Assembly (NCBI GenBank): GCA_028288625.1
Contig: JAQBNI010000028.1
Location: forward strand, 1 to 44,492
Length of the DNA: 44,492 nt
Reading direction: 5' to 3'
Source: Bacteroidota bacterium
GTDB lineage: Bacteria > Bacteroidota > Bacteroidia > Chitinophagales > JADIYW01
The notes below the pieces were generated by a model. That model worked only from the letters and a program-made list of their open reading frames with translations, searched no databases and was not told where the DNA came from. Each line of letters opens with the position of its first letter. The first letter of the stretch is position 1. Of this stretch, positions 1 through 44,492 are shown piece by piece. Both the position numbers and the translations under genes were made by a program.

Positions 1-36
1 TGTCATGAGTCGTGAGTCGTAAGTCGTGAGTCGTAA
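1..36. repeat. word-like direct repeat (gtcgtgagtcgtaa type)
   Basis: Tandem copies of the near-identical words agtcgtgagtcgtaag run across the 3' end and stop codon of the ThiE-like gene. Related words recur at 19150-19320. Confidence 0.8.
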
Positions 37-659
37 GAGATAATTGTTTTAAATTTCTCAATTGAAATTTCCGGATTCTTCCACAGCGCACCTAATAATC
101 CAAATCCATCAAAATGCATTTTTTTTATTTTTTCTATTTTATCTATATCCATACCGCCAACTGAGAATAATGTTGAATGTTGGATGTTGAATGTTGAATG
201 AGATCTTATTTCGTAAATCGTATTTCGTAAATTGTCATAGTTCCATTTTTTTTGATGTTCAGCTTTTGAAATACTTTTAAAAACCGGACTTACAATAATG
301 TGTTTAAATTTTCCTGCGTATCTTTTTATCTCTTCTTCAGAATGCGCAGAGACAGAAGAAATTTTATTATTCGCATGAAGCCATTCCAGGATCTTATCAT
401 TGTACTTTTCGTTTTTCTGCATGGCTTCTCTAGTAAAATGATAACCTTCCAGTTCAAACTCTTTTGTGATAATTAAGGATGTACTGATCATCTTCGGATA
501 ATACTTCGGGTCAAATTTTTCCATGTAATCTACCAAAGAAAAATCATCGAGATGAGGCTTGCGAATATGTAAATGACAGGCGCCGAGATCCAACAGCTGA
601 GAAATAATTTCTACTTCATCTGGTATTTCAATTTCCGGCGTATAAATAATGATCTTCAT
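3..659 (-). CDS. ThiE/TenI-like thiamine phosphate synthase family protein
   Basis: A TIM-barrel protein of the ThiE/TenI family, which joins the hydroxymethylpyrimidine and thiazole halves of thiamine or acts in related steps. Visible family signatures are LHIRKP near residue 31, GYHFT, SAHSEEEI, VSPVFKSISK and the C-terminal GFGLLGALW. I chose the ATG at 659 (MKIIIYTPE) rather than an upstream GTG, because the barrel starts there and it lies one base after the stop of the DinB-like gene, suggesting co-transcription. Two stretches are odd. Residues FNIQHSTL come from an intragenic word-like repeat, and the last dozen residues (SRLTTHDS) plus the stop are encoded by another. The family call is good, but true ThiE activity rather than a TenI-like role is uncertain, and the gene is separate from thiS-thiC. 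Confidence 0.75.
   Translation of the reverse strand: MKIIIYTPEIEIPDEVEIISQLLDLGACHLHIRKPHLDDFSLVDYMEKFDPKYYPKMISTSLIITKEFELEGYHFTREAMQKNEKYNDKILEWLHANNKISSVSAHSEEEIKRYAGKFKHIIVSPVFKSISKAEHQKKWNYDNLRNTIYEIRSHSTFNIQHSTLFSVGGMDIDKIEKIKKMHFDGFGLLGALWKNPEISIEKFKTIISYDSRLTTHDS
170..235. repeat. word-like direct repeat inside a coding region
   Basis: Repeats of ttgaatgttggatgttgaat followed by tcgtaaatcgtatttcgtaa. They are in frame within the ThiE-like gene, where they encode the HSTFNIQHST stretch just before the conserved VGG. Confidence 0.75.
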
Positions 660-660
660 C

Positions 661-1167
661 TTATTCCTCCATCGCCATGCCGTACATTGCCCATTCTTCT
701 GCTGCAGGACCGTAAACACCCGGAACTACTAATCCTGCTAAACGCATCAGTACGGTGAGTTGACCACGATGATGGACCTCGTGTTTCAGTAAAATGGAAA
801 GCGTAGTTGCAATTGTCCAGTCCTGTCCGTACATATTTCGCTTTTCCTGCAAAGTGGCATCCGTCCATTTTGATTCTATCTCGGAAAATAAAGTAGCTAC
901 CGCATCTTCATATGCCTTCACAATCTGTTCCGTAGTGACGGATTGATCTTCAGCCGGATTTTTTGTATTCCACGGAATAGACAAGCCTGTCTTTTCCATC
1001 ATTTCAGAAACGGTATGCGCGATGTGATATGACAGTCTTCCTATGGAGCGTACTTTTCCATCTACGGTTTTATACAAACTTTCCGTTGTGAGCAATTTCA
1101 GCAATTTCAATGTCGACTGACTTTCCATTTTGTATTCATCAGTGAATTCTTTTAGCGTGTGGTACAT
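661..1167 (-). CDS. DinB-fold family protein
   Basis: A 168-residue four-helix protein of the DinB/YfiT-like superfamily, whose members usually hold a divalent metal through three histidines and often act as thiol-dependent transferases. The candidate metal ligands are visible: the histidines of SYHIAH near residue 50 and of KHEVHHRGQL near residue 130. The second motif, with its HHRGQL, is typical of the family. The ATG at 1167 gives a normal length. The downstream ThiE-like gene starts one base after this stop, so the two probably share a transcript. It is divergent from the membrane protein at 1220 across about 50 bases, which must hold both promoters. The substrate cannot be told from sequence. 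Confidence 0.8.
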   Translation of the reverse strand: MYHTLKEFTDEYKMESQSTLKLLKLLTTESLYKTVDGKVRSIGRLSYHIAHTVSEMMEKTGLSIPWNTKNPAEDQSVTTEQIVKAYEDAVATLFSEIESKWTDATLQEKRNMYGQDWTIATTLSILLKHEVHHRGQLTVLMRLAGLVVPGVYGPAAEEWAMYGMAMEE

Positions 1168-1219
1168 GTTTTTTGATTTTAATGTAAGATATTGGTTTTT
1201 TGATTTCTTTTATACCGTG

Positions 1220-2542
1220 ATGTCCAATAAAAAAATATTTTTTAATGATCGTTTTGCTTTGCTTTTTTGCTTTGCCGGTTTTATACTTTGCTACATCGCA
1301 TATCATCCCGGGTTTATGTTCATCGACAGCTTTGAACAATATCAGCAAGTGATTACACAAAAATATGACGATTGGCATCCACCGGTTATGGCAGGATGGT
1401 GGAGTATTCTAAACTACATGCACAAAGGTCCCGCCCTCATGCTTGCTTACCAGCTGGCGTGTTTGTGGATCAGCATTTTTCTTTTCTTAAAATTGATCCA
1501 TAATGATGTTTGGAAGGTGATGATCGCACTGCTTGCACTTTCGCCGTTCGTGCAAAACTTTGCCGGCTTTATTGTGAAGGATACCCAAATGGCATTGAGC
1601 TGGCTGCTTGCATTTACTATACTTTTAAATTATTCGTACAGGAATAAAAAAATTCCAACAGCAATAGCGATTCTTGTATTCCTGCTCCTAACGTATGGAA
1701 GCTGGGTCCGGACAAATGCATTTCCGGGTGTACTGCCTCTTGCCTTATGGTTTATATTCCTGCTACTAAAAAACAAAAGGAACAGTATAAAAATTTCAGC
1801 AACTATTGTGACGCTGGTTTTTTTAGCGGCAGGACATTGGATACAAAATATCGTTTTTAATACCGATGCAACATACCCTGAATACAAGCTTTACATGGAA
1901 GACATCACCGGCATTTATAAAAAGACCGGCGAAAACTTTTATCCGGAAGTTATTACAAGGCATAAAGATTTTGATATCGGGATGATGAAAAAACATTACA
2001 CGCCTGCAACGTTTGATGATGAATGGGAAAGTGATCCGCTGATCAGGGTGCCGGAAGGTACGGATTCAACTTCGCCGTCTGCGGGATTAGCGTGGAAGAA
2101 AGCAGTACGTGCGCATCCTTTTATTTATTTACAAAACAGGCTGGAAGGATTTATCTATTATTTAAGGATCAAAAACAGGACCGATTATTATTCTGTTTCG
2201 TATCCGCGCATAGATAAAAATCCGTGGGGATTTAGATTTCACGAAAACATCATTTCAAAAATATTTATTCGCCCTATCCGCTGGCAACATCATATGCCTT
2301 ACATGCGACCGTGGTTTTGGTTCTTTTTAAATATTGTATTGCTGTTTTTTATTTCAGGTATTCGCAACCTTGCTTTGCGGCAAGCCTTTGCAGCGCTGGT
2401 GTTTTCAGGATTATTCTACCAGGCATTAATGGTTTTTGTTTTTCCTGTGGATACGGACTTTAGATATTTTTACTGGAACTGTATTGCAGAGTCGCTGGCG
2501 ATTTGTTTGTGGGTGGGAGATAGAATGGAGAATAAGACGTGA
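1220..2542 (+). CDS. polytopic membrane protein, GT-C-like (DUF6020-like)
   Basis: A 440-residue integral membrane protein with roughly ten hydrophobic segments. After the first helix it carries HPGFMFIDSFEQYQQV followed by DDWHPP. This acidic/His loop pattern recalls DUF6020-type membrane proteins and GT-C glycosyltransferases, where such a first loop holds catalytic or metal-binding residues. A long soluble loop (about residues 215-320) lies between the helices. I chose the ATG at 1220 (MSNKKIFF) instead of the earlier alternative start at 1130, which would overlap the divergent DinB-like gene. It ends three bases before the DUF4238 gene, which runs towards it. Lipid-linked sugar transfer is only an inference. 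Confidence 0.6.
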   Translation: MSNKKIFFNDRFALLFCFAGFILCYIAYHPGFMFIDSFEQYQQVITQKYDDWHPPVMAGWWSILNYMHKGPALMLAYQLACLWISIFLFLKLIHNDVWKVMIALLALSPFVQNFAGFIVKDTQMALSWLLAFTILLNYSYRNKKIPTAIAILVFLLLTYGSWVRTNAFPGVLPLALWFIFLLLKNKRNSIKISATIVTLVFLAAGHWIQNIVFNTDATYPEYKLYMEDITGIYKKTGENFYPEVITRHKDFDIGMMKKHYTPATFDDEWESDPLIRVPEGTDSTSPSAGLAWKKAVRAHPFIYLQNRLEGFIYYLRIKNRTDYYSVSYPRIDKNPWGFRFHENIISKIFIRPIRWQHHMPYMRPWFWFFLNIVLLFFISGIRNLALRQAFAALVFSGLFYQALMVFVFPVDTDFRYFYWNCIAESLAICLWVGDRMENKT

Positions 2543-2545
2543 GAG

Positions 2546-3418
2546 TTAAGAATTAGTAACCTCTTTTATTAATCGTGTTTTTAAGTAATCAAACATACCT
2601 TCCTTTTTTTTTAAATTTCTATAAACATTGACAAAGCTTTCTAGATGTTGTTTACTAAATGAACCTATATATTTATCTGCTTGCTCTATTAATAATAGAT
2701 TTATTAATTTCGACTGTTCAACTGTTAAAGTATACTCTTTGTCTTTTAAACCTAAGTAGACTCTATATTTACTAATTGGGAATATCTTAATTGACTTAAG
2801 TAACTTTTCTGCAGTCAAAGGTATCATATCAAATATGATAGGATTATCTGAGATAAAATAAAAGGGTTCTTTAAAATCCAAAATCTTATAATGACCTGTT
2901 CCTTGGAGATTGATATCACTAGTTGTATCTTTTATAATTGAAAAAGCCAAAAATGATTTTTTCAATTTATCTATATCCTTATCCGATATTTGATTATTAA
3001 ATCCTCGCTCATCAACATTTAATAGGGTTTCAAGATGCTGAATCAGCCCTGTAGCATCTTCATTGACCTTAGCATTGTTAGGATATCTCCTCCAAAATAA
3101 AAACATAATAAAAACATCTAGAATACTAGTATTTTCCGTAGTTTCTATATCATCTACTAATTCTTCACGAATTTTTATAAAGTGGTTGGCAAAATAATTA
3201 TCATATTTGCTATACGCTTCTTCAAGTAGATCTAAACTTTGATTATTGATTGTAAAACTATTAATATCTTCCCCAAAAAATACGCTTTTTGGTGATCGTT
3301 TATTTTTCAAAATTTTATCTTGTTTTTTGTCATAGATCCAAAGCATATTATCACTATCATCAGTAAAACCCTTGATAAAAAATTTTGGTATATAATGATG
3401 TGTTTTTGAAATTGCCAT
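2546..3418 (-). CDS. DUF4238 domain-containing protein
   Basis: A 290-residue soluble protein starting with SKTHHYIPKFFIKGF, the hallmark N-terminus of DUF4238. Members of this family are of unknown biochemical role and appear sporadically in bacterial genomes. A second recognisable stretch is FYFISDNPI near residue 187, in the region where the family has a conserved SDNP motif. The gene is visibly AT-rich compared with the thiC gene next to it and forms a single-gene insertion between a membrane protein and the thiamine operon. A repeat copy sits just upstream at 3473-3501. A defence or toxin-like role is speculation based on patchy distribution. Confidence 0.75.
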   Translation of the reverse strand: MAISKTHHYIPKFFIKGFTDDSDNMLWIYDKKQDKILKNKRSPKSVFFGEDINSFTINNQSLDLLEEAYSKYDNYFANHFIKIREELVDDIETTENTSILDVFIMFLFWRRYPNNAKVNEDATGLIQHLETLLNVDERGFNNQISDKDIDKLKKSFLAFSIIKDTTSDINLQGTGHYKILDFKEPFYFISDNPIIFDMIPLTAEKLLKSIKIFPISKYRVYLGLKDKEYTLTVEQSKLINLLLIEQADKYIGSFSKQHLESFVNVYRNLKKKEGMFDYLKTRLIKEVTNS

Positions 3419-3472
3419 AATATTTGTAATAGTTAAGTTTCCTACTCTATTATTTTTTGTTCATTTTTTTTT

Positions 3473-3501
3473 AGTTCCTGAAACAAGTTCAGGATGACGG
3501 T
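3473..3501 (-). repeat. dispersed 29-bp repeat (GTCATCCTGAACTTG type), copy 1
   Basis: Read on the minus strand it begins ACCGTCATCCTGAACTTG and ends in TTCAGGA. A second copy in the opposite orientation lies at 29138-29166 and differs at only two or three positions. It can form a short hairpin (TCCTGAA/TTCAGGA). Confidence 0.75.
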
Positions 3502-3504
3502 AGA

Positions 3505-5489
<1,985 letters not shown>

Positions 5490-5693
5490 TTACCCCCCCG
5501 CTACAGCGCCGATGATAATGATCTTGTCTTCGTCATTCAAATTTATTTTATTCCATTCACTTTTGGGGATGATCTGTTCGTTCACAGCGACTGCGATCCC
5601 GGAAGTATCTTCCATCTGTAGTTCTGCAATTGCAGATTGAAGCGAAGAGTTTTCCTCGAAATTATATGACTGATTATTGATGATTACTTGCAT
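5490..5693 (-). CDS. thiS: sulfur carrier protein ThiS
   Basis: A 67-residue beta-grasp protein ending in AVAGG, the diglycine tail that is adenylated and thiocarboxylated to donate sulfur to the thiazole ring. The N-terminus MQVIINNQSYNFEENSSL and the motif GIAVAVNEQIIPKSEW are typical of ThiS. The ATG at 5693 lies 44 bases after the predicted TPP riboswitch, and thiC follows, so this is the first gene of a thiamine-repressed operon. The adenylyltransferase ThiF and thiazole synthase ThiG are not in the window. Confidence 0.93.
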   Translation of the reverse strand: MQVIINNQSYNFEENSSLQSAIAELQMEDTSGIAVAVNEQIIPKSEWNKINLNDEDKIIIIGAVAGG

Positions 5694-5737
5694 CGTTTTT
5701 TTTGTTATGAATTAAGACCCGGGAAATGTGAGAAATG

Positions 5738-5820
5738 TACTCGTTTCCTACGACAGGATCAACTGTATCAGGTTCAAAGGGTATTTCTCAGTCACGTTTT
5801 ATCGGGACACCCCCAGAGTA
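5738..5820 (-). promoter_or_regulatory. TPP (thiamine pyrophosphate) riboswitch
   Basis: Read on the minus strand this 83-base element shows the THI-box core in order: GGGGGTGTCC, CTGAGA, ACCCTTTGAACCTGAT and the closing GTAGGAAAC. The outer P1 helix pairs TACTC (5820-5816) with GAGTA (5742-5738). It lies in the leader of thiS-thiC. Binding of TPP is expected to lower expression. No strong intrinsic terminator follows it, so the output stage (translation or transcription) is not clear from sequence. Confidence 0.95.
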
Positions 5821-5823
5821 TGA

Positions 5824-5831
5824 TAAAATTA
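5824..5831 (-). promoter_or_regulatory. candidate -7 promoter box for thiS-thiC
   Basis: TAATTTTA, one mismatch from the Bacteroidota TAnnTTTG box, with a TTTG about 20 bases upstream. It would place the transcript start at the first bases of the riboswitch. Confidence 0.35.
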
Positions 5832-5894
5832 GAGATTATAAAATCAAAATTCAAAATTCTAAGCCATTATTAATATACATTGTATTTTTACATC

Positions 5895-6395
5895 GTGGAA
5901 GGAAAAATCAGGATCGCATTTATCACAGATATTGAGAAGATCATGGAGGTTGCCGATGCGACCTGGAAACAAACGTATGCCCCGATCATTTCAAAAGAGC
6001 AGATTGAATTTATGTATGAAAGATCATATAGCTATGATGCCTTGAAAGTGCAAATGCAAAACGGAACAACATTCCTGATATATGTGGAAGAGGATAAAAC
6101 CCTGGGCTTTGCCGCGTATCAATTTAAAGACGACAATATTATTTTCATTCCAAAAATTTATATAAAACCGGAGGAGCAGCGTAAGAATGTTGGGAAGAAA
6201 TTATTAAAGGAGATTGAAAAGATAGCTGCAAAAAATAATTGTCCTTATGTTGAATTAAACGTCAACAGAAAAAATAACGCCATCTATTTTTATAAAAAAA
6301 TGGGTTTTGAATTACATGAGAAAGTGGATATCGCTTACGGAAAATTTTGGCTGAATGATTATGTGTTGAGGAAGTCAATGGTCAATAGTCAATAG
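5895..6395 (+). CDS. GNAT family N-acetyltransferase
   Basis: An acetyl-CoA-dependent GNAT acetyltransferase of about 166 residues. The start pattern IRIAFITDIEKI matches the first strand and helix of the fold. IYIKPEEQRKNVGKKLL is the acetyl-CoA pyrophosphate loop, although the usual first glycine is Asn. LNVNRKNNAIYFYKKMGF is the strongly conserved C-terminal motif. There is no ATG near the fold start; GTG at 5895 fits best and TTG at 5880 is the alternative. The last residues (SMVNSQ) and stop come from a word-like repeat. The substrate is unknown. It is divergent from the thiamine riboswitch leader. Confidence 0.8.
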   Translation: MEGKIRIAFITDIEKIMEVADATWKQTYAPIISKEQIEFMYERSYSYDALKVQMQNGTTFLIYVEEDKTLGFAAYQFKDDNIIFIPKIYIKPEEQRKNVGKKLLKEIEKIAAKNNCPYVELNVNRKNNAIYFYKKMGFELHEKVDIAYGKFWLNDYVLRKSMVNSQ

Positions 6396-6505
6396 TCAAT
6401 GGTTAGATTTACTATGGTCTATCGACCATGGACCGTAGATTATAATTGAAAGACAATAGTTATCATTTGAAAACTGCGACCATCGTCTACGGACTATCGA
6501 CCTTC
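6377..6505. repeat. word-like and inverted repeats, gtcaatagtcaat type
   Basis: Direct copies of gtcaatagtcaatagtcaat run from inside the GNAT stop codon into the intergenic space. They are followed by inverted words such as ggtctatcgaccatgg and ctacggactatcgacc. This fills the gap between the GNAT and DoxX-like genes. Confidence 0.7.
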
Positions 6506-6507
6506 TA

Positions 6508-6873
6508 CTAATAGTTCCTCACACTCCACGCCCAGTAGATCAGCACAAACTGCAGTGGAATCCTCAGCACCAACACCCAGTATTTACCTTCTGCCATTTT
6601 CGGAGGATTGAATAAATGTGAGATATGGACCAGGAAGAAAGAGATCAGCATTGCAATAATTAAATAAGCCGAGATCATGCGGGTGGGCTTGAAAAATAAG
6701 CCGATACCGAGGACGATCTCTGCAATGCCGCTGACTTGGTTCAATAAAATATGCCATGGCAGAAATGCCGGCATGATGCTCAAATAAAACTTTGGCTTAA
6801 TAAAATGATTGACGCCTCCGCCGATATAAAAGAAAGCCATCGAATACAAGCTGATCTGTTGAAGTAAAGTCAT
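6508..6873 (-). CDS. DoxX-like small membrane protein
   Basis: A 121-residue protein with four hydrophobic helices. The sequence YIGGGVNHFIKPKFYLSIMP and the later ISGIAEIVLGIGL-like segment (SGIAEIVLGIGLFF) match DoxX/DoxD-like membrane proteins, a broad family with poorly defined redox-related roles. I chose ATG at 6873; a TTG two codons upstream is less likely. It lies 38 bases downstream of the 606-residue acyl-CoA dehydrogenase, possibly on the same transcript. Confidence 0.75.
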   Translation of the reverse strand: MTLLQQISLYSMAFFYIGGGVNHFIKPKFYLSIMPAFLPWHILLNQVSGIAEIVLGIGLFFKPTRMISAYLIIAMLISFFLVHISHLFNPPKMAEGKYWVLVLRIPLQFVLIYWAWSVRNY

Positions 6874-6911
6874 AACCAATTATTGAATTAGTAAATTGTA
6901 GAATTATAGAA

Positions 6912-8732
6912 TTAATCGATCAGCGTACTATCCATGTTCACTGTTACGCGGTTTGTACTTTTTAACCGCGTCAGTAACCCTTCTGCTTTCGGCAATTCAT
7001 ATTCAAAGAAATAATTACAGCACAGCAATTTCGTTTTCATAAACTCTTTATTTGCCGAGTCGTCATTAGCCGATTTATTATTGGCTATGTTTGCCATTTT
7101 CAGCCAGAGCCATCCTAAAACTAAGATTCCAAATAATTCAAGATATAAAGTAGCATCGGATAAATAGGCTTCAACGCCTTCTTTTTGTGCCACTCCCATC
7201 AAATGCATCGACAATTCCTGTAATTGCATTAACTTTTTTTCTAAAGATGAAGCATGCACTTTTGTATTTTCATTTTGCTTTGCGGAAGTAATATCCTTCA
7301 TCACTTCCTGCATTAAATACATGACCGCTTTTCCATTCTTCATCATCACTTTCCTGCCTAAAAGATCCAACCCATGCATTGCAGTCGTTCCTTCGTGGAT
7401 GGTATGAATTCTCGTCTCCCGGTAATATTGCTCCGCAATAAAATCTTTCGTGAATCCATAACCGCCAAAAATCTGTATAGCCGTACTTGTAGATAAATTG
7501 CTCATCTCCGCCGGATATGATTTTGCAACAGGCGTCAACAACTCGAGCAACAAATTATATCTTTCTTTTTCCTCTCCCTCACTCACACGCTCCATGTCCG
7601 CGTAATAACTGCATTGCAATTCCAGACACACCGAACCTTCCACAAATGTTTTTTGAAACAGCAACATGCGTTTCACATCTGCATGGTTAATGATCGGCAC
7701 CTGAGGCTTCTCCGGGGCTTTCTCAGCGATATTCCTTCCCTGCAATCTTTCATTTGCATATTTTAAGCTCGCATAATATGCAGCACTTGAAATGGAAGCC
7801 GCATGCAATCCAACAGAGATCCGCGCTTCGTTCATCATCTGGAACATGTACGACAACCCCTTATTTTCCTCGCCGACCAGCCAACCGAGGCAATTATCAT
7901 TTTCTCCAAAGATCAGGTGCGCAATAGGTGCGCCCTTGTAACCCATCTTATGATACACTCCTGCGCTGATCACATCGTTGTCTGTTAAACTGCCGTCATC
8001 GCTGATCCTTTCACGCGGCACAATAAACATGGAAATACCTTTTATTCCTGCAGGTGCGCCTTTCACTCTTGCCAATAATAAATGCACCACATTATCTACA
8101 ACGTCGCTGTCGCCGCACGAAATAAATATTTTTTGTCCGGATATTTTATAACTGCCGTCTTCCTGTTTTTCCGCAGTGGAAACCACATCGCTTAACGAGC
8201 TTCCCGCACCCGGTTCTGTGAGCGCCATTGTTCCCTGCCATTCACCGGCAAACATTTTCTGTAAATAAATATCGTGATATTTTTTATCGGCGAAACTTTC
8301 AATGAGATGCGCAGCGCCCATCGTTAAGCCTGCAAACACCACGCCTGAATAATTTGCAGCGGCTAAAATAAAGCTGCCTGCTGTTGCAATAGTAGAAGGC
8401 ATCTGCATACCTCCGACTTCCTTAGACGCGAGAATACTGATCCATCCATTCTCTCCGCTGATACGCATGATATCTTTATGTACAGGATGAACGCGTATTC
8501 TTCCGTCAATTAATTCCGGCTGTTTTCTATCCATCTCCACTAAATGCGGAAATAAATATTCCTTTGCAAACTGGTCGATGGAATTGAGATAAAGATCTAT
8601 AGTATCCTTGTCGTGCCCTGAAAAATATTCGTGTTCGGCGAGTTTCTCCGCATGCAGCACATCAAACAAAACGAAATTTACATGCTCGCGGTTATAAAAT
8701 TTATCTCCTAAGAAAACGCTGTTGTTGTTCAT
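6912..8732 (-). CDS. acyl-CoA dehydrogenase, 600-residue type
   Basis: An FAD enzyme oxidising an acyl-CoA to the enoyl-CoA in fatty-acid or related degradation. At 606 residues it is longer than classical 380-residue enzymes and matches the group with an extra C-terminal domain. Visible motifs are the middle-domain MALTEPGAGSSLSDV, KIFISCGD, the helix MNEARISVGLHAASIS and FGGYGFTKDF. The conserved IHEGTTAMHG holds the glutamate expected to be the base. The ATG at 8732 overlaps the stop codon of the KAP NTPase gene by one base (TAATG), so its translation may be coupled. The acyl-chain preference is unknown. Likely soluble, passing electrons to ETF. Confidence 0.92.
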   Translation of the reverse strand: MNNNSVFLGDKFYNREHVNFVLFDVLHAEKLAEHEYFSGHDKDTIDLYLNSIDQFAKEYLFPHLVEMDRKQPELIDGRIRVHPVHKDIMRISGENGWISILASKEVGGMQMPSTIATAGSFILAAANYSGVVFAGLTMGAAHLIESFADKKYHDIYLQKMFAGEWQGTMALTEPGAGSSLSDVVSTAEKQEDGSYKISGQKIFISCGDSDVVDNVVHLLLARVKGAPAGIKGISMFIVPRERISDDGSLTDNDVISAGVYHKMGYKGAPIAHLIFGENDNCLGWLVGEENKGLSYMFQMMNEARISVGLHAASISSAAYYASLKYANERLQGRNIAEKAPEKPQVPIINHADVKRMLLFQKTFVEGSVCLELQCSYYADMERVSEGEEKERYNLLLELLTPVAKSYPAEMSNLSTSTAIQIFGGYGFTKDFIAEQYYRETRIHTIHEGTTAMHGLDLLGRKVMMKNGKAVMYLMQEVMKDITSAKQNENTKVHASSLEKKLMQLQELSMHLMGVAQKEGVEAYLSDATLYLELFGILVLGWLWLKMANIANNKSANDDSANKEFMKTKLLCCNYFFEYELPKAEGLLTRLKSTNRVTVNMDSTLID

Positions 8733-10228
8733 TATTTTAAATAATTTATTTGTTCTAAGATTTTAACAGCTTTAATATATAACATATATAGGTCTGCATG
8801 GGAAAAGCCTTCCCCATTGTCAGTAATTATTTTACGTATATCTCCTGAATAATACCAATTCCCCATCTTTTTACCAACAAAATTAAATGCAATAGTAAAG
8901 CCTAACTCTGCATTTCTGTAGTCAATTTCTTTTTTATAATCTATATGAAATTTGTGTTGTTCCCAAAGTAATAAAGGCAACAAAATTGTAAGTTCTATTT
9001 CAAAGCGATCTTCACCCAGTAATCCCTTTTCTACAGAATAACAATTTTCAAGTACTTCAATTAATTTTTGTTTATCACCAAAAACTTCAATTAAAATGTC
9101 AATCAAAGTAATACCTAATAATTCATGATTGTTAATCTCCTTTGAAGAAGGAAAATATACTATCCTGTTGTATAGTTCAATACTGGATTGTTTATAATAT
9201 TTTAATAACTCTCTTAAGTTAATTTGATTATACTCAATCATTTTAAATAAAAGAGACACAAGAGATGTATTTACTTCCGCTGCTATTGGAATATCATGTC
9301 CTTCAAATGTTTTTTTCAACTTAATATTTGTCCAAATCCGATAAGTTATTAGGTTTCTTAAAACTGGAGTGATGTCATAATTAAATATTTTTTTGCTATA
9401 AAATTTATCTATATATCCATTAAAGTCTACATCAGCGCCATAATTGTTCTTAAATATATTTCTAATATTATCAATATCACATACAAAAATTACTTTATCA
9501 AACCCAAATTTATTTTTCCTTTCATATTTATCATTATCAAAGTGCGCTGCGAAAACATTAAAAAGTCTAAATATATGGTGTGGATCAATTCTATCTAAAT
9601 CATCAATTATTAATATATTTTCATGTCCGTCTACTTTAATTTCCGATAATTTATTTCTGATTAGTTGTGTAATTATTCCATCTTCATATATAGAACCTTC
9701 TTGACTGATATGTTCATCATAAAATTTAGAAATTTCATCAGCTTCTCCTTTATTTGCATTTCTATAAAAGTCAATTAGATCTTTTTGAATATCATTAAAT
9801 TTTTTATAGCCTTCATCAATTTCTTTTCCAACTTTTGGTAAAAAGGACAAAAGAGACATAATAAATTTGGGGAAATGAAACCATAAGTAATATTTTGATG
9901 TAGTCAAAAAGGAAAAATCATTTTTTTCTAGTGTAATAATTTTATTTTCTATTAATTCGTAAAGAATGTCAAATTTTATATACTTAAATATATCTTCATT
10001 AGTAGCTACCGAATAATTAACCGGGTATAAATGGACTACATTATATCTCTTCTTTTTAAAGTTCTTAACTTGTGTTTCTTCTTTAAAATAATGTTTTATA
10101 AATGTAGTCTTCCCAATACCATAAATCCCGGAAAAAATTATTCGGTCATTTCCCTTTAATTGGAAATGTTCAGTAAATTCCTTCGCGGGAAGCTCAAAAA
10201 GCTCAGGTATCAATAAATCTTCTGACAT
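8732..10228 (-). CDS. KAP-family P-loop NTPase
   Basis: A 498-residue NTPase of the KAP type (STAND/AAA-related). Walker A is GIYGIGKT at residues 34-41. Walker B is ILIIDDLDRI at 205-214. A following FVCDIDNIRNIFKNNYG resembles the KAP stretch after Walker B. A hydrophobic segment around residues 112-133 lies between the Walker motifs, where KAP proteins often carry membrane helices. The gene is clearly more AT-rich than its neighbours and sits directly in front of an acyl-CoA dehydrogenase with a one-base overlap. KAP NTPases occur in bacterial defence islands and membrane-associated complexes; a defence role here is inference. No partner gene is adjacent. Confidence 0.8.
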   Translation of the reverse strand: MSEDLLIPELFELPAKEFTEHFQLKGNDRIIFSGIYGIGKTTFIKHYFKEETQVKNFKKKRYNVVHLYPVNYSVATNEDIFKYIKFDILYELIENKIITLEKNDFSFLTTSKYYLWFHFPKFIMSLLSFLPKVGKEIDEGYKKFNDIQKDLIDFYRNANKGEADEISKFYDEHISQEGSIYEDGIITQLIRNKLSEIKVDGHENILIIDDLDRIDPHHIFRLFNVFAAHFDNDKYERKNKFGFDKVIFVCDIDNIRNIFKNNYGADVDFNGYIDKFYSKKIFNYDITPVLRNLITYRIWTNIKLKKTFEGHDIPIAAEVNTSLVSLLFKMIEYNQINLRELLKYYKQSSIELYNRIVYFPSSKEINNHELLGITLIDILIEVFGDKQKLIEVLENCYSVEKGLLGEDRFEIELTILLPLLLWEQHKFHIDYKKEIDYRNAELGFTIAFNFVGKKMGNWYYSGDIRKIITDNGEGFSHADLYMLYIKAVKILEQINYLK

Positions 10229-10301
10229 AAGGTTTTATGAAAATAAGAAACTATTTCAAATTAAATGTCTACAAGAAGAGTGATTATTTAATTAGCAGGA
10301 T

Positions 10302-10769
10302 TTACCACGGGAATGATTTCATAAAATCATCGGCATCTGCTTTATCCTTTGTAGAAATACAGAAGTAATAGAGGTTTCTCGACCATGCAAATAAATATGA
10401 TTTTTTGCCTTGCATCTCGAGGTATTTAATACTGCCGTTCTGCGGGCTCTTCTTTTTTATATCACTGATCTTATCTTCGGTAACGCTATCATACAGCTTC
10501 GTCCATATAATATTCATATCCGCGGAGGTGACCCCTTTACCGAACAACATGTATATTTCTTTCTTGCCATTCTCATAATAAACATTCCCATCTTCGCCGG
10601 GAATAAAATCATGAAATGCATACCGGTTCCAGCTTCCTACTTTCAACGGAAGTATCTTACGGAATTCATCACCTAAAGGAAACTTTTTTTTATTTACATT
10701 ATAGGGAATGCTTTGCGCGAATATAGCTCCGCTGAGCAGCATCAAAAAAATCAGGGAAAACTTTCTCAT
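10302..10769 (-). CDS. exported protein of unknown function
   Basis: A 155-residue protein with a clear signal peptide (MRKFSLIFLMLLSGAIFAQ, cleavage after AQ or before it) and a mature domain rich in aromatic and charged residues. I do not recognise the family. Its ATG overlaps the TGA of glmS by four bases (ATGA), implying translational coupling. The link to amino-sugar synthesis is otherwise unexplained. Likely periplasmic. Confidence 0.75.
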   Translation of the reverse strand: MRKFSLIFLMLLSGAIFAQSIPYNVNKKKFPLGDEFRKILPLKVGSWNRYAFHDFIPGEDGNVYYENGKKEIYMLFGKGVTSADMNIIWTKLYDSVTEDKISDIKKKSPQNGSIKYLEMQGKKSYLFAWSRNLYYFCISTKDKADADDFMKSFPW

Positions 10770-12613
10770 TCGACAGTTACGGATTTTGCAAGATTTCTAG
10801 GTTGGTCAACATCACATCCTCTTAACACCGCGATATGGTATGCTAATAATTGCAGTGGAATAACAGATAAAATTGGAGTGAAGGGTTCATCTGTTTTTGG
10901 TATCCGGATCACATACTCGGCAAGCTTGCTTATTTCTGTATCTCCTTCCGATACAATTGCGATCAGCCTTCCTTTACGTGTTTTTACTTCTTCAATATTT
11001 GACAACACTTTTTCATAGTGTTGCGTGAGCGGTGCGAGCACGACCACCGGCATGTTTTCATCGATCAACGCGATCGGTCCGTGTTTCATTTCAGCTGCCG
11101 GATAACCTTCGGCATGTATGTATGAAATTTCCTTCAACTTTAAAGCGCCTTCGAGTGCCACCGGGAAATTATAGCCTCTTCCGAGATACAGGAAGTTCGT
11201 AGTATCCTGGAATGTTTCTGCAATTTCCTGTATGTACGGATCTGCTTTTAATATCTTTTCGATCTTTTGTGGCAAGGCTTCCAGCTCGGTAATGTATTCG
11301 TGAAATTTAGATTGAGAAAGCGTTCCTTTTATTTCCGCGAGCTGCAATGCCATCAGTGCAAGTATACTCACTTGTGTAGTGAATGCCTTTGTTGATGCAA
11401 CACCGATCTCGGGACCTGCATGCGTATATGATCCTGCATCCGTCATTCGGGAAATGCTGGAGCCAACTACATTGCAAATGCCGTATGTTAAAGCGCCTTT
11501 TGATTTTGCAAGCTCCAGCGCTGCACGCGTGTCTGCTGTTTCACCGGATTGCGAGATCGCGATCACCACATCATTTTCTGTAATGATTGGGTTACGGTAT
11601 CTGAATTCACTTGCGTATTCTACCTCCACATTTATTCTCGCAAGATCTTCAATTAAATATTCACCGATCAACGCGGAATGCCATGAAGTACCGCACGCAA
11701 CAATAATAATTTTATTTGCATTTTTAAACCGCAGTTCATGTTCGCGCACGCCGCCGAGATTTACCCAGAATTGTTCGCTGTCGATGCGTCCGCGAATACT
11801 GTTCTTAATTGCCTGCGGCTGCTCATGAATTTCTTTCATCATAAAATGATCGAAGCCACCTTTTTCGATTTGCTCGAGCTTTAATTGTAACTCATCTATA
11901 TAAGGAACATGCGTAGTGTTGTCCTTCACCGATGTTACATCGATTTTCCCATCAACATGTAAAACAGCCATCTGTCCGTCTTCCAGGTAAGAAACTTTCT
12001 TAGTGTATTCTATTAAAGGCGAACCGTCTGACGCTACAAATAATTCATTGTCACCGAAGCCAACTACAAGCGGACTGCTTAATTTTGCTGCGATCAGTTT
12101 ATCGGGATCATTTTTTGAAATAACAACAATAGCATAAGCGCCGATCACCTCGTTCAGTGCAAGACGCACAGCTTCTTCGAGGCTTACTTCCGCATTTTTC
12201 TGAATGTCTTCAATGAGGTAAACCAAAACTTCCGTATCCGTTTCCGAACGGAATTTATAACCACGCGCCTGTAATTCTGTTTTGAGGGAATAATAGTTTT
12301 CAATGATGCCGTTATGTATCACTGCAACATCGCCGTTCGTGTTAAAGTGCGGATGTGCATTCAGGTCGTTTGCTTCGCCGTGCGTTGCCCAGCGTGTATG
12401 CCCGATGCCGACGGTGCCTGAAATATCATGCCCTTCAGCTACCTGTTCAAGCGCATTTACCTTGCCTTTCTTTTTGTAAATGTTTAATTGATTGCTGCTG
12501 CTCAACAATGCAATGCCTGCACTGTCATAGCCGCGGTATTCAAGGCGTTTTAACCCGTTTAATATAATCGGAAAAGCCTGCTTCTTACCAATATAACCTA
12601 CAATTCCGCACAT
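10766..12613 (-). CDS. glmS: glutamine-fructose-6-phosphate aminotransferase
   Basis: Makes glucosamine-6-phosphate from fructose-6-phosphate and glutamine, the entry step to UDP-GlcNAc for peptidoglycan and LPS. The 615 residues are normal length. The N-terminal glutaminase begins MCGIVGYIG with Cys2 as nucleophile and contains GHTRWATHGEAN. Two SIS isomerase domains follow, with ACGTSWHSA, SQSGETADT and the second-domain EGALKLKEISYIHAEGY. The C-terminus PRNLAKSVTVE is the conserved end. No glmS ribozyme was seen upstream. The exported protein gene overlaps its stop. Confidence 0.97.
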   Translation of the reverse strand: MCGIVGYIGKKQAFPIILNGLKRLEYRGYDSAGIALLSSSNQLNIYKKKGKVNALEQVAEGHDISGTVGIGHTRWATHGEANDLNAHPHFNTNGDVAVIHNGIIENYYSLKTELQARGYKFRSETDTEVLVYLIEDIQKNAEVSLEEAVRLALNEVIGAYAIVVISKNDPDKLIAAKLSSPLVVGFGDNELFVASDGSPLIEYTKKVSYLEDGQMAVLHVDGKIDVTSVKDNTTHVPYIDELQLKLEQIEKGGFDHFMMKEIHEQPQAIKNSIRGRIDSEQFWVNLGGVREHELRFKNANKIIIVACGTSWHSALIGEYLIEDLARINVEVEYASEFRYRNPIITENDVVIAISQSGETADTRAALELAKSKGALTYGICNVVGSSISRMTDAGSYTHAGPEIGVASTKAFTTQVSILALMALQLAEIKGTLSQSKFHEYITELEALPQKIEKILKADPYIQEIAETFQDTTNFLYLGRGYNFPVALEGALKLKEISYIHAEGYPAAEMKHGPIALIDENMPVVVLAPLTQHYEKVLSNIEEVKTRKGRLIAIVSEGDTEISKLAEYVIRIPKTDEPFTPILSVIPLQLLAYHIAVLRGCDVDQPRNLAKSVTVE

Positions 12614-12670
12614 ATAATTTAATTAGTGTAAAATACCTTCTAAAAATAAAAAAGAAATACTATAAATCGG

Positions 12671-14062
12671 CTACTTGATCAGGGTATATGTCAGATTTAA
12701 CTTCATTTTATATCTCGCATCAGAATAATTAGGACCGCCAACGATTACTCTTGATGGCGTATAACTGAAATTGATAGTATTGCCGTTTGTAATTGTATTC
12801 AACCCGTTTACTGTTCCGTCATTTCCGCCCGAACGGTATGTAGCAATAAACAGATCGGTGTTTGTTTCCTGTCCGGTAGACACCTTCTGAATATATTGGG
12901 AGATATTAAAATTATATACCGATATTTTATTGCCGAGCACATCAATTGCAGTGGTGTCGAGGAGTCCGATACCATCACCGGTAGAAAGAATATCAAGGTT
13001 ACCCACGGAATTTCTTTTCAACAATAAAAGGAACGATGGCGTCTGCAACGCTGTAGAATTATTCTGTTGTACCTGTGAAACGGATAAAACAGCTTTATTC
13101 ACAGCAACTTTTCCCAGGTTACTCACTGTAGGCATTCCTACACGTATAATTGTTCCGCCTTGTCCCAAAATATAATTCACTGAATCGGACGGCATACCGG
13201 AGTTGATGGTATTCGTTACGATGGAAGAAAGTGTGTTCGTAAATAAATTGATGCTGTTCTGACGATAAGACAATACACCGCTCGTAAAATTAAATATGTT
13301 CGGGTTGAGTTTCATTTGCTGCTGCACACCATATTTATTTTTATAAAAAATACTGAGGTGAGAATTGGTGCTCACCAGGTTAATTTCCGCCATTGCCTTT
13401 CCAGCGTTTGATGCATTTTCTACAATCACTCCCGGGAATGAATTTTTAAATGCTGTAGAATCCCTCAGGATATTTTGTCCGAGGTTTAAGATGGAATAAC
13501 CTACAAATGAATTTAGTTTTATCCTGAGCGTGCGGATAGATCCGATAGTATCAGTTGCAAAAGTCATCACCTTCGTGGTCGTCGGCTGAAAATAATAATT
13601 CGTGACACTTCCGAGTAACCCTCCAACCGGAAATATGCTATTGGAATAATAAGCATTGGTTTCAATTACCTTGTTATTGTTGGCATATACATTAAAGCTT
13701 TGCGCAACTGTGGTGTCTCCGTAAACACTTGTATAGCCTAAAAACAGGACCACAGAATCTAAAGTAAAAGGACCTAAAGTATCGTCATACACTGTACTGG
13801 GACGATCTAACTCAATTACGATACTTGCTTTCTGAAAACCAAACTGCGGATCATTGACCACACCTAAGAAGTTCTTCGATAATTTATCAGTTCTTAAAAA
13901 CGTATCCCCTAAAGTTTTAACCGATAACGAAAAGCTATCTGTAAACCTGACATTCAGGAGGTCACTATTCGGCAGGATATCTGCGCCGATACTTGAATCT
14001 TTTTTACAAGCTGAAAGAAATGAAACGAGGGTAATGATGGAAACGAAATAGATTTTTTTCAT
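12671..14062 (-). CDS. DUF4270 family lipoprotein
   Basis: A 463-residue surface or outer-membrane lipoprotein. The signal peptide ends in FLSACKKDSSIGADILP, where the Cys is the lipidation site and GADILPxxD is the DUF4270 signature. Beyond this it is beta-rich with no enzymatic motif. DUF4270 genes are often found next to the short starch-synthase-like gene and panC/panD in Bacteroidota, as here. Function is unknown. The 135-base gap upstream carries two imperfect copies of a 22-25-base sequence (14069-14093 and 14153-14174). Confidence 0.88.
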   Translation of the reverse strand: MKKIYFVSIITLVSFLSACKKDSSIGADILPNSDLLNVRFTDSFSLSVKTLGDTFLRTDKLSKNFLGVVNDPQFGFQKASIVIELDRPSTVYDDTLGPFTLDSVVLFLGYTSVYGDTTVAQSFNVYANNNKVIETNAYYSNSIFPVGGLLGSVTNYYFQPTTTKVMTFATDTIGSIRTLRIKLNSFVGYSILNLGQNILRDSTAFKNSFPGVIVENASNAGKAMAEINLVSTNSHLSIFYKNKYGVQQQMKLNPNIFNFTSGVLSYRQNSINLFTNTLSSIVTNTINSGMPSDSVNYILGQGGTIIRVGMPTVSNLGKVAVNKAVLSVSQVQQNNSTALQTPSFLLLLKRNSVGNLDILSTGDGIGLLDTTAIDVLGNKISVYNFNISQYIQKVSTGQETNTDLFIATYRSGGNDGTVNGLNTITNGNTINFSYTPSRVIVGGPNYSDARYKMKLNLTYTLIK

Positions 14063-14068
14063 CTAAAA

Positions 14069-14174
14069 TGTATAATTTTTTAATGGTGAGATGGAATTCG
14101 CTGTCTTCTTCATTTTAATTTTTGATTTCTTAAAGCTCATTTCATCCGAAACTGTATAATTTTTTTGTGAGATG
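14069..14174. repeat. imperfect direct repeat upstream of the DUF4270 gene
   Basis: tgtataattttttaatggtg(agatg) at 14069-14093 recurs as tgtataatttttttgtgaga(tg) at 14153-14174. It may be a duplicated promoter region of the DUF4270 gene. Confidence 0.5.
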
Positions 14175-14197
14175 TTACACCTCGTTTTTAAACGGTT

Positions 14198-15007
14198 TTA
14201 TTGTAATAAACTTTGATAGAAGTCGACATATTTCTGCAAAAGGTTATCCTGCTCCTGGTGTGCCAGGAATGGTTTCTTACCAATTGCTTTTTTTATAGCA
14301 TCTATATTTTTAAAATTCTCAGAACCCTGTACCACTGCATCTGCATATTGAATACCGCCGAGCGTTAATGCGTCGTTCGTCAGGTCTTTAAATACTGCAA
14401 GATGTTTTTCTTTTACATCATCGCCGATCAAAGCCGTTTTGAGAAAATTCTTATTCAGTTTCTCATCAAATGCTTTTTCGTAAATGCTGTATACCATTTT
14501 TGTATTCGCGAAAACAGGATCTTTTGCAAACTGCGTTTTCATATACACCGGGATCAGACTCGTCATCCATCCGTGGCAATGAATAATGTTTGGATGCCAC
14601 CCAAATTTTTTTACGGTTTCCAGCGTTGCCTTGCAGAAGAAAACCATCCTGTCCGCATTGTCATCAAAAAACTTCTCATCGTCGTCTCTGAATACTTGTT
14701 TTCTTTTAAAAAATTCTTCATTATCGAGAAAATATACCTGGATGCGGGCTCCCGGAAGAGACGCGACCTTAATGATGAGCGGATAATCATCATTATCAAT
14801 AATTATATTAATCCCTGAAAGACGAACCACTTCGTGAAGGCGGTTCCTGCGCTCGTTGATGACACCAAAACGCGGCATTAACACGCGTACTTCCAAACCG
14901 TTATCGTTTATATAAGGAGCTAATCTTTTTACTATATTTCCCGCTTCAGACAGAACGATATACGGGTCCATTTCCTGAGTAACATATAACAGTTTTTTCT
15001 TTTCCAT
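14198..15007 (-). CDS. starch-synthase-like GT5 catalytic-domain-only protein
   Basis: A 269-residue protein matching only the N-terminal Rossmann domain (GT5) of glycogen/starch synthases: KLLYVTQEMDPYI at the start and NIIHCHGWMTSLIPVYMKT around residue 145. Full synthases are about 470-530 residues and have a second GT1-type domain, which is absent. The usual KxGGLxDV ADP-glucose loop is replaced by LSEAGNIVKRL. Such short forms are, to my knowledge, common beside panC/panD in Bacteroidota, so this is probably a conserved variant rather than a broken gene. Glycosyltransferase activity is doubtful. It is divergent from panC across 101 bases. Confidence 0.82.
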   Translation of the reverse strand: MEKKKLLYVTQEMDPYIVLSEAGNIVKRLAPYINDNGLEVRVLMPRFGVINERRNRLHEVVRLSGINIIIDNDDYPLIIKVASLPGARIQVYFLDNEEFFKRKQVFRDDDEKFFDDNADRMVFFCKATLETVKKFGWHPNIIHCHGWMTSLIPVYMKTQFAKDPVFANTKMVYSIYEKAFDEKLNKNFLKTALIGDDVKEKHLAVFKDLTNDALTLGGIQYADAVVQGSENFKNIDAIKKAIGKKPFLAHQEQDNLLQKYVDFYQSLLQ

Positions 15008-15053
15008 GCTCCGCTTGTTCGTTAATTTTGACTTATTTTGCTTAATTAGTGTG

Positions 15054-15061
15054 CAAAGGTA
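15054..15061 (-). promoter_or_regulatory. -7 promoter box for the starch-synthase-like gene
   Basis: TACCTTTG on the minus strand exactly matches the Bacteroidota consensus TAnnTTTG, 47 bases before the ATG at 15007. No convincing -33 TTTG was found. Confidence 0.5.
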
Positions 15062-15108
15062 CGCATTTAAAGTGGTATAATTGTTTAAGAAATGTAAAAT
15101 TAAAGAGC

Positions 15109-15963
15109 TTGAAGGTTTTCCAAACAGTCGTAGAAATTCAGAAGTATTTGTTGGAAATCAATAGATTAGAAACAAATTCTGTAGGCTTCGTTCCCACCAT
15201 GGGAGCACTTCATGCGGGACATCTCTCTCTTGTGAAAGCAGCTAAGGAAAAAAGCAAATTAACCGTTTCCAGCGTCTTTGTAAATCCAACCCAATTTAAT
15301 GATATTAAGGATTTTGAACGGTACCCGATCCAGGTGGACACCGATCTGGAAATGTTATTGCAGGCAGGTTGTGATGTCGTATTCGTTCCTTCCGTAGATG
15401 ACATTTATCCGGCGGGCGTACAGGGAAAAACGGATGTCGATCTGGGCTTTTTAGGAAGAACACTGGAAGCGGTGCAACGTCCGGGACATTTTGAGGGCGT
15501 GATGCAGGTGGTGAAAAGATTGCTGGATATCGTTCAGCCGGATTTCCTTTTCCTGGGACAGAAAGATTACCAGCAATGCATGGTGATCGCAAGGATGATC
15601 GAACATTTTCATTTGCCCGTGACATTGGAGATCTGCCCGACTTTAAGAGAACCGGACGGGCTCGCTATGAGCAGTCGGAACCAGCGATTGAACCCTGTTG
15701 AACGCTTGTCTGCAGTAAAATTATCGAAAGCACTTTTTTATATAAAGGAACATATTCAGCAGCAGACAATAAATGATCTGGTGACCACACAACTACAGGT
15801 GCTGTCTGCAGATGAGCTGATCAAGGTGGAATATCTCGCTGTGGTAGATGGAAAAACATTGCAGTCTTTGTCAGAATATAAAAATGATATTCCTACGACC
15901 GTTTTAATTGCGGCTATGGTGGGTCAGGTGAGATTGATTGACAATGTGATCGTCACTGATTAA
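15109..15963 (+). CDS. panC: pantothenate synthetase (pantoate-beta-alanine ligase)
   Basis: Condenses pantoate with beta-alanine using ATP to make pantothenate, the coenzyme A precursor. The HIGH-like motif HAGH is at residues 35-38 after VGFVPTMGAL. LGQKDYQQ and the KMSKS-equivalent MSSRNQRL are also present. The start is inferred to be TTG at 15109 (KVFQTVVEIQKYL), since this matches the usual family N-terminus and gives 284 residues. No ATG lies in frame nearby, and the longer GTG start at 15049 would add an unconserved tail. panD follows 77 bases later with its own candidate promoter. Confidence 0.95.
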   Translation: MKVFQTVVEIQKYLLEINRLETNSVGFVPTMGALHAGHLSLVKAAKEKSKLTVSSVFVNPTQFNDIKDFERYPIQVDTDLEMLLQAGCDVVFVPSVDDIYPAGVQGKTDVDLGFLGRTLEAVQRPGHFEGVMQVVKRLLDIVQPDFLFLGQKDYQQCMVIARMIEHFHLPVTLEICPTLREPDGLAMSSRNQRLNPVERLSAVKLSKALFYIKEHIQQQTINDLVTTQLQVLSADELIKVEYLAVVDGKTLQSLSEYKNDIPTTVLIAAMVGQVRLIDNVIVTD

Positions 15964-16016
15964 TATCATTTAACTATTCATAATTCTATCATCACATTAC
16001 TCTTCGCAAATAGCCG

Positions 16017-16024
16017 TAAATTTG
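16017..16024 (+). promoter_or_regulatory. -7 promoter box for panD
   Basis: TAAATTTG matches TAnnTTTG exactly and lies 17 bases before the panD ATG. A -33 box is not obvious. Confidence 0.45.
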
Positions 16025-16040
16025 TATTCAATTTATTTTT

Positions 16041-16394
16041 ATGCAGGTACATGTTTTCAGGGCGAAATTACACCGCGTAACGGTCACCGAAGCGAATCTC
16101 AATTACATGGGAAGTATTACCGTGGATGAAAATCTTTTGGACGCTTCCGGAATATTACCGAACGAAAAAGTGCAGGTGGTGAATATCAATAATGGCGAGC
16201 GCTTTGAAACTTACGTTATAAAGGGTGAACGCGGTTCAGGCGTGATTTGTTTGAATGGTCCCGCTGCGAGAAAAGTACAAACCGGCGATAAATTAATTGT
16301 GATCGCGTATGGTATGCTGCCGCTGGAAGAAGCTAAAAGCTTCACGCCTGTTGTCGTTTATGTAGATGAAAATAATATGCAAGTAAAAAATTAA
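16041..16394 (+). CDS. panD: aspartate 1-decarboxylase
   Basis: Pyruvoyl enzyme that makes beta-alanine from aspartate for PanC. At 117 residues it has normal length. The self-cleavage site is visible as Y-M-G24-S25, with Ser25 becoming the pyruvoyl group. [20 protein letters not shown] is the conserved later segment. It lies downstream of panC, completing the beta-alanine and pantothenate branch. Confidence 0.96.
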
Positions 16395-16456
16395 TTATAT
16401 TTTCACCGCAATTTTCAGGACAATTCGTCCATTTCATTTCTATCAGAAGAATTATA

Positions 16457-17473
16457 ATGAAGAAACATTTAGCAAACATCCTCAAATTTTTAATTTCATT
16501 AGCCTTAGGTATCGGGTTAGTGTATTGGTCGTTGAAAGGCGTTACTGCCGAACAAAGAAAGATGATCTCGGATTCATTCCAAAGAGCGAATTACGGCTGG
16601 TTGTCCTTCCTTATTATTTTTGGTTTTGCAAGTAACTTTTTTCGTACACAAAGATGGCGATTGCTTCTGAAACCATTAGGTTACACACCGGATTACTGGA
16701 ATACTTTTGCTTCTGTTATGATCATGTTTTTTGCAAACCTTGCATTTCCCAGGCTGGGAGAAGTATTGCGATGCAGCATATTGGCGAAATATGAAAAAGT
16801 GCCTGTAGAAAAATCGATCGGAACGATGGTGCTCGAAAGAATTGTTGATTTAATTTCAATTTTTATTTTGGGTGGAATTGTACTCTTGTTTGAATTCCGC
16901 CATTTCTACAATTTCTTTTTAAGCTTTTTTTTAAGTGACAAGCCAAATGCAAATGCTGCAGCACAAACGAGCTACACAAAATACATTGTGTTACTATGTA
17001 TCGTACTTGCAATCGTAGTTGGCGCATTTTATATGATAAGAAAACATGGCTGGGAGAAATTATCTGCAGCCATAAAAAATAAACTAAAGGGCTTAGGAGA
17101 AGGTATTGTGTCTATAAAAGATCTCGAAAATAAATGGGAATTTCTCTTTCACACAATTATGATATGGGTGTGCTATATTTTAATGCCCTACTTCAGTTTT
17201 AAATGCTTAAATGAAACATCGCACCTTGGTGTAATTGCAGCAATGGCTAATGTCTTCTTTGGCGGATTTGCAATGGTCGCTACACAAGGCGGCATCGGCG
17301 CATTCCAGATCGTTACACAAAAAGTTTTAGCAACATACGGTATCGCTGCCATCATCGGTTTATCTTATGGTTGGATATCATGGAGTGTGCAAACGGTGTT
17401 TGTCATTTTCGGCGGAATTCTAAGTCTTGTCTTCCTCGCACTGTATAACAAGGAATCGGAAATGTATGAATGA
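16457..17473 (+). CDS. flippase-like membrane protein (LPG synthase TM domain, UPF0104)
   Basis: A 338-residue inner-membrane protein with about eight helices, of the family related to the membrane half of lysylphosphatidylglycerol synthase (MprF) but with no soluble transferase domain. Typical patches are FASNFFRTQRWRLLLKPLG, FFANLAFPRLGEVLRCSIL and the later ATQGGIGAFQ. The last codons overlap the downstream nucleotidyltransferase start by eight bases, so the pair is one unit. Association with a heptose/ADP-sugar type nucleotidyltransferase suggests envelope glycolipid handling, but the substrate is unknown. Confidence 0.85.
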   Translation: MKKHLANILKFLISLALGIGLVYWSLKGVTAEQRKMISDSFQRANYGWLSFLIIFGFASNFFRTQRWRLLLKPLGYTPDYWNTFASVMIMFFANLAFPRLGEVLRCSILAKYEKVPVEKSIGTMVLERIVDLISIFILGGIVLLFEFRHFYNFFLSFFLSDKPNANAAAQTSYTKYIVLLCIVLAIVVGAFYMIRKHGWEKLSAAIKNKLKGLGEGIVSIKDLENKWEFLFHTIMIWVCYILMPYFSFKCLNETSHLGVIAAMANVFFGGFAMVATQGGIGAFQIVTQKVLATYGIAAIIGLSYGWISWSVQTVFVIFGGILSLVFLALYNKESEMYE

Positions 17474-17921
17474 TCCCACTTCAAAAATCTTTCGCCATAT
17501 AGAATCATTTCTTTCTGATAGAAAAAATAAAAAGATTGTTTTTACAAATGGCTGTTTTGATCTTTTGCATGAAGGTCATCTTCATTTATTAAGAGAAGCT
17601 AAAAAATTGGGAGATATTTTAATTGTTGCAGTAAATGATGATGCTTCCGTAAAAAGATTAAAAGGTGAAAAGCGCCCGGTTGAAAATTTAGAGACAAGAA
17701 TGAAAAAACTATCTCAATTAAATGTAGTCGATGCCGTAATTTCTTTTGATGAAGACACTCCGCTCGAACTTATTCAAAAAATAGAACCCGATATTTTAGT
17801 AAAAGGAAATGATTATAAAGAAGAAGATGTAGTTGGCGGTGAACTTGTAAAAAAATGCGGCGGAAAAGTAGTCCTCATCCCGCTTTTGGATGGATTTTCC
17901 ACGACTGCCAGCCTTAAATAG
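17466..17921 (+). CDS. rfaE2: RfaE2/HldE-C-like heptose-1-phosphate adenylyltransferase
   Basis: A 151-residue nucleotidyltransferase with FTNGCFDLLHEGHLHLLREA, in which HEGH (residues 35-38) is the nucleotide-binding motif. VNDDASVKRLKGEKRPV and LVKGNDYKEEDVVGGE follow as in the C-terminal domain of HldE. It would activate D-glycero-beta-D-manno-heptose 1-phosphate with ATP for LPS synthesis. The separate kinase partner is not in the window. The ATG at 17466 lies inside the end of the flippase-like gene. The C-terminus FSTTASLK is slightly short, and its stop codon overlaps a perfect palindrome. Confidence 0.87.
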   Translation: MNDPTSKIFRHIESFLSDRKNKKIVFTNGCFDLLHEGHLHLLREAKKLGDILIVAVNDDASVKRLKGEKRPVENLETRMKKLSQLNVVDAVISFDEDTPLELIQKIEPDILVKGNDYKEEDVVGGELVKKCGGKVVLIPLLDGFSTTASLK

Positions 17922-17948
17922 ATGCCATCGCTTAAAGCGATGGCATCT
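17920..17948 (+). terminator. perfect 14-bp hairpin at the rfaE2 stop codon
   Basis: agatgccatcgctt, a single A, then aagcgatggcatct. The stem begins within the TAG stop. There is no long T tract, so it may be a terminator, an mRNA-end stabiliser or a repeat-family hairpin. The AAGCG core resembles the elements at 29184 and 29741. Confidence 0.6.
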
Positions 17949-18000
17949 CTAACCAATAATTTCCAAAATTATCGTATTTTCGCATTCTCAAAATAAAGAA

Positions 18001-19149
18001 ATGGATTTTCAACTCAGCGAAGAACATAAATCAGTCCGCGATACCGCCCGCAAGTTTGCACAGGATGTATTAAAGAAAGGCGTAATCGACCGCGATCGCA
18101 ATATGATCCACCCGACGGAGTTCCTCAAGCAAATGGGTGAACTTGGTTTTATGGGCATGATGGTGGATCCGAAATACGGCGGCGGCGGAATGGACGCGAT
18201 CAGTTATGTTTTGGCGATGGAAGAACTTTCGAAGATCGATGCTTCTTGTTCTGTGGCAATGTCCGTGAACAATTCATTAGTGAACTGGGGACTCGAAGCA
18301 TACGGAACCGAAGAACAAAAACAAAAATATTTAGTGCCGCTGGCGAAAGGCGAAATACTCGGCGCATTTTGCTTAAGCGAACCGGAAGCCGGAAGCGATG
18401 CTACTTCCCAGCGTACAACAGCGGAAGATAAAGGCGATCATTATTTACTGAACGGTACAAAAAACTGGATCACGAATGGCGGCAAAGCATCTGTTTATTT
18501 AGTGATGGCTCAAACGCATCCTGAAAAAGGTCACCGCGGTATCAATTGCCTGATCGTTGAAAAAGGGATGAAGGGTTTTGAAGTTGGCGCAAAGGAAGAC
18601 AAGCTCGGCATCCGCGCTTCCGATACACATACTTTATTATTCAGCGACGTGATCGTGCCGAAAGAAAACAGGATCGGTGAAGATGGTTTCGGTTTTAAAT
18701 TCGCGATGAAAACACTGGAAGGCGGTCGCATCGGGATTGCTGCACAGGCTTTGGGAATTGCAGCAGGCGCTTACGAGCTGGCTGTTGAATATTCGAAAAC
18801 CCGCAAAGCATTCGGAACAGAGATTTCAAACCACCAGATCATACAATTTAAGCTGGCGGATATGGCAACGGAAATTGAAGCAGCGAGATTGCTGATCTAT
18901 AAAGCTGCGTGGCTCAAAGATAACCACATGGATTATTCCATTGCTTCAGCGACCGCGAAATTATTTGCATCTGAAGTGGCTATGAGAACGACTGTTGAAG
19001 CTGTGCAGATCCACGGCGGATATGGTTATGTAAAAGAATATCATGTAGAGCGGTTAATGCGCGATGCAAAGATCACTTCTATATATGAAGGCACTTCTGA
19101 AGTGCAGAGAATAGTGATCTCGAGAGGAGTGTTGAGTGGGAAAATATAG
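18001..19149 (+). CDS. acyl-CoA dehydrogenase, short-chain type
   Basis: A 382-residue FAD-dependent acyl-CoA dehydrogenase of the classical four-domain length. Motifs include FCLSEPEAGSDATSQRT and NWITNGG in the middle domain, and RKAFGTEISNHQIIQFKLADM and HGGYGYVKEYHVERLMRD in the C-terminal domain. ITSIYEGTSEVQ holds the expected catalytic glutamate, as in butyryl-CoA dehydrogenases. It most resembles short-chain or branched-chain enzymes, with ETF as electron acceptor. It is transcribed alone, after the hairpin at the rfaE2 stop and before a repeat-rich gap. Confidence 0.94.
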   Translation: MDFQLSEEHKSVRDTARKFAQDVLKKGVIDRDRNMIHPTEFLKQMGELGFMGMMVDPKYGGGGMDAISYVLAMEELSKIDASCSVAMSVNNSLVNWGLEAYGTEEQKQKYLVPLAKGEILGAFCLSEPEAGSDATSQRTTAEDKGDHYLLNGTKNWITNGGKASVYLVMAQTHPEKGHRGINCLIVEKGMKGFEVGAKEDKLGIRASDTHTLLFSDVIVPKENRIGEDGFGFKFAMKTLEGGRIGIAAQALGIAAGAYELAVEYSKTRKAFGTEISNHQIIQFKLADMATEIEAARLLIYKAAWLKDNHMDYSIASATAKLFASEVAMRTTVEAVQIHGGYGYVKEYHVERLMRDAKITSIYEGTSEVQRIVISRGVLSGKI

Positions 19150-19320
19150 TAGCAAGTCGTGAGTTGTAAGTCGTAAGATTGCAGCTCACAATAAAATGAC
19201 AATAGTTGTAATTAGTAAAAGTGATCTTACACTTTATTACTTACACCTTGCACCTAAAAGACAACAGTTGTAACTAGTAAAGTGATTCTTACGACTTATC
19301 ACTTACAACTTATGACTCCT
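19150..19320. repeat. word-like repeat cluster before tRNA-Ser
   Basis: Contains agtcgtgagttgtaagtcgt and its inverse cttacgacttatcacttaca. It also contains a 31-base imperfect direct repeat (starting acaatagttgtaattagta at 19199 and acaacagttgtaactagta at 19261). It fills the gap between the acyl-CoA dehydrogenase and the tRNA. Confidence 0.75.
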
Positions 19321-19322
19321 AA

Positions 19323-19409
19323 GGAGACGTGTCCGAGTGGCTGAAGGAGCATGCTTGGAAAGCATGTGTATGGGTAACTGTACCGTGAGTTCGAATCTCA
19401 CCGTCTCCG
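19323..19409 (+). tRNA. tRNA-Ser (anticodon GGA)
   Basis: The 87-base cloverleaf has acceptor GGAGACG pairing with CGTCTCC at 19402-19408 and discriminator G at 19409. The anticodon stem is CATGC/GCATG around loop TTGGAAA, giving anticodon GGA (codons UCC/UCU). A long variable arm (GTATGGGTAACTGTAC region) marks it as a class II serine tRNA, and GTTCGAATC is the T loop. CCA is not encoded. Confidence 0.97.
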
Positions 19410-19412
19410 CTC

Positions 19413-19450
19413 AAAAAAAGCGTTGTAAAAATTACAACGCTTTTTTATTT
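19413..19450 (+). terminator. intrinsic terminator after tRNA-Ser
   Basis: AAAAAAGCGTTGTAA, a two-to-three-base loop, TTACAACGCTTTTTT and a further T-rich tail. It may also serve the convergent T9SS gene on the minus strand, since the A/T flanks make it symmetric. Confidence 0.9.
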
Positions 19451-19469
19451 TTTAAATTACATTTAGAAA

Positions 19470-21146
19470 TCAATACTTCACGATTTTCTCTCTTATCATT
19501 TCCCAGTTAAAATTTATCAATAAAATGTAAGCGTTCGGTGACAAATCAGAAATATCGATCCTTTCTTCGTGGTTGCCCGCCGTCACAACTGATTGCACAA
19601 TTTGTTTTACTTTTCTTCCTGTCACATCATATATTTCCATAGAAACATTTTTAGCAGCCGGTAAATAATAATTAACGGTCAGTTCATTTCCTGCAGGATT
19701 CGGATAAATATTTACATCAAATAATTTTTTACCGGAAGAATGTACCGATGTAAAAAGAGGAAGATGTGTATTGTGATATCCCGCCGGATCTGTATACAAG
19801 CGGTATAAATTATATGCCAGTAAATAATCCAAACCATTCTGATCTGCCGGATGATTATTCGTATCGCTGATCGTATCGCGTGAATCAGGATTGCCAAACC
19901 AGCGGTTCGGCGCTTTCCATGACGGTCCGGGTACACAATCAGGGTTTCCATTATTAATGTTGATACATTCACCACTTGGCGGCGCCAACGTAAGCGCTTC
20001 ATACATCGTATCGAGCAATCTCAATTCGCGCGCACTGTCCAAGTGCAGGTTGTACAGGATGCCCTGTGTAAGCGGATAGATCCACAAACCATCCGCCATA
20101 GTATAATCAAAATTATAAGTTATAGTTTTTGTGTTGCTGGTAGACGCCAGTGAAATAAATAATCGCCTGTTATAAAAATGCGATACTCCGCCGAGGTGCC
20201 CGCAACAGTCATAAATATTTTTCAGAAGTACATCCACAATATTATAAGTATAATCGCCGAATGTTTTTCCCTGCGGGTTGATGAATGCCCATGTTTTATC
20301 AAACGCATACGCCCACGGCTGTGCCTGTCCGCCGCGAGCATTCCCAACAGATTCGCCACGCGGATTTTTCAGATCCCACGCATCCGTATAAAAACGCAGG
20401 ATCATTCTCCGCGCCGCTTCCGTTGCCAATGCACGTATATCTTCACCGTTATACATTACTCCCGCCGGTATGCATTTTTTCGCCATCGCCATACCATACA
20501 TCAGGTGAACCACCTGGTCCTGCGAAGTAAAATTCGTGATCATCGAATCCTTGCTGTATTGCCTTTCCACTTCCTCGCTTATCGTGCACATCGGTTTTTT
20601 TCCGGCGGGGACAGAATCATCCTGGAAAGAAAGATGCAAATCATTCGGTGCATCCTGTCGCAAAAAATATCCGAAATAATTCGGCTTGTGAAATATCTCG
20701 TTGGCTTCTGTTTCCAAACGGAAATAAGATTTCAATGCATAATACAATTCACGTGTAACCGAATCCGTATTTTGATGATTCAAATCGAGTAAGGCATATT
20801 CTGTAGAAAGTAATGCAATGTAATGACCAAGGTTACAAGTCTGATCACCGCCCGGAGATAAAATGCCAACACCATCCTGTATGTATTGCGGAGGATAATT
20901 CCACCAGAACCAATCGTTGCGGCAATCGCTGTACAGGTACTGCTCAATTGGCATACTAAAACCCGGCTGATCACCGATGCGTACAAAACGGTTTGAAAAG
21001 CGCTGACGGTAATTCCAGTATTTTTCGAGCAATACACTATCGGATGGATTGTGTGCCGTTGCATCATTCACAGAAAAAATCAAAAGAAAAACAAAGCTTA
21101 TTCTTTTGAGAAACGTAAATGCGTTGTTGTAAAATTCTAGTCTCAT
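19470..21146 (-). CDS. secreted protein with T9SS type A sorting domain, unknown catalytic domain
   Basis: A 558-residue secreted protein. An N-terminal hydrophobic signal (FLKRISFVFLLIFSVNDATAH) is followed by a large domain of about 440 residues rich in Trp, Tyr and His (DWFWWNYPPQY, CNLGHYIALLSTEY, GYFLRQDAPNDLH, NGLDYLLAYNLYRLY). The C-terminal 80 residues form a type A sorting domain (VNIYPNPAGNELTV to MIREKIVKY), so it should be exported by the type IX system and anchored or released. The helical, aromatic-rich central part recalls alpha/alpha-barrel glycan-active proteins, but I recognise no family. A TATCTTTC box lies about 20 bases upstream. Confidence 0.85.
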   Translation of the reverse strand: MRLEFYNNAFTFLKRISFVFLLIFSVNDATAHNPSDSVLLEKYWNYRQRFSNRFVRIGDQPGFSMPIEQYLYSDCRNDWFWWNYPPQYIQDGVGILSPGGDQTCNLGHYIALLSTEYALLDLNHQNTDSVTRELYYALKSYFRLETEANEIFHKPNYFGYFLRQDAPNDLHLSFQDDSVPAGKKPMCTISEEVERQYSKDSMITNFTSQDQVVHLMYGMAMAKKCIPAGVMYNGEDIRALATEAARRMILRFYTDAWDLKNPRGESVGNARGGQAQPWAYAFDKTWAFINPQGKTFGDYTYNIVDVLLKNIYDCCGHLGGVSHFYNRRLFISLASTSNTKTITYNFDYTMADGLWIYPLTQGILYNLHLDSARELRLLDTMYEALTLAPPSGECININNGNPDCVPGPSWKAPNRWFGNPDSRDTISDTNNHPADQNGLDYLLAYNLYRLYTDPAGYHNTHLPLFTSVHSSGKKLFDVNIYPNPAGNELTVNYYLPAAKNVSMEIYDVTGRKVKQIVQSVVTAGNHEERIDISDLSPNAYILLINFNWEMIREKIVKY

Positions 21147-21210
21147 AGTATTATTTATATGGATATAGAAAGATAAGACAAATCTTCTATGTTATTATCA
21201 AAACAAAATA

Positions 21211-22179
21211 CTAATAAGAGATATGATGGGAATACAAGGATTCAGGATGCCCTATTAATTTTGAATCAAATTTCAAAGATGCTACGACTGCTGTTTCTGC
21301 GCTATGTAAACGAAATGAGATTTGCCAACCTTCATTACAAACTAATAACAAAGTAGTCCTGGAGTTAGGTTTATATTCAAATCGTATAATTTCAGTTGGC
21401 AATTTTAATCGCTGAACTTCATTTAAAGGTTTGTTCTTAATTGTTCTGTTAAGTGTGCCATTTATATTAAACCCTAAAATCTCAACGCGCTTTTTTCCTT
21501 TAATAACTTTGTAAAAATCATGTTTGCCTAATAAATAACTTACAAGTGCTTCCGGGATATATGGGTTATTCTTATTTATAAACAACAATTCCTCCTTGAA
21601 TGCATTTAATACTGGCATATAAATTAATGTATGTTTATTGGTCACATTCTTCCATAACTCATTTTTTCCTTTCAAATATTGCAGTTCTCTAAAAATAGGA
21701 TTGATCTGTGAAAAATAATCCGAACGGCACTTTACTCCCACCCAATCTTTCCCAAAGTCTTTTATATTAGATAATCTGGAATGCTTCAGTGCTTTATGAT
21801 TGTTTTTTGCAGATATTCCTATCTCCCAATTTTGGTTCGAACGGATAAACAAAATATCTCTGACGTCTCCTGCTTGGCCTGCTGCATCAGGCATTAGCTG
21901 TAATTGAAGAATGTCAGACGTTGAAATATTATAGGTGAGTTTAGGCTCTAAACGAATAATGTGACTTATAGCAATACTAGCTGCCAACTGATATTTCTTT
22001 CTTTCTATATCGTTATACAAATTAAAGGAAGCTTCTGCACTTTTATAACTTGTGTCAGTAATTAAATTTATTTGGAAGTTTTCAGATAAAATTATTGTCG
22101 CTTCATTAATGAGCGCATATTCAAAAGCTTTACCGGCATCCTTCTTACTTTTATCTTTTCCGGTAATTTCTTTTGTCAT
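21211..22179 (-). CDS. HaeIII-family type II restriction endonuclease
   Basis: A 322-residue endonuclease. The core GQAGDVRDILFIRSNQNWEI then GISAKNNHKALKHSRLS matches my memory of the HaeIII family. So do YLLGKHDFYKVI, the NGTLN patch and the C-terminal WQISFRLHSA with LKFDSKLIG. Candidate active-site residues are D105 or D108, E119 and K125. ATG at 22179 is one base after the methylase stop; a TTG slightly upstream is less likely. HaeIII itself cuts GGCC, but the neighbouring methylase modifies adenine, so this enzyme probably has another target. The gene is AT-rich and probably acquired. Confidence 0.87.
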   Translation of the reverse strand: MTKEITGKDKSKKDAGKAFEYALINEATIILSENFQINLITDTSYKSAEASFNLYNDIERKKYQLAASIAISHIIRLEPKLTYNISTSDILQLQLMPDAAGQAGDVRDILFIRSNQNWEIGISAKNNHKALKHSRLSNIKDFGKDWVGVKCRSDYFSQINPIFRELQYLKGKNELWKNVTNKHTLIYMPVLNAFKEELLFINKNNPYIPEALVSYLLGKHDFYKVIKGKKRVEILGFNINGTLNRTIKNKPLNEVQRLKLPTEIIRFEYKPNSRTTLLLVCNEGWQISFRLHSAETAVVASLKFDSKLIGHPESLYSHHISY

Positions 22180-22180
22180 A

Positions 22181-22978
22181 TTAACCAAAAAAATTAGTAA
22201 TAGGATTAATATCCGGGCTGAAAATCAGAATTTCCTTTGAAGCTTTATCGTTCGACATCCCATATTTCCAATAAGGAATGATCATTTCAAATCCATTATA
22301 AAGGCTGTGAATTTCTTCGCATTCGTTATATGATAAAATCCATTTTTCTCTTTTCTTCAAGATCTTTGCAAGGCCACTGTGATCAAAATCTTTGTGGGCA
22401 TCCCCTTTCTTGCCATAAAGAGAATTCTTAATTAAGTAGGGAGGATCAAGATATGCAAAACTATTTTTATGAAGTATTAATGACTCTTTAAAATCTGCTT
22501 TTTTAATCTTCACATTTGGGTTATAAAAACTTTTTAACCGATTAATAGATGTTTGTGTAAATCTGGGATGATCAGGAGACATACCTCCCGATAATGTGGA
22601 ACCGGAAAAAGAGGACCTGTTTAGAACATAGTAAACCGCCGCTCTTTCTATTTTAGATTTAAACTTTGTTTGTGTTTTTTGCAATTCATAAAAACTCTGT
22701 TTAGTCAAAGGAAAATAATCACTAACCGCATTAGAAAGTTCCACAGGATGGCTAAATACACACTGCCAAAATTCAACGAGTGGCTTAAAAATATCATATC
22801 CGTAAATTTTAACTCCTTTAGCCGCTAAAGAAAGTTCTATAGAACCTCCTCCAAAAAATGGAGAAACAAGTTCTGTGATATCTGATGGGAAATAGCGGGT
22901 GATTATTTCTACGGCTCGAGTTTTACCGCCTGGGTAACGCAGTAGAGAATTTTCGCTGTACTCAACATTTTTAATCAT
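22181..22978 (-). CDS. D12-class N6-adenine DNA methyltransferase
   Basis: A 265-residue Dam-type (D12 class) methyltransferase that should protect the endonuclease's target by methylating adenine. The S-adenosylmethionine-binding entry LLRYPGGKTRAV is at residues 12-23. Motif I is SPFFGGGSIEL (39-49). The catalytic motif IV is DPPY at 178-181. It precedes the HaeIII-family endonuclease by one base in the same orientation, the usual arrangement for a modification gene expressed first. The upstream gap of about 400 bases is AT-rich with no gene, and no controller (C) protein gene was recognised. Confidence 0.93.
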   Translation of the reverse strand: MIKNVEYSENSLLRYPGGKTRAVEIITRYFPSDITELVSPFFGGGSIELSLAAKGVKIYGYDIFKPLVEFWQCVFSHPVELSNAVSDYFPLTKQSFYELQKTQTKFKSKIERAAVYYVLNRSSFSGSTLSGGMSPDHPRFTQTSINRLKSFYNPNVKIKKADFKESLILHKNSFAYLDPPYLIKNSLYGKKGDAHKDFDHSGLAKILKKREKWILSYNECEEIHSLYNGFEMIIPYWKYGMSNDKASKEILIFSPDINPITNFFG

Positions 22979-23385
22979 AATAATCCCACGCTAACTTAGT
23001 TATTTTTTACTGATTTAAAAGCATTTTCAACACGTTCCAGTACTATCTTTTTCTAAACATTTTTATCAAGAACGTATAGTCCGCAAAAAAATCTAATCGC
23101 AATTGATCCCTCTCAATTAATTATTCATTTAAAACACAAAATTAAATTACCAAATATAATAGGCTGAGGTCGTGTATCTTATATCTGAATTTTCACTTAA
23201 TTTAAGAGAAAAATTCATGCGAATCTTATAATCTTATATTGAAGTTTTATAATAACTGCTACAACCAAAATACTCAATTTTGTATTAGATAATTTTATAA
23301 CATTAAAAATAACCGATGCAAATAAGATTACACTTAACTGGAAAGAAAGGCATGATGCATATTGATAACTTAAAAAATTACGGTT
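22979..23385. other. AT-rich gap upstream of the restriction-modification pair
   Basis: About 400 bases with no convincing gene on either strand. An out-of-frame 60-codon open frame at 23316 was rejected. It must hold the methylase promoter, but no clear TAnnTTTG box or operator palindrome was seen. Confidence 0.5.
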
Positions 23386-23619
23386 ATGTTACGATTACTA
23401 GAAGTTCAAAAGATTGCAAGGGAACATGGTATGGATCTGATACTATCAGGAAGCGGTCAATTCACAAAATTTGTAAAAGCATATGCTATGGCGCATGAAA
23501 TTGTAGTGAAGGCTTTAAATATTGAAGAACCTGACGATACTAAGGAAAATTTAGCTGCACGCATCCAATTTGAAATATTGGTGACAAAGTATACTAATTT
23601 TATATTAGGCGTAAGATGA
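23386..23619 (+). CDS. small hypothetical protein
   Basis: A 77-residue open frame starting at ATG 23386. It has balanced composition and amphipathic helices (KFVKAYAMAHEIVVKALNI and AARIQFEILVTKYTNFIL), which suggests a real protein rather than chance. I recognise no family and see no signal peptide or DNA-binding motif. It is divergent from the methylase and is followed by a GC-rich hairpin at 23659-23690 that could be its terminator. It could be accessory to the restriction-modification pair, but there is no direct evidence. Confidence 0.45.
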   Translation: MLRLLEVQKIAREHGMDLILSGSGQFTKFVKAYAMAHEIVVKALNIEEPDDTKENLAARIQFEILVTKYTNFILGVR

Positions 23620-23658
23620 TACTCCACAAGATATTCCTTGAAAAATTTCTTTCATAAA

Positions 23659-23696
23659 AGGGAGAGCATTCCGATTCCGGATGCTCCCCCTTATTT
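23659..23696 (+). terminator. candidate terminator after the 77-residue ORF
   Basis: An imperfect hairpin (GAGCAT-T-CCG/CGG-ATGCTC, extended by GGG/CCC) followed by CCTTATTTAT. Confidence 0.45.
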
Positions 23697-23828
23697 ATAC
23701 CTTTTTATACTGACATATTTTCTGCAACACTCTATTTTTTCACTTCGGCATAAATGTTGCAATTAATAAAAAACCTTATTTATTATAAGGTTCATGCCAT
23801 ATTGTCGAAAATAATATAACTTGTAACC

Positions 23829-26285
23829 ATGTTCCAAAAAATCCAGTTGTCCAATATTATCGAAGAAGATGTAGAAATGGTGCCCTTATTGTCGATCGAA
23901 GAAGATGATAATACAAACAGCGATAATCTTCCAAAATCAGTACCTATCTTACCTTTAAGAAATAACGTGCTTTTCCCCGGAGTTGTCATTCCTATCTCTG
24001 TCGGAAGGGAAAAATCCATCAAAGCGGTCAAAAAAGCTTATAAGCAAAACCGGTATATAGGTGTTATTGCGCAGCGCGATACAACTATCGAAGAACCGGA
24101 ACCGAATGACCTGTATACCATCGGCTGCACTGCCAAGATCATTAAAATGTTGTCCATGCCGGATGGTGGAAATACGCTTATCCTGCAAGGTGTAAAACGA
24201 TTTGTTGTAAAACAAATGCATTCTTCCGAACCGATCATTGAAGCAGAAGTAGAATACCTGAACGATATTCCAATGAAGGATCTGCAGCAGGAAAAAGCGA
24301 TGATGGGGAATCTAAAAGAGATGGCTAACAAAATTATTGAGCTGTCGCCGAATATTCCAAATGAAGCGAAGATCGTTTTGAATAATATCAACAGTATAAA
24401 ATTTCTCGCCAACTTTATTACTTCCAACCTGAATATAGAATTGCAGGATAAGCAGCAGATCCTCGAAACAAATGATGCACATGAACGCGTGCAGATGGTT
24501 TTAAAACATCTTCACCAGGAATTGCAATTGCAGGAGCTGAAAGCAAACATCAACGATAAAACGAGAACTGATATCGACAAACAGCAGCGCGATTATTTTT
24601 TAAACCAGCAATTGCGCGCGATCCAGGAAGAGTTGGGCGGCGATATGTACCAGGAGGAAGTGAATCGCCTGAAAGAAAAAGCAAAAGAAAAAAAGTGGAG
24701 TGAAGCGGTTGCAAAATCTTTTGAAAAAGAGATCGGGAAATTGCAGCGTATCAATCCTGCTGCGGCAGAATATTCGGTGATCCTGAATTATCTCGACTTA
24801 ATGGTTGAGCTTCCATGGAATGAAGTGACGAAGGATAATTTCGATTTGAAGCGCGGAAAAAAAATCCTCGATGAAGACCATTATGGATTGGATAAGATCA
24901 AAGATCGTATTCTGGAATATCTCGCGGTATTAAAATTAAAAGGTGATATGAAGTCGCCGATCCTTTGTTTTATTGGTCCTCCGGGCGTTGGAAAAACTTC
25001 TCTCGGGAAAAGTATCGCCCGCGCTCTTGACCGGAAATATGTTCGCATGTCACTCGGCGGCTTGCATGATGAAAGCGAAATTCGCGGACACCGCAAAACA
25101 TATATCGGCGCGATGCCCGGAAGAATTATTCAATCGCTCAAAAAAATTCAATCTTCAAATCCTGTTTTTATTTTGGATGAGATCGATAAAGTTGGAAAAG
25201 ATCATCGCGGTGATCCGTCTTCAGCTTTGCTCGAAGTTTTAGATCCGGAACAAAACACAACATTCTACGATAACTTTTTAGAACTCGAATATGATCTCTC
25301 CAAAGTATTGTTTATTGCAACGGCAAATAATTTAAGCGAGATACAGCCTGCTTTGCGAGACCGGATGGAAGTGATCTTCTTAAGCGGTTATTCGACGGAA
25401 GAAAAAATTGAGATCGCGAAAAAACATTTGATCTCCAAACAGCGTGAAGCGCACGGTTTAAAAGCCTCGCAGATCAAGGTGAATGATAAAGCGCTGCAGC
25501 ATCTCATTCAATTTTATACCTACGAAAGTGGCGTGCGCGAATTGGAAAGGATGATCGCATCTATTATGCGGAATATTGCGAAAAGTGTTGCGACGGAAGA
25601 AAAATATAATGCGGCTATAGCGCCGGAAGATATTGAACGCATTCTCGGCAAACCAAAATACAACCATGATATCTACACGGAACATAATCCTGCCGGTGTG
25701 GCGATTGGTTTGGCGTGGACACCGATGGGCGGCGATATTTTATTTATCGAATCTACGGTAAGCAAGGGAAAGGGACGATTGACAATTACCGGCAATCTCG
25801 GCAACGTGATGAAGGAATCTTTCAATACGGCATTGACGTATCTACAATCCAAAGCAGACAAACTGCAAATTGCAAAAGAAGCATTTACAGAATGGAATTT
25901 GCATATACATGTTCCGGAAGGCGCTATTCCAAAGGACGGACCGAGCGCGGGCATTGCGATTTTAGCTGCGCTGACTTCTTTATTTACACAGCGAAGAATA
26001 AAACCATATACTGCATTAACCGGTGAAATCACTTTACGCGGAAAGGTGTTGCCTGTCGGCGGCATCAAGGAAAAAATTCTTGCGGCGAAACGTTCAGGTA
26101 TCAAAGAAATTATTTTATCGAAGACGAATGAAAAAGATGTGGAAGAAGTTCCTGCAGATTTTATAAAAGGTTTGAAGTTTCATTATGTTGAAACAATGGA
26201 AGAAGTGCTGGAAATGGCGCTGGAAAAAAAGCTCGTAAAAGAACCGTTGAAATTTAATTTAAACGGAAGTGCTGCTGAAAAATAA
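23829..26285 (+). CDS. lon: ATP-dependent protease Lon
   Basis: An 818-residue Lon protease, a cytoplasmic AAA+ serine protease degrading misfolded and regulatory proteins. The N-terminal substrate-binding domain (VPILPLRNNVLFPGVVIPISV) is followed by a coiled-coil region and the AAA+ module with GPPGVGKTSLGKS. ARALDRKYVRMSLGG and FILDEIDKVGKDHRGDP follow. The protease domain has PKDGPSAGIAI with catalytic Ser706 and GGIKEKILAA with Lys749. Length and domain order are normal. It is expected to be heat- or stress-regulated in general, but no sigma-32-like site was identified. Confidence 0.97.
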   Translation: MFQKIQLSNIIEEDVEMVPLLSIEEDDNTNSDNLPKSVPILPLRNNVLFPGVVIPISVGREKSIKAVKKAYKQNRYIGVIAQRDTTIEEPEPNDLYTIGCTAKIIKMLSMPDGGNTLILQGVKRFVVKQMHSSEPIIEAEVEYLNDIPMKDLQQEKAMMGNLKEMANKIIELSPNIPNEAKIVLNNINSIKFLANFITSNLNIELQDKQQILETNDAHERVQMVLKHLHQELQLQELKANINDKTRTDIDKQQRDYFLNQQLRAIQEELGGDMYQEEVNRLKEKAKEKKWSEAVAKSFEKEIGKLQRINPAAAEYSVILNYLDLMVELPWNEVTKDNFDLKRGKKILDEDHYGLDKIKDRILEYLAVLKLKGDMKSPILCFIGPPGVGKTSLGKSIARALDRKYVRMSLGGLHDESEIRGHRKTYIGAMPGRIIQSLKKIQSSNPVFILDEIDKVGKDHRGDPSSALLEVLDPEQNTTFYDNFLELEYDLSKVLFIATANNLSEIQPALRDRMEVIFLSGYSTEEKIEIAKKHLISKQREAHGLKASQIKVNDKALQHLIQFYTYESGVRELERMIASIMRNIAKSVATEEKYNAAIAPEDIERILGKPKYNHDIYTEHNPAGVAIGLAWTPMGGDILFIESTVSKGKGRLTITGNLGNVMKESFNTALTYLQSKADKLQIAKEAFTEWNLHIHVPEGAIPKDGPSAGIAILAALTSLFTQRRIKPYTALTGEITLRGKVLPVGGIKEKILAAKRSGIKEIILSKTNEKDVEEVPADFIKGLKFHYVETMEEVLEMALEKKLVKEPLKFNLNGSAAEK

Positions 26286-26346
26286 AGAGTAAACCAAAAG
26301 CATTTGCCAAGCTTAATAACACGGCTTCAACAGCTAAGAAGTTGAA

Positions 26347-27441
26347 TTATAAATTTCCAAATAATTCTGCGTGCAATTTATGTTCAAAATTAGCTATTGC
26401 ATTATTTAACATCGGAAAAAATTGATTTGACCATTCCTCTAAAATTGAAAATGGATTGTAATAATTTGATGTACTCTCCAGATAGGTGATAGTTTCAGCT
26501 ACACCAAATGCCCAAGCTTCACAATTGCAAATGGATTCGTTAGAATAATGACTATAGGGTTGATACCTATGGTAAAAATTTTTCTGTAATCGTGTTATCC
26601 AATGTATGTGTTCCCTATTCCTAAATTTGCAGTCTCCACAAAGTTTAATGCATCTTCTATCTAAATAATGAAATAACTGCATAAGAATTTCAGGATTTGG
26701 AGAAAATCCATCTATTAATATATCTAATCCACTTATTAATTTTTTATAATACTGGTACTTAATATCTTTAGGAAAAGTATCTATCAAATCCAGAATTGCT
26801 CCTTCTATATATTTATATTCATTACTGAGATTAAAATGTATTAGGTCATCGTTAATGAAACCAGAAACCGCGATGATTCGTTTAGAAATTATATCTCTTC
26901 CAATTCCATTTCTCCAATCTTGGGCTAAGTGAAAGGATTCATTTCTTAACCAACCAATAAATTGTAGTAATCTTCGTCCTCTTGTTTTCACTGATTCGTG
27001 AATTATAGGTTTTGTTAGAATTTCGATAAGAGAATCCACAGTGACAGAAATTATTGAGCCAACATTGTTGATGTTATATGTTTTATAACAGGCAACTCCT
27101 AAAAAATCAGTTGGAATTCGAAAACTCTCCTTATCTGGAACTATTAAACCACATTTTGAACGTCCTATTATTCCGGAAAATAGGCCATATTCATAAAGAA
27201 CATTATCTCTCATTTGAGTATGCTTTTGGTCTCGGATAATTGTTTCGTCATCTAATGTCCCTATTAATATAGCACCATCTATGTTCAAAGAAATTTGTTC
27301 AAGTTCCTGTAATGGTGACCTATCAAGTTTAAAGCAATCGAACCAAGGAAGAGGGGCTATTCCTTTATTCTTTAATTCAGAAATTACCTTATATGCTATT
27401 TCTTTTCCTTCTGAAGAGGAACCTATAAAGACTCTATTCAT
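26347..27441 (-). CDS. TIR-like (PF10137/CAP12-type) protein with Cys-containing C-terminal domain
   Basis: A 364-residue protein. Residues 1-120 match the predicted nucleotide-binding TIR-like domain: RVFIGSSSEGKEIA, DGAILIGTLDD, MRDNVLYEYGLFSGIIGR and IPTDFLGV. In TIR NADases the helix glutamate is catalytic; here it is E84. Residues 150-364 form a helical domain I do not recognise. It carries cysteines C264, C268, C271 and C305, C307 with nearby histidines, suggesting metal binding. The same TIR type serves as an NAD-degrading effector in CBASS and Pycsar defence, but no cyclase or other partner is adjacent. AT-rich, convergent with lon and likely acquired. Confidence 0.8.
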   Translation of the reverse strand: MNRVFIGSSSEGKEIAYKVISELKNKGIAPLPWFDCFKLDRSPLQELEQISLNIDGAILIGTLDDETIIRDQKHTQMRDNVLYEYGLFSGIIGRSKCGLIVPDKESFRIPTDFLGVACYKTYNINNVGSIISVTVDSLIEILTKPIIHESVKTRGRRLLQFIGWLRNESFHLAQDWRNGIGRDIISKRIIAVSGFINDDLIHFNLSNEYKYIEGAILDLIDTFPKDIKYQYYKKLISGLDILIDGFSPNPEILMQLFHYLDRRCIKLCGDCKFRNREHIHWITRLQKNFYHRYQPYSHYSNESICNCEAWAFGVAETITYLESTSNYYNPFSILEEWSNQFFPMLNNAIANFEHKLHAELFGNL

Positions 27442-27533
27442 ACTAATAATTTATTTGCTTCATTATTTATTTACAGAAGGAGATGGCTCTTTAGATTATA
27501 AACACATTAGCAACTTAATATTTTCAATCAAAT

Positions 27534-27881
27534 TTATTTCAATTTTAAAAAATCACCATCCACGATAAAAAGTCTTACGCCATTCCCTGAACTTGTCCAG
27601 TGAGAACTCAATTCATCCGAAACCTGGTAACTCATTCCTTTCGATAATTTCATCACACTGCCGTCTGCAAGTTCCGTATCCATTTCTCCTTCTATGCAAT
27701 AAATAATATGTCCTTTCTGACACCAGTGATCTGCTTTGTAGTTCTTTGAATATTCCACCAACCTTATTCTTAACCCATCGAACTGAATAGTCTTCCAGTG
27801 AGCCAATCCGGTTTCTCCTTTGTGTTCAGTGGCAGCAATGTTATCCCAATCTGTAATTTGAAAAGGAATATTCTTTTCCAT
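27534..27881 (-). CDS. small cupin (DHCW-motif type)
   Basis: A 115-residue single-domain cupin. The metal-site-like core ADHWCQKGHIIYCIEGEMDT (His52, His58 region and Glu) and the later SHWTSSGNGVRLFIVDG match the small DHCW-motif cupin family, here in the variant DHW-C. The function of the family is not established, and a metal-bound small-molecule or sensor role is an inference. It starts two bases after the stop of the T9SS gene transcribed in the opposite order (upstream gene on the same strand ends at 27884). Confidence 0.75.
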   Translation of the reverse strand: MEKNIPFQITDWDNIAATEHKGETGLAHWKTIQFDGLRIRLVEYSKNYKADHWCQKGHIIYCIEGEMDTELADGSVMKLSKGMSYQVSDELSSHWTSSGNGVRLFIVDGDFLKLK

Positions 27882-27883
27882 GA

Positions 27884-29098
27884 TTAATTTTTAATAAACG
27901 AAGCCGATCCTTCCTTTCCTTCGATATGAATAATGTACAAACCTACAGGAAATGCTTTTGTATTGATGATCGTTTGAAGGTCATTTAATTTTATGCTCAT
28001 TACATTTTTTCCTGTTGCATCGGTGATCATGCAAGTTGAACCTAACAGATCATTATTTAACCTAATGGTTACAAATTCATGTGCAGGATTTGGAAAGATG
28101 GAAAATTCATTTTGTGATTTGTGAACCGAAGTGTTTGTCACAATATCTTTTAAGTAACCACTGAGGAAACTGGAAAGATCGAACGTATGCAGCTGTTGCG
28201 CATTTCCTGCCTGGCTCTCGTTTGACGCATAGTATTTCAGCCCGTTCGCAGTAGCGATGCCTTCCATTTGGTGGAAGGGAAGATTGACGGATATCTTTCG
28301 CTTGTTTCCAAAAGCAAAATCGTTGTTCCTGAAATCATACAATAAATAAAAGAAAGGCTGCAGAAGGTTAGAATAGCCGCAGATTACCGCCAGCCTTTTT
28401 GATTTGAGGTAGGTAATGCCGGTAGCTAATCCGCCGATATTAATGGTGGAGCGCAATGCGGCAACATAAGTGCCCGGTGTTTTCGGCATCGCGTAAATAC
28501 TTGTTTTATTCGAGATCCATTGCTTGGTAAATAAATAAATGCTGTCGGAAGAAACCACGAACGCTTCGCAATCGAAGTCGGTGCTGTTGCTTGACTTGGG
28601 TGTGAAATCCGTTTGGTTAGAATAAGAAAACCAGATCGTATCGATGACCGGCGTATTTAATAAGAGCGAATTTTTCTCCACTCTTAAAATATGCAGGTCG
28701 GTGCGGTTGCCACTGCTGTTGTTTCCGAAGTCGCCTACATAAACATAATTAGAATCCTGCGAGATCTCTTCCCAATCTTTGTTGACAGTATTGGTGAGCG
28801 TGTAAGACTGAAGTATAGCCGCAGTTGCAGTATCCAGCGCGTACAGCTTGTTATCTGTATCATCGTTGTGCGACCAGATATTATTGTTCCAGTGAATCAA
28901 CCCGGAAGTCTCCGTCAACAACGCGGATAAATTTTTTGATGTTAGCGGAGAAATATTTGCGCCGTTGTAAGTACAGCTGCCGTCGTTTATAGTAGCGGAT
29001 GCATTATAATTATTTGCTTTCGGATCGGTACATCCGGATTGCGCATGCGCAATATGCAACAAGAAAAATAACAGGGAAATCAGGAAGGGATTTTTCAT
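27884..29098 (-). CDS. secreted beta-propeller-like protein with T9SS sorting domain
   Basis: A 404-residue secreted protein. A signal peptide (MKNPFLISLLFFLLHIAHAQ) is followed by a small Cys module (CTDPKANNYNA then DGSC), often found in Bacteroidota surface proteins. Next is a domain of about 270 residues with repeated strand patterns (HNDDTDNKLYALD, VYVGDFGNN, FDCEAFVVSSDSIYLF, HQMEGIATA) like a beta-propeller. The C-terminus is a type A sorting domain (FSIFPNPAHEFVTI to ASFIKN). The propeller resembles the family of the 42964-43836 protein in its D-x-E-A/E-G-I-A pattern. The ligand is unknown. Confidence 0.82.
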   Translation of the reverse strand: MKNPFLISLLFFLLHIAHAQSGCTDPKANNYNASATINDGSCTYNGANISPLTSKNLSALLTETSGLIHWNNNIWSHNDDTDNKLYALDTATAAILQSYTLTNTVNKDWEEISQDSNYVYVGDFGNNSSGNRTDLHILRVEKNSLLLNTPVIDTIWFSYSNQTDFTPKSSNSTDFDCEAFVVSSDSIYLFTKQWISNKTSIYAMPKTPGTYVAALRSTINIGGLATGITYLKSKRLAVICGYSNLLQPFFYLLYDFRNNDFAFGNKRKISVNLPFHQMEGIATANGLKYYASNESQAGNAQQLHTFDLSSFLSGYLKDIVTNTSVHKSQNEFSIFPNPAHEFVTIRLNNDLLGSTCMITDATGKNVMSIKLNDLQTIINTKAFPVGLYIIHIEGKEGSASFIKN

Positions 29099-29102
29099 AG
29101 AG

Positions 29103-29110
29103 CAAAGATA
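29103..29110 (-). promoter_or_regulatory. -7 box immediately upstream of the 404-residue T9SS gene
   Basis: TATCTTTG on the minus strand matches TAnnTTTG exactly and ends four bases before the ATG at 29098, predicting a leaderless or near-leaderless transcript. The preceding ATTCATAATTC is shared with the upstream region of the 648-residue T9SS gene (31767-31785). Confidence 0.45.
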
Positions 29111-29137
29111 AGAATTATGAATAGGTTTTACCCAAGG

Positions 29138-29166
29138 ACCGTCATCCTGAACTTGATTCAGGATCT
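29138..29166 (+). repeat. dispersed 29-bp repeat (GTCATCCTGAACTTG type), copy 2
   Basis: Starts ACCGTCATCCTGAACTTG and ends TTCAGGATCT. It is the inverted-orientation partner of 3473-3501. Confidence 0.75.
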
Positions 29167-29183
29167 AAAAGGTATTAATACAC

Positions 29184-29239
29184 AACCTCCGCTTCAAGCG
29201 TCTCCCTTGAAGTATATTATTTGAATCTTTAAGCGTGGG
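29184..29239 (-). repeat. double-hairpin 3'-end repeat, copy 1
   Basis: Carries acctccgcttcaagcgtctc, cttgaagta and a later ttgaatctttaagcg. It is nearly identical to 29741-29810 but with mismatches that weaken the hairpins. It lies just downstream of the STAS-like gene stop. Confidence 0.75.
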
Positions 29240-29243
29240 CTGT

Positions 29244-29642
29244 TTATGAATTTTCTAACAGGCTCAGCCATTCGCGTGCATCATTTACATTATTAAAAAA
29301 TTGAATAGCCAGTTTATTTTTATCGACTTTATATGAAATGCTCTCTACAGCAACTTTATTGAAATAATGATCAGGTTGTACAATAGCAATTACTTTAAAT
29401 CCATAGTCAGTGGCACGGGGAAGAAAATCTGTATCCAGCCATTCCTGATCTTCTCTTGCAATAATGGTCATATCTTTAATATCCGCCAATACTTTGTATG
29501 CATTATTTTTAATTAAAGTATTAAGCATAAGCTCTGTTCCTTGTTTAAATTCTCTACTTGTAGCATAGCCACGCCATTCCATTACAACAGAGTCGATAAC
29601 GCTATCAAAATAAATATTATAAACTTTTGTCGTTGCTTCCAT
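29244..29642 (-). CDS. SpoIIAA/STAS-like protein
   Basis: A 132-residue cytoplasmic protein. The pattern VLADIKDMTIIAREDQEWLDTDFLPRA followed by VIAIVQPDHYFNKVAVESI resembles the STAS/SpoIIAA-like proteins common in Bacteroidota. No phospho-acceptor serine in the classical anti-sigma-antagonist position could be confirmed, so a regulatory role is uncertain. It stands alone between two copies of the double-hairpin repeat, one at each end of the gene. Confidence 0.6.
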   Translation of the reverse strand: MEATTKVYNIYFDSVIDSVVMEWRGYATSREFKQGTELMLNTLIKNNAYKVLADIKDMTIIAREDQEWLDTDFLPRATDYGFKVIAIVQPDHYFNKVAVESISYKVDKNKLAIQFFNNVNDAREWLSLLENS

Positions 29643-29740
29643 CTTTTTAATTTAAACCTAAATTTAAAAATTATTATAAAAAGATGATATGAATTTTTCG
29701 TTTGAAGTTAAGTGTTGACAGTTTCGAAAACTCTACTCTG

Positions 29741-29810
29741 ACCTCCGCTTCAAGCGTCTCGCTTGAAGTAAATTATGTTTGAATCTTTAAGCGGGACGCT
29801 TAAAGCGGTG
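29741..29810 (-). repeat. double-hairpin 3'-end repeat, copy 2
   Basis: Two perfect hairpins: gcttcaagcg-tct-cgcttgaag and ctttaagcg-gga-cgcttaaag, joined by taaattatgtttgaat. It ends six bases from the stop of the 648-residue T9SS gene, so on the minus strand it lies in that gene's 3' untranslated region. Confidence 0.8.
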
Positions 29811-29815
29811 TGAGA

Positions 29816-31762
29816 TTATTCTTTCACAAATTTCTTTGTCCATGTTCTGTCTTTCTGCTTTAGCTGCATGATGTAAATTCCCTTGGAGAAATTACCGGTT
29901 GACAGTTCATAGTTATTGGTTGACAGTATAACATTCGCAACCACTCTACCTGTCATATCCGTAACGGTAGCGGTAGCACCAATCATATTTTCTTTAATGC
30001 TAATGTCAATAGAGTTGTTTACGGGATTGGGGTAGATTTTCACATCGCTGTTTTGGATATTGACTATTCCTGTCGAGGTTCCGGTACGGAGGTCGAGGCC
30101 CGAATTAACTATGACACTATCGCCGAAGTTATCCTTTATAACCAGCAGCATGTTGTAATGTCCGGTAGCAATACCGGTGGTATTCCAGTTTACCATTGTG
30201 CCCTGGGTGACCGGTGTGGTGTGGATGGCGTCGGTGATCGTCCAGGTGTTGGTGCCGGCTAGCTGGTAGGCTATGTAGTAACTGGCAAAGCTCATCAGGT
30301 GGCTTGTGGGACCGCGTAAAATATAAGCCGAACCGGTTAACGAAACGATGCTGCCCGAGTCAGCGGCTTGAGGAGAAAGCATTCCTACCCAAACAACAGC
30401 GCCGTCATAGGCAATGGGTGGAGATATGGTTGGAGTTTGCACCATAATTAACATGCCGCTGTCAACAGCATAACCGGTTGCCGCGCTTATGGAACAAAAA
30501 CCTACCATCGCAATACCTCCCTGCTCGGCACGTACCGGGCAATTAAAGCCGCAACCCGAGGCGCTTTGAAAACCAGAAGCATTTGCCCAGAAATAGCCGC
30601 CGGAGCCATCGGCAAACATAGACGAGCAGCTGGTGTGAGCGTGTCCGCCGGTGCCTATTTCACCCAATATGCAGCTTGTAATATCTACATGAGTGGTATC
30701 GGTAGGGTATACGCCCCAGGTTTGAACCGAGCAATTGGTGAGTTGAAAAGTGCGGTCGGAAAAAAATGTGGGCGAGGTGACATAGTTTGAATTATCTACC
30801 AAACCGTGCGCAGTGCCGGTTTCAGTGCCTTTGTAAATGACAGCCACCGACCGGATGGTGGAGTTGCTGATATGTACGTTGGTTTGGTCTTCCGGCATAA
30901 GCGCCCAATTGACTTTTTTGATGTTATCCAGTTCGATCGTATATCGTAAACCGTTGACACCGGGTGAGTCTGGCCCGATGGCATAGTGCTGCACGTTATA
31001 GCCGTTGGGGAAGGTTTTCGTTAAGCCCGCACCACGCTGAATACGGTGCCAGACGATAACTGTATCCACATTTTTGAGACTCAACAGGACAGAATCGGTA
31101 GCTACTATTTCGCCCAACAGGTTGGCGGTGTCGACTATGAATTTTGAATGACCGTTTAACCCGATAGTTGAAGTGAAATCGGTAAAATGCACGTTTTGAA
31201 GATTGATCGTTGCAGAATCACCCGTTCCGATCATGTGTGCAAGTCCTGCAAAATCAAGGGTGCAGTGTTTCATCTGTATCAGTCCATGACGGTCGGCTTG
31301 CAAGCCCCACTGATAAAAGTACTGCTGCGGAAAATACAAGGTCGAATTGGCAGCGATCACCTTTCCTTCACCTGTTGCTATCAAAAAGCCGGATATGGTG
31401 GCATATGCGTTGTTGAAAATAAGCACGCCATCATTGATCACTGCAACCCATCCGTTATGTTGCCAGGTACCCGTAACGATCAAGGTATCATGTGGTGTTG
31501 CACCAACATATAAAATATTCTGGCTTCCGGAGACAGATGACTTTGCTGCGATTTGCCCGGGCTTGCCTTCTTGCAGTAAATGATAAATGCCGGAAGGGCG
31601 TGAATTAGCTGGCTGACCCAATGCACGGGATTGCGGCATTGGGTTATCTTTTGTGTCCCATGCTTTTTGCAATGTTTCGTTGATGAGTTGCTGAGGGAAG
31701 GGCGATTGTGCCTCGGCGCGCTGACAGAAAAATAAAAAGAAAATTATGAAAGGATATTTCAT
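29816..31762 (-). CDS. secreted beta-helix-like protein with T9SS sorting domain
   Basis: A 648-residue secreted protein. The signal peptide MKYPFIIFFLFFCQRAEAQ leads into a domain of about 400 residues made of short repeating strands separated by Asn/Thr/Gly turns (GVLIFNNAYATISGF, GEGKVIAANSTLYF, HCTLDFAGLAHMIG, SNSTIRSVAV-like). This suggests a right-handed beta-helix, a fold of adhesins and polysaccharide-active proteins. An Ig-like segment and a type A sorting domain (VKIYPNPVNNSIDI to WTKKFVKE) follow. No catalytic motif was recognised. The sorting domain contains NNYELSTGN, encoded by a word-like repeat. Composition is less AT-rich than the neighbouring genes. Confidence 0.82.
   Translation of the reverse strand: MKYPFIIFFLFFCQRAEAQSPFPQQLINETLQKAWDTKDNPMPQSRALGQPANSRPSGIYHLLQEGKPGQIAAKSSVSGSQNILYVGATPHDTLIVTGTWQHNGWVAVINDGVLIFNNAYATISGFLIATGEGKVIAANSTLYFPQQYFYQWGLQADRHGLIQMKHCTLDFAGLAHMIGTGDSATINLQNVHFTDFTSTIGLNGHSKFIVDTANLLGEIVATDSVLLSLKNVDTVIVWHRIQRGAGLTKTFPNGYNVQHYAIGPDSPGVNGLRYTIELDNIKKVNWALMPEDQTNVHISNSTIRSVAVIYKGTETGTAHGLVDNSNYVTSPTFFSDRTFQLTNCSVQTWGVYPTDTTHVDITSCILGEIGTGGHAHTSCSSMFADGSGGYFWANASGFQSASGCGFNCPVRAEQGGIAMVGFCSISAATGYAVDSGMLIMVQTPTISPPIAYDGAVVWVGMLSPQAADSGSIVSLTGSAYILRGPTSHLMSFASYYIAYQLAGTNTWTITDAIHTTPVTQGTMVNWNTTGIATGHYNMLLVIKDNFGDSVIVNSGLDLRTGTSTGIVNIQNSDVKIYPNPVNNSIDISIKENMIGATATVTDMTGRVVANVILSTNNYELSTGNFSKGIYIMQLKQKDRTWTKKFVKE
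29893..29935. repeat. word-like repeat within a T9SS sorting domain
   Basis: ggttgacagttcatagttat then tggttgacagt. It is in frame and encodes the NNYELSTGN part of the sorting domain. Confidence 0.65.
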
Positions 31763-31766
31763 CTGA

Positions 31767-31774
31767 TAAAGATA
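31767..31774 (-). promoter_or_regulatory. candidate -7 box for the 648-residue T9SS gene
   Basis: TATCTTTA on the minus strand, one mismatch from TAnnTTTG, ending four bases before the ATG at 31762. It has the same spacing and upstream ATTCATAATTC as at 29103. Confidence 0.4.
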
Positions 31775-31884
31775 GGAATTATGAATTGATTAATCTTTGC
31801 TGACGCGAGCATGCAGTAAAGCACGGAGTGCTTGTGCCTTGCTAAGCTGAGTTTATAATTCGTGAGTCTTTTATTTTTTTGTAA

Positions 31885-31905
31885 TCCTTAGTTGCAAATT
31901 AAGGA
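31885..31905. repeat. TCCTTAGTTGCAAATTAAGGA hairpin, copy 1
   Basis: A stem of nine pairs (one wobble) with loop GCA. It is related to the perfect hairpin at 32534-32556. Confidence 0.6.
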
Positions 31906-32028
31906 GTGCTTTCAATAGTTATTATAAAAATAAATTATATCATCTGAGTTTAAACCTCTAAATATTTGATAATTGTTATGGAATCCATATTCGATATACA
32001 ATCCTCATTTATTTATTTTTTAAAAAAG

Positions 32029-32036
32029 TATCTTTA
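32029..32036 (+). promoter_or_regulatory. candidate -7 box for the 132-residue lipoprotein
   Basis: TATCTTTA, 12 bases before the ATG at 32049. Confidence 0.35.
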
Positions 32037-32048
32037 GAAAAAAAACAA

Positions 32049-32447
32049 ATGAGAAACTTGATTTTATTTACGGCTCTAACATTAACTATTTTATCTTCCT
32101 GTAAAAAGTCCGATCCCAATACAAATAATTTAACTGCTACTGCTGATCAATATGTAGGTAACTGGAGATTGTATGATTCAATTGAAAGTACCAACGATGT
32201 TTTTCAGAGGGACTTTTATATAACGAAGATTAGTGATAATAAAATACTAATTGTAAATTTCCCCTACCCAAAAGATAGCATATATATGAATACGTCTCCT
32301 ACAACTTCCGTGGACACCGATAATATAAGACCTCCAGTCACTTTTGTGAGCTTTATTCACTTTACAGCTACTGAATTTACGTACATCTATGAAGTAAATA
32401 TGATTTCAGATATTTATGACCATACCGGATATGCGTTAAAAAAATAA
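32049..32447 (+). CDS. small lipoprotein, unknown function
   Basis: A 132-residue lipoprotein: the signal peptide ends TILSSCKKSDP with the lipidated Cys at about residue 18. The mature part (DQYVGNWRLYDS near its start and several beta-strand-like segments) resembles the small lipocalin-like lipoproteins of Bacteroidota, which typically begin with a VGxW motif. The function is unknown. It is flanked on both sides by hairpin repeats. Confidence 0.7.
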   Translation: MRNLILFTALTLTILSSCKKSDPNTNNLTATADQYVGNWRLYDSIESTNDVFQRDFYITKISDNKILIVNFPYPKDSIYMNTSPTTSVDTDNIRPPVTFVSFIHFTATEFTYIYEVNMISDIYDHTGYALKK

Positions 32448-32533
32448 CTCCCTACTATTTACAGTACAGTTTTCCAAGCCGCACACTCGCGCCAGGGTTA
32501 GGGTTCAGGATATTTCTTATAAGATATCACAAT

Positions 32534-32556
32534 GTCCTGAGTTGCAAACTCAGGAC
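32534..32556. repeat. GTCCTGAGTTGCAAACTCAGGAC-type hairpin, copy 2
   Basis: A perfect 10-bp stem (GTCCTGAGTT/AACTCAGGAC) with loop GCA, in a 235-base gap with no gene. It matches the hairpin at 31885. Confidence 0.75.
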
Positions 32557-32683
32557 AGCTATGGGATTTTATTTTAACAATCCTTTATCTAAAAATACAG
32601 TTAATAATTAGCCAGGTTAACCGCCTTCTCAATTCTTTCAGTCAACTTTAATATCGATTGTTATTATCCCAATCGACACAACT

Positions 32684-33156
32684 ATGAAAATTATCACATT
32701 GAGTTTATTGATTTTACTTTCTATACAATCGTTTTATGGCCAACAGATCATTCCCTTTGTACAGATTTCAGATGATATAGTAGACATGACGGATACAAAT
32801 TCCATTATATTCAGAGATACGCTTTTAGTATCGTGACAGATTCTTTCATTCATAGCGTAGGCTATGTTCAACCACTAGATGGCAGGTTGGTAAAATATTT
32901 TAAATACATCGGCACAGATTCTGTATATATAACTGACACGTGGGCCGGGGATCCGCATTTCATCTGCCGCAGACCTAAAGAAACTTTAATTCCCAATAAA
33001 ATTTATTTTTTTTACGTGTGTTTTTCTTTAAACTGGATGCGAGCTTATGAAGGGGGATTTAGTAAAACAATGGGATTTAATTTGTCAGATGGCGAACGCA
33101 TTTGGTTTAGATTTACTGGCGATATAATTCCAAAGGTTTCAGGAGGGATTCACTAA
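32684..33156 (+). pseudogene. frameshifted DUF1573-like exported protein
   Basis: The ATG at 32684 opens a 50-codon frame with a signal peptide (MKIITLSLLILLSIQSFYGQ) that ends at TGA 32834-32836. The adjoining frame, shifted by -1, is open from 32776 to 33156. It encodes a DUF1573-like domain (VKYFKYIGTDSVYITD, GDPHFICRRPKETLIPN, GGFSKTMGFNL, WFRFTGDI). Together they make one typical exported DUF1573-like protein of about 155 residues, so a single-base change between 32776 and 32836 most likely broke it. The alternative is a separate gene starting at GTG 32833, overlapping the stop. An intact relative follows 29 bases later. Confidence 0.6.
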
Positions 33157-33185
33157 TATTTCTGTTTAAAGAGCAGTCAACATAT

Positions 33186-33938
33186 ATGATAAGATTTATC
33201 CTCACAATTAGCATATTCTTACTTTTACAAAAAGTCATATTATCTGCACCTGATAGTATAGTTTATTTTCCTGTGCATTCTATTGATGGAGGTATTATCT
33301 ATTCTCAAGAAACTTATACTTTCAGATTTCCATTTAAAAATATCAGTAACCATACAATTAAAGTATCTAATGTTCAGTCAGCTGGCGCAATATCAATTAC
33401 TTATCCCAAAGAATTTATTCAACCGGAAGAATGGGATACAATAGAAGTACATTATTTCGCGGAGCGTTTTTCAGTATTTTTTAAATCTGCTATCATTCAT
33501 TTTGAAGATATGATCGATCCCATAGTATTATCTGTTAAAGGAAATGTTATTATTTTTCCTTTTAAGTTCAGCTTATATGATCATGCAAAGAATAAATATT
33601 TAGTTCCTGGTAGCGTAATGAATAATTATACGGTTGAACCATTTGACGGGAGTAATATTATTACCATAAAGAATAATGACAGCATCCAACACTGGATGTA
33701 TTTGGAGTACCAGTTAATGGACAGGAATACATCCGGATATGACACGGTTTATTATTTTAAAATCAGGAATAAAAAGTGTGATGGTTATATGCTTCAACCT
33801 GGCGAAAGTTTAGATGTTTTTTTAGATTACGCTTCAGATGCAATAAAACTGCATGTTGACACGTATCCTACTGATAGTCCTTCTTTATACTATATTCCTA
33901 AGTATTATTTCAGAATAGAAATACAAGATCACCGATAG
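33186..33938 (+). CDS. exported DUF1573-like protein
   Basis: A 250-residue protein with a signal peptide (FILTISIFLLLQKVILSAP). It has an Ig-like domain whose FPFKNISNHTIKVSNVQSAG and YPKEFIQPEEWDTIEVHYF follow the DUF1573 pattern, but without the usual CGCT cysteines. IHFEDMIDPIVLSVKGNV closes the domain. The remaining 120 residues are beta-rich and unrecognised. It lies 29 bases after the frameshifted DUF1573-like gene and is probably a diverged tandem relative. Expected in the periplasm or on the outer membrane. Confidence 0.65.
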   Translation: MIRFILTISIFLLLQKVILSAPDSIVYFPVHSIDGGIIYSQETYTFRFPFKNISNHTIKVSNVQSAGAISITYPKEFIQPEEWDTIEVHYFAERFSVFFKSAIIHFEDMIDPIVLSVKGNVIIFPFKFSLYDHAKNKYLVPGSVMNNYTVEPFDGSNIITIKNNDSIQHWMYLEYQLMDRNTSGYDTVYYFKIRNKKCDGYMLQPGESLDVFLDYASDAIKLHVDTYPTDSPSLYYIPKYYFRIEIQDHR

Positions 33939-34059
33939 GCAGCATCTTAAAGAAATCGTTTTTCCTCCTGTTTTTCACCAGTTAATTTATTACGGCTTGA
34001 TGTATTCCAAAGTAATTGATACATGGAAGCCAACTTCGTTTATGCGGTTAGCGGTAGTT

Positions 34060-34848
34060 TTACTTGTCTCCAATAGTTTTCTCTCTGGATATACATTTAA
34101 AGTGTAGTGATCCCTTTATAAAGATGTTTTGCATATTCTCGCTATAATTGAAATCTGGCTCTACACCCATCTCATATTCCTTAGCTCTATAGTATTTGTT
34201 AGTTTTAAATATTAAATATCCCAGAAGCTTTTCACCTATGGAAAAGCTTGGTTGAGTTTCTAAAATTAAATTTTGTTGTTCATTTGAAACAATTAAATTA
34301 TCGACAAAATCAGTATCATTAAGTTCTTTTTTATTAACGGGTTCCTTATGGGTGATAGTTCGATAAGTGCTATTGAAATAGTTCTTATAAATAATTATAT
34401 CAATGGCAAAATTACTCCATGAAAACATACTGATCTTTATAGTATCATTGTTTAAATAACATTGGCAATCACTCGTAATAGTATCTACATTAAATTCTCT
34501 AACATCTTTCTTATCATTTATAAATTGTTCTAGATAATATCTACTTCTATTATCCTTATATCGCTGATTGTGTATTTTAGTATATTTAATCATTCTTTGT
34601 TTTATTTCATCTGATACTCCATCAATAAAACCTGTGCCATCCTCCATCCTTTTTATTTCTTCCGTTTTATGTATAAATCTATTAGTATCAATTTTAATTT
34701 CATGTTCAGTCATTTTTTCAAATTCCGCTACGTACGGTATCACACCTACCTTGTATTCTATGTTGGTTTGCCCTTTACAATTACAGTACAAAAACAATAT
34801 TAAGAGGTAGATTATTTTTCTAATTGCTTTACACATTGACTTTGTCAT
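34060..34848 (-). CDS. exported or lipoprotein-like protein of unknown function
   Basis: A 262-residue AT-rich protein with an N-terminal hydrophobic segment (KIIYLLILFLYCNCKGQ) containing two cysteines that could serve for lipidation. The rest is hydrophilic (many Lys, Asn, Glu) with a CQCYLNND stretch and no recognised domain. Lone gene between the DUF1573-like genes, which converge on it, and the acyltransferase, which is on the same strand upstream. Confidence 0.6.
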   Translation of the reverse strand: MTKSMCKAIRKIIYLLILFLYCNCKGQTNIEYKVGVIPYVAEFEKMTEHEIKIDTNRFIHKTEEIKRMEDGTGFIDGVSDEIKQRMIKYTKIHNQRYKDNRSRYYLEQFINDKKDVREFNVDTITSDCQCYLNNDTIKISMFSWSNFAIDIIIYKNYFNSTYRTITHKEPVNKKELNDTDFVDNLIVSNEQQNLILETQPSFSIGEKLLGYLIFKTNKYYRAKEYEMGVEPDFNYSENMQNIFIKGSLHFKCISREKTIGDK

Positions 34849-34908
34849 TTATTATGATGCTGGCATATAAAATTACCGCTAAACTTATCTATAGAAAAAG
34901 CCATATTT

Positions 34909-35733
34909 TTATTTACTAAAAACACCCTTCCTCTGCGCCAGCCCGATATTCATTAATTCCTTGATCTCTTTTTTTACTGTCTTTACTTTTTCCTCCACTT
35001 CATATTCTCTTAGATCATCGCCGCCCCTGAAGTGCATCGGCTTACCGAAATTCATAATTACTTTTGACGGCAGAACAAATGGCAGCAACGCGGGAGCAGC
35101 AGGAAACTTCAACAACTTTTGTAAAAAACCTACGTTCCCGAAATTGATCAGTATTTCTTCAGCGCCGGCAATGCCGACAGGAATAATTGGTGATCCCGTT
35201 TGCAAAGCGAGGTACATAAATCCCAATCCGAACCTTTGCAGCTGGTATCTTTGTTTATAGGGTTTTGAAATTCCTCTTGCGCCTTCGGGGAACACGATCA
35301 CTGCTTCTTCGTTTTCCAGCATCTTAATGCAATTGTCAGGATCGCCTACTGTTCCTCCCCATTGATTGAAAATAGAACTAATGAACGGTACCTTCGGAAC
35401 AAAACGCTCGTACATGCCTTTCGGCGCGCGCGGCGCGAAGTTATTGGTCACCATCGCGTAACCGAGCATCATCGCATCCAGCGGCAGTTGACCACTGTGG
35501 TTCGCAATGATCAGGCATCTTCCCTTCGGCGGAATATTTTCCAGTCCATGCGTTTCCACGCGGAAATAATTTTCATAAAAAAATTTTCCCAACCCCACAA
35601 ACGGTTTTATACCGTTGATATTAAAACCCCACGGATCGTAACCGTAGCTGCCCACCTTGTTTGGAAAACGGTTGAGGAACTGGTCGACGCCATCAGGATT
35701 TGTAATTTGCTTTATGATATCTGTGAACTTCAC
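34909..35733 (-). CDS. lysophospholipid acyltransferase family protein (PlsC-like)
   Basis: A 274-residue membrane-associated acyltransferase. Motif I is NHSGQLPLD (His79 to Asp86), the wider-spaced form found in some glycerolipid and diacylglycerol acyltransferases instead of classical HX4D. Motif III is FPEGARG (Glu150), and PIIPVGIAGAEE is motif IV. It would transfer an acyl chain to a lipid acceptor at the inner membrane; whether the acceptor is lysophosphatidate is uncertain. The start is GTG at 35733. It is divergent from the metal-handling cluster across 133 bases. Confidence 0.88.
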   Translation of the reverse strand: MKFTDIIKQITNPDGVDQFLNRFPNKVGSYGYDPWGFNINGIKPFVGLGKFFYENYFRVETHGLENIPPKGRCLIIANHSGQLPLDAMMLGYAMVTNNFAPRAPKGMYERFVPKVPFISSIFNQWGGTVGDPDNCIKMLENEEAVIVFPEGARGISKPYKQRYQLQRFGLGFMYLALQTGSPIIPVGIAGAEEILINFGNVGFLQKLLKFPAAPALLPFVLPSKVIMNFGKPMHFRGGDDLREYEVEEKVKTVKKEIKELMNIGLAQRKGVFSK

Positions 35734-35848
35734 GAAAATTAATTGTAGTGATGGAGCAGTTATTGCTTCTTACTTCTAAAATAAGCTCTTTAAACTATAA
35801 ATTAACAATTCTGCACATAATTAAATTGCTATTGAAGTGAAATGAAGT

Positions 35849-35856
35849 TAATTTTG
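35849..35856 (+). promoter_or_regulatory. -7 promoter box of the metal-handling cluster
   Basis: TAATTTTG matches TAnnTTTG exactly, 11 bases before the ATG at 35867, predicting a very short leader. The -33 region has only a weak ATTG. Confidence 0.45.
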
Positions 35857-35866
35857 TAAAACAGAA

Positions 35867-36301
35867 ATGAAAAATACATTTAATATACCTGCGATATTTC
35901 TTGCCCTGTTAGTGGGCATTGCATCCAATGGTGTATTTGTATTTGAACACAGCTGCAGCATGTCTCAAACCCGCTGCTTTTCGCTTCTATCGAAACCAAC
36001 CTGTGCGATGGAAGCCCCTGTGGCGCCTTGTTGCGCAAAGATGGGCATCAAGAAAAAAGACTGCTGCGATCACAAGCAATTCTTCAGCAAATTATCCATT
36101 GAAGGTTTTATCTCCAACCGCATCCAGTTAAAAACTCCGGAAGCATCCTTCCCTCTTTACACTACTTTAAATGATCTTTCAAACTGGAATAATATTCACC
36201 GGGGCGCACAATGCTCAGGATTGCCGCCGCCCGGTTATCATTATAAAATAAAATCTCTTCTCCAACCCTCTCCTTCGGATCTTCAGATCTTTCGTTGTTA
36301 G
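35867..36301 (+). CDS. HYC_CC_PP-like cysteine-rich protein
   Basis: A 144-residue protein with an N-terminal hydrophobic helix and a series of metal-ligand-like residues: HSC near residue 28, a CC pair in APCCAKMG, another in KDCCDHKQ, and QCSGLPPPGY near the C-terminus. The order His-x-Cys, Cys-Cys and Pro-Pro corresponds to the HYC_CC_PP proteins often found in front of TonB receptors in Bacteroidota. It begins the cluster that continues with a TonB receptor and several metal-binding proteins, so metal (probably copper) handling in the periplasm is inferred. Confidence 0.65.
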   Translation: MKNTFNIPAIFLALLVGIASNGVFVFEHSCSMSQTRCFSLLSKPTCAMEAPVAPCCAKMGIKKKDCCDHKQFFSKLSIEGFISNRIQLKTPEASFPLYTTLNDLSNWNNIHRGAQCSGLPPPGYHYKIKSLLQPSPSDLQIFRC

Positions 36302-36352
36302 CGGTCGTTGAAATGCATCAGCAATTTCATCACCTTAACAATTAGAAAAATA

Positions 36353-38548
36353 ATGAAATCAATCTTGTGTTGTATTAGTATTTCTGCGTTGCTGTTTCAG
36401 TTCGCATTCAGCCAGGAATCAAAAAAAATACAAATAAAAATTACCGATAAAAGTAATAAGGAACTCTTAATGGGTGCGAATGTGCAATGGGTAAATTCTA
36501 CCGATGGCGCCACCACCGACGAGTATGGTATTGCCCGTGTAAATGTTCCTGATACTTTACCGCAATCTCTGGTGATCAGTTATGTCGGTTATGTTACGGA
36601 TACTATTTTTGTGAAGAAGGCAGCAAATATTGATATCGCGCTGCAACCCGAAGTCGCGCTGAAGGAAGTGGAAGTAAAAGCGCGCAAGCAAACGAGTTAT
36701 GTTTCTTCTATCGATCCGCTGAAAACCGAAAAGCTTGGCATCGGTGAATTAAAAAAAGCGGCATGCTGCAATTTATCTGAAAGCTTTCAAACGAATGCTT
36801 CCGTTGATGTGCAATACTCGGATGCTGTGACCGGTGCGAAGGAAATTAAATTGCTGGGCTTAAGCGGAATTTACGTGCAGAATTTACTGGAAGGCGTTCC
36901 GTTCATGCGTGGTTTAACTGCCACTTTCGGCTTAGATAATATTCCTGCGCCGTGGATGAAATCTATTTCCATTTCCAAAGGCGTTCCTTCTGTAAAGAAC
37001 AGCTATGAAGGCATCACCGGTGCATTGAACGTGGAATTCAAGAGCAGCTTTAACGATGATCAGAAATTGTATTTCGATATGTTTGCCAATCAAAGCGGAC
37101 GTATAGAAACCAACCTGCTGATCAACCACAAGATCAACACAAAGCTCGGCACTATGCTGATGGCAAACGGCGCGTTTACTCCTCGCAAGGAAGATCATAA
37201 CCACGACGGATTTTTAGATCAGCCTTTAATGAAACAGTATAATCTTTTGAACCGCTGGAATTATCACTCCGATAAAGTGGAAGGACAGTACATGATCAAA
37301 GTGTTGTCGGAAAACCGCGATGCCGGGCAGATCACAAGACACGCGCATCACCCGGGAGATTCAACGCCTTTGTTCGGTATAAACATCAACACGAAACGTG
37401 TGGAAGGCTTTGCGAAAACGGGTTATATTTTTAGTGAAGAAAACAGTCTCGGCACACAATTATCCGGCGTGTATCACCAGCAAAGATCGTACTACGGCAC
37501 AAAAGTATTTGACGCGACACAAGCAAGTTTTACCGGCAATATCCTTTATCAAACAACGATTAAAAATGATAACCACATGGTTACAGGAGGGGTGAATTTT
37601 GTATATGACAAGATCGATGAGCAACTCGACTCCCTGCAATTTCACAGGAACGATGTTGTGCCGGGAGCATTTGTGGAGTACACGTACAAATACAAGGATA
37701 AGATCACGCTTGTTACGGGCGTGCGCGGCGATTATCATACACGTGCGGGTTTTCAATTCAGCCCGAGAGTTCACGCGCGCTTCCTGCTCGCAACAAATAC
37801 AACGCTGCGTGTTGCCGGCGGCAGCGGCTTCAGGGTTCCGAATGTATTAACAGAAAATCAATCGTTGTTTGCCAGCTCGCGCACAATAAATATTCTTGAA
37901 ATTCCAAACAAAGAAGTGGCGTGGAATTACGGGATCAGCCTTACACAAACGTTTCATTTATTTCAACGCGAAGGAAGTTTGTCTGTCGATTTTTTCAGAA
38001 CAGATTTTACAATGCAAACTGTTGTCGATATTGACAATGCTGACGGGAAGGTAAATATTTCCAACCTTCATGGAAAGTCATTTTCAAACAGCTTGCTCGT
38101 AGAATTTAATTTTGAAGTTTTAAAAGGACTGGATCTCAAAGCCGCGTATCGTTTGGAAGATGTGCGCACAACTTATCACGGTGTGTTGATGCAAAGACCG
38201 CTGCAGGCGTTGAACAAGGGATTGTTTGCACTGAGCTATAAAACGCCGAACAAGCAGTGGCAGTTCGACGTCAACACCAGTATTAATGGTCAACGCAGAC
38301 TGCCGAACAGCTTCATAGGAGATGGAGCCGGTAAAAGATATTCGCCGGTATACGCTTTGCTAAATGCACAGATCTTAAAATATTTCAAAAATGCGGAGCT
38401 GTTTGTAGGATGTGAAAACATCACCAATTACAAGCAGCAATATCCTGTACTCGGCACGCCATCTACTTCTTATTTCGATACCTACCAGGTATATTCACCG
38501 GTGATGGGCGAAACCGTTTACGGCGGCTTTAGAATTTTTATTAAATAA
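36353..38548 (+). CDS. TonB-dependent receptor with N-terminal carboxypeptidase-like domain
   Basis: A 731-residue outer-membrane receptor. A signal peptide (MKSILCCISISALLFQFAFSQ) is followed by a carboxypeptidase-regulatory-like beta domain (DKSNKELLMGANVQWVNS, LVISYVGYVTDT), a plug (LSGIYVQNLLEGVPFMRG, YEGITGALNVEFK) and a barrel ending in aromatic GFRIFIK. I chose the ATG at 36353 because it starts the signal peptide. Position between a Cys-rich protein and heavy-metal-binding proteins suggests transport of a metal or metal-ligand complex. Unusually for such receptors the plug contains a CC pair (KKAACCNLSES), also typical of copper-associated members. Confidence 0.9.
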   Translation: MKSILCCISISALLFQFAFSQESKKIQIKITDKSNKELLMGANVQWVNSTDGATTDEYGIARVNVPDTLPQSLVISYVGYVTDTIFVKKAANIDIALQPEVALKEVEVKARKQTSYVSSIDPLKTEKLGIGELKKAACCNLSESFQTNASVDVQYSDAVTGAKEIKLLGLSGIYVQNLLEGVPFMRGLTATFGLDNIPAPWMKSISISKGVPSVKNSYEGITGALNVEFKSSFNDDQKLYFDMFANQSGRIETNLLINHKINTKLGTMLMANGAFTPRKEDHNHDGFLDQPLMKQYNLLNRWNYHSDKVEGQYMIKVLSENRDAGQITRHAHHPGDSTPLFGININTKRVEGFAKTGYIFSEENSLGTQLSGVYHQQRSYYGTKVFDATQASFTGNILYQTTIKNDNHMVTGGVNFVYDKIDEQLDSLQFHRNDVVPGAFVEYTYKYKDKITLVTGVRGDYHTRAGFQFSPRVHARFLLATNTTLRVAGGSGFRVPNVLTENQSLFASSRTINILEIPNKEVAWNYGISLTQTFHLFQREGSLSVDFFRTDFTMQTVVDIDNADGKVNISNLHGKSFSNSLLVEFNFEVLKGLDLKAAYRLEDVRTTYHGVLMQRPLQALNKGLFALSYKTPNKQWQFDVNTSINGQRRLPNSFIGDGAGKRYSPVYALLNAQILKYFKNAELFVGCENITNYKQQYPVLGTPSTSYFDTYQVYSPVMGETVYGGFRIFIK

Positions 38549-38581
38549 CAATTATTTTTAATTCAATAAACAAAATAGAAA

Positions 38582-38914
38582 ATGCAAAAAATCAAATCAA
38601 TCGCTGTGGTCATTATGGTAATGATCGCAACTGTCACCATGTTTACTGCATGCAGGCATCATTGTAAAAAAGATGGAAAATGCTGTAAGGAAATGTGCGC
38701 AAAAGATTCATCCTGCTGCAAACATAAGGGTAATAAAGAATGTTGCAAGGGCGACAAAAAGGACTGTGAAAAAGGTGAAAAGAAAGCATGTTGTGCAAAA
38801 GGCGGCGCTATGGAAGGAAGGGGAATGTATCATTGCCCGATGGATTCCGGTGTGATGTCTGACAAGCCGGGTAAATGCCCGAAGTGCGGAATGGAACTGG
38901 AGAAAACGAAATAA
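38582..38914 (+). CDS. cysteine-rich heavy-metal-binding lipoprotein
   Basis: A 110-residue lipoprotein (signal ending MFTACRHH) with a metallothionein-like middle holding more than a dozen cysteines in CC and CxxxC spacings. A C-terminal heavy-metal-binding domain (YHCPMDSGVMSDKPGKCPKC then GMEL) follows. That domain occurs in copper and silver efflux proteins. It follows the TonB receptor by 33 bases. A role as metal buffer or scavenger at the cell envelope is likely, copper being the best guess. Confidence 0.82.
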   Translation: MQKIKSIAVVIMVMIATVTMFTACRHHCKKDGKCCKEMCAKDSSCCKHKGNKECCKGDKKDCEKGEKKACCAKGGAMEGRGMYHCPMDSGVMSDKPGKCPKCGMELEKTK

Positions 38915-38944
38915 ATGGATTTTGATTCTACTATTTCCTTGTTT

Positions 38945-38992
38945 TACTATCAACCCCTCCTCACTGAGGAGGGGAATAAAAGGGGTGGTCAA
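38945..38992. repeat. CCCCTCC/GGAGGGG hairpin repeat, copy 1
   Basis: CCCCTCCTCA-C-TGAGGAGGGG (38954-38974) followed by aataaaaggggtggtc. Related copies are at 42821-42862 and 42926-42956. Confidence 0.75.
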
Positions 38993-39081
38993 GAATCGAT
39001 TTTACTTCTAAAGGAACAGTTCATCAACTTAATACATCGCACCATGTTATAAGAATATATCATCAATCTAAAAAATAATTT

Positions 39082-39618
39082 ATGAAAACATTATTCAAAA
39101 CACTGTTGCTGCTCTTACTGATAACTTCATTCACTACACTCAATGCACAAAGTGATTCCATCCGATCAAGCGCTGGAATCGCCACCACGGATTTTAAATC
39201 CCTTAAAGTGAAATTTCTAAAAATGGATGACAAGTATTATGTATTCCTCGTTGATCCGCAAGGAACTATTTATCCCAACAAAAATGTAACGCTTACGGTA
39301 AAATCAGATGCCGAGGAATTGTTTAGTCCAAAAGTGCCCGTCTCCCCTTTCCAGGACAATGGTTTTGTATTAAATAAACAACCGGGAAATTTCAGAACGC
39401 TGAAGCTGGATTTTAAATTGAAGGATGCTCAACAGACTGCAAATCTTCGTGCTTCGCTTTCAAATAAACCTCAGGAACAAAGCGGCTTCCTCTGCCCGAT
39501 GCATCCTACGGAAGTTTTTCAAAGTGAAGGCGTATGCCCTAAATGCAATATGGCATTGGTCACAAAGAAAATAAGCGTTTACGATGTAGCTTCAGAAAAA
39601 GAAAAATCTAAACCATAA
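39082..39618 (+). CDS. exported protein with heavy-metal-binding domain
   Basis: A 178-residue exported protein (signal MKTLFKTLLLLLLITSFTTLNAQ) with an Ig-like beta domain (residues about 35-130) and a C-terminal heavy-metal-binding domain, FLCPMHPTEVFQSEG then VCPKCNMALV. The mature N-domain has no recognised family. It probably belongs to the metal-handling cluster despite a 167-base gap carrying a hairpin repeat upstream. Confidence 0.82.
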   Translation: MKTLFKTLLLLLLITSFTTLNAQSDSIRSSAGIATTDFKSLKVKFLKMDDKYYVFLVDPQGTIYPNKNVTLTVKSDAEELFSPKVPVSPFQDNGFVLNKQPGNFRTLKLDFKLKDAQQTANLRASLSNKPQEQSGFLCPMHPTEVFQSEGVCPKCNMALVTKKISVYDVASEKEKSKP

Positions 39619-39695
39619 AGATCAATCCTGGCATGAAATATGATAGTATTATAGCACAAGATTTTTCTTAAATTTATAACACAAATCAAAAAAGA

Positions 39696-40037
39696 ATGAA
39701 AAAGAAAATTTTAATATTACTCGCATTTTTTACATTCCTGGTTCCTGCAGGTGCGTTCGCTAAAGACGCAACTACAAAAACAAGTTTCAAAGTCTGGGGG
39801 AATTGTGAAAACTGTAAAAAGCGAATAGAAAAAGCAGCAAAGACCGAGGGCGTGAAAACTGCGGAATGGAGCGAAGAAAAAAAAGTGATCACGGTCACTT
39901 TCGTTCCTTCCAAAATTTCAGTCGACCAGATCCAGCAGAATATTGCAAAAGTAGGCTACGATACTGAAAAGTATAAAGCAGATGAGGATGCTTATAACAA
40001 ACTTCCGAAATGTTGCCAGTACGATCGTAAGAAATAG
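39696..40037 (+). CDS. HMA-domain metal-binding protein (periplasmic)
   Basis: A 113-residue protein with signal peptide (MKKKILILLAFFTFLVPAGAFA) and a heavy-metal-associated domain. The metal-binding loop is GNCENCKKRIEKAAK (CxxC), with the HMA pattern GVKTAEWSEEKKVITVTF after it. A C-terminal CC (LPKCCQYD) may add ligands. Such domains bind Cu(I) or similar soft metals. It ends the metal cluster, and a strong hairpin at 40056 follows. Confidence 0.9.
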   Translation: MKKKILILLAFFTFLVPAGAFAKDATTKTSFKVWGNCENCKKRIEKAAKTEGVKTAEWSEEKKVITVTFVPSKISVDQIQQNIAKVGYDTEKYKADEDAYNKLPKCCQYDRKK

Positions 40038-40055
40038 TTAAACTAAATTTATGTT

Positions 40056-40088
40056 AAAGGCAACCGCAAAGGGTTGCCTTTTGCTTTT
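40056..40088 (+). terminator. intrinsic terminator after the HMA gene
   Basis: AAAGGCAACC-GCAAAG-GGTTGCCTTT then TGCTTTTA: a 10-bp perfect stem with T-rich tail. Confidence 0.88.
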
Positions 40089-40136
40089 ATAACCCGGTAA
40101 AAATTGGTACCTTTAACCGGTAAAATTCCACACGTT

Positions 40137-42782
40137 ATGAGATCTTTTAATTTATCCTTGTTGATGCTTTTAATGGCATTGAGCATTTCCTTTACTTTTG
40201 CTAAAAAGAAACCGAAAAAAGACAAACCTTCCCAGGTGGTTACCATCATGGTGGATTCAACTGCGAGAACGACTACTGTTGTTGTAGCAAAAGACACGAC
40301 CGCAAAAAAAGCAGATAAGGATAAAGACAAAACCAAGACGATAAAGGAAGTTACGGAGAAAGCAAAAAAATTCTCCGGTCTTTTTAATATTTACCAGGAT
40401 ACGACTTCCGGTAAAACTTACCTGGAGATCCCTGAAGATAAGATCGGGAAAGAATATATCTACTTTGCTTATGTGCTCGATGGAATTTTAGATGCCGGTT
40501 ACGCACGCGGCGGATACAAGGACAATTTCATTTTTAAGGTGGTAAAATATTTCGACAGGATTGATTTTGTGGTGCAGAATACAAATTATTATTTCGATAA
40601 AAATAATGAACTGAGCAAGGCTGAAAATGCAAATATCAACGAGCCGCTGTTTATCTCCGAAAAAATTGTGGCAACTTCAACCGATAAAAAGAAGATATTT
40701 TTAATTGAAGCAGATAATTTATTTTTAGCGGAAAACTTCACACAAATAAAACCTTCAAAATTGCCGACGGATAAGCCTGACGCTTTTTCATTGGGTTCGC
40801 TGAGCACAAAGAAATCAAAATATCTTGCCATCAATAATTACCCGAACAATACAGATGTTTCTGTAGAATATATTTATGAAAATCCTTCGCCGGTCAACAA
40901 CGGATCAGATGAAGTAACAGACGCGCGATTTGTTTCCGTGAAGCTACAACACAGTATTATTGAAGTGCCTGAGAATAATTTCAAGCCGCGTTATGATGAT
41001 CCGCGCGTAGGTTATTTTATTGAAAAGGTAACCGATCAGACTTCTACAAGCGTTACGCCATGGAAGGATGTGATCCATCGATGGGACTTGCAAAAAAAAG
41101 ATCCTGGAGCAAAAATTTCAGAACCCGTAAAACCAATTGTGTGGTGGATAGAAAAAACGACGCCGAAACAATTCAGACCGATCATTAAAAATGCCGTGCT
41201 CGCATGGAATGAAGCTTTCGAAACTGCGGGCTTTAAAAACGCAATCGAATGTTACGAACAACCTGATACTGCAACGTGGGAAGCAGAAGATATACGTTAT
41301 AATGTGATCCGCTGGACTTCTTCTCCACGCCCTCCTTACGGGGGTTACGGACCAAGTTTTGTAAACCCGAGAACGGGACAAATTTTAGGTGCGGATATCA
41401 TGCTCGAATTTGTTTATCTCACCAACCGGTTGAATCTTGAAAAATTATATGACGTCGCTGCGCTCGATAATATGCAGCAGCCTTCAAATTTAAATTATGA
41501 CAACTGCGCTTTCGGCGAAGCGATGCATGAAAATATTTTATTCGGCACTCAGATGATGAATGCTTACGGTTTCAGCGAACTTGACAAAGATGAATTTATC
41601 AAGCAGGCACTGTACGACCTGACCTTGCATGAAGTGGGTCACACCTTTGGGTTGAATCACAATTTTATCGCTTCACAACTTCATACACCTGAGGAAATGC
41701 AGGATGGCGTATTGGGCGCAACAGTTGGTTTAACTGCTTCCGTAATGGATTACACGATCCCGAATATTTCTCCAGATAAAAGCAAACAGGGATTATTTTT
41801 TGATATTAAACCGGGACCTTATGATAAATGGGCAATTCAATATGGTTATCTAACCGCACCTGATGAAGCACAGGAAAAAGAAGCATTGCAGAGTATCGTT
41901 GCAGGCTCTGTAAAAAAAGAAAACCGTTTTATGAACGATGCGGATGATATGCGCTCGCCGGGAAGAGGAATTGATCCCAGGGCAAATGTATTTGATATGT
42001 CTGACGATGCGATTGGCTACGCGGTGAATAATATTAAAATGGTGAATGATGCATTACCGAAAGTCCTACAAAAATATAGTACTCCGGGACAATCATACCA
42101 TGAATTGAGAAATGCTTACCTCATTCTTTCAGGTCATTATGCGCGAAGTCTGAATGTGATCAGCAGGTATATCGGTGGCGTTTACGTGAACAGAACTTTT
42201 GTAGGACAAGATACATCTGCAAAACCTTTTACACCTGTTTCTTATACGGATCAGAAGCGCGCGATGCAGGCATTGAGTAAATATGCTTTTTCGAGATCGG
42301 CATTTAAAGTGCCTAATAATATTTACAGCTATCTCGAAATGCAGAGAAGAGGATATGATTTTAGGAAGGAAAATGAAGATCCGAAAATACACGATCGGAT
42401 CTTAAATATTCAGAAAGCAATTTTTGATCAGCTTTTAAATTCAACAGTGATGCAGCGGATAACAGATACGCGTTACTATGGCAATAAATACGGCTTGAAT
42501 GCGATGCTCGGAGACTTGACCAGCAGTGTTTTTATAGAAGATATCGGGTCGCCGGTCTCCACGATCCGCCAGAATCTGCAGGAAGAATATGTGACGCGCT
42601 TGTTGAGTATTATGGATGGAAAGTCCTCTTACAACTATACATCTAAAACTGCTGCTTTTGGTGAAGTGAAAAGAATTCTCGGATTGATGGAAGCAAATGT
42701 TGGTGATGACACTTCCACTAAATCACACAGAGCGCATGTTGCATTTTTGATCAACAAAGCGTTGGACGTTCATCAGCAGTAG
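40137..42782 (+). CDS. exported zinc-dependent metalloprotease (DUF5117/DUF4953 type)
   Basis: An 881-residue exported metzincin-like protein. After a signal peptide there is a Lys/Thr-rich linker (to about residue 80) and a DUF5117-like N-domain (GLFNIYQDTTSGKTYLEIP, GKEYIYFA). The zinc site is HEVGHTFGLNH (His498, Glu499, His502, His508), and the Met-turn SVMDY lies at about residue 537. Extended helical domain follows. The ATG at 40137 gives the signal peptide; GTG 40104 is less likely. Probably periplasmic or surface-bound; the target is unknown. The terminator upstream separates it from the metal cluster. Confidence 0.88.
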   Translation: MRSFNLSLLMLLMALSISFTFAKKKPKKDKPSQVVTIMVDSTARTTTVVVAKDTTAKKADKDKDKTKTIKEVTEKAKKFSGLFNIYQDTTSGKTYLEIPEDKIGKEYIYFAYVLDGILDAGYARGGYKDNFIFKVVKYFDRIDFVVQNTNYYFDKNNELSKAENANINEPLFISEKIVATSTDKKKIFLIEADNLFLAENFTQIKPSKLPTDKPDAFSLGSLSTKKSKYLAINNYPNNTDVSVEYIYENPSPVNNGSDEVTDARFVSVKLQHSIIEVPENNFKPRYDDPRVGYFIEKVTDQTSTSVTPWKDVIHRWDLQKKDPGAKISEPVKPIVWWIEKTTPKQFRPIIKNAVLAWNEAFETAGFKNAIECYEQPDTATWEAEDIRYNVIRWTSSPRPPYGGYGPSFVNPRTGQILGADIMLEFVYLTNRLNLEKLYDVAALDNMQQPSNLNYDNCAFGEAMHENILFGTQMMNAYGFSELDKDEFIKQALYDLTLHEVGHTFGLNHNFIASQLHTPEEMQDGVLGATVGLTASVMDYTIPNISPDKSKQGLFFDIKPGPYDKWAIQYGYLTAPDEAQEKEALQSIVAGSVKKENRFMNDADDMRSPGRGIDPRANVFDMSDDAIGYAVNNIKMVNDALPKVLQKYSTPGQSYHELRNAYLILSGHYARSLNVISRYIGGVYVNRTFVGQDTSAKPFTPVSYTDQKRAMQALSKYAFSRSAFKVPNNIYSYLEMQRRGYDFRKENEDPKIHDRILNIQKAIFDQLLNSTVMQRITDTRYYGNKYGLNAMLGDLTSSVFIEDIGSPVSTIRQNLQEEYVTRLLSIMDGKSSYNYTSKTAAFGEVKRILGLMEANVGDDTSTKSHRAHVAFLINKALDVHQQ

Positions 42783-42820
42783 TAACATTTCAACCGGATA
42801 AAATTGAGCTGAGTCTGTAA

Positions 42821-42862
42821 CCACCCTTTTGTTCCTCCTGGAAAATAGGAAGTTAGGGAAGG
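42821..42862. repeat. CCCTCC-type hairpin repeat, copy 2
   Basis: ccacccttttgttcctcctg and a degenerate partner aggaagttaggg. This is a decayed copy of the repeat at 38945. Confidence 0.55.
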
Positions 42863-42925
42863 AAGGTCGAACAAATAAAAAAAGTCTTAGAATAAATGAA
42901 ATGGAACTTATAGCTACTGCTAATC

Positions 42926-42956
42926 CCCTCCTATTTTAGGAGGGTTAGGGTGGTAA
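42926..42956. repeat. CCCTCCTA/TAGGAGGG hairpin repeat, copy 3
   Basis: CCCTCCTA-TTT-TAGGAGGG followed by ttagggtggt. It lies at the convergent end of the protease and propeller-like genes and could act as a terminator. Confidence 0.7.
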
Positions 42957-42963
42957 TAGTTTA

Positions 42964-43836
42964 TTATTCCAAAGAAATCTCTACTTCAAACAAAGTGGAA
43001 TTACCATCATCGTTATCCGCTACTAAAACACAGGTGTAGTTTTTATCCTGCTGTTTTGTAATACAAATGGATTCTATTTTTTGCTGAATGAATGCAGGTT
43101 CGTTTTCTCCTAATAAGAAAACTTCATCCGCAGTCAATATTTCATCATCTAATTTTTTATAAGCGTTTCGTACAACGAGCACTGCGCTTCCTGCAATAGT
43201 GCCGTCGTCGTAAGCGTTACTTGTGTCTTCAGCGGAAGCAGTCAGTAATAAAATATCATTTAGCGAATCATAACAAGCGCCGGAAATTCCAAGCGGAATA
43301 TTTCCAATGTTGCCTGTTTGTACAGGCATCACTTTAAACCGTCCGGGAAATTGTTTTTTTAATATTTTCTGATCGGTGATGATAAGCTGATTCGGATACT
43401 GCGTATTTCCCCGGTTAAAGAATAATAATTTATCCCTGCAAGCAGCAAATCCTTCAATATTCATTTCCATGATCAATTGCTTATTGCGGAAAAGTGAATA
43501 GAATGAATTGGTATTGATCTTTTTTACAGAATCGTTCGAAAACTGGACAATAAATGCAACGTCACGCTGCGGCGATCTCGAACCGGAACCCAATACATAC
43601 AATTGATCGTTGATCACCGCAGCACACTCGAGATCGGGCTTATCCGTTTTAGGAATCCGTTTTCCTTCAAAATCAAATAAAGTAATTTTCTTTACAGGTT
43701 TCCATTGTGCATCAAGACATAAAATATAACTGACATCGTCGCCGATGACGTACAAAAGGTCATTGTCAAATTCTATTGCCGAACCCGACGGATAATCAAT
43801 CACCTCTTTGCGCAATAAATTTATTTTCATTCCCAT
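42964..43836 (-). CDS. beta-propeller-like protein (DUF6929-type), no signal peptide
   Basis: A 290-residue protein made of short strand repeats (IDYPSGSAIEFDNDLLYVIGDD, PDLECAAVINDQLYVLGSGS, MNIEGFAACRDKLLFFNRG, VADNDDGNSTLFEVE), resembling DUF6929-type propellers of Bacteroidota. It lacks a recognisable export signal, so it is probably cytoplasmic. The ATG could be at 43836 or two codons later at 43830. It is divergent from the truncated membrane protein across about 60 bases. Function unknown. Confidence 0.7.
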   Translation of the reverse strand: MGMKINLLRKEVIDYPSGSAIEFDNDLLYVIGDDVSYILCLDAQWKPVKKITLFDFEGKRIPKTDKPDLECAAVINDQLYVLGSGSRSPQRDVAFIVQFSNDSVKKINTNSFYSLFRNKQLIMEMNIEGFAACRDKLLFFNRGNTQYPNQLIITDQKILKKQFPGRFKVMPVQTGNIGNIPLGISGACYDSLNDILLLTASAEDTSNAYDDGTIAGSAVLVVRNAYKKLDDEILTADEVFLLGENEPAFIQQKIESICITKQQDKNYTCVLVADNDDGNSTLFEVEISLE

Positions 43837-43898
43837 TTTTAATCGTCAAATATAACTTTAGTATTCTCGAAATATTTCATAATTTCGTCAATACGTTT

Positions 43899-44492
43899 AT
43901 GGCATTTTTACAGAAATTATTCAGGGAAGATAGGATTATTCCACCTAAACTAAATGCGCAGGTTGGCTTTTATTTACTGATCATTATAGCCGCTGTCCTG
44001 AAACAATTATACGGCGTTCAGCATCATCTCGACATTCCTTTTTTTGATGAAACGGAATATTTGCAGAAAGGATTTAATCTTGGTGCACATGCATACAACG
44101 ACTGGGGACCGTCTTACAACTTATGGTATTTTATTTTATCAAAGGCTTATCCTGATTCTGTTCAATTATTTTATTTTAATTATGAGGTGTTGATGGTGTT
44201 GATTCCTGCACTGCTGTTTTTATTTTTAATTGTTTATGGAATTGAAAAAAATATTTCGCTGCTTTTAACTTTATCTTTTTTAATGCAGCCGTTGCTCATC
44301 TCCAATTTTACATTTGTAAGTCACTTTTGTCTTTTAATTATTCTGCTTTCTTTTATTGCAATGGTATTTGCAGAAAGAAATGAATCGAAGGTTTTACTGG
44401 CGATGATCGCATCGTATATATGTATGTACGCCAGGCAGGAATTTCTGCTGATCTTCGGAACGCTGTTGTTTTTATGGATGCTCCTGCTGATA
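43899..44492 (+). CDS. GT-C-like membrane protein, 3' end beyond the window
   Basis: An open frame from ATG 43899 with no stop up to the last base, giving 198 residues. It is strongly hydrophobic after an N-terminal MAFLQKLFREDR. The first helix is followed by FFDETEYLQKG, an acidic loop with the place and form of the catalytic DE/DD motif of GT39-like (dolichyl-phosphate-mannose or ArnT type) glycosyltransferases. At least five helices are visible. Lipid-linked sugar transfer is inferred, and the C-terminus cannot be judged. Confidence 0.65.
   Translation, partial: MAFLQKLFREDRIIPPKLNAQVGFYLLIIIAAVLKQLYGVQHHLDIPFFDETEYLQKGFNLGAHAYNDWGPSYNLWYFILSKAYPDSVQLFYFNYEVLMVLIPALLFLFLIVYGIEKNISLLLTLSFLMQPLLISNFTFVSHFCLLIILLSFIAMVFAERNESKVLLAMIASYICMYARQEFLLIFGTLLFLWMLLLI

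Follow-up and report, generated by a model that had tools for sequence, protein, structure and literature searches.

The window, a stretch of 44,492 nucleotides (44.5 kb) from a genome of the Bacteroidota, carries a gene for a D12-fold DNA methyltransferase which is directly followed by a gene for a HaeIII-family restriction endonuclease (Table 1). The open-reading-frame tool started the endonuclease at a TTG (22188), which adds three residues, and the ATG at 22179 is the likelier start. A single base then separates the TAA of the methylase from the endonuclease ATG, and because the genes lie this close they probably form one operon with the methylase first, from which both would be co-transcribed. 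Both reading frames are intact across nearly the full length of their family profiles, the endonuclease has no internal stop (genome search), and the GC content of the pair is ~0.33. The pair shares the interval between a tRNA-Ser gene and a lon-proximal block with a 558-aa gene encoding a secretion-tail domain and a small open-reading frame. Three of the six same-genus stretches (L143, L149 and L152) have 45–197 nt between the tRNA-Ser homologue and the lon block and show no match there to the 558-aa gene or to the restriction-modification (R-M) pair, so these genes and the small open-reading frame are an apparent insertion at this position. A further stretch (L151) has 1.5 kb with another open-reading frame between tRNA-Ser and lon, and the remaining two (L141 and L150) gave no tRNA match.

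Table 1. Features of the R-M locus, in window coordinates.
Feature	Position	Strand	Remarks
HaeIII-family (PF09556) restriction endonuclease	21211..22179	minus	322 aa from ATG; 325 aa if TTG at 22188; PF09556 match, AlphaFold2 model
D12-fold DNA methyltransferase, M.CbeI-like	22181..22978	minus	265 aa; LRYPGGK and DPPY; putative alpha-class N4-cytosine GGCC methylase
GGCC site within endonuclease gene	21876..21879	no strand	one of 7 in the 44.5-kb window
GGCC site within methylase gene	22372..22375	no strand	one of 7 in the 44.5-kb window
Stretch between tRNA-Ser (19323-19410) and lon-proximal block	19411..23740	no strand	absent at the same place in three same-genus stretches

The initial annotation had recognised a HaeIII-family endonuclease here, and profile searches bear this out: the protein matches Pfam RE_HaeIII (PF09556) over positions 1–298 of 298 (E 7.7e-96, 321 bits against a cut-off of 25) and PADLOC REase_II (PDLC03430) at 333 bits. 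Its closest relatives are the endonucleases of loci L011 (61% identity) and L012 (55%), and the cytosine-5 (m5C) methylases adjoining these align end to end (411 and 421 bits) with M.HaeIII, the methylase of GGCC. A phmmer search of solved structures with the endonuclease returned three matches, the best with an E-value of only 0.24. Its AlphaFold2 model (pLDDT 89.7, built from 24 sequences) has one outstanding match among the solved folds listed, to HinP1I, which cuts GCGC (Foldseek E 4.6e-3; VIA Z 8.8, rmsd 4.4, 219 aligned), and from this predicted fold the enzyme is probably of the PD-(D/E)XK type. A HaeIII-like enzyme is described as a predicted PD-(D/E)XK nuclease in PMC7559349.

The immediate partner was likewise correctly read as a D12 methylase with DPPY and RYPGGK, as it matches MethyltransfD12 (PF02086; E 1.3e-29, 104 bits), like the endonuclease match well outside what chance could give, and contains both LRYPGGK and DPPY. 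What such a methylase implies for the recognition site is a separate matter. Enzymes of the D12/DPPY type are mostly m6A methylases, and automatic annotation labels their genes DNA adenine methylase; both points favour a true N6-adenine enzyme, with an endonuclease shifted to a matching, adenine-containing site. Against this stand M.CbeI and DmtB. M.CbeI was annotated as 'D12 class N6 adenine-specific' and carries DPPY, yet it leaves the sequencing signature of N4-methylcytosine in GGCC, and it blocks CbeI, a HaeIII isoschizomer encoded beside it, whilst the Anabaena enzyme DmtB, which shares 57% identity with M.CbeI, places its methyl group on the inner GGCC cytosine (all as described in PMC3425538). 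A site with an adenine therefore does not follow from a D12/DPPY methylase, and DPPY is not diagnostic of N6-adenine or of N4-cytosine, either way.

By sequence, predicted structure and shared blocks, the window methylase is nearer to M.CbeI than to Dam. Its best match among solved proteins is 7M6B (4e-33), followed by DpnM (5.8e-9) and E. coli Dam (3e-4); 7M6B is M.CbeI, the alpha-class N4-cytosine methyltransferase of Caldicellulosiruptor bescii (PMC8616854). Identity is 35% to M.CbeI and 34–35% to two cyanobacterial plasmid enzymes, against 20% to E. coli Dam, 22% to T4 Dam and 24% to a DpnII-type row, and the score against NCBIfam dam (TIGR00571) falls below the cut-off (93 vs. 114.85 bits). 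The predicted structure (pLDDT 87.0, built from 19 sequences) finds M.CbeI as its best Foldseek match (TM 0.74/0.80, rmsd 3.1), with TM by query of 0.69 (rmsd 4.8) for DpnM and 0.65–0.68 (rmsd 4.9–5.6) for the E. coli Dam entries. Three blocks, defined by us as loose patterns (SGxxxSGGxS, RFT/RFN and YGxxGxxHxxF[D/E/N]H), are common to the window methylase, M.CbeI and relatives, the window enzyme and M.CbeI both having RFT as the second and YGxxGxxHxxFDH as the third. None of the three occurs in the Dam, T4 Dam, DpnII-type, Campylobacter, Mesorhizobium, S-PM2 and P-RSM6 rows, and the first is also missing from that of L104. Conversely, the window methylase lacks the Dam-type FNVPF/FTTPF block that E. 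coli Dam, T4 Dam and the DpnII-type row carry. From their alignment position beside this Dam block, the shared blocks may be those that read the DNA bases, and their divergence from Dam and DpnII also argues against an adenine site.

In a tree of 31 methylases (DpnM itself not among the rows), the window enzyme is sister to that of L014 (98/95), within a sub-branch (100/98) that also holds L015, L017, L006, a plasmid enzyme of Bartonella and the long-branched enzyme of phage S-PM2, which lacks the shared blocks. We noticed no characterised member in this sub-branch. It meets M.CbeI and the DmtB-like rows at a 90/89 fork, so the window methylase falls outside their inner clade, in the neighbouring sub-branch, and Dam, T4 Dam and the DpnII-type row are set off from both by a 99/97 branch. 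The program warned of joins among seven long end branches, so the window clade is more secure than the outer order. The window methylase is best placed as a near relative of the M.CbeI/DmtB clade that probably works alike. The Bartonella harrusi plasmid (pBHa) enzyme is 50–52% identical to it, and positions 1–5482 and 25500–29892 of that record contain no HaeIII-family gene by annotation or phmmer. Across 80 viral loci with a related methylase, many of them short, tblastn gave 0 matches to the window endonuclease, a search that could miss family members as distant as the Nostoc plasmid endonuclease, which is 23.5% identical to that of the window.

To place the pairing in context, we surveyed the neighbours of 89 HaeIII-family endonucleases (frames of at least 250 aa) from the window, the locus collections and one Nostoc plasmid; a broken copy in L084 was dropped, L001 and L007 are the window itself, and public annotation supplied the label of the Nostoc row, assigned by hand. 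An M.HaeIII-type methylase adjoins 77 of the 89, a count that includes two identical rows of two collections twice (L009/L059 and L010/L072) and some methylases in pieces (e.g. L039, L041 and L067), in agreement with the initial annotation's statement that the usual partner of HaeIII is a cytosine-5 methylase. Six have a D12 neighbour (the window, L006, L014, L015, L017 and L092), and six have neither type adjacent, three of which (L005, L073 and L081) have an m5C gene or fragments further off. Three D12 partners (L014, L015 and L017) fall among the best 80 of 437 loci, a biased sample picked by likeness to A1. A search of 395 genomes of the phylum from the methylase side found window-like enzymes (E up to 1e-20) in 16, one of them the window's own, and beyond the window a HaeIII-family neighbour was seen only in the short stretch of G270. 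The methylases of the other 14 genomes are all closer by score to M.CbeI than to the window enzyme, and eight of these lie near a conserved protein (363 aa in L100) which PADLOC identifies, in the one copy scanned, as a Type II restriction enzyme.

The endonuclease and methylase trees conflict. In a tree of 28 of the 89 endonucleases, with long-branched members (L003, L006, the second L013 copy and L092) and many similar rows omitted, the window enzyme groups with L011 and L012, which have m5C partners, and with L013 (100/99). The D12-partnered endonucleases of L014, L015 and L017 fall outside this group, whereas among the methylases L014 is sister to the window. Topology tests on the 28-row set reject a single clade of the four D12-partnered endonucleases (p-AU 0.00076) and a clade of window, L014 and L015 alone (p-AU 0.00084), values that are optimistic since the groups were chosen after the first tree was seen. 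A larger quick tree needs five changes of partner type, at least two of them forced by starred branches, and on it the D12 label clusters barely more than at random, with as low a value arising in 64 of 500 shuffles. Because the trees conflict, we conclude from the sequences that m5C-type and D12-type partners have been exchanged in this endonuclease lineage. In the titles and abstract openings of the literature we found no report of partner exchange in this family, which is not proof of its absence from print. Protection of the host requires a methylase that acts where the endonuclease cuts, so both exchanged types should act on the site of the endonuclease, and this site would then be GGCC, as for the m5C type. 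The initial annotation had offered as one option that the partnership was reassembled and the cut site changed; the reassembly is supported by the conflicting trees (p-AU 0.0008), but GGCC was most likely kept, with only the chemistry of the mark altered. The m5C neighbours of the 55–61% identical endonucleases are also hard to reconcile with a shift to an adenine-containing site.

A further possibility is that the endonuclease cuts GGCC but is guarded by another methylase elsewhere, the D12 enzyme being a passenger with a different specificity. The host genome (3.71 Mb in 161 contigs; listed completeness 100%) does contain other methylases: on contig C19, one lies beside a fragment of a TdeIII-family endonuclease and another beside a GHKL-ATPase protein. 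The TdeIII site, however, is GGNCC, not GGCC. The window endonuclease is the only PF09556 match in the genome, and no DNA cytosine-5 methylase was found there, the sole PF00145 match (21.8 bits) lying in an open-reading frame that reads as an RsmB-type RNA methylase; we therefore rejected protection by an m5C enzyme elsewhere in the host. The pairing also recurs: HaeIII-family endonucleases stand with D12 methylases of this type at L006, L014, L015 and L017, and public annotation of Nostoc plasmid p057_E shows a distant HaeIII-family enzyme adjacent to a DmtB-like D12 methylase, in reversed gene order. Together with the one-base spacing in the window, this makes an unrelated passenger most improbable.

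Site counts in the host point to GGCC. Over the window and 40 host stretches (647,674 nt), with expectations from di- and trinucleotides, GGCC occurs 65 times against 809 expected (O/E 0.08), the lowest value of all tetramers, and a synonymous-codon shuffle of 317 mechanically found open-reading frames of at least 250 aa gives 46 observed against 583 expected (z −33). GATC (O/E 1.36) is not avoided; nor is GGNCC (0.98), which was considered as the depleted site because of the TdeIII-family fragment on C19 and rejected. Among the palindromic tetramers and 5-base gapped palindromes tested in the host, none with an adenine is as depleted as GGCC; the next-lowest tetramer is CTAG (0.30), which is at 0.05–0.53 in 10 of 15 other genomes and outside the three lowest reported in the other five. 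Taken with the M.CbeI precedent and the closer kinship of the methylase to M.CbeI than to Dam, this leaves the argument of the initial annotation from D12 fold to N6-adenine to an adenine-containing site unsupported, and we regard a true adenine methylase with a shifted endonuclease as very unlikely. As the D12 partner is best read as a GGCC N4-cytosine methylase, no change of cut site is needed.

The depletion indicates that GGCC has long been under restriction in this lineage, though it does not prove this enzyme responsible. GGCC is under-represented in all 15 other genomes sampled (O/E 0.18–0.82), among which a rule that depletion follows the presence of a HaeIII-type system fails: O/E is 0.18, 0.41, 0.43, 0.44, 0.44, 0.48 and 0.69 in seven genomes with no match to the endonuclease (G395–G399, G403 and G405), 0.36, 0.39, 0.44, 0.44, 0.50 and 0.60 in six with an m5C-partnered endonuclease (G404, G406, G427 and G449–G451), and 0.50 and 0.82 in two with a D12-partnered one (G448 and G270). 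Some of these samples are small (G397, 20 kb; G396 and G270, 50 kb each). Since relatives with and without the system are depleted alike, the purge is not attributable to this pair. Two of the window's seven GGCC sites lie in the two R-M genes (1,768 nt), where composition (GC 0.33) predicts ~1.3, and this near-expected count hints that the pair arrived after the purge, although two is too small a number to press the point; in L011, L012, L014, L015 and L017 the R-M genes contain 1, 0, 0, 0 and 0 sites, respectively. Avoidance is tied to the lifespan of a system in PMC4687349, which has a section on the traces of lost systems, and Clostridium thermocellum, which has a GGCC system, is listed with 12,192 motifs (PMC6791906) and, judged against its genome size, is not visibly GGCC-poor. 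GGCC systems may thus have come and gone in the host lineage, as the GGCC-poor same-genus genomes without the endonuclease (0.18–0.69) suggest. The same values would suit an inactive or decaying pair, a relic of past GGCC restriction, but with both frames intact over nearly full profiles and the endonuclease free of internal stops this is a reading to which we give very little weight.

We therefore consider it very probable, by analogy with CbeI/M.CbeI, that the pair is a Type II R-M operon of that kind, in which both enzymes are presumably active. The D12-fold methylase, encoded first, would methylate a GGCC cytosine at its exocyclic N4, analogy with M.CbeI and DmtB pointing to the inner cytosine, and the HaeIII-family endonuclease, encoded one base downstream, would cut unmethylated GGCC in incoming DNA. 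On a wider scale, the balance tips slightly towards a history in which a HaeIII-type lineage repeatedly swapped M.HaeIII-type m5C and D12-type m4C methylases, which are unrelated in fold and chemistry, whilst keeping GGCC, and in which successive GGCC systems purged the genome of the host lineage to about one-twelfth of expectation. The locus illustrates an annotation trap: where an 'adenine' methylase of D12/DPPY type adjoins a HaeIII-family endonuclease, the best reading is N4-cytosine methylation specific for GGCC. It also offers a natural test of how one endonuclease type deals with a site protected by either of two chemically different marks, and a host from which GGCC has nearly gone lends itself to the study of how genomes are reshaped by long-lived restriction.

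Systems of the CbeI/M.CbeI kind are already known, and the arrangement is well precedented. As in the window, a HaeIII-type endonuclease gene adjoins a gene for a D12-fold DPPY methylase, CbeI being compared by description only, and M.CbeI is the closest solved relative of the window methylase; the window methylase, however, is only 35% identical to it and lies in a separate sub-branch, and the group of the window endonuclease is otherwise mostly paired with M.HaeIII-type methylases. Synechocystis M.Ssp6803II, a further enzyme of the D12 type, is GGCC-specific and m4C-making, as is DmtB, and a DmtB-like methylase adjoins the annotated HaeIII-family endonuclease on the Nostoc plasmid. M.Ssp6803II is described as a chromosomal methylase that makes GGm4CC and has regulatory effects (PMC6560206). 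HaeIII shares the PF09556 endonuclease with the window, whose closest endonuclease relatives have M.HaeIII-type partners, but the window partner is a D12 methylase and not a cytosine-5 methylase (PF00145); no Vsr gene was found among the neighbouring window genes scanned, whereas some m5C loci have one (L013 by Pfam, L073 and L077 by eye). The m6A methylases of GATC (Dam, DpnM and T4 Dam) share the D12 fold with the window enzyme (Foldseek TM by query 0.57–0.69), and Dam and T4 Dam share its DPPY, but the low identity of Dam, T4 Dam and the DpnII-type row, their different blocks and the well-supported branch between them set the window methylase on the side of M.CbeI.

The tetramer GGCC was strongly depleted in the host genome, with an observed/expected ratio of 0.08 in the 647,674 nt sampled, and the 15 other genomes sampled, with or without a HaeIII-type system, all exhibited higher ratios (0.18-0.82). 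GATC was over-represented in the host (1.36) but fell short of expectation in each of the five genomes sampled from the same genus (G395-G399, 0.24-0.56).

The tRNA-Ser/lon junction looks like an insertion spot: the gap is filled in the window, is short in three same-genus stretches, and in L151, a same-genus stretch, the junction holds a 264-aa open-reading frame with the motif HPFMDGNGR, which we take to be Fic-like. The TIR-domain gene lies just beyond lon, and this placement gives the R-M pair a second likely defence gene close by.

Coordinates of features in the window and in compared loci
Location	Strand	Feature	Matches
Window 19411-23740		tRNA-Ser/lon junction	
Window 26347-27441	-	TIR-domain protein, CAP12/Pycsar effector kind	PF10137 (80.7 bits) and PADLOC models of TIR effectors
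L151:2556-4036		tRNA-Ser/lon junction	
L013:3938-7429		Close relative of window endonuclease and adjoining second HaeIII-type system	
L100:404-1492		Conserved 363-aa protein	
L318:3548-6351 (host contig C19)		TdeIII-family endonuclease fragment and adjoining 533-aa methylase	Methylase: PADLOC PDLC03249, 750 bits
L318:8011-13780 (host contig C19)		Methylase/ATPase gene run, operon-like	

Two further methylase loci were found on host contig C19. The TdeIII-family fragment covers only positions 129-241 of the 242 in the profile, and the host genome shows no avoidance of GGNCC, the site of TdeIII. The second locus includes a 473-aa methylase with TSPPY, an 832-aa protein that matches GHKL-type ATPases twice and, weakly, models of Type II endonucleases, and a 618-aa protein for which neither Pfam nor PADLOC gave a match at the cut-offs applied; this run is possibly an unusual R-M or defence system.

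The same D12 and HaeIII-family pair as in the window occurs in L015 (CABMII010000001.1, titled 'uncultured archaeon'), with 62% identity in the methylase and 52% in the endonuclease, which would reflect either transfer between domains or mis-binning. The endonuclease relative in L013 is without an adjacent methylase and is adjoined by a second HaeIII-type system, in which a Vsr gene (PF03852) accompanies the m5C methylase; the two endonucleases may be under shared protection.

Methylases of the window type, 39-55% identical, are also carried on viral contigs (L173-L201), and none of the 80 viral loci fetched held a match to the window endonuclease near the methylase, as expected of self-protection against restriction. 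A conserved protein is found near the M.CbeI-like methylases of eight loci (L097-L101, L105, L106 and L108); the L100 copy, which alone was scanned, is without a Pfam match and scores 258 bits against PDLC03572, a PADLOC model for Type II endonucleases. This neighbour of methylases resembling M.CbeI of Caldicellulosiruptor bescii may represent a further family of endonucleases that relies on D12-type methylases to protect GGCC.
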